Positions 1 through 64,000 of a stretch of DNA of 64,000 bases are shown piece by piece. Location of the stretch: positions 5,636,501-5,700,500 of the forward strand of contig OX359193.1 in the NCBI GenBank assembly GCA_947172415.1, read 5' to 3'. Each line of letters begins with the position of its first letter. The stretch's first letter is position 1. The translations under genes and the position numbers were made by a program. The stretch comes from Chondrosia reniformis. Lineage: Eukaryota; Porifera; Demospongiae; Chondrillida; Chondrillidae. Under the pieces are notes generated by a model. The model did no database searches. It was not told where the DNA came from and saw nothing but the letters and a program-made list of their open reading frames with translations.

Positions 1-515
1 AGTAGGAGCTACAAGTAGATACACATTGACAAGTGTGCTGCATAGACATGTGCGAAATGACAATATGTTGTCATTTCGTTCACCTGTGGGTTGGGATTTT
101 TAAATGGAAGCCTCTTTGAATTGAGGCTGAGTCAAAAATGACAACGAAAACGAAATTGAGGCCCATACTTAATGTACGTACATGTACTTATGTATGCCAG
201 GCTTCTATAAGGACAAATACAGTACACATGTGACAGAATAAACTGACATAATTGTGTTATTTTTAATGTTCTGCTATAACTTAGAACTTTTAAGAGCAGC
301 AGCATGGCACTCAAGCTATCACATTAACAACTTGCTTGGCAACTACCAGAACTTTACACATGTCAGCTGAATTAAACAACAACTAAAACCTTTACATATG
401 TCCAGTTTGGGGAAGGGGTCAAGTGAAGAAAAATTCACTCATCCTGCAGTATTTGCATATACTTTAATTATAAGAGGAGGAAATACATTCAAGACAATGT
501 AAGGTCATTATGTTG
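1..515. other. left-edge stretch with no recognised gene
   Basis: No exon, RNA gene or repeat could be recognised in this AT-rich stretch. It lies downstream of the SLC8B1-like gene, so it may hold later exons or the 3' UTR of that gene. Short open frames on the minus strand have no recognisable similarity and no convincing splice signals. Confidence 0.3.
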
Positions 516-630
516 TTAGTGTTGGTTATTAAAGCTAGATTGACAAGGGGCATCTTTTGAAAGGATCATATTGCGACTTTTAGAGTGTCTAAAGACACAG
601 TTTTGTTGTCTCTTTTGAGTGTGAGATGTT

Positions 631-720
631 TTGACCCTGAGGGTCTTCTTCAGTGACCTCCTGACCCTGAGGGTCTTCTTCAGTGACCTCCTGACCCTGA
701 GGGTCTTCTTCAGTGACCTC
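631..720. repeat. 30-bp tandem repeat, 3 exact copies
   Basis: Three back-to-back 30-bp units lie directly downstream (on the minus strand) of an acceptor-like CAG at 721-723. Because 30 is a multiple of three, the frame stays open. One minus-strand frame gives an acidic repeat EVTEEDPQGQ. The frame that matches the phase of the preceding SLC8B1 exon gives a basic repeat RRSLKKTLRV. The stretch could be an exon of the cytosolic loop of SLC8B1 or intronic sequence. Phase favours the basic reading, but no clear donor follows. Confidence 0.6.
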
Positions 721-803
721 CTGTACATGCACTAGTCAGACAATTAACCCACACCTGAATGGTAAAGTGTCATGTTTTTACGCTCCACATGTACGTACAT
801 TAC

Positions 804-3800
804 CTGTCTGTTGCCTTACGTTTTATGTCAGTGCCTCTATTCTTTTTCTTCTTCTTGATAAATCTTTGGTAGATAAATCTCCCCAAAATCACAACTAGAA
901 CGTACAATATGTAGATTGCAACAAACACTGAAAAGAGAAAAAAGACAAAAATATATTTCACACCCATCTAATTGGTCGTATATAACCAATAGCATTCATT
1001 GACAAATTGATCAGTTGATAAACTTGGCCCAAGTCAAAGAGACCATTACAGGTAAAATCAATGCAAGCTTATCTTCAAGTCTAGAAACACAATACATTTC
1101 ATTATCCTCTCTTCAATACTAGAATGCACATAAAGGAGGAAAGCCAAGTTAAATACTTATAGACAAGTCAAAGACTTAATTAAATAAATGACAATTTATT
1201 AGTTTGAGCATTAAAAGACAACACTAATGTCCTTTTTGTCATATGTACAGAACTTACAAATTGACTATTATGAGAATAGGGTACTTACAAATTGACTATT
1301 ATGAGAATAGGGTACTTACAAATTGACTATCATGAGAATAGGGTACTTACAAATTGACTATTATGAGAATAGGGTACTTACAAATTGACTATTATGAGAA
1401 TAGGGTACTTACAAATTGACTATCATGAGAATAGGGTACTTACAAATTGACTATTATGAGAATAGGGTACTTACAAATTGACTATTATGAGAATAGGGTA
1501 CTTACAAATTGACTATTATGAGAATAGGGTACTTACAAATTGCTTCGTAAAGTTTCAAGTTGTTGTCCCACAGTACATAGAAGGTCATGTAGCATGCAAA
1601 AATGTAGAAAATGATGTCTCTCATGAATGGCCTCTGTGTTAGGGAGAACGGTGTGCATATGGACACCAGACCAGTCACCACAGTTGTGACAAACATGCCA
1701 GCACCTGAGCAGGATTAGACACACAGATAAAATGGCTACCAGCAGACTTAACCTACATATATAAACTAGCATGATCATATAAGCGTTACATAGCCAGGAT
1801 AAACACAACTTAATTAAACTTCAGAGGTTGAAAATTTAAGTTAAAGATAATACCCTTATTTTGGTATGCATGAATTTTCTACTTGTTTTTAAAATGAGTG
1901 TTTATGAAACACTCCGCTATCTTACCAAACAGTGCTCCAATAGCTAGACCTGCCTCTCCATTTTCAGCTCGTGAGATAGCTGAAAATGCACTAAATATAT
2001 CTGGGGCTCCATTGCCAAGTGCCAGGAGCGTTACACCCTTCATCAAAGTCAAGGAATTGTATTCAGTTTCTAGGCAGTAGAAGTTTTGGATTCAGTAGTA
2101 TTTGGATCCTAATTTCAATTTGACAATTTTCATATACATCACATTAAAGTAAAGTGTCACATATTTATACAAAAGACTCCTGAATGAGTTTCTACTTTAT
2201 AATGAAAGGAAACAACTCTAAGTATATATGTTAGAGCTTTGTTAAACAGGAAATGCAAATGATTGACTCGGGAAGCACTATTAACAAATATGTTGCTTCA
2301 AAGAGGATACAGCAAGATTTTGGTTCATTCGCAGCAGCTGTGACATGACAATCAGTGATGGGGTGAAACTACATTTGTGAAAAAAAAACATTTACATATT
2401 CACTATCAATCCTGAGAAAAGCAGAGTACAACAGAGTACAAGTACAATTAAAACCAGCAAAATTTCAAAAATATCTCGAAAAGTAGGTATCGTAGGACAG
2501 GTATTTAATGGTAGCTTGTAATAATTACAAATTGCGAGTTTTAGCACTAAACGCAAAAGTTACCTGAGCACACTATTCAGGTGTTGATTTATTGAATACG
2601 TAATCTATAGTACAGTGCTGTAACTAGTTTTAGCTTTGTAGCAGACAATCATAGATCAATCGTTTTGTTCAACTACCACTTGTTAGTATAGCACTTACAT
2701 ACCTATCCAACCACAATTATTACATACATACACAATTGTTTAAACAGGCATTTAAGACCCTCCTACGTAGGATACATACATACATTGTCAATTTGATAAT
2801 TTGTGAAACAGAAGTATAAATATGAGCAAGAACTGTTAGGCCACCGGAGCTATGGTGCTACAACAGATAGATATGTACATATGAAATTGTTATCATTTGT
2901 CAGTACACAGTCACACTAAACTCTGCAATACAGTTACATTTACATAGATATGTATGCAAATTGATTACCAACAAGAGGAAAAACAACCATTGAAAAGGTT
3001 TGTGCATATGTACTGAGGATTACCCAATACAAACTGAGGATTGCCCAATACAAACTGAGGATTGCCCAATACATACTGAGGATTGTGCAATACACCTCAC
3101 CACATACTGAAGCTCCGGTGTGCATGAACTTACTATTCATCAGCTATTGTCCCAAGAAATATGAAGAGCATCACCAGCCAAATAAACTACAGAAGGCAAA
3201 CAGATTTATAAACACTACACAACACTCAAAAGGTAACAGACATTCTATCACCACTGGCAGTCTCTGGTGCAAGCATTTGAGGATTAATAGGTACACTTTG
3301 AAATTATGGACGAAACATTAAACATGTGACTATAATACGCCTACGAGAATACAGCAAAATCTCTCTCAAAATGAACACCAGTGACAGCCATCAAAGTCTT
3401 TGGGATATACTTAGACTACTGAAATTACTTCACATGCAGCACTATCGTAAGATTTAAATGTCCAAGCTTTTAAATGTTTTTAACTTAAGAGTATCAGAAA
3501 CGCAGGTTCACTTTAGTGAGGTGTCACTGTAATGCACTCATTGGAGAGTATCTTTAGGCTCTATAAGCAAGTGCTAAAAAAGATTGTAAAATGTCCCTGG
3601 ATGACTTATTGAATTGTATCAAATTGCACTATTACCAAATATTGTTTGCTCTGGTGTCAAATGGCTTCTTTCACAACTAAGGAATTAATATTATGCAGAA
3701 GTAATATATGAAGTAATATATGAATAATCAATATGCATACATTCTATTTTGGTGACTAACTTTAAATAATACAAAAAGGATCTAGAGGGTCAATGGTTAT

Positions 3801-5232
3801 GCAATGTTTCGACAGTGCATGTGTTCAATGTCATGAATATCATTAAATGTACCACATACAGTATGTATTGCAGACAAACAAAAACTGAAAAATAGGGTAT
3901 TACTTTAAAACAATATTGCAACATTTTCAACTCATGATTCAGAAAACTATACTTTCAATTGGCAATTCAGAAAATTGTACTTTAAACTGGTCACTCAGAA
4001 AACGGTATACTGGCGATTCAAATTTAAACTGGCAATTCAGAAAATTGTACTTTAAATTGGTGATTCAGAAAACTTTATTTTCAACTGGCGATTTAGAAGC
4101 TATAATTCACTTTCAACATAAAATCAAGACAAATTCTAACAGTATGCATATATAGGAGGAACACGGCTTACAGTAGTTGTCTGGCTTACCAGAATGATCA
4201 TTACCAATGGAATGAGATTTTCTGGGACTGCGCAGTATATAAAGTTGAAGTACGGGATCTTGCCTCCTTGAGAGGTACAGCTGGAGGCTTCTTGGACAAA
4301 TGGGCAGGTGATGTTGGAACACAGGCCTACTACATCAGAGCACTGGAAAACAAGGTAGATATGGCACATGCAAGGTAACACAGTTAATAATCTAAGTTAT
4401 AGAATGTGCTCGGCTCTAAGTGTAACTAATCCAGTTAAGACCCTGGGAAGGTGCATAGTAGTACTAGAGCGTAGTAGCTCATGAAAAATCTAAGATACCA
4501 TTTTCCTACATGCTATATGCCTATTCTGTAAAAGAGCCTATAGGGGAAATAAACCTGAAGAGAGCTTTTGGATGAGGATACAGGAGTCTTTTCTTCCTTC
4601 TTTTCACTTCTTTCATCTTCTTCTCCACTGGGTCAGACAGCCGTTTCAGGGAATTCCACATGCAAGGTAACACAGCTCTGACATCAAGCCATACAAGCTC
4701 ATGTATGTTACAAGATCTAACATTATATCTCCTTCAATGTGGTACAGGTCCATTATACACACTAGAGTATCCATTAAATGTCTTAATGTGGGGTATGTTT
4801 TAGGTACTTGTTGTAGCTTATATTTAAGTTGTTAGCAATTTGTTTATACATTATAAGAATCATTTGAGGTAGTGACTTTTCTAAGCATATATTAAGTCGG
4901 AAATATACGCATACTCAGACATTCAAAAAGCATGCAAGTCTTCTATATTCACGCAGCAAGTAGAAGACATAGGATACAAGCATAAATGGAATTCCCAGAC
5001 TTGCGGTGATGCTATATCAAAGCCATACAATCCTTCTGCTATACAATAACATTTCCCTTACCGGATCATGACGAGGATCATAGGAAACTCGACATTCTAC
5101 ATCGCTACTGTGATTACTGGAGTCTGCCACCACTGGTAAAACAAACCTCCCTCTTACTTCTACTCCTTGAAGTGTCGAGAAACACACGATACAGCTCGCT
5201 AGCAGAGCATATTGGTGCCTAAACCGTAACAT
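804..5232 (-). CDS. SLC8B1: mitochondrial sodium/calcium exchanger NCLX-like (N-terminal half, 3' end unresolved)
   Basis: Related proteins exchange mitochondrial calcium for sodium across the inner membrane. Seven exons read on the minus strand and join in phase: 5062-5232, 4190-4342, 3134-3186, 2311-2368, 1926-2037, 1537-1704 and 804-927. Exon 1 begins with a hydrophobic leader (MLRFRHQYALLASCIVCF). Exon 2 has the Cys-rich luminal segment and YFNFIYCAVPENLIPLV. Exon 5 carries the first alpha-repeat signature ALGNGAPDIFSA, followed in exon 6 by GMFVTTVVTGLVSI and RPFMRDIIFY. Exon 7 ends in a basic stretch (FIKKKKKNRG) that begins the large loop. Order and motifs match human SLC8B1/NCLX as remembered. 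The second exchanger half (second alpha repeat) was not found and probably lies left of the window. A possible next exon overlaps the 30-bp repeat at 631-720. The intron after exon 6 starts with a 31-bp array that repeats its own donor. Confidence 0.88.
1252..1536. repeat. 31-bp tandem array that repeats a 5' splice site
   Basis: About nine 31-bp units. ACTTACAAATT recurs at 1252, 1283, 1314, 1345, 1376, 1407, 1438, 1469, 1500 and 1531. On the minus strand each unit reads AATTT then GTAAGTACCC, a near-consensus 5' splice site. The copy at 1531-1536 is the donor of SLC8B1 exon 6 (exon end 1537). The intron therefore opens with a ladder of identical donors. Only one or two point changes separate the units, so the array is young. 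Confidence 0.95.
3010..3085. repeat. 21-bp tandem repeat, about 3.5 copies
   Basis: ACTGAGG recurs at 3012, 3033, 3054 and, less exactly, about 3075, inside an SLC8B1 intron just downstream of the 3134-3186 exon. No function is visible. Confidence 0.85.
3930..4092. repeat. degenerate ~32-bp tandem repeat
   Basis: Several diverged copies of a unit built around ATTCAGAAAA and TACTTT.AA.TGG lie in the SLC8B1 intron downstream of exon 2. Copies differ in length and sequence, so the array is older than the other arrays in this gene. Confidence 0.6.
4481..4660 (+). repeat. dispersed ~180-bp intronic repeat, copy 1
   Basis: Shares ordered blocks with copies at 17236-17413, 18116-18201 (reverse), 49865-50026 and 51441-51580. 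The blocks are an AAAAATCTAA.ATACCATTTT start, GCCTAT.CTGTAAAA, CCTATAGGG, AACCTGAAGAGAGCTTT, GATGAGGATACA and a C/T-rich end CCACTGGGTCAGACAG. It lies in intron 1 of the SLC8B1-like gene. No coding capacity or terminal inverted repeats were seen. The size suggests a SINE or MITE-like family. Confidence 0.8.
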
Positions 5233-5427
5233 CCCTGTTACTTCAGCACAGTTTATGGCACATCAGGTCATGTGACCTTAGCATTGTGTTTCCTTTTTTA
5301 CAGGAAGCATGGACACGACCCCGAACCCTAGAGTCAACATTTCAAGCTTGTTTACCAGCCGCCCCAATGCGTTCTATGTAGCAGCTGGTAGCATCTGTTA
5401 AGACCGAGGTTAAGACTTTAAGAGATC
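5233..5427. promoter_or_regulatory. bidirectional promoter interval
   Basis: 195 bp separate the start codons of the divergent SLC8B1-like gene (minus, 5232) and the small gene at 5428 (plus). Both 5' UTRs and any core promoters must lie here. No TATA box is evident. Assignment rests on the head-to-head arrangement only. Confidence 0.55.
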
Positions 5428-5807
5428 ATGTCAGTTGAAAACAGGGAAAACAGACCACCTTCTAGATCCGCCTACCCTCCCGGAGTGAAATTCGAGGTGC
5501 AGTTTGCTGACAAGAAACTAAACATTGCAGCTCCAAAGCGCATTGTAGATCTAGAAAACTCTACTAGACGGGATTTGTCTCAGGAGCTGATTGATGAAAA
5601 GCAACGCAAAGCGGAAGAACGCAGAAAGGTGAGAAAGATTATATCATCACTTTTGTCCAAATGCAAAACGGTTCCATTTCCAAAACACAGAAGGAGGAGC
5701 AAGCTCGACTTGAGAGGATACACCAGACGGAGGCAGAGATCAAACGCTTCTGTGATGCTACGTCATCCATCATTAGCGGACTTTCAGAGGAGAATCTAAG
5801 GAAATAA
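5428..5807 (+). CDS. small charged coiled-coil protein, two exons, unrecognised
   Basis: Exon 1 is 5428-5628 (67 codons, donor AAAG/GTGAGA) and exon 2 is 5691-5807 (acceptor ACACAG), giving a 105-aa protein. The intron is only 62 bp. Without splicing the frame would run to a different 123-codon product. I prefer the spliced form because exon 2 continues the same highly charged helix (KEEQARLERIHQTEAEIKRF). The first ~25 residues are polar and Pro-rich (PPSRSAYPPG). Residues ~45-95 are Glu/Lys/Arg-rich with coiled-coil character. I do not recognise the family. The gene is head-to-head with SLC8B1 and ends 173 bp from the 3' end of GPATCH3. Confidence 0.72.
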
Positions 5808-5980
5808 CAGTCCTTTGTTAGGAACTGCACCTTCCTACGTAGACCAGTTTTTCAACGAATTGTAGAGTGTAGCATATTTAATAATAATATGTACATATAA
5901 TACACTTCCATACCAACTGTCAGTCTATATTTGCTGTAACTAACATATAAAAAGTTTTTAAAAATGGATAATTTGAACAT

Positions 5981-8261
5981 TTATTTAGCTGAGTCCCCTT
6001 GTGGTGTCTGTAGCAGGTTACCCTTTTTGAAGTAGACTTTGTCTCTAAACTTGAGGCTGGTGCTGGGAGCTCTGCGATAGAGGCCATCAGATTCATCAGT
6101 TGGTTTATCATAGATGGTAGAGATGACAAAGTCTCGCTCTCCCTTCCTTTTCTTGGCTGCCAGCAGACTGGGATCTCTAGCAAGTCTTTCTCCACGATAC
6201 CTGGTATAGTACAATATAAGGTTGGCTATATGAATTCTGCAAGTATTGCTATCCAAACTACAGTGGTGCTACAACTATATCTAATATGGAGTGGTGCTAT
6301 ACACAACAAAGCATTACTCCCCATGACATACCCAAGGCCTCTTTTGCTAGAAGGATGTTGTCCATCTGAATCAAGAGGCTCTTTAATACCACTCTCCTCT
6401 GAGCCAAGTCCCTTACCTTCCCTCCATCCACTCTTTTGCAGAATCTGTCCTCCAATGCCCTATAGAAGAAAGTAAATTGCTGCAATAGGGCTATACAATG
6501 TTGGACTGCTGTTGATGCATCATAGACATACATACTTTTGTATGCCTTTCAAATCCTCCCAAAGCAGCTGGTGGAGACACACTTCTCTCCTCTCTTAATC
6601 TAGCTGTTCTTCTCATGTCAATCAAATCCTTTCCATCCATATCACCTTCACCTAGAAGTGAAGAATATTTATCAGTCATTCCTACATACAGTACGTACAT
6701 AGGGAGGTATTACACAACTATTAGGAGGTATTGCGCAACTATCACCTAGTATCAGAGAGTAGAGTAGTACAAAAAACATGGCTACCCTATTCAATGTATT
6801 ACCAATTAACACCTAATAAATCAACAACAATTCGATTTTCGGTTATATTTGACTATTTGCAGTCGTTTATGTACGCTGTTCTAAATGCCAAAATGTGTTT
6901 CAATGTTCTACAACAATAGTGAAGTGGTTAACCAGCAACAGGCCCAATTCCTAAATTCATTTTTCTCCTTTTTTCAAATGAACTAGTATATGTACCTTCT
7001 ATAGTAGATTTTGACAACTATCAACTAGTGGAGGCTATTAACAAACCTGGCTCATAGTAACCTTGTAGATCAAGGTCCCACTCATCTGTCTCTTCTGTAG
7101 CCATCTCTCCCTCCCTCTCTCTCCAAAAGCTAGCATCAGTGTAGAAAACAAGCCCACTGCCTCCCTTCTCCCAAACGACTTCCATGTCATTCTCAAACAG
7201 CCTCTCAGAGGTTCTTGCCTTTGGAAAGGGAGGCAAACACAAGTACAGGTATAGTTACATCTCTACTGAATAAGTGATTTATCTAAGAGTGAACTTTGAG
7301 GGTTGTTTAATAGTGTGGTATGCTAACCTGTTTATCAGTGTCTTCATGGTAGGCCTCAAAACGTTCCCATTCCTCAGCATCACATTCATCATCCTAAAGA
7401 CAGCAAACTATAGGCCTTTATCAAGATCAAACATGCAGGATGTGGTATAATGATGCACACAATTTATCTTACAGAAGGAATGGCATCCTCTTCATCTTGG
7501 CCACCATTTTCACAACTTAACAGAGGACTATCATTTTGACTTGATTCACTAACACCAGTATAGCCATCCTCATGTACACCTTCCACACTGTCATAGTCTA
7601 AAGGTACAGCTCCGTATCTCCTCTTTGTTCTTGACTTGGGGAATTTCAGTTTCAGTTTGCTAATGACTTTTGTTGGGAGTTTACAGGAATTTATCAGTTT
7701 TGTAAAATGTGCTGTGGACGTACCCACGTTGCCCATGGGCATCAAATGAGGAGGGTTTAACTCTGAAAAGTCATTGGTACCCTTGCATCCAACAGAATTA
7801 GTTGCAACTTCCTTGGGTTGCATTGTCGAATCTGTGTGTGACTGGCTTACTGATCGAATAGCAACTTCCTTTAATTTCACTCTACATATCTTAATTCTTT
7901 CTCTCATACTTTCACCACTTGATGGAGACCAGTGTTTCTGATTATAGTATTTAATAAACTCCTCGGAATAGTTTGAAAATATCTTTACAATGCAGCAACA
8001 TGTATCAAAGGTAGCCTTATCGCCTTTATCTTTACTGACAGATGATTGTCCAGTGTCGCCTGCAGATTTTCCATTCTGTGGAAAATGTAGGTATTCCTCC
8101 GGCCTGTGTCTGTAATGGAAACATTGGAAGGCATTTTTTTCTATAAAATGCGAGAACACTACACGTAAGTCCGAAGAATGGAATGATTTAGGTATATTTC
8201 CAATCAAGAGGTATTCCACTGGACACTGAGCTCGAGACAGAGAGTCACTTTTATCAGCCAT
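5981..8261 (-). CDS. GPATCH3: G-patch domain-containing protein 3
   Basis: Six minus-strand exons join in phase: 7473-8261, 7328-7393, 7047-7218, 6536-6651, 6332-6459 and 5981-6200 (496 aa; the human protein is about 525). The N-terminal domain holds YLLIGNIPKSFHSSDLR and the CFHYRHRPE signature. The middle has ELNPPHLMPMGNVGT and KRRYGAVPLDYDS, then EEWERFEAYHEDT and VVWEKGGSGLVFYTDASFW. The G-patch (GIGGQILQKSGWREGKGLG ... KRGLG) spans exon 5. The C-terminal exon carries ISTIYDKPTDESDGLYRR and SLKFRDKVYFKKG. All blocks match the vertebrate protein in order. G-patch proteins typically engage DEAH helicases, and vertebrate GPATCH3 is reported to dampen RIG-I/MAVS signalling. Whether that holds here is unknown. 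It shares a 241-bp divergent promoter with AKAP10. Confidence 0.95.
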
Positions 8262-8502
8262 TTTCTTTAATCGATAACACTTTAAAACACATTAAAAATG
8301 GAAGTTATCTGCAGTTTTTATTTTGAGATTCGACCTTAGAGTTTATAGAACCCTTGTATAGGATCGAAGAAGAAAGAACAAGTCACGTGAGCGGGTATGA
8401 AGGGAATGATACAGTGATATCTTCAGTTTGTACGCACTCGCCATCACCCACTTTTAAACTCATACTGCAAGTTCAAAAGGACATCTCTTATTAGATTTCT
8501 AC
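8262..8502. promoter_or_regulatory. bidirectional promoter interval GPATCH3 / AKAP10
   Basis: 241 bp separate the divergent start codons. The interval contains CACGTGAGC near 8386 (E-box-like CACGTG) and GTGATATC near 8414. It is inferred as a shared promoter from position only. Confidence 0.5.
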
Positions 8503-11500
8503 ATGGCCAACTCTACTAGTGTGCGCAATAATCCGCAAATTTTAAGAACCGGACGTAATCTTCACAAATCACTGAGCGACATTCTTGCTGAAGTATCAGA
8601 TGTTTCAATGCTCCCCTGGTTCGTGCAATACATGGAAACTTGTGAAGCAGTACATCTATTGGAGTTTTGGTTTACTGTGGAGTCCTTTGAGGGGGGAGGA
8701 GACTGTAGTGTCACCACGCCCCCTGCTGACACTGCCCTTCGCCTCATTAAGCAGAACTCCAAATCAGACGGTCAGCCAGCCCAGACTGATGGACGAGGCT
8801 GTGCCTCTAAGGTTGGCAACCACAAGAAGACAGAAGGCTCTGGTAGTTCTACACATGGAAAACTTGAGGTCAACGGAGACCTACCGGTAGTGGTTCTGAA
8901 TATTCCTGAAAACAGTGAAAATGATGCAACCTTGCGTGATGGAACAGAGGGTATGTGATAGCCTGGTAACAGACAGTGTACTGCATTCTCTTTGCTGTAA
9001 TGATTTCATTTGTAAAAATACTGAGTATCATAATTGAACTCTGTAATGTTTGCTCCCATTAGTTTCAACTTCATATTCTAATAAGAAAATAGTTATTATG
9101 TACATAGAAATAGCAGTTTATTACCCTACATTTCCACTACCTTTTTTGTGTGAGTTTGAGATGGGAGTCATGTCTTAACTCTGTTTTTTAGGTGTTCTTA
9201 CAGATGCTGTAGAGATATACACGACCTACGTAGGGCTAAATGCTATAAAGCAGGTGCATATAGGAGATGACTTGAGACTACAGATTGAAAGTAAGTACAA
9301 TATTCAGATTTAATAATAATAATGAAATGCAGTTTGCAGTAGTTGTCACAGTTGATATGGTTTCAAAGGCTTTGTGGTTTGTTGTAAAGTTGTAACTTGC
9401 TAAAGTAATGTGATTTATGTATTCAGGTAAACCAGTATAGTAAGTATGCGGCTTCACACCTGAGAGATGATTGCCAGTCTACCTTGATGTATATGGCTGT
9501 ATATATTATTATTATTATTAAGTGCTTTATGTGCTTTGCACACTAGGGCTACTTTGCCCCATGTAGCACTGTACAAAGATACATGGATAATTGTCACACA
9601 TGTTTTGAACTGCATAATACATGTACCATACACAGTTTTTTCTCCTTTCCCACTCTTCATGGCTGCCTGCCTTCCTGTCCCTCTCTTCACGGCTGCCTTC
9701 CTTTCCCTCTCTTCACGGCTGCCTTCCTTTCCCTCTCTTCACGGCTGCCTTCCTTTCCCTCTCTTCACGGCTGCCTTCCTTTCCCTCTCTTCACAGCTGC
9801 CTGCCTTCCTTCCTTTCCATCTCTTCACAGCTGCCTGCCTTCCCTCTCTTCACGACTGCCTTCCTTTCCCTCTCTTCACGACTGCCTTCCTTTCCCTCTC
9901 TTCACAGCTGCCTTCCTTTCCCTCTCTTCACGACTGCCTTCCTTTCCCTCTCTTCACAGCTGCCTTCCTTTCCCTCTCTTCACGACTGCCTTCCTTTCCC
10001 TCTCTTCACAGCTGCCTTCCTGTCCCTCTCTTCACGGCTGCCTTCCTTTCCCTCTCTTCACAGCTGCCTTCCTTTCCCTCTCTTCATGGCTGCCTTCCTT
10101 TCCCTCTCTTCACAGCTGCCTGCCTTCCTTCCTTTCCCTCTCTTCACGACTGCCTTCCTTTCCCTCTCTTCACGACTGCCTTCCTTTCCCTCTCTTCACG
10201 ACTGCCTTCCTTTCCCTCTCTTCACGACTGCCTTCCTGTCCCTCTCTTCACGGCTGCCTTCCTTTCCCTCTCTTCACAGCTGCCTTCCTGTCCCTCTCTT
10301 CACGGCTGCCTTCCTTTCCCTCTCTTCACAGCTGCCTTCCTTTCCCTCTCTTCATGGCTGCCTTCCTTTCCCTCTCTTCACAGCTGCCTGCCTTCCTTCC
10401 TTTCCCTCTCTTCACGACTGCCTTCCTTTCCCTCTCTTCACGACTGCCTTCCTTTCCCTCTCTTCACGACTGCCTTCCTTTCCATCTCTTCACGGCTGCC
10501 TTCCTGTCCCTCTCTTCACGACTGCCTTCCTTTCCCTCTCTTCACGACTGCCTTCCTTTCCCTCTCTTCATGGCTGCCTTCCTTTCCCTCTCTTCACGGC
10601 TGCCTTCCTTTCCCTCTCTTCACAGCTGCCTGCCTTCCTTCCTTTCCCTCTCTTCACAGCTGCCTTCCTGTCCCTCTCTTCACGACTGCCTTCCTTTCCC
10701 TCTCTTCACAGCTGCCTTCCTTTCCCTCTCTTCACGGCTGCCTTCCTTTCCCTCTCTTCACAGCTGCCTTCCTTTCCCTCTCTTCACGGCTGCCTTCCTG
10801 TCCCTCTCTTCACGGTTGCCTTCCTTTCCCTCTCTTCACGACTGCCTTCCTTTCCCTCTCTTCACGGCTGCCTTCCTGTCCCTCTCTTCACGGCTGCCTT
10901 CCTTTCCCTCTCTTCACGGCTGCCTTCCTTTCCCTCTCTTCACAGCTGCCTTCCTTTCCCTCTCTTCACGACTGCCTTCCTTTCCCTCTCTTCATGGCTG
11001 CCTTCCTTTCCATCTCTTCACAGCTGCCTGCCTTCCCTCTCTTCACGGCTGCCTTCCTTTCCCTCTCTTCACGACTGCCTTCCTTTCCCTCTCTTCACGA
11101 CTGCCTTCCTTTCCCTCTCTTCACGGCTGCCTTCCTTTCCCTCTCTTCACGGCTGCCTTCCTAATGCATACAGGTAGTCTTGAGCTATGTGGCTGGTAAG
11201 TCATGTTGATTCCTCTCCACTACTGTTCACAGGTAAACTGTGTCCAGAGAATGGACTTGTGGAGAGAGACTGCTTCAGAGAAGCCAAGCTAGCGGTGTTT
11301 GATCTGATGGAGAATAAGTACGTACGATTCAGAACAATGATCTTACCCTTTGTGCATGCTTACATGTGTGTGAATGAGTATGGGTTTTGATGCTACATGT
11401 ATGTGCCGTTTTATTTCTATTTCTGGTTGTTACTCTCAATAGATATACGTACAATACAATACGTATTTTGATATAATGTGGTTATAAACTAATTATTATT

Positions 11501-14500
11501 ATGGGGTTTAGAGTTAAATCCACTAACCTTGTACAAAGGCTATGCTGCAGTATGATGTAATAACTTGTAAGAATTATCCATATTGCACTAAATGTTAGTA
11601 CCAAATCAAAGCAACATTAGCCAACTCTACTTTTCTTGATTGAATGGACAACTGTATAGATGTCCATTCAATCAAGAATGTGTATATAGAAGATAGAGAC
11701 TGTATAGAACATTCACAGTTTTAGGGGGTGGGGTCAGGGGATTAACCTGAAGAGAGTCAATTTGCCAATTATTAATAGTAAACAAACATATTGAATTTAT
11801 CCCCTCACAATTTGATTTTATTGCTTTCTTTCTTTTAATATTTTCTGAAAGAAATCCTGATATGGTTGGATCCATAGATCATTATTGTAGCACATGTCAC
11901 AGAGTGGAGCAATTAATGTATTCTCTAAGTAGGATTTAGATATTAAATCATACTAATTACGCATAATATGTATATATGTACATATATACTGTAGATACTA
12001 TCCAGGATTTCTGAATAGTCCACCATTTGCACAGTATCAGCTGCACATTATTTCCACCAATGCCTTCACTCTATTGGATGTATTGCAGTGTCCCAACACA
12101 TCACTTGTCTTTAGGGAGGTGAGTTACAATCCCATAACCCCTTGGCGGGATCATGTCTACCTTGTGAATATTTCACACAGTTCCTAGAACAAGATGGCTG
12201 CATTAACCTGCTGGAGTTTTGGTACATGGCGCACTACTTTACACAAGATATTGGTTCCAGACCTGGCCGCTTATCTAGCGAACAAGACATAGACCATGCC
12301 ATCGCCATATATATTCGTTTCATATCTCTCCAAGCTACCAATCCAATAGGCCTCTCCCACAAGAAAAGGCAGGAGGTGGAGCTCAGGTTATCGCACTCTC
12401 CTGGACCACGGTGGGATACTTTTGTGCAGGCCAGTGAAGATGTATTGATTGCTTTGGAACATGTGAGAAATATGCAAACGGATATACTGTTACATATTCC
12501 ATTTTGTATTCTCCTGCATGAAATGACAAAAGCTTGTTAGTAATGTTATCCTTATTCCTCTCCATTATCCCTGTTCACACCAGACCACACCTCTCTCCTG
12601 CTCCACCCCTCTTCACCTCACACCTCACCCCACTCCACACTCCACACTCCACACTCCACACCCCACTCCACACTCCACACTCCACACTCCACACCCCACT
12701 CCACACTCCACACTCCACACTCCACACTCCACACTCCACACTCCACACCCCACTCCACACTCCACACTCCACACTCCACTCCACACTCCACACTCCACTC
12801 CACACTCCACACCCCACTCCACACCCCACTCCACACTCCACACCCCACTCCACACTCCACACTCCACACCACACTCCACACTCCACACTCCACACTCCAC
12901 ACTCCACACCCCACTCCACACTCCACTCCACACTCCACACCCCACTCCACACCCCACTCCACACTCCACTCCACACTCCACACCCCACTCCACACCCCAC
13001 TCCACACTCCACTCCACACTCCACACCCCACTCCACACCCCACTCCACACTCCACACTCCACTCCACACTCCACACTCCACACCCCACTCCACACCCCAC
13101 TCCACACCCCACTCCACACTCCACACTCCACACCCCACTCCACACTCCACACTCCACACTCCACACCCCACTCCACTCCACACTCCACACCCCACTCCAC
13201 ACCCCACTCCACACCCCACTCCACACCCCACTCCACACCCCACTCCACACCCCACTCCACACTCCACTCCACACTCCACACCCCACTCCACACCCCACAC
13301 CCCACTCCACACTCCACACTCCACACCCCACTCCACACTCCACACCCCACTCCACACTCCACTCCACACTCCACACCCCACTCCACACCCCACTCCACAC
13401 CCCACTCCACTCCACACTCCACACTCCACTCCACACTCCACACTCCACACTCCACTCCACACTCCACACTCCACACTCCACTCCACACTCCACACTCCAC
13501 ACTCCACACCCCACTCCACTCCACACTCCACACTCCACACTCCACTCCACACTCCACACCCCACTCCACACCCCACTCCACTCCACACTCCACACCCCAC
13601 TCCACACCCCACTCCACACTCCACTCCACACTCCACACCCCACTCCACACTCCACTCCACACTCCACACCCGACTCCACACTCCACACTCCACCACTCTT
13701 TCCACACCTCTCCAAATCAGGATCACTTTGAGTCCTTCAAGCACAGCCAGCTGTTCCTGAGGTACCAGAACCAGCTCCTTTCCACAGTCAGTGAGGACAA
13801 CAGGGCCTCCTCAGTCTATCGCTGCAGTAGTGTGGCCGGTAGTGTGTCCTCAAGCCGCGGAGGTGCAGACATTGATGACCCTGATGAGTTGTGGAAGAAG
13901 CCAAAGTTACTGTAAGCTGCAGATCACATCACATCAGTGCATAGAGTTGTCCCATATGGTACATAATTGCCGTCATAACCAGCAGCCATTGTATTGTGAT
14001 GACTAATTAACTGCCCTTTTTAGTGTGTTATAATTAATGAGCAACCATATTTGGTATGTAAGTACAAGTGGACCTATATAGTATAGTAATAGCTGTATAC
14101 ATGAAACCTGAAGGAGGCATTGCTGTGGCAATTGTTGCTCAGTGGTAGAACACTGGTGGTCATAGCCAGCTGTCCTTGGTTCGATTCCTGGCAATTACTC
14201 TTTCTCATATCTGCCATTTTTATTTTTTCGCTTGGTCTTCGTGTGCATGCTTCAGTTAACTTTAAACATTCTCCACAAATACTGTTTTATCAGTACATTC
14301 TTTTAAACTAATGTGTAGTTTCCGTTTTGGTTATGTGGATGAAATGGGAACATTCATTTCAGAAGCAAACTTGGAATCATTTCTAAGAAGCAAGCAAGGT
14401 ACTAGTTCTGTTGCAGGATATAACATGCTATTAGTAGTATCACTCACAGTATCAGATATGCATGCGTTGATTTCCCAGTCAATAGCAATTGTACGTATAT

Positions 14501-15063
14501 GAACAATCTTTTACTATAAATTATTTTTGAACACTCCTACTCATTGCTTGTCTCAGTTGTACCTCTCCTCATACAATGTGCTACACCTTGCTATTGTGTG
14601 TAATTCAGGAAAATATTTATCTGAAAAGAAATTTATGAAAATTGTTGGAAGAGAGCCAAGTTATGCAGTAAGTTAACAATATGGATACCATGTAGATTCA
14701 TCTTTGAATGACAATGACACATTACCAGTTACATATCATGAAGTGAGGCTATACATGATACCAGATGAGACGAGTCTACCTGATTCTAGCATTGCAAAAG
14801 TAACTGCAAAATGATAATAATGATATGTTTATTGCTGTAATCCTTCAGAACTTGGTATATATCAAAGTCTCCTTAGCTACCAGTGCCTATGTGCATTTAT
14901 CTAGTTACAAAGTTAATTAAATTAGTGTAAGAGATGTTCTTGTTACAACAACTGTAATGTGCAGCGTAGCAGACCAGTGCTGCTAAAGTTGGCTGAACAG
15001 ATAATCGTAAAAGTGAAGACATCATTCTCGGAGTTTGGCACGGAAACTGATTTGTACATTTGA
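8503..15063 (+). CDS. AKAP10: A-kinase anchor protein 10 (dual RGS domain, PKA-binding)
   Basis: Nine exons join in phase: 8503-8950, 9192-9290, 11233-11317, 11995-12118, 12181-12462, 13721-13911, 14319-14398, 14609-14667 and 14965-15063 (488 aa; the human protein is 662). The first RGS domain starts at residues ~24-65 (LPWFVQYMETCEAVHLLEFW). It is interrupted by a polar insert and resumes in exon 2 (DAVEIYTTYVGLNAI) through exon 4 (YYPGFLNSPPFAQYQLHII). The second RGS domain spans exons 4-6 (INLLEFWYMAHYF, FISLQATNPIG, FKHSQLFLRYQNQLL). The last exon encodes an amphipathic helix LLKLAEQIIVKVKTSFSEF at the extreme C-terminus, the position of the PKA regulatory-subunit anchor in vertebrate D-AKAP2. 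A PDZ-like end is not conserved (ends DLYI). Introns 2 and 5 are almost entirely minisatellite. Confidence 0.93.
9648..11163. repeat. 26-bp C/T-rich minisatellite, ~58 units, AKAP10 intron 2
   Basis: The unit is CTCTCTTCACGGCTGCCTTCCTTTCC with a few recurring variants (CACGGC/CACAGC/CACGAC/CATGGC; TTTCC/TGTCC) and occasional longer units with an extra CTGC or TTCC. Because 26 is not a multiple of three, long arrays read through all frames. None contains a stop, so three overlapping frames of more than 500 codons arise. They are repeat artefacts. Many units contain a pyrimidine tract followed by TCTTCACAG, a good 3' splice-site match. The true acceptor of exon 3 (TGTTCACAG at 11224-11232) lies just beyond the array. 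Confidence 0.97.
12596..13692. repeat. C/A-rich minisatellite (CACTCCA / CACCCCA), AKAP10 intron 5
   Basis: About 1.1 kb built from 5- to 8-bp units of CACTCCA, CACCCCA and CTCCA. It contains almost no G on the plus strand, so the complement is a G/T-rich strand with runs such as GTGGGGTGTGGAGTG. It starts about 130 bp after the exon 5 donor and ends about 28 bp before the exon 6 acceptor (AATCAG at 13715-13720). Open frames on both strands within it are low-complexity artefacts. Confidence 0.97.
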
Positions 15064-15275
15064 CTTTTATAGTCGTTAATAATGTATATTTATTCTCTAG
15101 AGTTGTTTATTTTATATTAATTCACCGCGTAGTAACCTTATTTTATCAATGATGAGGTAACTTTGCGAGCTCTGTTCAAAAGAAAGGCGTGTTTAGGTGG
15201 ATCTTCCGGTGTCAAGTCTTGTACGTAGTGAAAACAGAGAAAGACGTCTCGAAACAGTTGTGGCCAGCAAGAGCG

Positions 15276-18200
15276 ATGAGTGGTACCGTTGGCGACCTAA
15301 GCGCCCAGCAAGAAGAGGTTTTGACTAAGGTAATATGGGTGGGTGGATAAAAATGCGAACACTTTTCCTTTTCTATGCCAGATACGTACATAGATTACCG
15401 AATAGTCTTTACCATTATAATGGTTAGTATCATTCGGTAGTCTCCGTACAACCAGAAATCTTAGTACGTTTCATTTCTTGTTTATTTTATGAATTGGTTG
15501 GTGTTTATATAGCTCTGATGTTTAGTTTGTAAGTTTTAAGGTGTTTGTCAAATGAAATGCTCTATAGTGTCAGTGTCAGGCGTTATTGACTCATGCGTAA
15601 CAGTACTGTAGAATGCTTCATCGTTCAACTGTATTGTATTGAGATTCTACGTTCGTGTTGTGCGTGACCGTACAATCAAAGACTACAAATGTATTTTAAG
15701 ATCTTCTTTTTGTCATGACTGTATGTTGGTGCTGCGTGTAAAGTAGGGACGTGCATACATAAGTACTATAAAAGTACTTACGTATGTTCACTCTATATGA
15801 ATACAGTGAACTCATCTTAGTTGTATATACTGATATAGCCCTTAATTCAGTGTTATTGATCATATAATATGTTTAGTGTTAAGAAGCCTCCTAGTAGACT
15901 TATTTTCAATTTTAACTTTTCCAAAGTATACTGTTAATTGATATTGAATTATTACAGACTTAACATCTTACCTTTCAAGTTTCAATGATACTTGAATACC
16001 CCAATCAACCATCCAGTCATTTAGCTTTAAAATTGATTCTACTTGTTACTTATCTAGTGGTATATCAGTTTTATTTATACTGTTTATGTAGTAGAAATAT
16101 TGAATATTTTGCTGAGCTGTTAGAGTAAACAAGCTGCATACCTACATGTGTACATTAGTTACATGTTAATGTGCTTGCTAGGGACATCAATTCCACTGAA
16201 CCTGATAAAGACTTTGACCTCAGAGAGTACCATTAATTCTTATGTGCACACCAGTGTCCTGAATAAGTAGAAAAGTTGTATCTCTTCTACTATTTAATAG
16301 AATTTATTAGTTGTGTAGATAACAAAATCAATAATTTACAAAGGCTGTATCAATTAAATAAACAAATTAAATAATAGAGTTATATATATAGAGTGAGATT
16401 AAATATATCTGCAAAGACAAAGTTATAATGTTGTATATGGTGCTAGTTGTGCATTGTGAATGATTTAAGTGGTAAGAACGACATGCAACAAGTAGAATTA
16501 GGGGATTTTGCCACATATCCTGTCTCATCAAATTTGGAATGAACACATTACACAATTATGCACACCTGCACACATGTATTTACACTCTTTGGCTTCTGAT
16601 TATCAAACATTACTTTATGAAGCCCAAGGGGGATTATCTCCTTTCAACTACATAAGTTCCTTCATATATATTCATATCTCTTGCATATAGGTACGTATAT
16701 TGCAACTTACAATATATTATACAGTAATAAGCAAATAAATAATATATGTTTATATCCACATGTACAGTTCAAGGCTGCTCTATCTGATGTGTGGAATGAC
16801 AGCTTTGATGATTACTACCTACTCAGGTGGTTACGAGGTACATAGAAGTTAATCATGTTTCACTAGTGACTTGTAAAGTTGTTTTTATAATATGAACAAG
16901 TCTATTGATGGCATATTTTATCCATTTTAGCAAGAAAATTTAATTTGGCTAAATCAGAGACTATGTTGAGAAATGTGAGTTTTTCTTGAGTACATGTAAG
17001 TGTACAATGAACAGTGGACTGGAGGTTACTGTCTATATATTTGGGGATCTCTTTACAGCATTTAGAGTTCAGGAAGACATGGAATGCTGACACAATAGTG
17101 GAGGACTACAAACCACCAGAGGTGAGATGTACTGTGTGCCAGGATGTCATGAAATGTGGTCTAGACAAGTGCTGGCTATAGAGTGCTGCACCTGAATACT
17201 GTATTGACTGACCTGGCTATCACCTGGTCACTGTACACGAAAAATCTAATATACCATTTTCCTACATGCTATGCCTATTCTGTAAAAATGCCTATAGGGG
17301 AACTAAACCTGAAGAGAGCTTTGGATGAAGATACAGGGGTCTTTTCTTCTTTCTTTTCCTTTCTTTCATCTTCTTCTCCACTGGGTCAGACAGTTGTTTC
17401 TGGGAATTCCACCCTTCATCAGTGATCCTGGGAATCTGTCTTTTTCCTTTATCTTTATCTTGATCTTCTGTGAATCCTTGCATAGTTGCATGCATAGGTG
17501 ATTACTACACTACATACGTAGGTACATGTCTAAAAACATGTTTGAGTCCTTCCTCTCTATGCTTCCATAACTTCATAGGCATGGTAACCATAATATTTGG
17601 AATATGGTGTCCTAAGTTGTTTATGTGTTCAAGATGTTGTTTATTGTTTGTTAATTGTTTATGCATGTCGTCTGGTATACATTAGCATGTAGCAGTGAGC
17701 TCTTCATCACTTTCCAATGTCTGTACAGGTATTGACAAAGTATTACCCGACGAGTACATTTGGAGTTGATAGGGATGGTCATCCACTGGTGTGGAACTGT
17801 ACTGGAAACATGGACTTTAAAGGTGTGTCATATGTATATGGTGTATGTGTGTTGGGAGTTGTAGGCACTTGTACTGTGTGAAGTATTTTGGTGGTAGAGG
17901 AAACAATTCAACTCCTATCAACTCTATTTCATTTTGATAGTTTATAGGAAGTAGCACCTACTACTCTATAGGCCTGTCCTCCTAGGAATTATGTAATACC
18001 AGGATAATTGTATTCTAGTCATATATTTCCTTTCATATCAACCATATAATATGTATGCAGGTTTAGACTATTCTTGTGATTCGTATCTAGCATGTATCTA
18101 GAATATACATAACATAGGCTATGTCCCCCTATAGCCCTATAGGCTCTTTTAACAGAATAGGCATAGCATGTAGGAAAATGGTATCTTAGATTTTTCATGT

Positions 18201-21200
18201 AGTATGTACACGCTATACGTATGTATTAACATGTAGACTTTTTTTGAAGGTTTTCATCGCGCTGTTACTAGAGAACAGATTCTAAGACATGTCATTTTTC
18301 TAAATGAACAACTTACTAAAATAAAGAAAGATTTATCCAAAGAGGTTTGTGCATACGTACATATTGTTCAGCAATGAAGATATATATTTGACTATTAAAA
18401 TAATATTCACAAATTCATTGATTAATTAATAGGCCGGTCGAGAGATTGAAACTCACACTATTGTGATGGACCTGGAGAACCTGAGCTACCAGAGACACTA
18501 CTATTGGCCAGGTATGTATTCAGACATCTCCAGCAGGCCTAAGGGTGGCATTTCATTTCTTTTTCTTGTTAATTTGCAGCTATCAAGATGTTTCAAGAGG
18601 TAACACCCACTACAAGAACATGGCTAAATCCACATTCCTTATTTGAGAATATTTCACAAAAGGCAATATATACGTAGTAGCGATTGGAGAAGGAGGGGCA
18701 ATTACTGCATGAGATTATGCCACACCCCTACGCCCAAACCTCCCCATTGCTACATTTTTAACTATACAAGGCCATTTTATATGGCAATACATTTACATTT
18801 ACTATATATTTATATTTTGATTTCAACTCTGTATCTTTTGATAGTCACTGGCTCTATTTGAAAACAATTATCCTGAAAGAACAAAGCATATATTTGTGAT
18901 TAAAGGTATTGTACATGTCTTTATACTAATATGTATGTATAGTCTTAATTCATTTCACTCATTGATCCAGCTCCTAAGGTATTTCCTGTTGCATTCAACC
19001 TTATGAAACCTTTCCTGGACGAGAATACAAAGCAAAAAGTGAAAGTGTTTGGAAGTGAGTTATAGAGAGGGTGTTTCCTTACCTGCCTTTATACCCATGG
19101 ATATACGTATAGTGATTATTATGCGTCGTAGGAAACTTAGGTCTAGTCTATCGTGACTCTAAGTCGATTCACCTCAATCAAGTACTCCACTAATCTCTAA
19201 TACAAATTCAACATATATCCATCAAAACAAAGGATATTGTCTTTAACAACATGTATGCACACTTAAAAGTGTACACCTAATCACTAGTGTAAATATATAA
19301 TGATAAGAGGTTCTCTGTATGATATGGTTATCACAGATACAGTCATGGTACATCAACCATCTCTATCAGTTCTATGTCCGTTTGTCTATATGTACAAATG
19401 TTCTTCCTATGGGAGTGGAAAATTGTGGCAGCAACACTCAGTTAGGGGATTAGATTTTCAAAACATACATCTTTAGTAAATAATACTTTATCAATGTTTC
19501 AAAAGTTTATGTTTACTTTTCTCCATTTTCAGGAGATTGGCAGGAGCAGCTTCAGAAGTATATTGATCCTGACAACATTCCTGCTTACTATGGAGGAAAT
19601 AGGAATGCATCAGATCCACAGTGCAGTGACTATGTGAGCTGCTAACAGCATTCACATGTGCTTAACACGTAGTATGTAGGTAGATTTGTGAAGCCTATAT
19701 TTAATGTATTCTATAATATCTATTAGTTATGCCTGGGCGGTGATATACCTCCAGAATACTACATGATTAACTTAACAGAAACGTCACAAGAAGAGATGGA
19801 AATGATTCAAGTTGGCAGAGGTTCAACTACTCAAGTTGAATACACTATTGATACTCCAGGTTCATGTATTAGGTGAGTATTACGTATATACCAATACGTA
19901 TAAGGTGGATGTACGTATGTACATATACGTATGTGACAATGTTCTACTTTTTTCTACCACTATGTTTGTGTTAGTTTGCTGAACTGATTGTGTACATGTG
20001 TACATGTGTTTGCTTGTTTAATGCACTACTTCCAGGTATGAGTTTATCACAAGGGATTATGACATTGGATTTGGCATTTATCATAAACCATTGGAATCAA
20101 CAGTTCGTCTCAGTGCAGGAGAAATGACTCCCAAAGTAAGTAGCAATTCATTGATTGCAGATTAAACTATACAATCTTACCTTTAGGTTCATAGAGACCT
20201 CATTTAAGTGCTCTCCTTTTCATAAAGACCTCATTTAAGTGCTCTCCTTTTCATAAAGACCTCATTTATGTGCTCTCCGTTTCATAGAGACCTCATTTAA
20301 GTGCTCTCCTTTTCATAGAGGCCTCATTTAAGTGCTCTTCTTTTCACATAGAGACCTCATTTAAGTGCTCTCCTTTTCATAGAGACCTCATTTAAGTGCT
20401 CTCCTTTTCATAGAGGCCTCATTTAAGTGCTCTCCTTTTCATAGAGGCCTCATTTAAGTGCTCTCCTTTTCATAGAGGCCTCATTTAAGTGCTCTCCTCT
20501 TCATAGAGACCTCATTTAAGTGCTCTCCTCTTCATAGAGACCTCATTTAAGTGCTCTCCTTTTCATAGAGACCTTTTGAATTGAAGAATGGATACCCTCA
20601 AATAGTAGTTGTAGTTAATGATTTTTCACCTACATACGTACGTATGTAGTTTAGTTTGGTTGAGTTTAAATAAGGGCCTCCTTCAAATAACAGAAACCTT
20701 CTCTGTAATGAGACTAGTATGTAATTGTAGTCATAACGACAAGCTGGGATTAATGGAATATACGGTAAAATTTACATACTTCTATGATAGATGAAGTCTG
20801 AGAGAAGAAACAGTCATATTGTACCAGAAAGTGGTATCCACATCTGTGAAACTACAGGAATATGTAAGTGGCACTTCAAGGGAGCAGTAGTCTCGTAATT
20901 GCACTTGAGATTAAGAATGGGTCTGTTCTCTCTTCTCCCTCAGATGTTCTACGGTTTGATAACACTTACAGCTGGACTAGAACTAAAGAGGTGAAATACT
21001 CAGCTAGGGTCCTTCCTCCGGACACTGAGATCTGTCAGACAGATGGCTTCAATGGATATGATGAACAAGGAGAACTATCTGCTTCTAAAAGTAGTACAAG
21101 TGGCAACTCAAAGGATGATGAAGATGAATTTGAAGATGCTCAAGTGAGATTTGATTCAGACATACACACCTCAGTATGTATACCGTTGCCCGATTTGGCC

Positions 21201-21824
21201 GGTTACATACCTGGACACCTGTTATGTAGCTGGTCAACTAGTTCCGCAAACTGGTAGAAATCATCCATTGCATAACCAGGCGTGATCATATACTAATACC
21301 AATTATCGATATATGTATATGTATAATAGTGTTATACGTATGTACGTATGTGAATGAATCAAACTATATAGAAACTGTAATTATATGTGGTTACAAGACA
21401 ATGGTTGAACAACAGTACGGAACATATATAAAATCTAGTCATGGCTTTGGCTAGAAACACAATGACTTAAAATTAGCGACGAAGGCTTTAGGATTTACAT
21501 TAAAACCTCTACAGCTTTATTTGTTTAATATTCCAGTGCTTAAATGAGCTTTCTAAGGAAAAAGTGTAAAACACCTGTTTGCTTACCATCTTATGGACTC
21601 TACAATGATATATCATTAAGTTGTTTCAAGGATGTTGATGATACATGGAAACAGACCTTTTTCGTTATATATTTTTTATTTTTTGACATGGTCATCCTTG
21701 TGTGAACTTTTGTTCCTTTCAGGAGTCCCTTCAAGGGGAACCAGAGGAGCAGAGTCCAAAGGAGAACAAACAAAATGGATGGATGTCTGAAGCAGCTGCT
21801 GTTAAAAAATCTAAGACAGCTTGA
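15276..21824 (+). CDS. SEC14-like lipid-transfer protein A (CRAL-TRIO + GOLD)
   Basis: Sixteen exons join in phase (461 aa): 15276-15329, 16768-16837, 16931-16974, 17059-17121, 17729-17822, 18250-18344, 18433-18511, 18580-18599, 18845-18905, 18971-19054, 19533-19633, 19727-19872, 20036-20135, 20791-20863, 20944-21143 and 21723-21824. The start [16 protein letters not shown] matches animal SEC14L2-4 (MSGRVGDLSPRQ). CRAL-TRIO-N is in exons 2-4. The CRAL-TRIO lipid pocket covers exons 5-11 ([40 protein letters not shown]). The GOLD domain is in exons 12-15 ([43 protein letters not shown]). An acidic tail ([10 protein letters not shown]) follows, longer than in human SEC14L2. Exon 8 is a 20-nt micro-exon. 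AATAAA occurs at 21960-21965. The family binds hydrophobic ligands such as tocopherol, squalene and phosphoinositides. The ligand here is unknown. Confidence 0.95.
17236..17413 (+). repeat. dispersed ~180-bp intronic repeat, copy 2
   Basis: The copy closest to copy 1 (4481-4660), lying in SEC14L-A intron 4. It shares all ordered blocks, including CCTATAGGGGAACTAAACC and CCACTGGGTCAGACAG. It may continue into AATTCCACCCTTCATCAG. Confidence 0.8.
18116..18201 (-). repeat. dispersed repeat, copy 3 (reverse, truncated)
   Basis: Reverse complement of the first ~85 bp of the family (CCTATAGGCTCTTTT, AGGAAAATGGTAT, TTAGATTTTTCATG), in SEC14L-A intron 5. The distal C/T-rich part is missing. Confidence 0.75.
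20188..20574. repeat. 31-bp tandem array, ~12 copies, SEC14L-A intron 13
   Basis: The unit is CATAGAGACCTCATTTAAGTGCTCTCCTTTT with a few single-base variants (AGAGGCC, TTCTTTTCACA). It begins about 50 bp after the exon 13 donor. There are no spacers, so it is a simple minisatellite. No matching array is present in SEC14L-B or SEC14L-C at this position, so it arose after the duplication or was lost there. Confidence 0.95.
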
Positions 21825-22466
21825 TGAGAAGATTATTTGTACCTGTGCATTTTAAGTATTGCACACTTTAACTTGTTTAATGTTAAGGTATGCATTAAAT
21901 TATGCATTTCTATTTAATTGAGGAGTACATTGCCTTGTTTTCTTGTACATAATTATTTTAATAAAGTGCCTTAGTTTATAACAATTACCTTGGAGAAAGA
22001 CCGTTTGTGGTTTATAAGCGCAATAGTAAAGGAGCTCAGAGCCATATAGCTGGACATCCATTCATGCAAATCACCACCCAGGCTGTCCATCCAGGTACCT
22101 GGGTGCATTAAGCCCTCATCGCTTAAGGCGGCATGCGGGCACTCTTTCCAGTAGTTTAGCAATATGTCTGTTTCCGTGTAGTATACATACGAACATACAG
22201 GAAGGACACGCTGAAGTCATTTAATTTATATATATTACTGAAAATGTGTACTTCCATCTAAAGTACAATGCATATATGAAAAATTGACTCCAAAATACAC
22301 TGTCGGGTACACCAGAAGTTGGCTTTGGCATAGCTTTGGAGAGTACGTACTTTGTAACTTAAACACATACAGTGCTAGAATAACTCTGGTTTCCGGTGGA
22401 GTGGGAGCAAGCTAACTAGTACTAGAGGATCGCCAGACTACAGTTTGTTAGTCTGCGAAGAGGACG

Positions 22467-25400
22467 ATGAGTGGCCAAGTCGGTGATCTAAGTCCCCATC
22501 AAAATGAGACGCTGATCAAGGTAAGATTGATATAAATTTTCAGTCGCCAAACGTCGGTCAATATTTACCTTACCCGTGCCATTGGGTAGAACTAGTTTTT
22601 CACCTTGACTTTCGCATGTTAAAGCGACTAAAATTATATTGGTTACTTTCCACAGACTTATAGTCTATTTGTAAGAATAGCACTGGTTACTTGCTTTCAC
22701 TGGGTGCCTTAATAGTAGCCCATTTTTTGGCTAGTGGCCATCCCCAGTTTAAATAAGATACATACCATACCATACCAATATACGATACCGTTATCGATAG
22801 TCGCAGTGATTCCCATTCCTTAGTTATTTCTAAAAGTAATGTCAAGTAGAATGATTTTTTATTGCATTATGTACAGTTCAAGGCTGCTCTATCTGATGTG
22901 TGGAATGACAGCTTTGATGACTATTACCTACTCAGGTGGCTACGAGGTACATATATTTCAGAAGCTATGCATATAGTAACTGATGTACAGACCCCTTGTG
23001 ATCCATATATAGATCACTCCATCAGATCAGACTCCATCAGTTAACAGTCGAGATTTTGTGTGAAAATGTATTCCATGTTGTTTATTGTGTCATACTAGCT
23101 CATCCACGCAGTTGCAGTGCCTTAGTTACATAATTAGTACCAATTATCAACCCAATACAGGGTCTATATTCACCGCAATTAGAATATTTAATTGTTCTTT
23201 ATACATTTTCTCTTCTCACAAAGCAAGAAGATTCAATTTGGCTAAAGCTGAAGCAATGCTGAGGAATGTAAGTGGCTGCTCAAATATCCTCCTAATACAC
23301 ATTCATTTTTGTCCATCCCTTACTTTAGCACTTGGAGTTCAGGAAGACGTGGAGAGTAGACACAATACTGGAGGACTACAAACCACCTGAGGTACTGTAT
23401 TTTATAGATTGTGTATTTTTTTATTTTTAGACCATTATATATACGTATGAGTATCACTTGAGATGATATTCCACTGCCTGTCACTTGAATTGTTGCTATT
23501 ATTGAATAATGAAGCTTGAATCACATTAAAATACCTTTTCCTACTCACGTATGTATGACCATTTAAATGGCCCATTGGTCCAGGGATTAGGAATTTGAGG
23601 ACTAGGCTAATTGAAAATTGACAGAATAAAACAATATACTGTAGGCATCTGTAGATGTTGTATATATGTGTAAATGAATTTCTGTCTTTCTTGGATGATT
23701 AATTATGGGAATCCACTCTTTAGTGAATATAAACAACAACGAGCATCATCTCATTTAAAATGGTTCATCTTTCAACTTTGAGCTTATCATAAAGTCAAAA
23801 AATTAATAATGTAACAATAAGTTTGATGGAGTTAGTCTAGTAATGTAGGACATCCTCTTGCAGGTGATAGTAAAGTATTTCCCCTCTGGGATCTTTGGGG
23901 TGGACCGGGATGGTAATCCGATAACGTGGAACTGTTTTGGTAACATGGACCTCAGAGGTACGTACGTATGTATATGTTTGCTGTACTTATTAACCATATT
24001 ACGTATTAGTTTCATATGCAAACACAACTCCTGAAAAAATGGATGTCACTATAAAGTGCCATTATTTTATGGAAGCTAATAGATTTGCTCAATTTTTATA
24101 TGTTATAAATTAGTAATTGTTTCTATATAAGTAGATATACGTATATCCGCACAACTACCTTTCAAATTGCCATTTTTAATGAAGGTTGTCATCGTGCAAT
24201 TACTAGAGAACAATTCATTAGACATGTTATCTATTTGAATGAAAAGATGGCTCAATTAAAGAAAGAATTATCTAAGAAGGTATGAACATATATTGCACAA
24301 TACAAATCTAGCTATGGCCTTTAGGGTATGAAAACACTACATACAATGCACCTACGTATGTATATATTGACTTATTATAATTGTTTCCAAAACTAAAAAT
24401 GGCAGACAGCACTACTTTGCGTTATGTCTGTAGACAGAGAGAATTGCACCCATTTAATTATCTAGAAAGTATTTTCTGGTTCAATGCATGACTTCAGGTC
24501 TAACTTTTATAGCCTTGGACGGCGGCAGATATCTTCCTAACCACTCCACTATAGAGATGTAGATATGATCCCTGAAGTGGGGTGGCTATATAGTATCCAT
24601 AAGATTAGTTCATATTATATAGAATTTGTACTCATATATATTAATTATATCTGAAGTGGCCATTTATTACTCTTGTACTATATAGACTGTATGACACATT
24701 GTAAGGGAGCTCTATCCTCTATGAGTGATTCTGTCAGTGGTTCTATAATGCCCATCTCCATCTGGAGAGTGTATATAGGTACCTATTTATATGTATTTAT
24801 ATGTATTTGTATGGTGTAGGCTGGTCGTGTAATTGAAACACACACTTCAGTGGAGGATATGGAATATCTGAGCATTCAGAGACACTACTACTGGCCAGGT
24901 ACATGCACATTAACTTCTTTAAAACTGTTACTATATATATCTTTTTATTTTTACCACATAATCCTGTACAGGTATCAAAATGCTTCAAGAAGTGAGTTTC
25001 TGATTTAACAGCTTAAAAATAGCATTCAAGTTTATCTGTACATCTCAACCAATCAAAGATCCTTAATATAAAACTTTAATTGCAGCTGTTATTATTTTAA
25101 CAGTATATGACCATCTTTGAGGACAATTATCCTGAGATTATAAAGCAGTTTTTTGTAATAAAAGGTAAGTTAGGCTATATCATAGATCAATTCTATAGCC
25201 TGTTTCTAGGAGAAGTAACATTATTGTGTTTGTGTTAACTCAGCCCCAAGGGTATTTCCAATTGCTTATAACATTATGAAGCCTTTTTTGGATGAGAATA
25301 CAAGGCGTAAAATGAAAATGTTTGGAAGTAAGTTGCATGCATTCATTCTAAACATTTAAATCTTATATCCATTAGTGAAGCAGTTCATACAATGTACATT

Positions 25401-27612
25401 ATGTTGGGAGAACACTAGGAGTTATGCAATAAGGGTGCATCTTAAACTACCAATGTTGACATTAGCTCTGTAAAAGCTTTAAATGGTTCATCCGTAGCAA
25501 TCACAGTTGGGTCTATATAGGATGCATGGAGTTACTCTAAACACAATCACATAAGTACGTATATCTCTACTAATTATTATGTATGTATATACGTACATAC
25601 ATATTGTAGTAAACCACATTATTCGCACTGCAACATGCTATGATTCTTTTAAAGCATTTTTGATCCTTTTGGAAAAGGATCATAGACCATACGTACTGCT
25701 TCTGTCAACCCTTTACTGTGTTATTATTCATAATAATTGGTAAAATTGAAACTATTACGTATATAAGCAATTTATTATTTAAAACAACATAGTCACTTTC
25801 TATGTTCTTCTAAAGTTTATATTTTCTGTTTTCACTTTTTTCCATTTTCAGGAGACTGGCAGGAGCAGCTTCAGAAGTATATTGATCCTGACAACATTCC
25901 TGCTTACTATGGAGGAAATAGGAATGAACCAGATCCACAGTGCAGTGACTATGTGAGCTGCTAACAGTATTCACATGTGCTTAAAACACACGTAGTATGT
26001 AGGTAGATTTGTGAAGCCTATTTTATGTATTCTATATCTTCTATAATATCTATTAGTTATGTCTGGGCGGTGATATACCTCCAAAATACTACATGACTAA
26101 CTTAACAGAAACATCACAGGAAGAGATGGAAATGATTCAAGTTGGCAAAGGTTCAACTACTCAAGTTGAATACACTATTGATACTCCAGGTTCATGTATT
26201 AGGTGGGTATTACGTATATATATTCCAATATAAGGTGGATGTATGCATACGTATATGCATTTCATAAGGTATGTACAGTAGTACTTATTCTAGAAATTAT
26301 AGTACACATATACATATGTAAGACTGATTGTGACGTGTGTACGACCACTAATGCAGAACATAACAAGGACAAATATCACACTAATACAGCTCAAAAACAC
26401 CTCAATCTTGTATATTATGCAGAATATACACATTAGTTCTATATAGGCACTAACAACTAACATACACTAAGAGTAAACCTAGTCAATAGTCTTCATAAGC
26501 TTTAGGGTTTACATATATTTTCTTTAAAATCACCTTTAATGTACGTAGTGATTTAAGTTACTAAACTCTTTTACAGTATAGAATGATAATTAACGAACTA
26601 CAGCTATAAATGAAGTTGCTTTCAGAACATTAGTGAAGGCATACTAATAGCTTCTTACTCATTTCTCATCATTGTACGTACAAGATTATCATTTTCTCAC
26701 TTCCCTTTGGAAAATCTATTTCCTCTATGATTCATTTGTTTTAGCCTGTATCTTATGTTTATCACCTAAAGTGACTCTGTTATAACCACTAACCAAAAAA
26801 TAATGTGTTGTATGGACAATATGTAATATTTTTTAGGTATGAGTTTATTACTAAAGACTATGACATTGGATTTGGTATTTATCATAAACCATTAAAAGCA
26901 AAAGCTCGTTGGAGTGCAGGAAGTATGACTCCCAAAGTAAGTCACACTTCATCCTAGTTCTTCCATTCACTTAAGTGGTTCACACCCAGTACAGATATAT
27001 ACATATGAGCAGTGCTATTTACTTCTATGACAGGTAAAGTCTGAGAGAAGAAACAGTCATATTGTACCAGAAAGTGGATTCCACATCTGTGAAACTACAG
27101 GAATATGTAAGTGGCACTTCAGTGGACCAGTAGTCTCATGATTCCACTTGAGATTAAGAATGGGTCTGTTCTCTCTTCTCCCTCAGATGTTCTACGATTT
27201 GATAACACTTACAGCTGGACTAGAACTAAAGAGGTGAAATACTCAGCTAGGGTCCTTCCTCCAGACACTGAGATCTGTCAGACAGATGGCTTCAATGGAT
27301 ATGATGAACAAGGAGAGCTATCTGCTTCTAAAAGAAGTACAAGTGACAACTCAAAGGATAATGATGATGAATTTGAAGATGCTCAAGTGAGATTTTATTT
27401 ACCCTGTAGGAATGTATTTAATGTGTAATATGAACTGGTACCATGGAGGGAGGCAAGACAATATATTGTCTATGTGTGATTTACTATGAATATTTTATTG
27501 ACAGATACAGAATCTGAAAGGAGAAGCAGAGGAGCAGAGTCCAAAGGAGAATGGAGAAAATGGAGGATGGATGTCAGAAGCAGCTGCTGTTAACAAATCT
27601 ACAACAGTTTGA
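22467..27612 (+). CDS. SEC14-like lipid-transfer protein B (CRAL-TRIO + GOLD)
   Basis: Sixteen exons of the same lengths as copy A except the last (463 aa): 22467-22520, 22877-22946, 23224-23267, 23329-23391, 23864-23957, 24185-24279, 24820-24898, 24972-24991, 25104-25164, 25244-25327, 25852-25952, 26057-26202, 26837-26936, 27034-27106, 27187-27386 and 27505-27612. It starts MSGQVGDLSPHQNETL. CRAL-TRIO and GOLD motifs match copy A. Exons 11, 12 and 15, with introns 11 and 14, are nearly identical to copy A, whereas introns 1-10 have diverged in length. That pattern suggests gene conversion over the 3' half. The last exon encodes a Glu-rich tail ending AAAVNKSTTV. It begins 643 bp after copy A and is followed 644 bp downstream by the first collagen gene. 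Confidence 0.95.
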
Positions 27613-27767
27613 CATTAATGTTTCTTCATGTTAACCTTATGATGCTCTACATATATAGTATATCAACTATTTATATTTTGTTGTATGTACCACCTAAAAA
27701 GTCTTATTTTAAATATATGCCTTTTGAATGGGTGCCAAACGTGTCAAAATTACAAGTTTTCCCTGTT

Positions 27768-27855
27768 AAGGATATCATAGCCTGATATATATCCATATCA
27801 TAGCCTGATATATATCCATATCATAGCCTGATATATATCCATATCATAGCCTATT
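27768..27855. repeat. ~24-bp tandem repeat (CATAGCCTGATATATATC)
   Basis: About 3.5 units between SEC14L-B and collagen 1. The same array with slightly different unit lengths occurs at 33190-33290, ahead of collagen 3. It is therefore part of the duplicated SEC14L-collagen module. Confidence 0.85.
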
Positions 27856-28255
27856 TCAGTATATTCTTAATTCAATAATGGTATTGGTTTTCTTTGCATC
27901 ATCAGATTATATATACTGGTGATGAGTTTCTCCTCTGTTGAATGTACATATATACTCACAGGAGAGTGATACTGATGTGTTAGTGATGTGTTAGCTGAAT
28001 ATATACGTATATTGAATACACACATGTACACATGCACAATACTCCTATAAATGTAAGGAAGGTATATATATACGTGTGTACACTATGAACTGAGGGCTAT
28101 ATCCTTCAACAGTACAAAACTAATTATAACTATATTCATTAACTATACAAAGGGCGTGTCCAGGAAGTTATTTTTACAGCTGCATGGGCATATACCCTGT
28201 GTTTACTATCAGTGTACGCCCTAATTTAAACAGTATATAGTTTTCATTGTTTGCC

Positions 28256-29593
28256 ATGTTCAGTACTAATATACTAGTATGTCTATTAATTGCTCAAGTA
28301 CTGAGCACTGATGCCAACAGAACCTGTGTTGATACTAAAGAGACTGGAAGACTGAACTTTGAACTCTTGGTTGATGTTCTTGGTGTTCCAGGTCCAGTTG
28401 GACCAGAAGGACAGAAAGGACAGAAAGGTGAGCTTGGTGTGCAAGGAAGAACTGGAGTGAGAGGAGAAACAGGCCAAAAGGGAGAACCTGGTGATGTGGG
28501 ACCAGTAGGACCTCAAGGAGACAAAGGGGAGAAAGGCAGGAGAGGAGAGAAGGGTGACTTAGGTCTGCAAGGTGTGCAAGGCATTCAAGGGCCAGTTGGC
28601 TTACGTGGTCCAATAGGAAGAGAAGGCCCACAAGGACCAGAGGGTCCAGAAGGTCCTCAAGGTGTACCAGGTCCAACTGGGTCTCGTGGTCCTCGTGGTT
28701 TGCGGGGTATCAAAGGTTCACAAGGTGTTCCTGGTCCAGCTGGTCCTCGTGGTGTACAAGGACCTCAAGGAGTGCAAGGTATTCCTGGAGATACTGTTCT
28801 CACAAGTGAAGAGTTCACTAGTGTATGCCAAAATGTGAGTGAAAAGGTGTTGGATAGTTTAGCAATGAAATTAGAAAGAATGGAGAGGGAAATTGATGCA
28901 CTGAAATCAGTTCATGCTCATACCAAATGTGGCATCTTTGGTGTAAACTGGAGACGCATTGCTTACCTTGACATGACCCAACCTTCAGCAAGTTGTCCAT
29001 CAAGTCTAACAGAACACAGCAATAGTTCAACTGGACAGAGAGCTTGTGGAAGAAGTTCAGACCGAGGTTGCTCTTCACTTATATTTCCATCTAAGGGGAA
29101 GTATTCACAGGTCTGTGGACAGGTAGTTGGATATCAACAAGGATCAATGGATTCATTCCTTCCTAATCGTAATGCTGACAAGACTATTAATGATGTATAT
29201 GTTGATGGTATATCCGTAACACATGGAAATACTAGGAAGCATTTGTGGACCTATGTGGTTGGTATTAGAGAAACAGCCCAATTCTTATGCAATCAGTGTC
29301 CAGGAGATAGAGCAAATTACCCAGCTTCTTGCATTCCAGACTTTGTTGGAAATGACTATTACTGTGAAACCGGTTGGGTATCTTCGTTTACTAATGGAAG
29401 ACATGTATGGGATGATCCATTGTGGGATGGTAAAGGATGTCATCTTTCAACAGCTCACTCTTGTGACAGATATGGATGGTTCCACAAGCAAGTTAACCCA
29501 ACCACTGACTACATTGAAGTGAGACTGTGTGCTGACCAAGAAACTAGCAGTGAAGATGTTCTTGCAGAACTCATTGAAATATGGGTGTTGTAA
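28256..29593 (+). CDS. secreted collagen-like protein 1
   Basis: A single exon of 445 aa. The ATG at 28256 is chosen because it aligns with the start of the other three copies. A signal peptide ([20 protein letters not shown]) is followed by a short N-terminal segment ([19 protein letters not shown]). An essentially unbroken Gly-X-Y domain of about 45 triplets ([13 protein letters not shown] to GVQGIPGD) comes next. A short helical linker ([20 protein letters not shown]) may drive trimerisation. The ~215-residue Cys-rich C-terminal domain contains [43 protein letters not shown] and DYIEVRLC. I remember similar C-terminal domains in uncharacterised sponge and cnidarian secreted proteins, but I cannot name the family. 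AATAAA is at 29774-29779. The protein is probably extracellular matrix. Confidence 0.9.
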   Translation: MFSTNILVCLLIAQVLSTDANRTCVDTKETGRLNFELLVDVLGVPGPVGPEGQKGQKGELGVQGRTGVRGETGQKGEPGDVGPVGPQGDKGEKGRRGEKGDLGLQGVQGIQGPVGLRGPIGREGPQGPEGPEGPQGVPGPTGSRGPRGLRGIKGSQGVPGPAGPRGVQGPQGVQGIPGDTVLTSEEFTSVCQNVSEKVLDSLAMKLERMEREIDALKSVHAHTKCGIFGVNWRRIAYLDMTQPSASCPSSLTEHSNSSTGQRACGRSSDRGCSSLIFPSKGKYSQVCGQVVGYQQGSMDSFLPNRNADKTINDVYVDGISVTHGNTRKHLWTYVVGIRETAQFLCNQCPGDRANYPASCIPDFVGNDYYCETGWVSSFTNGRHVWDDPLWDGKGCHLSTAHSCDRYGWFHKQVNPTTDYIEVRLCADQETSSEDVLAELIEIWVL

Positions 29594-30338
29594 ACCAAAC
29601 GTAATTTAAGGCTTTCATTATCAATGCAGATAGAGTGGACTCACCTTTATTAGATTAAATTACAGTTTTTGTCATAGCTATTTTGATAACTTAAAAAAAT
29701 GTTTTGCTGTAGCTGTCTTTATGCAATGATGTATATGAGTGAATTCTACTTATTTCTTCATATGTGAACATGTAATAAATGCTACATTTTCATATGAGAA
29801 TATGTATATATACGTATACATAAATTAAAGCTATAGCTAGTGCAAGTTACAAATTACATGAGTAAATAATTAAATTGTTTCCTAGGAGGAATGTTCACAA
29901 ACCAGATAAAGTAAGTAGTTTATAAATTATTGGGAATAAAATTTAAATACGAAATGCAATGGGACTGTACTAAATGTACAGTGCACAAAATGTGAAGCAT
30001 ACATGCATATATGTTCTCAGTATATATATAATATGTAGCCTCCTGTCATCTAACATTACCAGATCTATATAGCTATATTTAGCAGGAAAATTTTCACTTT
30101 CATTATCACCTATATAGCATATCTCTCTCCTCCATCTATATGTTTATTAACTTTTGGGTTTATAGCCAGCATATTTACAACATTCTAAACTGCACAGGTC
30201 TCTTTTACACATTGTACACATGATGAGTATTTTTATACGTGATATAAAATGTGATTATAGTATAAAACTTCACATTCCTAGTATATAAAGTAGCCGTGTA
30301 AATGGAGCCCGAGGGCGGAGAAGACTGAAAATAGCCCC

Positions 30339-31241
30339 ATGAGTGGCAGAGTCGGCGATCTGAGTCCTCAACAACAAGAAACATTGGCTAAGGTAGAGAC
30401 GAGGTGTATATATGTATAATTCCGGATCTGCTTGCGATTGATCCGCTTCGTCAGTTGCTGTTTATAAGTATTAGCACTTAACATTGCTTAAATAATTAGA
30501 GTACGTTTTGTATATATTTTACTTAGTTAATTATAAGTAAGCCTAATACAAGTTACTAACATTCAATAATCACTGTTGAATATATGTATGTATGTATTCA
30601 TCAATGTATCCACATTCATCCAATGTATTCTAAGATAGCTAAATTTACATACTTCTATGATAGATGAAGTCTGAGAGAAGAAACAGTCATATTGTACCAG
30701 AAAGTGGCATCCACATCTGTGAAACTACAGGAATATGTAAGTGGCACTTCAGTGGACCAATAGTCTCATGATTCCACTTGAGATTAAGAATGGGTCTGTT
30801 CTCTCTTCTCCCTCAGATGTTCTACGATTTGATAACACTTACAGCTGGACTAGAACTAAAGAGGTGAAATACTCAGCAAGGGTCCTTCCTCCAGACACTG
30901 AGATCTGTCAGACAGATGGCTTCAATGGATATGATGAGCAAGAAGAACTATCTGCTACTAAAAGAAATACAAGTGACAACTCAAAGGATAATGATGATGA
31001 ATTTGAAGATGCTCAAGTGAGATTTTATTTACCCTGTAGGAATGTATTTAATGTGTAATATGAACTGGTACCATAGAGGGAGGCAAGACAATATATTGTC
31101 TATGTGTGATTTACTATGAATATTTATTGACAGATACAGAATCTGAAAGGAGAAGTAGAGAAGGAGAGTCCAAAGGAGAATGGAGAAAATGGAGGATGGA
31201 TGTCAGAAGCAGCTGCTGTTAACAAATCTACAACAGTTTGA
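30339..31241 (+). CDS. SEC14L mini-gene: exon 1 joined to exons 14-16 (GOLD fragment)
   Basis: Copies of SEC14L exon 1 (30339-30392), exon 14 (30664-30736), exon 15 (30817-31016) and exon 16 (31134-31241) lie in order. Exons 2-13, with the whole CRAL-TRIO domain, are absent. Exon 1 ends and exon 14 starts in phase 0, so the four exons form an open 144-aa frame. All GT and AG splice sites are kept. The product would be [18 protein letters not shown] followed by the C-terminal part of the GOLD domain ([19 protein letters not shown]) and the acidic tail. Exon 14 begins ATGAAGTCT as in copy A, and exon 16 is like copy B, so the piece is mosaic. It may be a short new gene or a remnant that has not yet decayed. 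Expression is untested. Confidence 0.6.
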
Positions 31242-31683
31242 CATTAATGTTTCTTCGTGTTAACCTTATATCAACTATTTATATTTTGTTTTATGTACCA
31301 CCTAAAAAGTCTTATTTTAAATATACCTTTTGCGCATATATCTATCTATCTATCATACTTTTAGTATATTCCTAATACAATGTTAAGTGGTATTGGTAAG
31401 TTTCCTTTGCATCATCAGATTATACTGGTGGTGAGTTTTTCTTTTGTAGGATCTTCCAGTTGTTGGGTAATGTTGGGTGGCAACACTCCATTCTTGGTAA
31501 TAGTCCTTCCATGACCCATAGTACTCTACAGTATCTAAGAGAAGTGTACTAAAATTTATGTGACCTATATACGTATACAGTATACAGGGACGTGCCCAGG
31601 AAGGTATTTTTACAGCTGGGCATGCCCTGTGTTTCAAATCAGTATACGCCCTAATTTAAACAATACAGTTTTCACTGTTTGCT

Positions 31684-32529
31684 ATGGTCAGTACCAATAT
31701 TGTAGTAGTATGTCTATTAATTGCTCAAGTACTGAGCACTGATGCCAACAGAACCTGTGTTGATACTAAAGAGACTGGAAGGCTGAACTTTGAGCTCTTA
31801 GTTGATGTTCTTGGTGTTCCAGGTCCAGTTGGACCAGAAGGACAGAAAGGACAGAAAGGTGAGCTTGGAGTGAAAGGAAGAACTGGAGTGAGAGGAGAAA
31901 CAGGCCAAAAGGGAGAACCTGGTGATGTGGGACCAGTAGGACCTCAAGGAGACAAAGGGGAGAAAGGCAGGAGAGGAGAGAAGGGTAACTTAGGTCTGCA
32001 AGGTGTGCAAGGCATTCAAGGTCCAGTTGGCTTACATGGTCCAATAGGAAGAGAAGGCCCACAAGGACCAGAGGGTCCAGAAGGTCCTCAAGGTGTACCA
32101 GGTACTGGGTCTCGTGGTCCTCGTGGTTTGCGGGGTATCAAAGGTTCACAAGGTGTTCCTGGTCCAGCTGGTCCTCGTGGTGTACAAGGACCTCAAGGAG
32201 TGCAAGGTATTCCTGGAGATACTGTTCTCACAAGTGAAGAGTTCACTAGTGTATGCCAAAATGTGAGTGAAAAGGTGTTGGATGGTTTAGCAATGAAATT
32301 AGAAAGAATGGAGAGGGAAATTGATGCACTGAAATCAGTTCATACCAAATGTGGCATCTTTGATGTAAACTGGAGACGCATTGCCTACCTTGACATGACC
32401 CAACCTTCAGCAAGGTGTCCATCAAATCTAAGAGAACACCGCAATAGTTCAACTGGACAGAGAGCTTGTGGAAGAAGTTCAGGACCTGGTTGTTCATCAG
32501 TGATATTTCCATTATGTGGTTGGTCTTAA
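31684..32529 (+). pseudogene. collagen-like protein 2, truncated
   Basis: A copy of the collagen-like gene with signal peptide and Gly-X-Y domain. The triplet register is disturbed by loss of one codon (GVPGTGSRG instead of GVPGPTGSRG). About 180 bp of the C-terminal domain are missing between the ..SSVIFP and ..WLVLKEKA segments, and the frame then closes at 32529. Immediately after this, the sequence switches into SEC14L intron 14 (from ~32541). The remaining product (281 aa) lacks most conserved cysteines. It is probably non-functional, although a secreted triple-helical fragment could still be made. Confidence 0.85.
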
Positions 32530-32540
32530 AGAAAAAGCTA

Positions 32541-33036
32541 CTTCAGTGGACCAGTAGTCTCATGATTCCACTTGAGATTAAGAATGGGTCTGTTCTCTCT
32601 TCTCCCTCAGATGTTCTACGATTTGATAACACTTACAGCTGGACTAGAACTAAAGAGGTGAAATACTCGGCTAGGGTCCTTCCTCCATACACTGAGATCT
32701 GTCAGACAGATGGCTTCAATGGATATGATGAACAAGGAGAACTATCTGCTACTAAAAGAAGTACAAGCGACAACTCAAAGAATAATGATGATGAATTTGA
32801 AGATGCTGAAGTGAGATTTTATTTACCCTGTAGGAATGTATTTAATGTGTAATATGAACTGGTACCATGGAGGGAGGCAAGACAATATATTGTCTATGTG
32901 TGATTTACTATGAATATTTTATTGACAGATACAGAATCTGAAAGGAGAAGCAGAGAAGCAGAGTCCAGAGGAGAATGGAGAAAATGGAGGATGGATGTCA
33001 GAAGCAGCTGCTGTTAACAAATCTACAACAGTTTGA
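32541..33036 (+). pseudogene. SEC14L remnant (exons 15 and 16 only)
   Basis: The end of SEC14L intron 14 is joined directly to the broken collagen 2. Exon 15 (32611-32810, with EDAE instead of EDAQ) and exon 16 (32929-33036) follow and are otherwise intact. No exon 1 or exon 14 precedes them, so there is no start codon in the SEC14L frame. It is a by-product of the module duplication. Confidence 0.88.
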
Positions 33037-33189
33037 CATTAATGTTTCTTCGTGTTAACCTTATGATGCTCTACATATATAGTATATCAACTATTTATAT
33101 TTTGTTGTATGTACCACCTAAAAAGTCTTATTTTAAATATATACCTTTTGAATGGGTGCCAAGCGTGTCAAAATTACAAGTTTTCCCTG

Positions 33190-33290
33190 TTAAGGATATC
33201 ATAGCCTGATATATCCATATCATAGCCTGATATCCATATCATAGCCTGATATATATCCATATCATAGCCTGATATATATCCATATCATAG
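33190..33290. repeat. ~24-bp tandem repeat (CATAGCCTGATATATATC), second copy
   Basis: A homologous array to 27768-27855 with a different number and length of units. It lies in the spacer between the SEC14L remnant and collagen 3. Confidence 0.85.
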
Positions 33291-33672
33291 CCTATTTTAG
33301 TATATTCTTAATTCAATAATGGTATTGGTTTTCTTTGCATCATCAGATTATATATACTGGTGATGAGTTTCTCCTCCAACTGTTGAATGTACATACTCAC
33401 AGGAGAGTGATACTGATGTGTTAGCTGATTATATATATTGCATACACACATGCACAATACTCCTATAAATGTAAGGAAGGTACAATGTACGTGCATACCC
33501 TATGTACTGAGGGCTATATCCTTCAACAGTACAAAACTAATCATAACTATATTCATTAACTATACAAAGGGCGTGTCCAGGAAGTTATTTTTACAGCTGC
33601 ATGGGTATATACCCTGTGTTTACTATCAGTGTACGCCCTAATTTAAACAGTATATAGTTTTCACTGTTTGCC

Positions 33673-35010
33673 ATGGTCAGTACCAATATAGTAGTATGTC
33701 TACTAATTGCTCAAGTACTGAGCACTGATGCCAACAGAACCTGTGTTGATACAAAAGAGACTGGAAGGCTGAACTTTGAACTCTTGGTTGATGTTCTTGG
33801 TGTTCCAGGTCAAGTTGGACCAGAAGGACAGAAAGGACAGAAAGGTGAGCTTGGAGTGCAAGGAAGAACTGGAGTGAGAGGGGAAACAGGCCAAAAGGGA
33901 GAACCTGGTGATGTGGGACCAGTAGGACCTCAAGGGGACAAAGGAGAGAAAGGCAGGAGAGGAGAGAAGGGTGACTTAGGAGTGCAAGGTGTGCAAGGCA
34001 TTCAAGGACCAGTTGGCTTACGTGGTCCAATAGGAAGAGAAGGCCCACAAGGACCAGAGGGTCCAGAAGGTCCTCAAGGTATACAAGGTCCAACTGGGTC
34101 TCGTGGTCCTCGTGGTTTGCAGGGTATCAAAGGTTCACAAGGTGTTCCTGGTCCAGCTGGTCCTCGTGGTGTACAAGGACCTCAAGGAGTGCAAGGTATT
34201 CCTGGAGATACTGTTCTCACAAGTGAAGAGTTCACTAGTGTATGTCAAAATGTGAGTGAAAAGGTGTTGGATAGTTTAGCAATGAAATTGGAAAGAATGG
34301 AGAGGGAAATGGAAGAACTAAAATCAGTTCATACCGAATGTGGCATCTTTGATGTAAACTGGAGACACATTGCCAACCTTGACATGACCCAACCTTCATC
34401 AAGGTGTCCATCAAATCTAACAGAACACAGCAATAGTTCAACTGGACAGAGAGCTTGTGGAAGAAGTTCAGGCCCAGGTTGTTCATCAGTTATATTTCCA
34501 TCTCAAGGGAAGTATTCACAAGTCTGTGGACTGGTAGTTGGATATCAACAAGGATCAATGGATTCATTCAATCCTAATCGTAATGCTGACAAGACTATTA
34601 ATGATGTATATGTTGATGGTATATCCATCACACATGGAAATCCTAGGAAGCATTTGTGGACCTATGTGGTTGGTCTTCAAGAAGCAGCCCATTCCATTGT
34701 TTGCAAGCAGTGTCCAGGAGATAGAGCAGATTACCGAGCTTCTTGTATTCCAGATTTTGTTGGAACTGACTATTACTGTGAAACCGGTTAGGTATCTTCG
34801 TTTATTAATGGAAGACATATATTATGGGATGATCCATTGTGGGATGGTAAAGGATGTCATCTTTCAACAGCTCACTCTTGTGACAGATATGGATGGTTCC
34901 ACAAGCAAGTTAACACAACCACTGACTACATTGAAGTGAGATTGTGCACTAATGAAGATACAAGTAATGAAGATGTTCTTGCAGAACTCATTGAAATATG
35001 GGTATTGTAA
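33673..35010 (+). pseudogene. collagen-like protein 3 with one in-frame stop
   Basis: A full-length copy (signal peptide, Gly-X-Y domain, Cys-rich C-terminal domain). A TAG at 34789-34791 stands where copies 1 and 4 have TGG (YYCETGW). The frame is otherwise open to the normal stop at 35008-35010, and the remaining C-terminal sequence ([18 protein letters not shown]) is conserved. It is a young pseudogene, a polymorphic allele or a sequencing error. If read as is, the product ends at 372 aa and lacks the last ~73 residues. AATAAA is at 35196-35201. Confidence 0.85.
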
Positions 35011-35729
35011 ACTAAACGTAATACATAAGGCTCTTTCTTTATCAATGCAGATAGAGTGGACTCACCTTTAATAGATTTAGAGTATAGTCTTCGTTGTAGC
35101 TATCTTGATAATTAAAAAAACTCTTTTGCTGTAACTTTCTTTATGCAATGATGTATATGAGTGAATTCTACTTAGTTCTTCACATATGAACATGTAATAA
35201 ATGCTACATTTTCATATGAGAATATGCATGTAAACAATCCTGTATATAAAGCTGTAGCTAGAGCAAGTTGCAAATTACATGAGTAAATAATTAAAATGCT
35301 AGCTTCCTAGGAAAGTGAATGTTCACAAACCAGCATTTTAAGATATATAAAATAGAAGATATAGTAGAAGTCTATAAATTGGGAATAAAATTTTAAATAT
35401 AAAATGCAATTGGACTGTACTAAATGTAAAGTGTACTTACATTCATAAAATGTGTAGCATACATTACCAGATCTATATAGCAGGAAAATTTTCACTTTCA
35501 TTATCGCCTATATAGCATATCTCTCTCCTCCATCTATCTGTTTATTAACTTTTGGGTTTATAGCCAGCATATTTTCTAAACTGCACAGGTCTCTTTTACA
35601 CATTGTACACATGATGAGTATTTTTATACGTGATATAAAATGTGATTATAGTATAAAAATTCACATTCCTAGTAAATAAAGTAGCCGTGTAAATGGAGCC
35701 CGAGGGCGGAGAAGACTGAAAATAGCGCC

Positions 35730-36534
35730 ATGAGTGGCAGAGTCGGCGATCTGAGTCCTCAACAACAAGAAACATTGGCTAAGGTAGAGACGAGGTGTAT
35801 ATTGTATAATTCCACTTGCGATTGATCTGCTTCGTCAGTTGCTGTTTATAAGTATTAGCACTTAACATTGCTTAAATAATTAGAGTAAGTTTTGTATATA
35901 TTTTACTTAGTTAATTATAAGTAAGCCTAATACAAGTTACTAACATTCAATAATCACTGTTGCATACATCTATGTATTCATCCACATTCATCCAATGTAT
36001 TCTATGATGAGAGAAGAAACAGTCATAGTGGTATCCACATCTGTGAAACTACAGGAATATGTAAGTGGTACTTCAAGGGAGCAGTAGTCTCATGTTTCCA
36101 TTTGAGATAGGAATGGGTCTGTTCTCTCTTCTCCCTCAGATGTTCTACGATTTGATAACACTTACAGCTGGACTAAAACTAAAGAGGTGAAATACTTGGT
36201 TAGGGTCCTTCCTCCATACACTGAGATCTGTCAGACAGATGGCTTCAATGGATATGATGAACAAGGAGAGCTATCTGCTTCTAAAAGTAGTTCAAGTGAC
36301 AACTCAAAGGATAATGATGATGAATTTGAAGATGCTCAAGTGAAATTTTATTTACCCTCTAGGAATGTATTCAATGTATAATATGAACTGGTACCATAGA
36401 GGGAGGCAAGACAATATATTGCTATGTGTAATTTATTATGAATTACATATAATATTGACAGACACAGAATCTGAAAGGAGAAGCAGAGGAGCAGAGTCCG
36501 AAGGAGAATGGAGAAAGTACAAATATTTTTTGCT
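35730..36534 (+). pseudogene. SEC14L remnant (exon 1, damaged exon 14, exon 15, partial exon 16)
   Basis: Exon 1 (35730-35783) and exon 15 (36140-36339) are intact. Exon 14 has lost its acceptor and two internal pieces (around 36005-36060). Exon 16 (from 36462) diverges after ~36518 and runs into unrelated sequence. Skipping exon 14 would put exon 15 out of frame, so no SEC14L-like product can be made. It shares the exon 1-exon 14 junction with the mini-gene at 30339, so both derive from the same rearranged ancestor. Confidence 0.85.
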
Positions 36535-36881
36535 AGGGAGGTACTTCTACTGTACACATATATGTACCACCTAAAAAGTCTTATTTTAAATATATAATTA
36601 TACCTTTTGCCCATATACCTATCATACTTTCAGTATATTCTTAATACAATGTTAAGTGGTATTGGTACGTAAGTTTCCTTTGCATCATCAGATTAATTAT
36701 ACTGGTGGTGAGTTTCTCTTCCTGCTGTTGGGTAATGTTGGGTGGCAACACTCCATTCTTGGGAATACTGTCTTTCCATGACCCATAGTACTCCACAGTA
36801 TCTATATAAGAGGAATGTACATATATAGTGTCACAAGAGTGAGAGACACTGACATATTAGCTGTCCATATACATACTCATG

Positions 36882-38260
36882 GGAGATCTGGAATCCTTGT
36901 GGAGATGGCCTGATATGATGTCCAGCCTAAAAGAGAGAACTGATCTGACACCAAACATCATCATTGACCTGCTGAAGAAGTGCTTAACAACCACTTACTT
37001 CCAGTACCAAGACAAATTTTACCAGCAGACAGAAGGTGCAGCAATGGGTTCACCCCTCTCCCCTCTCATTGCCAACATCTATATGGAGTTCTTTGAAGAA
37101 CTAGCTATTGAGACTGCCAAGGACAAACCATCACTCTGGCTCCGTTATGTAGATGACACATTCGCTGTATGGAGACATGGAGAGGAGAACCTAGGAAACT
37201 TCTTCGCCACCTCAACTCCATCAGAAGTACCATCCAATTCGCAATAGAGAAAGAAGAGCGAGGACAGTTGCCTTTCCTGGATGTTTTAGTCAGAAAAGAT
37301 ACCTTGAGCCAACAGTTTCATTTCAGTGTCTTCAGGAAACCGACGCACACTGATAGTTACATAAATTACAAATCCAATCACCACCCTGCTACCAAGATTG
37401 CCACCATCCTTTGCCTAAGAAAAAGAGCAGAAGACATTTGCCAAGGAGAAGATCTAAAGAAAGAACTCAACCACATTGAAGATACCTTCATTGCCAATGG
37501 TTATCCCAGAGGACTTGTGAAGAGGACTTTACACAAAAGGAAAGGCAATAGACAACCAGAGGAGGAAACGGATGAACAAGAGAGGATACTGTGCCTACCT
37601 TACATCAAAGGCATCAGTGAAACTCTCCACAGGACCTGCAGACCCCTCAAAGTCAGGATAGTACACAAGGCTCCCACCACTTTGCGTTCCCTACTGACCA
37701 GGGTTAAGCCACCAACCCCCAAGGACCAGGTGACTGGAGTCATTTACCAGATCCCCTGTGAGTGTGGAGACAACTACATTGGAGAAACCTCAAAGACCTT
37801 AAATGAAAGGCTGAAGGAACACCAACGGGCTGTAAGAAGAATGGACAACAACAACTCAGTTGCTGTACATGTGAGAGACACTGGACACAACATCTCATGG
37901 GAAAATGCCAAAATAATGCTGAAAGAAGATAACAAGATGAGAAGAAAGAGGCAATCAAGATTAAGACCATCCCCTGTTTCAATATGGACCAAGGAATCTA
38001 TTTGGATCCTATCTGGAATGACTTTATTTAATTAACACTTGTAATTCATTTTTATCCTCATTAAATATTCGGCGCACTTTTTTCATTACATCATTTTTCA
38101 CACCTGCCAACCAACTTCATTTAATCAACAACCTTTCCTCACTTTTCCATATTGCTGATGAAGACCTTTGGGTTGAAACGTTCTATTCCAAAGATTTGAT
38201 GTTGCTGTTGCTCAATGAACTTCATATATCATCATGATCGCGACAAATAAACCCTATCAG
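36882..38260 (+). mobile_element. Penelope-like retroelement, 5'-truncated, broken
   Basis: Contains the C-terminal part of a reverse transcriptase (GAAMGSPLSPLIANIYMEFFEE, catalytic YVDD, then LPFLDVLVRKD). A GIY-YIG endonuclease domain follows (GVIYQIPCECGDNYIGETS, LNERLKEHQRAV). RT plus GIY-YIG is diagnostic of Penelope-like elements. The two parts lie in different frames, so the copy carries at least one break, and the 5' part of the RT is missing. The element is flanked by 12-bp direct repeats TACATACTCATG at 36870-36881 and 38261-38272, a clean target-site duplication. It inserted in the spacer upstream of collagen 4, after the cassette duplications. Confidence 0.93.
38150..38190 (+). 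ncRNA. hammerhead-ribozyme-like core at the Penelope 3' end
   Basis: CTGATGA (38155-38161) is followed by a 13-nt segment able to form a short stem II (GACC/GGTT) and then GAAAC (38175-38179) and CGTT. This is the order of a hammerhead core. Penelope-like elements are known to carry minimal hammerhead motifs in their terminal repeats. Stem II is weak here and stem III is only the palindrome ACGT, as in the dimeric forms reported for this class. Activity is not shown. A decayed relative lies at 61480-61515. Confidence 0.5.
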
Positions 38261-38456
38261 TACATACTCATGTACTAAAGAATATCAACAGTACAAAACT
38301 AATTATTACCATTTATGTGACCTATAAACTATATTCATTAACTACAGTATACAGGCCTAGGGGCGTGCCCAGGAAGGTATTTTTACAGCTGGGCATGCCC
38401 TGTGTTTATTATCAGTGTACACCCTAATTTAGACAATATAGTTTTCACTGCTTGCT

Positions 38457-39794
38457 ATGGTCAGTACCAAAGTATTAGTAGTATGTCTATTAATTGCTCA
38501 AGTACTGAGCACTGATGCCAACAGAACCTGTGTTGATACAAAAGAGACTGGAAGATTGAACTTTGAGCTCTTGGTTGATGTTCTTGGTGTTCCAGGTCAA
38601 GTTGGACCAGAAGGACAGAAAGGACAGAAAGGTGAGCTTGGAGTGCAAGGAAGAACTGGAGTGAGAGGGGAAACAGGCCAAAAGGGAGAACCTGGTGATG
38701 TTGGACCAGTAGGACCCCAAGGAGACAAAGGGGAGAAAGGCAGGAGAGGTGAGAAGGGTGACTTAGGTCTGCAAGGTCTGCAAGGCATTCAAGGTCCAGT
38801 TGGCTTACCTGGTCCAATAGGAAGAGAAGGCCCACAAGGACCAGAGGGTCCAGAAGGTCCTCAAGGTATACAAGGTCCAACTGGGTCTCGTGGTCCTCGT
38901 GGTTTGCAGGGTATCAAAGGTTCACAAGGTGTTCCTGGTCCAGCTGGTCCTCGTGGTGTACAAGGACCTCAAGGAGTGCAAGGTATTCCTGGAGATACTG
39001 TTCTCACAAGTGAAGAGTTCATTAGTGTATGCCAAAATGTGAGTGAAAAGGTGTTGGATAGTTTAGCAATGAAATTGGAAAGAATGGAGAGGGAAATTGA
39101 TGCACTGAAATCAAATCATACCAAATGTGGCATCTTTGATGTAAACTGGAGACGCATTGCTTACCTTGACATGACCCAACCTTCAGCAAGGTGTCCATCA
39201 AGTCTAACAGAACACAGCAATAGTTCAACTGGACAGAGAGCTTGTGGAAGAAGTTCAGACCGAGGTTGCTCTTCACTTATATTTCCATCTAAGAGGAAGT
39301 ATTCACAGGTCTGTGGACAGGTAGTTGGATATCAACAAGGATCAATGGATTCATTTGCACCTAATCGCATTGATGTCAAGACTATTAATGATGTATATGT
39401 TGATGGTATATCCATCACACATGGAAATCCTAGGCAGCATTTGTGGACCTATGCAGTTGGTCTTAGAGAAAAAGTTACTTCCTCATGCAATCGGTGTCCA
39501 GGAGATATAGCAGATTATCCAGTTTCTTGTATTCCAGACTTTGTTGGAATTGACTATTACTGTGAAACCGGTTGGGTATCTTCGTTTAATAATGGAAGAC
39601 ATGTAGTATGGGACGATCCATTGTGGGATGGTAAGGGATGTCATCTTTCAACAGCTCACTCTTGTGACAGATATGGATGGTTCCACAAGCAAGTTAACAC
39701 AACCACTGACTATATTGAAGTGAGATTGTGCACTAGTGAAGATACAAGCAATGAAGATGTTCTTGCAGAAGTCATTGAAATATGGGTATTGTAA
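38457..39794 (+). CDS. secreted collagen-like protein 4
   Basis: An intact single-exon gene of 445 aa. Domains are the signal peptide ([20 protein letters not shown]), the Gly-X-Y domain and the Cys-rich C-terminal domain with [28 protein letters not shown] and DYIEVRLC. Differences from copy 1 are concentrated in the middle of the C-terminal domain ([25 protein letters not shown]). The upstream ~100 bp carry the same GGGCGTGCCCAGGAAG and TTTTTACAGCTGGGC blocks as copies 2 and, less exactly, 1 and 3. They are probably the promoter. AATAAA is at 39975-39980. With copy 1 it is one of two copies that look fully functional. Confidence 0.9.
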
Positions 39795-40515
39795 ACCAAA
39801 CGTAATACCTAAAGCTCTTTCTTTATCAATGCAGATAGAGTAGACTCACCTTTAATAGATTTAGAGTACAGTCTTTGTTGTAGCTATCTTAACTAAAAAC
39901 TCTTTTGCTGTAGCTTTCTCTATGCAATGATGTATATGACTGAATTCTACTTAGTTCTTCACATATGAACATGTAATAAATGCTACATTTTCATATGAGA
40001 ATATGCATGTAAAAAATCCTGGATATATATATAAAGCTGTAGCTAGTGCAAGTTGCAAATTACATGAGTAAATAATTAAAATGCTAGCTTCCTAGGAGGG
40101 TTGTGAATGTTCACAAACCAGCTTTTTAAGATATATAAAATAGAAGTCTATAAATTGGGAATAAATTTTAAATACAAAATGCAATTGGACTGTACTAAAT
40201 GTAAAGTGTACTTGCATTCATAAAATGTGTAGCATACATTGCCAGATCTATATAGCAGGAAAATTTTCACTTTCATTATCACCTATATAGCATATATCTC
40301 TCTCCTCCATCTATCTGTTTATTAACTTTTGGGTTTATAGCCAGCATATTTACAACATTCTAAACTGCACACAGGTCTCTTTTACACATTGTACACATGA
40401 TGAGTATTTTTATACATGATATAAAATGTGATTATAGTATAAAACTTCACATTCCTAGTATATAAAGTAGCCGTGTAAATGGAGCCCGAGGGCGGAGAAG
40501 ACTGAAAATAGCGCC

Positions 40516-43500
40516 ATGAGTGGCAAAGTCGGCGATCTAAGTCCTCAACAACAAGAAACATTGGCCAAGGTAGAGACCAGGTGTATATATGTATAATTCC
40601 ACTTGCGATTGATCTGCTTCGTCAGTTGCTGTTTATAAGTATCATTGCTTAGCCGTAAGCACAATACAAGTTGCTAACATTCAATTAGCCACTGTGAATT
40701 GATTTGACGGTTGTAATTGTAGCCTCAGAATGGTATATATTTGGTGTTCAACTTCAGTGGTCGGCCTAAATTCCTTATTGTCTATTCACTCGTGAAGTAG
40801 TAAATGAGTCGTATTACAGTGAGACCTACTTCACATATTGTTTATATCAACATGTACAGTTCAAGGCTGCCTCAACTGATGTGTGGAATGACAGCTTTGA
40901 TGACTACTACCTACTCAGGTGGCTACGAGGTACATAGAAGTTAATCATGTTTCACTAGTGACTAATCTATTTCACTAGTGACTTGTAAAGTTGTTTTTAT
41001 AATATGGACAAGTCTATTGAGGACATATTATATTCCATTTTAGCAAGAAAATTTAATTTGGCTAAATCTGAAGCTATGTTGAGAAATGTGAGTACGTATG
41101 TAGGTACATGTAAGTGTACAATGAACAGTGGACTGGAGGTTACTGTTTATATATATGGGTATCTCTTAATACAGCATTTGGAGTTCAGGAAGACGTGGAA
41201 TGCTGATACAATAGTGGAGGACTACAAACCACCAGAGGTGAGATGTACTGGATCAATATATACACTCTCCACCATATCTAACATAAATACTGCTGATAAT
41301 TATAATTCTAAATAAGTATAAAGGTATGGACTGGGTGACTGTTAAACCATAAATTACTATAATGTGGATTCCTGTGTATCAATTTCATTCCACATTATGA
41401 AGGTTTCCTCAATTCTAAGGCTTTGTCAAATTAAGCACTTTACATATAATACTTGGTCTGATAACCTTTGTGAGATTAGTAAATCAATAATTACCTCTTT
41501 GTTCTGAGAGTAGCAGTTACATTAAGCTTCAATGTATCCATCCCTCTATATATACGTAAGTAATAAACTATCGATCAGTCAATTCTAAAGAAAATTTCCC
41601 TATACAGGAGAATCTATGACTAATTGAAGCTATTTGTATGAGTATGTAGCATGAATGTAGTGATAAATTAAATATATGATCACTATCACAAATGTATGTA
41701 ATTTGGTGGAACTGTCAAAATTGTTATTTGGGCTGGTAGTGCTTTGAAGGTCTATAGCATCAGATTGTACGTACATAATTGCAACAATTTTTAATTCTCT
41801 TATCATGTGTGTTGCATATAGGTGCTTGAGAAGTATTACCCATCTGGAGTCCTTGGTCTAGATAGGGATGGTGATCCTATAATTTGGAATGTGTTTGGTA
41901 ACATGGACTTTAGAGGTATATACGTACAATGTACTCAAGAGATTATTCAATTTTTGAGATGTACATATATATATACGTACGTACATATATACTAATACCA
42001 ATTGTTCAAATCCTACATATATAAATCATATTGCATGTCACATACGTAAGACTGATTCATGTTTGCCACTTATATACTTGGAATTAGGTAGGTTGCCATT
42101 CTAATCTTCATGGCAGGCTTAAACTCTACAGCCTTAAACATTTTTTCTGGAGATCTTTTATAGACATACATGTAGCTGTAAAATGTTAATATGGACATCT
42201 ATCAATTATCTGTTGCTCCACATTTACTTTAAGAATAACTTGAGTCCTATTTTTGTCATTACAAAGTCATGAATGTGTTGGATTGATGTTGTAAACCATT
42301 TTTGTTAAAGGCTATCATCGATCAGTTACAAGGGATCAGCTAATTCGCCATGTTGTCTACAAAAATGAAAAAATAATCCAATTAAAAAAAGAATTATCTA
42401 GAAAGGTATGCACAGATGATTACATATGACAAGAAAATAACTTAAGATTGTTACCTGAATCAGACACTTCTTGGTCTAATAGATCATCATTAATTATCTT
42501 CCTTGAGAGGAGAAGCTAGTTTTATTGATGTACCTACAGAGCGTATGATAATGCAGATAATCTACGTATGTACACTAAATTCCAATTACAGTAATGAAGT
42601 TTTATATATTTGTTTATTTCAATACATATACATATGGTGTAGGCTGGTCGCGTAATAGAAACTCACACTACTGTGGAGGACTTGGAGAACATGAGCATTC
42701 AGAGACACTACTATTGGCCAGGTACATACATACTTCTCAGAAAGTATATACTCTACCACTTACAAAGGTAATGTATATATCTTATTTTTGCTTCATACCT
42801 GCAGGTATAAAAATGTTCCAAGAGGTAAGCTTGTCTCCATGCACTGTGGGTCACATTAGCACACTTTTACATTTATTTGAACCTACGTATATACATACAT
42901 ATAGCTATGTATGTATTTTGGAATTACTTAATTCTTATTATTTTACAGTTTCTGACAATCTTTGAGGACAACTATCCGGAAATTGTGAAGCATATTATTG
43001 TTATTAAAGGTTCTTATCTGCAATGTGTTATGCTGTATATGTACACATGTGGACAGTTGTCACATGATCTCATAAATAGTGTTCATATTTCAGCTCCTAA
43101 GGTATTTCCTGTTGCATTCAAACTGATTAAACCTTTCCTGGATGAAGCCACAAGGCAAAAGATGAAAGTATTAGGTGGTAAGTATACTCTAATTACACAT
43201 ACGTATGCACATGTTCTAAGCTAGTAAAGAATTGGAATAATGCAATTGCCCATGTAATAGCTGTGTTACATGAAATTTATAGTATATTCAGTACAAGGCT
43301 AAAGAAATACATGAATACGTTTCAAAGAACACTATTGCTCTAGATTCATGACCTTCGTAGGATAAGCCTATAGGTTTGGATCAGTCACATGTTTGTATTA
43401 TGATAGAAGTAGCTCATTGATGAAACACTTGTGGTTTAAACACACTGTCCTGAGATCTGCTCCAGAGATTGCTTCTTCCATGTTTTTCTATACTAGTGAA

Positions 43501-45620
43501 GTATGAAGATTTGTTGGTTTGCATATCCCTTAGATGGTTGCTGTACGTGTGTACAACGACCCACTACTTTAGTGGGGCCCTCCCACAGAATGGGCGGGGT
43601 CACAGATAAGCAGCTATTTCTGACAAATCAAAGCTAATTGAATTGGATAGATGAAGATTAATAATTAGTTAGTTCATGAGGGAGGCATGATTGAGGGGTG
43701 CTGTAACAACTATAGCTGAGCACTGATGGTTTAAGCCGGATGCCCTGGAAATAATAATTGTCCTTGTCCCTCTTAATGATCTTTCAGTGTGCTGTAACTG
43801 TCACTATGTACACATGTCTTTATGTGTGTGTAAAATGCATGTGCTTGTTCTCAATTCTTTGTTTTTATATGCTCCTAACTGATTAACCAATGGCACAACT
43901 CAAGCTTAGCTGATTGATAGCACTTCTCAGACCTTCCTCAGCTGTGTGCCTCACGGCCTCTACATTCTCATGAAGATGGGTAATATGTACATGCTAAATG
44001 ATTTCTCCATTTTCAGGAGACTGGCAGGAGCAGCTTCAGAAGTACATTGATCCTGACAATATTCCTGCTTACTATGGAGGAAATAGGAATGAACCAGATC
44101 CACAGTGCAGTGACTATGTGAGCTGCTAACAGCATTCACATGTGCTTAAAACACATGTAGTATGTAGATAGATTTGTGAACCCTATATTTAATGTCTTCC
44201 ATAATGTCTATTAGTTATGCCTGGGTGGTGATATACCTCCAGAATACTACATGATTAACTTAACAGAAACGTCACAGGAAGAGATGGAACTGATTCAAGT
44301 TGGCAGAGGTTCAACTACTCAAGTTGAATACACTATTGATACTCCAGGTTCCTGTATTAGGTGGGTATGCATACATACGTATGTATGGGACCTTGATAAA
44401 GTATATATACGTATCATAAGACAGGCATTGGTGTTTTTCATGGCCACCATTTGCAAGGCTGCATCACCAATAAGATGGGGTTTGTGGGTCGTATTTCACT
44501 GTTAACCTTGCATATATGCAATACTGGGTTTACATTTGTCCTTTGAGCTGAATAATTTGAAATGATTGCTTAAATTTAGTCTACAGTATTTATTAAATGC
44601 ATTACAATACAAAGCCTTCAAATGTAATTGTTATGGTTGTATATGATCATTATCAATCTCTATACTTCAGGTATGAGTTTATTACTAAGGACTATGACAT
44701 TGGATTCGGTATTTATCATAAACCATTGAAATCAAAAGCCTGTCAGAATGCAGGAAGTATGACTCCCAAAGTAAGTCATACTCATCCTAGTTCATCCATT
44801 CACTTAAGTGGTTCACACCCAGTACATATACACGTATGAACAGTGCTATTTACTTCTATGACAGGTAAAATCTGAGAGAAGAAACAGTCATATTGTACCA
44901 GAAAGTGGTATCCACATCTGTGAAACTACAGGAATATGTAAGTGGCACTTCAAGGGAGCAGTAGTCTCGTGATTCCACTTGAGATTAAGAATGGGTCTGT
45001 TCTCTCTTCTCCCTCAGATGTTCTACGGTTTGATAACACTTACAGCTGGACTAGAACTAAAGAGGTGAAATACTCAGCTAGGGTCCTTCCTCCGGACACT
45101 GAGATCTGTCAGACAGATGGCTTCAATGGATATGATGAACAAGGAGAGCTATCTGCTACTAAAAGTAGTACAAGTGGCAACTCAAAGAATAATGATGATG
45201 AATTTGAAGATGCTCAAGTGAGATTGTTTCTTGGGCATAGTTTTGAATGTACTAAATAGTACACCATGGGTCCTATAGAATATATTACAGATAACCTTAA
45301 TTAAGGAGAGTAGAGTAACTATAAAATAGTATAGAAAGCAATTGCAAGCAACAAAGCGTAAACTGCACAAAATTGCTTTCTCATACTATCCTGCCGTAGT
45401 AGGCATATATTACACAGAACTGATCTTTATTTATCCATCACTATCAATCTGATTTGATTTGGCCAGATAGCAATCCAATATAATTCACTGCCTATAGAGT
45501 TGTGTACACTAAATAGGTCTCTATGGACACTCCAGAATATATATTTCATTTTTTTAGGAGTCTCTGAGAGAGGGAGAACCAGGAAAGCAGGAGGCCAAAG
45601 TGATTGGAAAAGGGGAATAG
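40516..45620 (+). CDS. SEC14-like lipid-transfer protein C (CRAL-TRIO + GOLD)
   Basis: A complete third copy with 16 exons in phase (448 aa): 40516-40569, 40860-40929, 41044-41087, 41175-41237, 41822-41915, 42311-42405, 42643-42721, 42805-42824, 42949-43009, 43094-43177, 44017-44117, 44215-44360, 44671-44770, 44865-44937, 45018-45217 and 45558-45620. Exons 2-15 have exactly the same lengths as in copies A and B. Its exon 1 and promoter match those of the two remnants ([16 protein letters not shown]). CRAL-TRIO residues are conserved ([27 protein letters not shown]). The last exon is shorter and different ([20 protein letters not shown]). The whole gene lies at the right end of the cassette array. 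It was therefore the right-hand partner in the exchanges that produced the remnants. Confidence 0.95.
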
Positions 45621-45872
45621 TGTACAGAAAGTTGCTGCATGATGCTGCAACTATATTTTATTAGTGCTGAAGTAAAATTAGTTTTCTGATGACCATTTGC
45701 AATCACACTCATGCTTTATTTAATGTATATAATTTTTTACAAACAATGCACAATATGTTATACATATTATACCTACGTAGACAGTACGGTCAATAAATCT
45801 GATCTCCTTCCCACATGATAGAAAAGAGATCATTATACGTACGTATATATGGCTTATACCCTGCAGTCAGGA

Positions 45873-46115
45873 CTAGAAATATTAAAAATTTTCTACAAAA
45901 ATAGTGAAGATGTAGGGATGGCATAAAAAGTAGAGAAACAAGAAAGGGATGTTACACAGTGAAGCATTAGCTGTGCATGAATCATACAACACCCTTGCTT
46001 GTAGGATTCATGTATAGCTAATGCTTCACTGTGTAACATCCCTTTCTTGTTTCTCTACTTTTTATGCCATCCCTACATCTTCACTATTTTTGTAGAAAAT
46101 TTTTAATATTTCTAG
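45873..46115. repeat. 243-bp near-perfect inverted repeat (113-bp arms)
   Basis: Left arm 45873-45985 and right arm 46003-46115 are reverse complements with about three mismatches, all close to the 17-nt loop. The outer ends are CTAGAAATATT / AATATTTCTAG. No flanking target-site duplication is evident. It is intergenic, 250 bp after SEC14L-C and 770 bp before DNAJC30. Transcription from either side would give a long hairpin RNA. It may be a foldback element, a hairpin-RNA locus or a palindrome created by inverted duplication. Confidence 0.95.
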
Positions 46116-46883
46116 TTTCTGTACTTTTTATGGAGCATGGGCTAGGAATTAGATTCATATAATTAAAATCATTTTGGTTTCGCAATCTTCGACTGATTAT
46201 GACGTCATTAAAATGGCGACTTTATTGAGGCCTTGACTCTAGGGTCATGAAAACCGTCATGCTCAATAATAGCGTTATCGCTCTCGCTTCTACAAAAGAA
46301 TACAGCTCGGAAAATTTGCAGTAGTTTCGTGTAACAATTAGTCCAAAAGCTTATATAGTTTTTTAGTTATGGCTGACGAAGAAGAATAAGAAGAAGAAGA
46401 AGAATATGAAGAAGACGAAAATGGGAATTTTTAAAGTTTATTATTTCGCCAGCGGGACATATTCGCTTGCCTTTAAGGTCTATTTAGAGTATGTATATTG
46501 TATATTTAGCTATACATAGCCTTGTTTTGTCGATTTTCGGCCTATTTTGGGATTTCGCTCCTATACCAATGTATGGGGAAAACGAAAAAAACCGTGTCAT
46601 CCCTACATAGGGAGTACTACCGTACTCCCTGATAATGAACTTGTATACAAACATTGTTTAAATGGCCGCCTTTAGGTAGGAATAGTTTAAATGGCCGTCT
46701 TCAGGAGTAGCACTAGTACGTACACGTATGGAACGAGATATCTCTTTTTCTCTACCAACAACACTATATATAAAGGTTAGTCTAATTTTTGAATTGCTTT
46801 AAGATTTTTGTAACGCCGTTAACCTTGTTTGATGATCTCTGAATATAGTAACGTCTCTTTCAAAACCAACTCATTCGAGTAGG
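46116..46883. other. intergenic, upstream of DNAJC30
   Basis: No gene was recognised. A short Glu-rich frame at 46370 stops after five codons, followed by a (GAA)n-like run. TGACGTCA occurs at 46199-46206 and may be a CRE-type site. The end near DNAJC30 should hold that gene's promoter. Confidence 0.4.
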
Positions 46884-47678
46884 ATGTTCAGCCATAGAGG
46901 GTTCGACATGCATTTCGAGTCGGATAGTGCACGATGTAACAGTTACTCTACTCAGGTTCGACGTGAACGCCAAAAGGATCTTTACTCTGTACTGGGTGTA
47001 ACGCCCCATTCGACACAAAGCCAAATTAAGACTGCATATTATGAGCTATCGAAGAAGTACCATCCAGGTAGGCAGTGTGGTCCCAGGTAGACAGTCCCTT
47101 GCCCTCTAGTGGCCTGGGCCTACGAGTCCTTAGCTTAGCTTGTCCTGTAGTGGTCTGGGTCTGGAATTCTTGAATGCATCCTTGTAGCAAAATATTGCTT
47201 ATTTTCCATTTTTATTTCAATATTTAGGTCCGATGTATAATTTCATATCCTTTAATTAAATATAGATCTTAATAGTGGTCAGGACACTCACACTGCCTTT
47301 AGCGAAATCAATGCTGCTTATGAAGTTCTTGGCTCCTATGAACTGAGAAAGAAGTATGATAAAGGTGTCCTTTATAAGTTCCCCAACCCTCGGCATCAAC
47401 ACCCCAACCAGAGCTACACTCATCCCAACACCTCAAGCACCATGAGTGGAAAGAAGGCAAAATTTGATTTTGATGAATTTTATAGAGCTCACTATGGAGA
47501 GGCCCGCAGGAGGCAAACAAGAGCTGAAGAGGAAAGAAGAAGAGCGATGCAAGAGACACAACAGCAAACAATGACAGACATTCAAGAAGCGGTATCCAAA
47601 GTGCTTGTAGTAGCTGCTGTGTTAGTAGTCGGATGGCTAGGTTTTACACAACGAAGACACAGGCAACACAAAGAATAA
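46884..47678 (+). CDS. DNAJC30: J-domain protein DNAJC30-like
   Basis: Two exons (46884-47067, 47266-47678) give 198 aa. The J domain starts at residue ~31 (KDLYSVLGVTPHSTQSQIKT). Its HPD tripeptide is restored only after splicing, because the intron falls between the first and second base of the Asp codon (CAT CCA G / AT). Helix IV ends in LRKKYDKGVLY. Downstream, FDFDEFYRAHYGE matches the block FNFDAFYQAHYGE of vertebrate DNAJC30. A single hydrophobic segment near the C-terminus (VLVVAAVLVVGWLGF) would anchor it in the mitochondrial inner membrane. The vertebrate protein assists complex I repair and ATP synthase. AATAAA is at 47795-47800. Confidence 0.88.
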
Positions 47679-48012
47679 CTTATTGTACATTTTTATTATT
47701 ATCTACCATTTAAATGTATATAAGATACCGCACAAAGTGCATTTGGTAAAGGTGACAATTTAGTTCCCAACCGTCTAGTTATACATATTTATTTAATAAA
47801 GTTTGTCAACCCACATACTTATAATTTATTATTTGTGCTGTATATATTTACATATGTGTATTTAAACAGCATGTATTATTATTTAAAATATAATTATATT
47901 CACAATAATATATAATAGAAAGTGTTTTAAGTTTTATTTAAAATAAGGAATCACAATGCATAAATAGTACTAGCAGGTCCCAAATATTTTCATGCAAACT
48001 ACTTTAGCAGTG

Positions 48013-50780
48013 TCAATATCTCTGAGAGGGGTGTGGATGGGAGGCTCCACCCACAGGATATGGGGCCCTATAGGTCCTTGGAGCCGGCACTGGATAGCCA
48101 GGACTAGTTTGCGTTAATCCAGAGCCTTGCTTTTTAGTCAATTCTTCCAGCTTCTCCAGTTTCACCTTACGTAGTAGGTATTTTGTCCTTTCTTCTGTGT
48201 ATTGAGACATAAAATCATCAACTGGTACCCTCTTTGCTAAGTATTCATCAACCAGCTCCTGCAGAGATATGGACAGGTAGGTAGAGACATGTACAGAGAT
48301 GGGCAGGTACGAGGGTTAATGTACTAACTTCACCCTTGGCCTCTGAATCTTCCGCCCCTTTCTTCAAATCTCTCTTCATCTCTGAAGATTCAAATTTATT
48401 CAAAAGATCCACTAGGAAATAAGATACATCTTATAATTGGTCATCCATAATCACATACAATATATGGCCATCACACCGGGCTATGTAAACTGGGATCCTA
48501 AGCACCACTGTTCAGTCACACTGTTATTACTATTGTCTCATTCATGTCACATTGGACAGACTAGTAGATATGATGACTATAATATCTGTACACTATTATA
48601 TAGACAGAGATAAACAGCTAACAGGGAAAAGTACATACATATTTAGAGGAGGAAGGAGTGAGCTATTCTGTACAAACAAGTACATCAGGACACACCCACC
48701 AAGTACACCTGGACACACCCTATCTAGTCTTGACCCTGTATGACAGATGCCATTATTTGCTGTCTCCCAGGGTCTGGAAATGTTTAGGCCTGAAATATGT
48801 ATTGGAGGAGGATGAAGTAGAAATTATAAACTCATTACTCACATATTTGTGGAAGTATATATACATTTTCTTTGTTAATGATATTCATATTAGCAGGAGT
48901 AACACTACAAAGGGCCTAATTGGTCTGTGTTGTACATACATACATATATATATGTACTTTAGATCCTGGATGTTTTCCTTAAACCTTGAAAGGAGGTAGC
49001 AAATAAAATGGCAGCTGACAAACGGGTGCACAAAATTTCACCCACTGTCAAGTCAAGCCCACCAATCATGTACATCAGGTCACACCCATCATGTACATCA
49101 GGTCACACCCATCATGTACATCAGGACACACCCATCATGTACATCAGGACACACCCATCATGTACATCAGGTCACACCCATCATGTACATCAGGACACAC
49201 CCATCATGTACATCAGGACACACCCATCATGTACATCAGGTCACACCCATCATGTACATCAGGTCACACCCATCATGTACATCAGGACACACCCATCATG
49301 TACATCAGGACACACCCATCATGTACATCAGGACACACCCATCATGTACATCAGGTCACACCCATCATGTACATCAGGTCACACCCATCATGTACATCAG
49401 GTCACACCCATCATGTACATCAGGACACACCCATCATGTACATCAGGACACACCCATCATGTACATCAGGTCACACCCATCATGTACATCAGGTCACACC
49501 CATCATGTACATCAGGTCACACCCATCATGTACATCAGGACACACCCATCATGTACATCAGGTCACACCCACCCATTTTGGTGTACTGTTGCTGGTAGCG
49601 ATTCTGCAGTGTCTGCACTTCCAAGCAACAGTGAGTTAGTTTTTCCTTTTTCTCTTTGAGGACTGGCTCCTGAGCTAGGGTCTCTGATGCCATGGACTTG
49701 TTCTCCTTGACAGCCTCCTCTCTTCCCTTTGTAATTCTTCTCAACTATGTAAAACAGACCACACAATATAGGAAGGTGATCTTTTAGACTCAGCACCAAG
49801 TACATACCAACACACTGTAGGACTGCCTGTGTTAGGGATTGAATTAACCATCCCATCATATGAGAATCTAAAACACACATTCCTACATACTACGCACAAC
49901 CATTCTACTGTAAAAGGCCTATAGGGAACTGAATCTAGTAATGCCTCGGTGAGGATACAAGAGTCTTCTCTTTATGTTTCTGTTCCACTGGGCCAGACTA
50001 CTGTTTCTGGGAAACCACTCTTCATGCAATGCACACATGTTCACTTGTACCATGACACAGGTTCCACTATAATGTGGATATGTCATTGAATGGTAATACG
50101 TACATAGTTTGGTATATAGCACATACATATGAATGAATATTGCCTTTTCATACCATACTATGTATTACCATTCAATGACATATACACATTATTGTGCAAC
50201 CTGCCTTTTCATGCCATCTATGTGTCCTAATATCTATCTGGATGCATTAGATGGGTGACAGGACTATCATGGCTTCTATAAGTTTCTAATAATCAGTAGA
50301 CGCACTGGTCATCTAACATAGTAGGATCTATATCCCTATACTACATGTTAGAGGTCCCAGGTTGGCTGTCTAAGGAGGGAGCACGTCACTCACATCACTA
50401 AGACTATCTTCTAACGTAGTAAAGAAGATAATAAATGCAGTTTCATCCGAGTTGAGATCTTTCAGTTCTTCTAGAGTCAGTTCTTCAAGTTTTTCAGTTG
50501 GTATAGTGATTCCCGAAAGAGACTTAGATCTTTCAACTTTAGTTAAATCGCTTGATGAAGACTGAGTCGAAGACATTCTGGGCGGGTACTGGACCTGGGG
50601 GGTCGTCGCGGGTGGATTTGAACGAGGAGTTGGCTGGGGTATCTGGGGAACGGGAGGCGGTCCAGAAGAGAAACCTTGGTGTGGTTGAGCATACTGGGGC
50701 GTGTAAGCTCCGTACTGAGGGTAAGGTTGCGGAGGTCTCTGTGTGGCATGATTAAACTGAGGATAAGGAGTATAAGACAT
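48013..50780 (-). CDS. VPS37: ESCRT-I subunit VPS37-like
   Basis: Four minus-strand exons join in phase: 50394-50780, 49573-49744, 48329-48411 and 48013-48258 (295 aa). The N-terminal ~85 residues are Pro/Tyr/Gln-rich (YPQYGAYTPQYAQPHQGF) and probably disordered. The Mod(r) domain follows: LEELTLEELKDLNSDETAF, then ENKSMASETLAQEPVLKEK, LEVQTLQNRYQQ and DEYLAKRVPVDDFMSQY, ending KVKLEKLEELTKK. It closes with a short Pro-rich tail. The order matches VPS37B/C-type Mod(r) domains, the ESCRT-I component that acts in endosomal cargo sorting. The donor after exon 2 was placed at GTGGGT (49567-49572) because this keeps the phase. The intron then begins inside a 23-bp array. It has a 139-bp divergent promoter with CFAP251. 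Confidence 0.88.
49066..49572. repeat. 23-bp tandem array, ~22 copies, VPS37 intron 2
   Basis: The unit is ATCATGTACATCAGGACACACCC, alternating between AGGACACA and AGGTCACA variants with almost no other change. The array starts at the exon 2 donor. On the minus strand every unit contains ATGGGTGTG, close to the ATGG/GTGGGTGTG at the real splice site. A related short block (ACATCAGGACACACCCACC) also occurs at 48682. Since 23 is not a multiple of three, the long frames seen here in all registers are artefacts. Confidence 0.96.
49865..50026 (+). repeat. dispersed ~180-bp intronic repeat, copy 4 (diverged)
   Basis: Retains CTACTGTAAAAGGCCTATAG, GAGGATACA.GAGTCTTCTC and CCACTGGGCCAGACTACTGT, in VPS37 intron 1. 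More diverged than copies 1 and 2. Confidence 0.7.
50065..50196. repeat. inverted repeat with ~50-bp arms, VPS37 intron 1
   Basis: Left arm 50065-50116 and right arm 50151-50196 share ATGTCATTGAATGGTAATAC in inverted orientation, with a few indels toward the ends. A 34-nt loop contains CATATGAATGAATATT. It is a small MITE-like hairpin or a structured intron segment. Confidence 0.85.
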
Positions 50781-50919
50781 CTTCGTCCTCCCGAATTACT
50801 CCGTCATATGAAGATCACGTGCCCGTATTCACCATGGCAATCAACCCAATCTTCAAAATGGATGCCATCAAAATTCTAAATTCCTAACTTTCTTTGTTAG
50901 TTGTAATAATATATTAGTA
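50781..50919. promoter_or_regulatory. bidirectional promoter interval VPS37 / CFAP251
   Basis: Only 139 bp separate the two divergent start codons. It contains ATCACGTG (50813-50820). Inferred from gene arrangement. Confidence 0.5.
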
Positions 50920-53900
50920 ATGGCTTCGAAATTTGGTTCTATTAATGAATCTTCTACAAGCGTTAATGTCCACAAGTCAGAAGGAAGTGATCTAAAAAGC
51001 CTGATTGATACGGCTGAGCCTCTGGATTGTTTTAATGCAGCTCCTGGAAAGCAAGCACTGGTGCGACCGCGTATTTTATCTAACTATTTGAATATCACGT
51101 TTATTTATTTATTTGGCAGAACCTAAGCTGGTGCTTTGGGTATAATCCCTCTCTTCCTGTTCACAACATTTCCAACGGAAACAGAAGAGTAAGCTACATT
51201 GCCCAAGGTATTATATTCGGCAGTAGATTTCATGTCATTGTTGTCCACAAGAATAGCCACTAGATGTTTCAATTTTAATAAGTTGGATGTGATATTAACT
51301 TTTAAATGGACCTTGTTAACTATTTTTGTATATTCTCCTGTTTTCAGGCAATTTTCTATGTAGCTGCCCACAGTGGGGTCTTGTTTGATTTGGAGAACAA
51401 CCGACAGTGTCAACTGACCTGCCACGTCAGTCCTCACTCTCCATGAATAATATAACACACCATTTTCTTACAAGTTACACATCTAAAGTAAAGGCCTGTA
51501 GGGAAACAAACCTGCTGAGAGCTTTGGATGAGGATACAAGATTTCACCTTCTCTTTCTCTTCTTCTTCACTGGGCCATGCACTGCAAAGGACTTCTATGA
51601 GGTGTAGTTGTACACTCTGTTTCTTTATCCCTGTAGAGCAACCCGATCCTGTGTACAGCTGTGAGCAAGGACAGACGTTGGCTGGCCATGGGAGATGTCG
51701 GCAAGGACTGTTGTGTGTCTATTTGGGACTCCTTTTCAGGTGTACCGGTGAGGACCATATTCCAGGATGTGGGGAAGGGAACAGTGGCACTGTGCTTCTC
51801 TCATGATGCCAAGTACCTTGCCATCATCAGCATGGGCATACCACAGGTAAGTACGTACGTACGTATGTACATATGTATGTATGTAGAGTTCCGTACATAA
51901 TATAAATATTAAGTGTAGAATACCTTTCATTTTAGAAAGTTTCAATTTTTGATTGGACTTCAGAACAACAGCTGCCTTGCTGCAGTGTACAATTGGACCC
52001 TCACACTAACAAACAGGTACACATACATACAAATGTATGTACATATACATACATAGACCTATGTATATACGTACGTATGTACGTACATATTTGTGTCTAA
52101 GATCTCATATGCTGCTGTATGCATGCACCCTTTAATACATACATATACATACGTAGGTGCTTTACTGAGCATGAATGTTTGTGTGAATTGTATTTTAGGA
52201 ACACATATCATTTGGTGAGAGTGACTCGTCACAGCTAATTAGTAATGGAGAAGAGCAAGTTGTGTTTTATATGTGGGTAAGTGCATGTAATGTCTCCTCG
52301 GGATTTTAGTGTATCTTGATACTTACGTAGTACTTTCTCATTTTTTAAATTTTAGAAAGATGATAAAATAGAATATCACTTGCCTCAATTAAGTGATCGA
52401 GACTTTAATCGTACTCTTGGCTTCCTGTCAGGGTCTACCTTTATACCAGGCAGTGATCTTGCCCTAACAACTACCTCTGAGGGCCTTGGTGTGGTCTGGG
52501 AAATTGAACAGCGTCCAAACAAGGAGGGAAAGGAGGCCAGACACGCCCCAGAACCCCATATATGGAAACCTATGAAATTGATGAAACTACACACCTCACC
52601 AATAACAGCTGTCACTGTAGCTGATTCGTAAGTGGTGCAGTATGTTTATACTTCTAAACAATGTTGTATACATATGTATGTACGTACTGTATGTGTGTAG
52701 ATATGTTGTAGTAGGAGACAGTGCAGGTGATATAAAGTTTTTTGATTCTGAACTTAAGATGATAAATTGGTAAGCTTTTCACTGTATGAAAGAGCAGTGT
52801 TTATTGTACCCATTGCAACCACTAGTAGCTCTTCAAATGAGGCCTAGTACGTACGTATATGTACTTCTATCATGACCATCCATTGTTCAATGTCTACAGG
52901 TATGATTCATTCAAATATGGACCAATCGTATCTCTCTCATTTACTTTTCTTCCTAAAGCTCACAGATTGTAAGTCATTCTTAAACTAGTGTGCACTGATG
53001 CATACATGTACATACATATGTACGTACCATTGTATGCATGTATTATATGACCAAATGGAAAAGGAATTAGAGAAGAAATTTTAGTTTTTGTGTGTATCCA
53101 TTAGTCCTAAATTGTATTTTTGATATTTACTGAAAGTTTGTTTGATTTATGTAGAGATGGCCGAAGAACTACATTGGCTCCCAAGTCAGCTCAATCTACA
53201 ATTGAAGCCAAACCATTTACCGTACCTGATTTCATAATTGCAACGACTACTGCTTCTGTGGCCTATGTCAATGTTAAGACAATTTCCTCCCACCTTGTGC
53301 TCAATGAGCATGATGCTGCAGTTAATGCTTTAGCAGCTCACCCAAAAGAGTAAGCCTTTAATACTATGTACGTACCTACACATGTGATTTTGATTATTCA
53401 TACAATTATACTTACTTACTATGGCTGCTTAATTCCAGCCTACTCTTGAAGTGTTAAACCATTTTCACACATCACTAGTGTTATGGAAGCTGGTAGGGTA
53501 TTTTACATACTGCAGGCCCAGATTACTGATTGGCAGTTACTCGTGTAAACTGAAGCTATGGGACTATAAGCACAAGTAAGTATGTATGTATGTATGTATG
53601 TATGTATGTATGTATGTATGTATGTATGTATGTATGTATGTATGTATGTATGTATGTATGTATGTATGTATGTATGTATGTATGTATGTATGTATGTATG
53701 TATGTATGTATGTATGTATGTATGTATGTATGTATGTATGTATGTATGTATGTATGTATGTATGTATGTATGTATGTATGTATGTATGTATGTATGTATG
53801 TATGTATGTATGTATGTATGTATGTATGTATGTATGTATGTATGTATGTATGTATGTATGTATGTATGTATGTATGTATGTATGTATGTATGTATGTATG

Positions 53901-56900
53901 TATGTATGTATGTATGTATGTATGTATGTATGTATGTATGTATGTATGTATGTATGTACGTATGTATGTACAATGTGTACTGACTGATACTTTGTATAAT
54001 ACATATAAAGCTTACTAATTCATATGTACTGTGTACATACGTAATATGTACATGAATTATTCAAGTGTATCAAGATATACAGTACTTCAGATCGAGACAT
54101 TCACATATATACGTACATAATTGTTGATCTATAGAGCAGTGTTGGCAGTTAGACAGTTTGAAGAGCCTAATTTTATTCAATGTGTCACTTTTGATCCTGA
54201 GGGGATGTTTATTGGTACGTATGGTTGACTGTACATGCTCCCAATATAAGTGCATGACCTACATATGTACGCATGTATGTATGAGCACTCTATGTTGGCA
54301 ATACATTGGTGTGTATATATCCCCCTCCTACATACGATGTGTTGTCTTTGGTCTGTCAGGTGTTGGTTGCACTAATGGAGTCGTGTGTGTTTTGGATGCC
54401 ATCAGCTTGCAAGATGTTTGTGAACCTTTTGAATTTGCTAAAGACTGTATCACACACATTGTGTTCTCACACGATTCAAGATACCTTGCTACTGCAGTGA
54501 GTGGGTGACTAGCTTGACATGTCTGCTTGTAGAGGTGGTGATTGAGTAGTGACTGTACTATTAGTAGCTCTACTATAGTGAGTGGGTGATTGGGACATGT
54601 CTGTAGAGGAGATGTATGAATTATCTGCTTGCTCTCGATTCTTAGGACTTAGATCTTTGTGTTACAGTATTTGAATGCCTGCTAAAAGAAGAAGAAGACA
54701 AAGAAGAAACAAAGGAAATGACTTGGAGTTATTTGGGAAAGCATCGAGCCCATTACAAGCCGATAACAGGTACGTACGTACTTAGTTTATATCGTGCTAT
54801 GAAGGTGCAGATCTTGCGGTGTTTCCGTGGTGTAGTGGCTATCACGTCAGTCTAACACACTGAAGGTCCCCGGTTCGATCCCGGGCGGAAACACTTTTTT
54901 ATTTTTTTCCTCACTTGGCAATTTCCTAGGTTTACAATTCGGAATCTCCACGAATTCTGGTTCTCCAAGATTGCTTTCACTAGGACAGGACAGAGTATTG
55001 GTGAGATCAGATACAGACCAACATTACTGAATAGGTTCAACCCGCCATTATGTTATAAATGTGTATCAATTACGTACGTAGGTGGAATATGACCTGTCCA
55101 ATAGTGCAGTAGATGACTTGAGGGTGGTAGGCACGGATAGAATTGAGCAAAGTGCAGTGCCTCTAGCCTTCACCTGGTACCCAGCACTGTCCAAGGAGCC
55201 CTTCATCATCACAGCCAATGATCAAGTACGTAAAAATATCTGCACCTGTATATCCAATTCTGTTTTTGCAGTGTCTGCCATGTTATACGTAGCTTTGACA
55301 CTCTTTGAACTTGTTGCTTAACTCTACTTAGTATAAGCTGAAGCTGTACAATGCCACAACTAAGATGTGTCGCAAGACCTTGCTTGGGCCCCTGTATGGC
55401 ACTCCTATCACAAGGTACGTACTTGCATACCTACGTACATATGTAGATACATGTACATACGTGCTTCTTTGTGTGGCAGAATGAACATATTATCAAGTCC
55501 TGTTATCAAGTCTGAAAATGGGGAAGAAGTGAGAAGATTCATGTCTTTTACCACCAAGGATAAGGTAACCTTTGACCTTTATACCTTGGCATAGCTGCAG
55601 TTGCTGAGTGATGCAGTGTGTTCATGTAGTCCCTCTCTTGTGCCTGTGTCCCCTGTGTGCTCGTATAGTCCCTCTCTTGTGCCTGTGTCCCCTGTGTACT
55701 CATATAGTCCCTCTCTTGTGCCTGTGTCCCCTGTGTACTCGTATAGTCCCTCTCTTGTGCCTGTGTCCCCTGTGTACTCGTATAGTCCCTCTCTTGTGCC
55801 TGTGTCCCCTGTGTACTCGTATAGTCCCTCTCTTGTGCCTGTGTCCCCTGTGTACTCGTATAGTCTCTCTCTTGTGCCTGTGTCCCCTGTGTACTCATAT
55901 AGTCCCTCTCTTGTGCCTGTGTCCCCTGTGTACTCATATAGTCCCTCTCTTGTGTGCTCCTCAGGTTGGGTTGCTGCTTCTCCCTCACGATGGCAATCCA
56001 AACAATTGTGTGGCATTCACTGCTCATCCCGGTCAGGTAAACACAATACATAATGTCTAAAGGAGTAAGAGAATTATCATCAATTGCCTACTCCGTTGCA
56101 TGTGCGTAGATAACAGAAATGAGTAGCTCATTTGATGGAGAGTTTGTGTTTACAGCAGGTGGAGAGGATTGTATAGTAAACTTGTGGAAGGTTAATTCAG
56201 AGTAAGTTTTGAATGCCCCTAACTAATTATATGTACATCTGCAGGGTAAATCAATTTGAAATATGTTATTTTACTTTCTTTATCATTGGAGATAAGATAT
56301 GATATTGTCTCTGAGTAGTGGCAACTCTATTAATTAATATTCCCATTCTGCCTCCTCTCTAGTGTGTTGGAGATATCCTCTAAACTGGGAGGAGAGGGTC
56401 TGCTGCCTTTCTATGCCATGTTGGAAGGAGGAAGGGATGGACCCTTATTTGCTGAACTGGAGGATTACTTTTATTATGCTCAAATTAAGAGGTAACCAAT
56501 GTACTGTACACAGAGCAAGTAGCACGTTATTTATCTGTACACTGTCACCAAATCAGTCACCTACGTATGTAACAAGCCCAACCTTGTGTTTGTTTATGTG
56601 TGAAAGAGATGTGCTACTTTATGTAACTTCCAGTCAAGGCCCAAAAACTATGGAGACAAGAGAGGTTTCTACAAAAGTACTTTTGGATCAAGTACCCAGC
56701 ATTATGCGAGCAATAGGATTTTATCCCACTGAACAAGAAGTAAGCATTGTGTGGTTACCATGTGTATTGTAGAATATGCATTAAAACTAAAATGGTTTTC
56801 CTTGGATTACATGCTTTAAATCCTTGTCTTATGTGTCAGATTGAGGATCTTTTAAATGAAGTAAAGTTTAGCGAATATGTAGACACAGGAAAGTATGTCT

Positions 56901-57419
56901 CTAGTTTGGAATTGGGAGTTTTTATCAGATGTAAGTAAATGTTCAAGGTAATTTACATGTTTGTATGTTTATCTCTCTGGTCATTTGGTGTGCAGTGTAC
57001 ATTAACCACAGACCCGCCTTTGGGTTATCCCCAAAACAACTTGTGAATGCCTTCAAAACGCTGGGCTCACGACAAGAGACCCTGGACTGGTCCATTCTAC
57101 AAACTGATCTCCTCTCACTTCTACAACAGAACGGTATGTGTACCAGTAATGCATACTCATGCTACTTTTATTTGTTTCCCCTTTGTGGTTGGATGGGATG
57201 AGTTTGTTATTTGCACATGTTGTGCACCTTCATCATGCAGGTGAAGGCATTTCAAGTGAAGAATTAGTTGACCACCTGATGACTCTGTTAGGATTTGTTG
57301 ATGATCCAGAGGCTCAGTTTGTATATAACGAGGATCCCATCAAAGCCATTAAAGAGAATATATCCCAAAATATTACTGTTGGGAAGTTTACTGAAGAAAT
57401 ATTAGGATTCCAATTGTAA
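50920..57419 (+). CDS. CFAP251: cilia- and flagella-associated protein 251 (WDR66)
   Basis: 25 exons sum to 2853 nt (950 aa): 50920-51060, 51120-51188, 51348-51425, 51637-51846, 51936-52016, 52199-52276, 52356-52627, 52701-52769, 52900-52968, 53155-53349, 53516-53575, 54135-54214, 54360-54496, 54646-54769, 54930-55000, 55082-55225, 55332-55414, 55480-55564, 55965-56036, 56110-56201, 56363-56491, 56634-56739, 56840-56930, 56996-57133 and 57241-57419. The WD40 propellers begin [14 protein letters not shown] and include [24 protein letters not shown] and [13 protein letters not shown]. The C-terminal half has [23 protein letters not shown] and FSEYVDTGK, all as in human WDR66. It belongs to the calmodulin- and spoke-associated complex at the base of radial spoke 3 in axonemes. 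The Glu-rich N-terminal extension of mammals is missing. The exon 3 donor (GTCAGT) is weak but gives the expected protein. Confidence 0.94.
51441..51580 (+). repeat. dispersed ~180-bp intronic repeat, copy 5
   Basis: Retains CCATTTTCTTACA, GTAAAGGCCTGTAGGG, CTGAGAGCTTTGGATGAGG and CTTCACTGGGCCATG, in CFAP251 intron 3. Partly decayed. Confidence 0.7.
53577..53970. repeat. (TATG)n microsatellite, ~97 units, CFAP251 intron 11
   Basis: A nearly pure tetranucleotide array of about 390 bp with one interruption (TACG) near its right end. It starts at the exon 11 donor (CACAA/GTAAGTATG), so the splice site itself runs into the array. Frames without stops on both strands are artefacts. Confidence 0.98.
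54821..54893 (+). tRNA. tRNA-Val (AAC)
   Basis: A 73-nt cloverleaf. The acceptor stem GTTTCCG pairs with CGGAAAC, with discriminator A at 54893. The D arm contains TGGTGTAGTGGCTATCA (A box). The anticodon loop is CTAACAC with anticodon AAC. The T arm is CCCCGGTTCGATCCCGGG (B box). A run of T follows at 54896-54901, a pol III terminator. It lies in CFAP251 intron 14 on the same strand. The sequence is close to other metazoan tRNA-Val(AAC) as remembered and looks functional. Confidence 0.96.
55622..55955. repeat. 39-bp tandem array, ~8.5 copies, CFAP251 intron 18
   Basis: The unit is 39 bp, built around ATAGTCCCTCTCTTGTGCC and TGTGTCCCCTGTGTACTCG, nearly identical between copies. Because 39 is 13 codons, the frame is stable. 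The frame of the following exon (exon 19, from 55965) is open backward through the whole array to about 55608. The array ends 9 bp before the exon 19 start and contributes the pyrimidine-rich tract upstream of its acceptor. Confidence 0.96.
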
Positions 57420-57771
57420 CTTCAGACATACGTATATACTCTTGAAGAACTATACAATAAACAACACACAATGCATATGCTATATTAAGCTGCAATAATT
57501 ATCTATACATGTGGACATTATTTATCTCAGATTGTACTGTGACTTTGTTTATAAATACAATGTCACTGGTTGCCATTTATATATAGGACTTGAGTCCTCC
57601 TCAGCCTAGATAAGACTCTGCATACTAGCTGGTTCAGCAGATAATTCCATTGATCATCACATCTCAAATATTTACATATGTATTTGGAACAACTTGTACA
57701 GACAAATAAATAAACAAGAACTTTCAAAGTTCCACAACTGTTGCTTCATGAGCAGATTGTACAACTAAAAT
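57420..57771. other. tail-to-tail spacer CFAP251 / F-box gene
   Basis: CAATAAACAAC near 57455 may be the CFAP251 poly(A) signal. On the other strand, TTTATT motifs near 57520 and 57705 could serve the F-box gene. Nothing else was recognised. Confidence 0.45.
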
Positions 57772-58666
57772 TCATAAACGTTTAAGTCTGTTTCTGCTGG
57801 CCTTGCTGCCTATCTTGGTGGAAGGCCTAATTGCTGGTGTCATGCCATCATCAAGGTCCTCTGGAAACAGACATCTCTTCACTTCACTTTCATCTTCTTC
57901 TGGGAAGACATTCAACTTAGCAACACTCTCCAGGAGAGAGCTATAATTGCTGGGAGTTCTCAAAATGCTGGAGAGTGGAGATGGTTGACTCTTCTTTCTC
58001 TGTGCAAGGGAGCTGTACTGGATGCTACTCAATGGACTGGTACCAGTAACCATAGGCCAACACACTTGGGTAGAGGCTTGGGAAGGAGGAGTAGAGGAGC
58101 AATGGTTCTCCTGTGAAGAGAGACATCAAAGGAAGATCCATAATCATTACATGCAATAGCACAGTTGTAAGGTATGCAAAGGTAGGCATGCTGTTCAATT
58201 GGTGTTAACTGTGTGTCATCTTATGCTCTTTAGAGTGTTAATCTCTTTGTGGCCCAATGGTGTAGAACATGTTTAGAAATTAAAGCATTTGTCTTCTTCT
58301 AACCATTTCACTTTGCCATTCCTTCCTCTTAGTGTCTACAAAACTAGCTCTTCGCTTTGATAAACATTCTTCTTGTATGAGATATTTCCATTTCTTGCAA
58401 ACTTGACAAGCTCTAATAACAAATACATAAGCATGTCCTAACTTTACATTACATTACAGCATGTTGTGGACATACCTGCACAAGTCTGAGGCGGGGAGCT
58501 TCAACAGGATCATGATGGCTACCTCTGACGGCAGATAACTGACAATATCAACTTTAGATGACGGGAGAGGAGGGACAGGCTTGCTAAAAAAGTCTGGATA
58601 TGTTCTCTTTGGGGTTATAATAGGCGGGAGGACAATCGAATATGGCGTTGGAGGTGTTCCAGACAT
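57772..58666 (-). CDS. small F-box protein with Ser/Pro-rich tail ending in RL
   Basis: Three minus-strand exons join in phase: 58476-58666, 58304-58412 and 57772-58110 (212 aa). The start is taken at MSGTPPTPYSIVLPP. Residues ~40-80 form an F-box: VSYLPSEVAIMILLKLPASD, then LCRACQVCKKWKYLIQEE across the first splice. The remainder is rich in Ser, Pro and charged residues (SPLSSIQYSSLAQRKKSQP, FPEEDESEVKRCLFPEDLDD) and ends in NRLKRL. It is presumably an SCF substrate adaptor. The C-terminal Arg-Leu resembles the RL tail of Emi1/FBXO5-type APC/C inhibitors. The zinc-binding region of that family is not visible, so I do not assign it. Confidence 0.72.
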
Positions 58667-59223
58667 CCTCCTTATCTGATTCCTCGTACAACTGGACCAC
58701 TGGCAGTGCACTCTATTAGAGAGAGTATCGACATTGTGAATAAGAACAGTCGAAGGAACAGGAATCCTTAGAGCATTTACCTTTCATTCCTTGATGGAGT
58801 CAATAGTTGAGAAAGGGCCATATTTCAGGTAGACTGATCTGAACGATAAATCAAAGGGCGAGGGGCTCCAGAGAAGAGCTTTGACAGCGATTTCCTGGAT
58901 AGGTCGTACAGTTGGTATAATTGGCGCTCAAATTTTGCCGCCACATAAAATCGGAGGACGTTAAGTACTAAAATTAGTAACATTATGATGCAATTAAATT
59001 GCTAAAAATAAAGTCATAAGATAAATGGCCGAATAGTAGGTAAGTGTACGTAAAATATAACTCTTTTGTGTTATAGCGCTTTAGGAAAGAGAACTTTCTA
59101 TAGTTACTTAAATGGAGTGAGAGTGTGTACAGTTCTTCTGTCAGTGCTAAACTGAATTGTATGGCTCTTATATTCCCTGGTAGTAATAATCACAGGAAAT
59201 CCAAACTACGGAATTCTCTCCAA
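58667..59223. promoter_or_regulatory. divergent interval F-box gene / BCAS3
   Basis: 557 bp between divergent start codons, presumably containing both promoters and 5' UTRs. No specific site was recognised beyond AT-rich sequence at 58970-59070. Confidence 0.45.
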
Positions 59224-62200
59224 ATGGCTCACAAATCGTCTTCGAAAGGTAGCCATCCTGGCGTGCATCCAGAGACTGCTAGGTACAAGCTCAAACATAC
59301 GTAAATGAATGCTTACTTTGGGAATCACGATAAAAAGTTTATTTTTGTGCATGGCTGGCGAATGGAATTTCAACTGTCTAACCACAGATAATTCCTTATG
59401 TTAGACATAGCTATATCTCCTAGATTTGGAAGGAATTGTTTTGATGTCTGTTTCACTATAGTGATCCAAGTGCAGTCCAGAATTTTTATGGTTATGTACA
59501 GACATTTATACCACAGGTATATGCATACATACTTCAGTATTACAGAAGAATTAATAAGTGTATATATAGAGGTAAAACTACATAATACATGATATCTGCA
59601 TATGTAAGTAGGTAGGAAAGATATTATGAACACACGAGACATGTGCTGGTTGATGAGAAAGGTTTACTTATTGTCAGTCCTACAGTAACCAATCAGAGGA
59701 CCTGAAACAGAAGCTTCTTTGGGTTAAAGTAGATAAGTTAAATATTTTAGGTGAGCTATGCTGCCAAGGGCACATAATTATATTTGAAAGCTGGATATAG
59801 GTATGTACATACGTATGTAACATACGTATATAATGCTTTAAAGGTATAAGTGTTCTTTTCTTAGCTTTAGAACCACAAAGTATTAGAATTTTATTTGATC
59901 TAAGAGGAAATGATTTTGTTTGTGAATTTTACAATCCTGAATAATTTCTTTCTTTACTGTCCATTTTATAACCTCTATTTGGGCTGCATGTACTTACGTA
60001 TGTGATTAGTATGTAAGCAATGTATTTATTTGGATATGTCAGGTTCTATATTATAATCCCAGCAGTAGCTGTTATTCTAATCCTTCCTCATTGGTGGCAT
60101 TGTATTTGCCCCTCTTCTGCAGGAGTTCATCACTTAGGCACAGAGTATGAGGAATCTAAGCCGCCTCCTTCTCCTCTTGTGGTCACTCTGGGATATGTAA
60201 ATGGATTTTCAGTTTGGACTATTGCTGTGAGTGTACATACGTAATACTAATCTGATAGGGAGTAATTTTAGTTGTGTTTATTATGATAGATAAGTTTATT
60301 GGAACATAATTTTCGTTGCAGATAGCTCCAATAAACTTATAAACCATAATACTAATCTGCAGCATGATCCTGTTCTAATCTTAGTACCATCTCAATTATG
60401 TGCCATATCACTCTACATGTATGTTCTAGTCTTAGTACCATCTCAATTATGTGCCATGTCACTCTATGTGTATGTTCTAGTTTAGTACCACCTCAATTAT
60501 GTGCCATGTCACTCTATGTGTATGTTCTAATCTTAGTACCATCTCAATTATGTGCCCCATGTCACTCTATGTGTATGTTCTAATCTTAGTACCATCTCAA
60601 TTATGTGCCATGTCACTCTATGTGTATGTTCTAGTTTAGTACCATCTCAATTATGTGCCCCATGTCACTCTATGTGTATGTTCTAATCTTAGTACCATCT
60701 CAATTATGTGCCATGTCACTCTATGTGTATGTTCTAGTTTAGTACCACCTCAATTATGTGCCATGTCACTCTTTGTGTGTAAATACACTGTTATTCCAAT
60801 TGTAAGATAACATTAAAGTGTTCTGTAGTACCGGTGAATGTAGCACTTTAAATGGAATAATGACACTTATAGTGCTCACTTATACACCTCCTAACATGTA
60901 TACTTACTTTTACTGTATCCATCTTTTGAGGTTCTAACCTGCTAGTATATGATGTCGGCTCATAGTTTCTATGCTGACCTAATATACTGCACACCTGTTC
61001 AGTGTGAGGTTTTCTGTTACAGGGAGGTACAGGTGAAGGACAGGAAGTATATACACAGCATACAGGAGGGCCAGTCAAGGTGGTTTCCCTTTTAGAGATA
61101 CCAGAAATAGGTTGGTAGGATGTGGTGTAAATGTGAACAGGATCGTAACCCTGTGGGGAATATTAAGATAGGTACGTGAATGTCTGTATGTATATGTAGG
61201 TGTTGAGGACTGCCATGCTGACCAGAGGCCACTGCTAGCTATGGTACCAAAACCATTTGACACTTTGGTTCCAGTGTCCTTGAAGACTGGACAGGAATTA
61301 GATAAGAAGTACCACATTAATTTTAAGAGGAAGAATGACAGTGGTGTAATTGTCAATGTGGCCAGTAACAGAAAGTGAGATTACTAGTAGTACGTATGTA
61401 CGTATTAAATTAGTATGTAAATATACGTACTGGTCTCATACCTGTAGCCTTCCTAACATTCTTAATTCTTTTTATTGCTGATGAAGATCCACTGGTCAAA
61501 ATGTCCAAATCCTTATATTTTGTTGCAGATAGCTCAAATGTTAAATAGACTAGGTCAATGAACACTACGAGAACTACTCCGTATACCACTTTGTATGTAC
61601 GTACGTATGTGTGTATTATAGTGGACCTTTACTTATCCATCCTTAATGGGACAAGGGGTAGGCTGGATAGATGTCATGCCTGGATAGATGTCATGCCTGG
61701 ATAGATGTCATGCCTGGATATGTGGAACTCAGTGGCAATCACAATTAGGTCATTAATTTCAGCACAACATTGTTGTATAATTAGGGCTGACCTGTGATTC
61801 ATGTTTAGACAAGCAACCTCAGGCATTTAAATATTTTCTAAAATAATAAAGTTACACTCTTCCTATTTGTTCAAAGAGAGGAGGCAGACGTAAAACATGG
61901 CTGACACTATACTGTGACCAGTTAAACCAGATAACTGAAGGGGCTGGATGGATGGGGGAGGGTCTACTGTATATGTTTTAAGATAACTTTATTCTATTGT
62001 TGATTTCCTTCCCTGTCATATCATATACGTAGGTATGTTATAGTTGTAATGCAGTTGAGAATCACAGTCCTAAGTGCAGGAGATCTACACAAGGTGCTAT
62101 TTTACATTAAAAGTAAGTAATTTCATAATCTTCTAATATTTAGGTATATCAGGGTTTCATTCACCCCCCTTGCTAAAGAGTTCCCCACATTGGATGGTTG

Positions 62201-64000
62201 CCACTTAACAAAATTTCTGGATGAAACCCTGTATATACATAGTACTTGAATGCCCATGCAGTGTTAATGCCATTTGTATATGCATATGTACGTATATACC
62301 AGGAGTTTCTTTTAGAAAATCTCCCATAAAATATAGTGTATATTGAGGGGGCACCTACGTAGTTCAACAAGTCTGCTTGCTATTAAAATTTGGCAATTTG
62401 AATTTCTTCAAAAGGGGAGGGAGGATTTTTAAGAGTAGTACTGCCTCCTAAAAGATATCCTGTATACATATGATATGTCTAATTTAATATATACGTAGCA
62501 GTATATTGTGAAAAATAGTCATATTTTGTGGAACATAAGAGTTAAGTTATACAGTTACTGATATGTGCTTGTAATTTGCCAATGTAATCTGTAGATAATT
62601 ACCCAGTTATTGAGTATCCCTGTAACCCAATTTCACTGGGTAGCTGCTGGTTGGCCTATCCGGATATAAAGCTAAACACTCATCACCAGTCACATGGGGG
62701 GGTGTACCCAGAGGAGGGTGTGTCCATGAAGGCCAAGATGCTGGATGCCATGAAAGGTGTTGGAAAGGTTGCTAGTGAGGTGTACAACAAATACTGGAAA
62801 GGAGAAGAGGTTCACAGAGAAGATCAGTCTCCAATTGTAAGTGCAGCCTTGAATAGTATTCATGGATACATAATTGTATTCATGACAATGGTACATAGTT
62901 GTATTCATTACAACAGGTAGAATCATCAAGTGCAGGCTGTGTTATCACTATCCTGGATGTGGAGAGGGTCCTTGAAAGGTTTCCAGACAAAGATACTGGG
63001 ATTCATAAAGTATAGTTATATCAAAATAATACTGAAATGACAACTACATAATCTGTGCACCAACTGTGTATACATATATATGTACATGTATAATTGCATA
63101 TTTACGTATGTACTTACGTACGTATGTATGTGTATATGAAGGTTGACTTGAAGGATATGAATAGAGAAAGTGGTGTCATCGCTCACTTCTTGGCACACAG
63201 AGGAGATAACCTGAGACTAGCAGCTCTAGCATTTGATCCTACGTACGTAGGTATTCAGCACTGTGTACATGCTGTCTCATCTATCCATATAAAGTTTTAA
63301 TTTATATCTCCATCCGTCTGTTACCATCCATCCATCCTTCCCTTGATCTGTATACGTACATCCATCCAGGTATTCCTCTATTCTTACTGACTGCCCCTTT
63401 CACCCTTTTTAATGTCTCCATCTGTTCATTCCTATGCAATATCTTCTACTTGTTACTCCTTGTTCTCCTATCTGTCCTCTTTGTTTAGTGGAATGTTACT
63501 ATTGACTGCCTGTTCTGAGGGTCGTGTGTTCAATCTATTCTGTATTCACCCTCACCCGTGGCTATCATCGGAAACGTGTGTCCAGCATCTCTACTCCTTA
63601 AGGAGAGGAGACACAAGAGGATTGGTACATACACACCTGACTGTATCATATATTTTACATTAAATGAAATGTATACTGTAAAACCCTTAATATTATATGT
63701 ATTTAGCGTTTTACAGTATATGACTTATTAGCATCCATTAAATTTAGCGTTTTGCTGTAAATACTTGCTCCACACTACTGCACATGCGTAATAATAAACA
63801 TTTTAACGACCATAAATGTTAGAGAATGATATCGCATCGCTAATTTTGCTAACATAAATGGCACACTAATATTAATGGTTTTACAGTAGTTACGTGAGCT
63901 ACATATCATAGTTACTTATTACTACTTAGAATGACCTTTAGATGTATTTGTTTGCGATTGACGTTACAGGTCCAGGGTTTCTGTTTCAGCTCTGACAGTA
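59224..64000 (+). CDS. BCAS3: BCAS3 microtubule-associated / autophagy protein, 5' part
   Basis: Twelve exons join in phase, the last cut by the window edge: 59224-59282, 59462-59516, 59678-59750, 60123-60226, 61023-61110, 61200-61374, 62033-62112, 62595-62836, 62917-63009, 63142-63242, 63489-63624 and 63970-64000+. Recognisable blocks are NFYGYVQTFIPQSYS (human VTFLQDVVPQAYS), KLLWVKVDKL, PLVVTLGYVNGFSVW, QELDKKYH, YVIVVMQLRITVL, GSCWLAYPDIKL, SGVIAHFLAHRGDNLR, GMLLLTACSEGRVFNLF and HLYSLRRGDTRGLVQGF. This is the N-terminal seven-bladed propeller of BCAS3. In vertebrates the protein works with PHAF1 at phagophores and with the cytoskeleton. The C-terminal BCAS3 domain lies beyond the window. 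Confidence 0.93.
60289..60343. repeat. 14-bp-arm inverted repeat flanked by 13-bp direct repeats
   Basis: ATAAGTTTATTGGA (60290-60303) and TCCAATAAACTTAT (60327-60340) are perfect inverted copies. The surrounding ~92 bp is bounded by direct repeats TAATACTAATCTG at 60242-60254 and 60347-60359, like a target-site duplication. The loop shares GTTGCAGATAGCTC with the Penelope-tail remnant near 61515. Confidence 0.75.
60372..60777. repeat. ~51-bp tandem array, ~8 copies, BCAS3 intron 4
   Basis: Units contain CATCTCAATTATGTGCCATG, TCACTCTATGTGTATGTTCTA and, in most copies, ATCTTAGTAC. They vary from 49 to 54 bp through small indels (CTAATCTTAG versus CTAGTTTAG; GCCCCATG versus GCCATG). Confidence 0.93.
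61455..61585 (+). mobile_element. decayed Penelope-like 3' tail
   Basis: TTTATTGCTGATGAAGATCC and the following ACTGGTC, AAATGTCCAAATCC and GGTCAATGAAC align in order with the 3' tail of the Penelope-like element at 38150-38220. The hammerhead-like core is degraded. It is a solo fragment in BCAS3 intron 6. No coding part remains. Confidence 0.55.
61664..61720. repeat. 17-bp tandem repeat, ~3.4 copies
   Basis: TGGATAGATGTCATGCC repeated exactly three times (61664, 61681, 61698) plus a partial fourth, in BCAS3 intron 6. Confidence 0.95.
63674..63888. mobile_element. MITE with ~21-bp terminal inverted repeats
   Basis: The left end TACTGTAAAACCCTTAATA and the right end TATTAATGGTTTTACAGTA are inverted copies with one mismatch. 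The outer TA on each side fits a TA target-site duplication, as for Tc1/mariner-type elements. The interior (~170 bp) is non-coding and contains two AGCGTTTT.C.GTA blocks. It lies in BCAS3 intron 11. Confidence 0.82.

Follow-up and report, generated by a model that had tools for sequence, protein, structure and literature searches.

Two SEC14L genes of Chondrosia reniformis, SEC14L-B and SEC14L-C, enclose an array of four copies of a unit made of SEC14L exons 13-15, an intronless collagen-like gene and SEC14L exon 1, within the 64,000-nucleotide stretch of DNA analysed here (the window). We consider it likely that this array arose by a tandem duplication whose ends lay inside two SEC14L genes, followed by unit multiplication, gene conversion and decay, and that the collagen-like gene is what was amplified. 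The repeat structure, first noticed in a first-pass annotation, is real: self-BLAST returned long same-strand repeats (E = 0), such as 27116-31188 against 32540-36516, with 89.6% identity over 4144 columns. Its proposed limits, 27034 and 40569, are the first base of SEC14L-B exon 13 and the last base of SEC14L-C exon 1 in our gene models. Breakpoints and unit order recur in register across the array, which contains four collagen copies, four SEC14L 3' modules (that of B itself at 27034, and the internal copies i1 at 30664, i2 at 32540 and i3 at 36008), and three copies of SEC14L exon 1, at 30339, at 35730 and, as part of C, at 40516; all features with coordinates given here are on the + strand. 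The order had been thought to repeat three to four times; four units are present, and as exon 1 is absent after the second collagen copy, the full order is found in three of them. Unit two has its middle deleted, and unit four carries a Penelope-like insertion.

Such an array could also be produced by an assembly artefact or by uncollapsed haplotypes, and the published k-mer completeness of 69.43% for the primary assembly, against 93.73% for the combined assembly, suggests high heterozygosity. Nevertheless, we regard this explanation as very improbable. HiFi reads average approximately 12.9 kb (from published totals), and purge_dups and Hi-C curation were applied. Moreover, divergence among the units is mostly 6-11%, which makes an artefact unlikely, and the units carry private lesions, namely a nonsense codon, a compound deletion and an insertion flanked by a target-site duplication; four tandem partial units would also be unlike the pattern of haplotype duplication. 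The haplotypes may well have different numbers of copies.

The identity of both gene types was supported. The SEC14L-C model (40516..45217; exons 1-14 mapped, with exon 1 at 40516-40569 closing the last unit) is matched by human SEC14L2 at E = 5.4e-99, with residues 1-389 covered, and contains CRAL_TRIO (4e-31) and GOLD_2 (3e-12) domains. SEC14L-B (22467..27612) and a further paralogue, SEC14L-A (15276..21821), each with 15 mapped exons and splice sites, match SEC14L-C exon by exon, the whole-protein domain scan referring to the C model only. Exons 13-15 of SEC14L-B (27034-27105, 27189-27386 and 27505-27612) form the left end of the repeated unit. As to the earlier view that both outer genes are complete, exons 1-14 are open in B and C, as they are in A, and exon 15 could be placed in A and in B, while for C there is a candidate exon 15 only. 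The SEC14L-C model aligns over residues 1-389 with SEC14-like proteins 2-4 (PDB 1o6u, 4uyb and 4tlg), whereas the internal SEC14L copies have no CRAL-TRIO exons: neither BLASTN (E 1e-10) nor the CRAL_TRIO profile found a match in 27.7-40.5 kb, in agreement with the loss proposed before.

We then considered exchange among the SEC14L copies. Between A, B and C, dS is 0.81-1.17 in exons 3-9, where introns are mostly unalignable, and 0.03-0.20 in exons 10-14, where introns 10 and 13 show 91-98% identity. In addition, the six SEC14L 3' modules of the window have 16 parsimony-informative sites, some of them mutually incompatible. Patchy gene conversion does occur among these copies, and the earlier suggestion of non-allelic exchange between them is borne out in this form.

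The manner in which the array itself was built is a different matter. The first-pass annotation had proposed an exchange between SEC14L intron 1 and intron 13, with exon 1 followed by a jump to exon 14 or 15. Both internal exon 1 copies are followed instead by exon 13, although the second exon 13 is damaged. The junction intron (30393..30663) combines intron 1 of C (homologous to approximately 30581) with the final part of an intron 12 (homologous from approximately 30641), so that the union of intron 1 with a late intron stands, while homologous exchange as its maker finds no support: intron 1 of C shares no exact match longer than 11 bases with intron 12 of A, and none longer than 7 with that of B or of C, all within the range of shuffled sequences (maxima of 11, 8 and 10). 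For intron 1 of B and intron 12 of A, the longest match is 12 bases, the shuffled maximum being 11. Non-allelic homologous recombination among adjacent SEC14L genes, with the collagen gene as a passenger, could draw on the patchwise swapping of sequence among A, B and C and on the location of all genes on one strand. However, homologous crossing-over of SEC14L genes is expected to yield additional entire genes, still in register, and not a fusion of intron 1 with intron 12; at the junction these introns share no homology beyond that of shuffles, and the collagen gene has been multiplied elsewhere without SEC14L (see below); we therefore find this route unlikely.

The anatomy agrees better with a tandem-duplication chimera, as the outer parents are whole and the 5' part of the downstream gene is joined to the 3' part of the upstream one. 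The starting state would have been one collagen-like gene between two SEC14L genes on the same strand. A tandem duplication of approximately 3.6 kb would have run from intron 12 of the upstream SEC14L to intron 1 of the downstream one, its ends presumably fused by end joining or template switching in the absence of long homology. Such an event would leave the outer SEC14L genes whole and create a second collagen gene together with a junction chimera of exon 1 and exons 13-15, which is the arrangement seen. Unequal crossing-over between units probably then raised their number to four, gene conversion continues to reshuffle the SEC14L 3' modules, as their mosaic sites show, and copies later decayed by deletion, nonsense mutation and retroelement insertion. 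On its right side, the i1 junction is similar to intron 12 and exon 13 of gene A, not of B, so either C later converted B or an A-like donor was involved, and a simple duplication of B, collagen and C is not the whole history.

The Penelope-like insertion (36882..38260), which we take to belong to that class, contains partial reverse transcriptase and GIY-YIG sequence. Its location inside the array might suggest that it drove the duplication, which we find hardly credible: self-comparison places it in one unit only, away from the unit boundary, it is flanked by its own 12-base repeat TACATACTCATG (36870-36881 and 38261-38272), and no Penelope-like remnants were seen at the other junctions. Being confined to a single unit, with its own flanking repeat and no boundary position, the element is probably a later arrival.

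We next focused on the SEC14L pieces inside the tandem array. The extra exon 1 at 30339..30392 (donor GTAGAG) and copy i1 (30664..31241, with exons at 30664-30736, 30817-31016 and 31134-31241) form an in-frame chimera of 144 amino acids with GT/AG at every joint, the frame being continuous because the end of exon 1 and the start of exon 13 are both in phase 0. Copy i2 (32540..33036) begins inside intron 13 and has exons 14 and 15 only, without exons 1 and 13. Copy i3 (36008..36516), preceded by the second extra exon 1 (35730..35783), has lost the exon 13 acceptor and further bases; its exon 14 is open and its exon 15 diverges approximately halfway. An in-frame product could thus come from one of the three internal pieces, i1. 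It is conceivable that the chimeric mini-gene is expressed and useful, and that its linkage to collagen is kept by selection, as the open frame with its intact splice joints and the retention of sequence upstream of exon 1 in the units might suggest. Nonetheless, two of the three pieces are broken, the 16 variable sites of exon 14 in i1, i2 and i3 are spread evenly over the codon positions (5, 5 and 6), and the chimera has a partial GOLD domain only, at 27.5 bits against the Pfam cut-off of 28.4 bits, which makes selection of this kind quite improbable. The corresponding pattern in A, B and C is itself mild (3, 1 and 5), with few sites in the test. The internal SEC14L exons would be passengers without detectable constraint, and look like neutral debris.

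By contrast with the chimera, which is mostly broken, the collagen genes of the array largely stay open. Collagen-like genes 1 (28256..29593) and 4 (38457..39794) are intronless, open and 445 codons long. Gene 2 (31684..32512) has lost its 3' half through a deletion that is compound, with 26 bases of collagen sequence as filler and a shared ACTTC bordering it on the right, and gene 3 (33673..35010) is full length except for an in-frame stop (TAG, 34789-34791) after 372 codons. All four match the Pfam Collagen family (PF01391, 3e-23 to 1.2e-22; 5.9e-23 for gene 1) and no other Pfam family at E 0.1, and have Gly-X-Y repeats, with one short interruption in gene 2, behind an N terminus that by eye resembles a signal peptide. 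No known collagen C-terminal domain (fibrillar NC1 or collagen IV NC1) was found in them by Pfam, and a profile of 16 domains, run against the PDB with E up to 10, gave no match; this Pfam-less C-terminal domain, which in gene 4 lies within 39000-39791, is encoded at no fewer than 145 places in the genome. Structure prediction from the four genes gave a mean pLDDT of 30.1 and was set aside. Across 45 pairs of collagen copies, from which two of 12 (e2 and e8) were excluded as frameshifted, mean dN/dS is 0.49, and 0.26 in the Gly-X-Y part; as judged from these ratios, the collagen copies are constrained.

Eight further copies of the same collagen subfamily form a second, inverted array 27-68 kb beyond the SEC14L array. 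It contains no SEC14L, the 11 matches obtained being 10 in the six window modules and a weak one on C14, and carries instead BCAS3 exons, the first copies of which fall inside the window or at its end. Protein and PF21034 queries found the BCAS3 C-terminal exon six times and three WD40-region exons three times each; PF12490, as a genome-wide family query, gave no matches, and likewise none in its 14 control genomes. Collagen, not SEC14L, is thus the common denominator of both arrays. This reverses the notion that SEC14L was the driver and collagen its passenger, and argues, together with the flat exon 14 pattern, against SEC14L and collagen evolving as one module. In all 18 collagen pairs tested between arrays (one truncated copy of the window's four and two of the eight in array 2 being excluded), coding identity is 0.92-0.94, and the flanks are unalignable, with an identity of 0.39-0.52 on both sides; this contrast is not clean, given that even within array 2 the flanking sequence cannot be aligned upstream of e7 or downstream of e1. 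The pattern suggests that the collagen coding part was probably homogenised with the downstream array by gene conversion. In the collagen tree, seven of nine inner branches are open and the four window copies are not grouped together; with such resolution, the order of duplication events is not readable. Three other collagen arrays, in stretches of 10-20 kb, showed no recognised repeated partner exons, their open reading frames being judged by eye.

The first-pass annotation called the locus unusual and seemingly undescribed. The kind of event is known, being a classic tandem duplication with ends in two genes, and the instance is new: no description of this SEC14L-collagen locus appears in the titles and abstract openings of the best matches in open-access literature, a source that makes the negative weak. 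As in known tandem-duplication chimeras, the 5' end of one gene is united with the 3' end of its neighbour at the junction, but those are polymorphic variants with expression data, whereas the sponge array is diverged, four-copy and described here from its sequence. As far as the account consulted goes (PMC7475035), the tandem Sdic family of Drosophila melanogaster, which arose from duplication across two adjacent genes and whose chimera is a studied functional gene, is similar in its two-gene duplication, chimera, tandem unit expansion, widespread gene conversion, retroelement fragment and presumed pseudogene piece inside the repeat, and differs in that the Chondrosia reniformis unit holds a whole third gene, collagen, which remains open. 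The 20-kb primate core duplicon LCR16a/NPIP, in the part of the literature consulted (PMC7419210), likewise multiplies a gene-bearing core beside which pieces of different neighbour genes gather, although most of its copies are interspersed, whereas in the sponge the core is a gene of 1.3 kb and its arrays are local and tandem.

One core with different partners is what we found here, collagen with SEC14L and collagen with BCAS3. It is possible, although we hold it rather doubtful, that the collagen-like genes of this sponge are core duplicons that recurrently capture neighbour exons: several copies of the BCAS3 3' exons, between which collagen genes lie antisense, would be held by purifying selection and could provide alternative 3' ends or act as partial genes in their own right, and the SEC14L chimera i1 would represent an early stage of the same process. 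Lesions in two of the six BCAS3 copies lower the odds of this reading. Still, the BCAS3 copies look constrained and are the better lead. Overall, the locus shows with good resolution, in an animal that is neither an insect nor a primate, how the amplification of one gene shuffles the exons of its neighbours. Since the two adjacent arrays have the amplified gene in common and differ in their passengers, the driver can be distinguished from what it carries. Moreover, the locus draws attention to a family of secreted collagen-like proteins, large and Pfam-less, in a collagen-rich sponge that has a body built of this protein and is of interest as a collagen source.

The window contains three SEC14L genes in head-to-tail order: SEC14L-A (15.3-21.8 kb, from 15276) and SEC14L-B (22.5-27.6 kb), each with 15 exons placed, and SEC14L-C (40.5-45.2 kb and further, mapped to 45217), with 14 exons placed and a candidate fifteenth. 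The SEC14L-C protein was matched to human SEC14L2 over residues 1-389 (5.4e-99). Four intronless collagen-like genes are located between B and C (array 1); the complete ones have, as judged by eye, a hydrophobic N terminus and approximately 45 Gly-X-Y triplets, and a Pfam scan of their C-terminal region of approximately 220 residues gave no family. SEC14L exons 13-15, or their remains, precede each of the four, and exon 1 lies downstream of collagens 1, 3 and 4. The repeated order of SEC14L 3' exons, collagen and exon 1 described in the first-pass annotation is therefore present, except that exon 1 is absent after copy 2. The units are mostly 89-94% identical to one another over long stretches, with some spacer pieces down to 76-83%. 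The window also holds a long minisatellite (9667-11162; 26-base unit, 56 copies), a CACTCCA-type array of approximately 1.1 kb within a region of strong strand asymmetry (12614-13698), and a nearly perfect GTAT repeat of 99 copies (53576-53970).

Similarity among A, B and C (15276-45217) is distributed unevenly: exons 10-14, exon 2 and some introns are homogenised in patches, and exons 3-9 are old and divergent. For exons 3-9, dS was 1.17 (AB), 0.81 (AC) and 1.05 (BC), and most introns aligned with an identity no higher than 0.41-0.56. In exons 10-12 dS was 0.16-0.20, and in exon 14 it was 0.03-0.08, with identities of 0.91-0.95 in intron 10 and 0.93-0.98 in intron 13. Moreover, introns 2 and 3 are similar in the A-C pair only (0.96 and 0.89), and intron 12 in the B-C pair only (0.95). 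The six 3' modules, namely those of A, B and C and the internal i1, i2 and i3 (starting at 30664, 32540 and 36008), have 16 informative sites with incompatible groupings among them: the start of exon 13 sets A and i1 apart from B and C, and intron 13 sets A and C apart from B and i1. Such a patchwork among A, B and C is the signature of ectopic gene conversion.

The origin of the junction is a separate matter. At i1 (approximately 30393-30663), homology to C intron 1 stops at approximately 30581 and homology to an intron 12 starts at approximately 30641. Since the end of exon 1 and the start of exon 13 are both in phase 0, exon 1 joins exon 13 in frame, and in i1 a single open frame of 144 aa spans exons 1, 13, 14 and 15, with GT/AG at every joint; i2 has neither exon 1 nor exon 13, and in i3 the exon 13 acceptor is gone. 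The longest exact matches of C intron 1 with intron 12 of A, B and C were 11, 7 and 7 bases, as compared to shuffled maxima of 11, 8 and 10; with 30 shuffles for each of nine intron pairs, only B intron 1 with A intron 12 exceeded its maximum, by one base. Thus, the junction is not the product of homologous crossing-over between these introns in their present form, and non-allelic exchange between SEC14L copies, which the first-pass annotation had made the builder of the array, holds as patchy conversion but not as the maker of the junction. As the junction side of i1 resembles A, either SEC14L-B has probably been overwritten since then or the donor itself was of the A type.

Several copies in array 1 have decayed. 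Collagen 2 breaks off at 32512; a 26-base piece from further along the collagen gene comes next, and the sequence then switches to SEC14L intron 13, with ACTTC shared at the switch point. Collagen 3 is interrupted by a stop codon at 34789. An element at 36882-38260, which we take to be Penelope-like, carries partial reverse transcriptase (RVT_1, 1.8e-7) and GIY-YIG domains, the latter at 22.4 bits, slightly below the cut-off of 22.6. It is bracketed by 12-base direct repeats (36870-38272 with repeats) that have no third occurrence on the plus strand of the window, and its genome search gave 64 matches listed, its own place counted, with the best relatives elsewhere at 94-98%. In exon 14, 16 sites vary among i1, i2 and i3, and they are spread over the three codon positions as 5, 5 and 6, a flat spectrum as would be expected without constraint; in A, B and C the counts are 3, 1 and 5. 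The collagen copies are under constraint, with a mean dN/dS of 0.49 (45 pairs, ten copies); the ratio is 0.26 for the collagen part and 0.54 for the C-terminal one.

The genome searched comprised 117,379,552 bases in 15 contigs; the published description gives 14 chromosomes plus the mitochondrion, a chromosome 5 of 8.8 Mb, a scaffold N50 of 8,459,200 and a snail-plot total of 117,390,217 (PMC12181767). At an E cut-off of 0.001, the search with the collagen C-terminal region gave at least 145 matches, a lower bound, as 145 of 328 candidates were scored. Among the matches listed, 12 form one subfamily with at least 81% identity, namely the four of array 1 and eight of array 2, and the remainder have 57% or less. 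Examples of places with this domain are C7:157-647 kb, C7:1550-2091 kb, C9:1889-1953 kb, C6:5636-5662 kb and C5:6265-6298 kb (C5 being the contig of the window, which spans C5:5636501-5700500). Many cysteines and tryptophans are invariant across 16 aligned copies, and the copies scanned gave no Pfam family, nor a PDB relative by profile search.

The array 2 collagens lie at C5:5704-5745 kb, 27 to 68 kb past array 1 and on the opposite strand; of these eight, six have open reading frames and the other two carry frameshifts. SEC14L was not found in array 2: a genome-wide search with the exon 13-14 peptide gave 11 matches, ten in the six window modules and a weak one on C14. In all 18 cross-array pairs tested, coding identity (0.92-0.94) equalled that within arrays (0.91-0.95), and the flanks on both sides were unalignable (0.39-0.52). 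Within array 1, flank identity was 0.67-0.98; in array 2, downstream flanks reached 0.90-0.98 among five copies and 0.42-0.48 for the copy e1, and upstream flanks 0.39-0.71. Because unalignable flanks stand beside near-identical coding sequence (mean dS 0.107 over 45 pairs), the pattern points either to conversion confined to the gene body or to breakpoints exactly at gene edges. In addition, six of the eight array 2 collagens have a signal-like N terminus (MKSAYFYT...) that differs from the window copies. The N terminus of the window copies is seen in the two farthest collagens, which means that the collagen 5' end has been swapped at some point.

Array 2 as a whole, the end of the window included (C5:5698900-5745500), alternates its eight inverted collagens with BCAS3 exons, including six copies of its 3' exons. 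BCAS3 was recognised from single ORFs by PF21034 (1.4e-8 and 2.7e-6, above cut-off), with PF12490 at 0.003 and 18.1 bits, below the cut-off of 19. Within C5:5698.9-5734 kb there are six copies of the C-terminal exon (6 matches genome-wide) and three copies each of three WD40-region exons (9 matches, 7 above cut-off); the first copy of each starts in the window or slightly past its end and is presumably part of the parent gene. The variable sites by codon position number 1, 2 and 12 in exon Eb (15 sites; pS 0.147, pN 0.004), 3, 2 and 8 in Ea (13 sites; pS 0.101, pN 0.014), 1, 1 and 2 in Ec (just 4 sites), and 8, 5 and 14 in Ed (27 sites, three copies). This spectrum suggests purifying selection, and the six BCAS3 exon copies look constrained, unlike the SEC14L pieces. 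Nevertheless, not every copy can be intact: by eye, the Ea copy at 5714166 begins with a TAG in place of the tyrosine codon of the other copies, and the Ec downstream of it is inverted. In the copy at 5727-5728 kb, one A is missing downstream of Eb, and ten bases are missing downstream of Ec. The other four of six are lesion-free in the exons examined.

Capture of neighbouring exons is not general, as in the stretches sampled from three other arrays (20 kb at C5:6265 kb, and 10 kb each at C6:5636 kb and C9:1889 kb) collagen units were repeated and no repeated partner exons were recognised, ORFs being judged by eye. Overall, the best account is that a tandem duplication with breakpoints inside two neighbouring genes would have been followed by unequal crossing-over, raising the number of units, and then by conversion and decay of copies. 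Each of these steps already has counterparts in the literature: the Sdic family (PMC7475035), chimeric genes of D. yakuba, and core duplicons (PMC7419210). The suggestion that SEC14L and collagen evolve as one module is not upheld; the collagen moves on and the SEC14L pieces decay.
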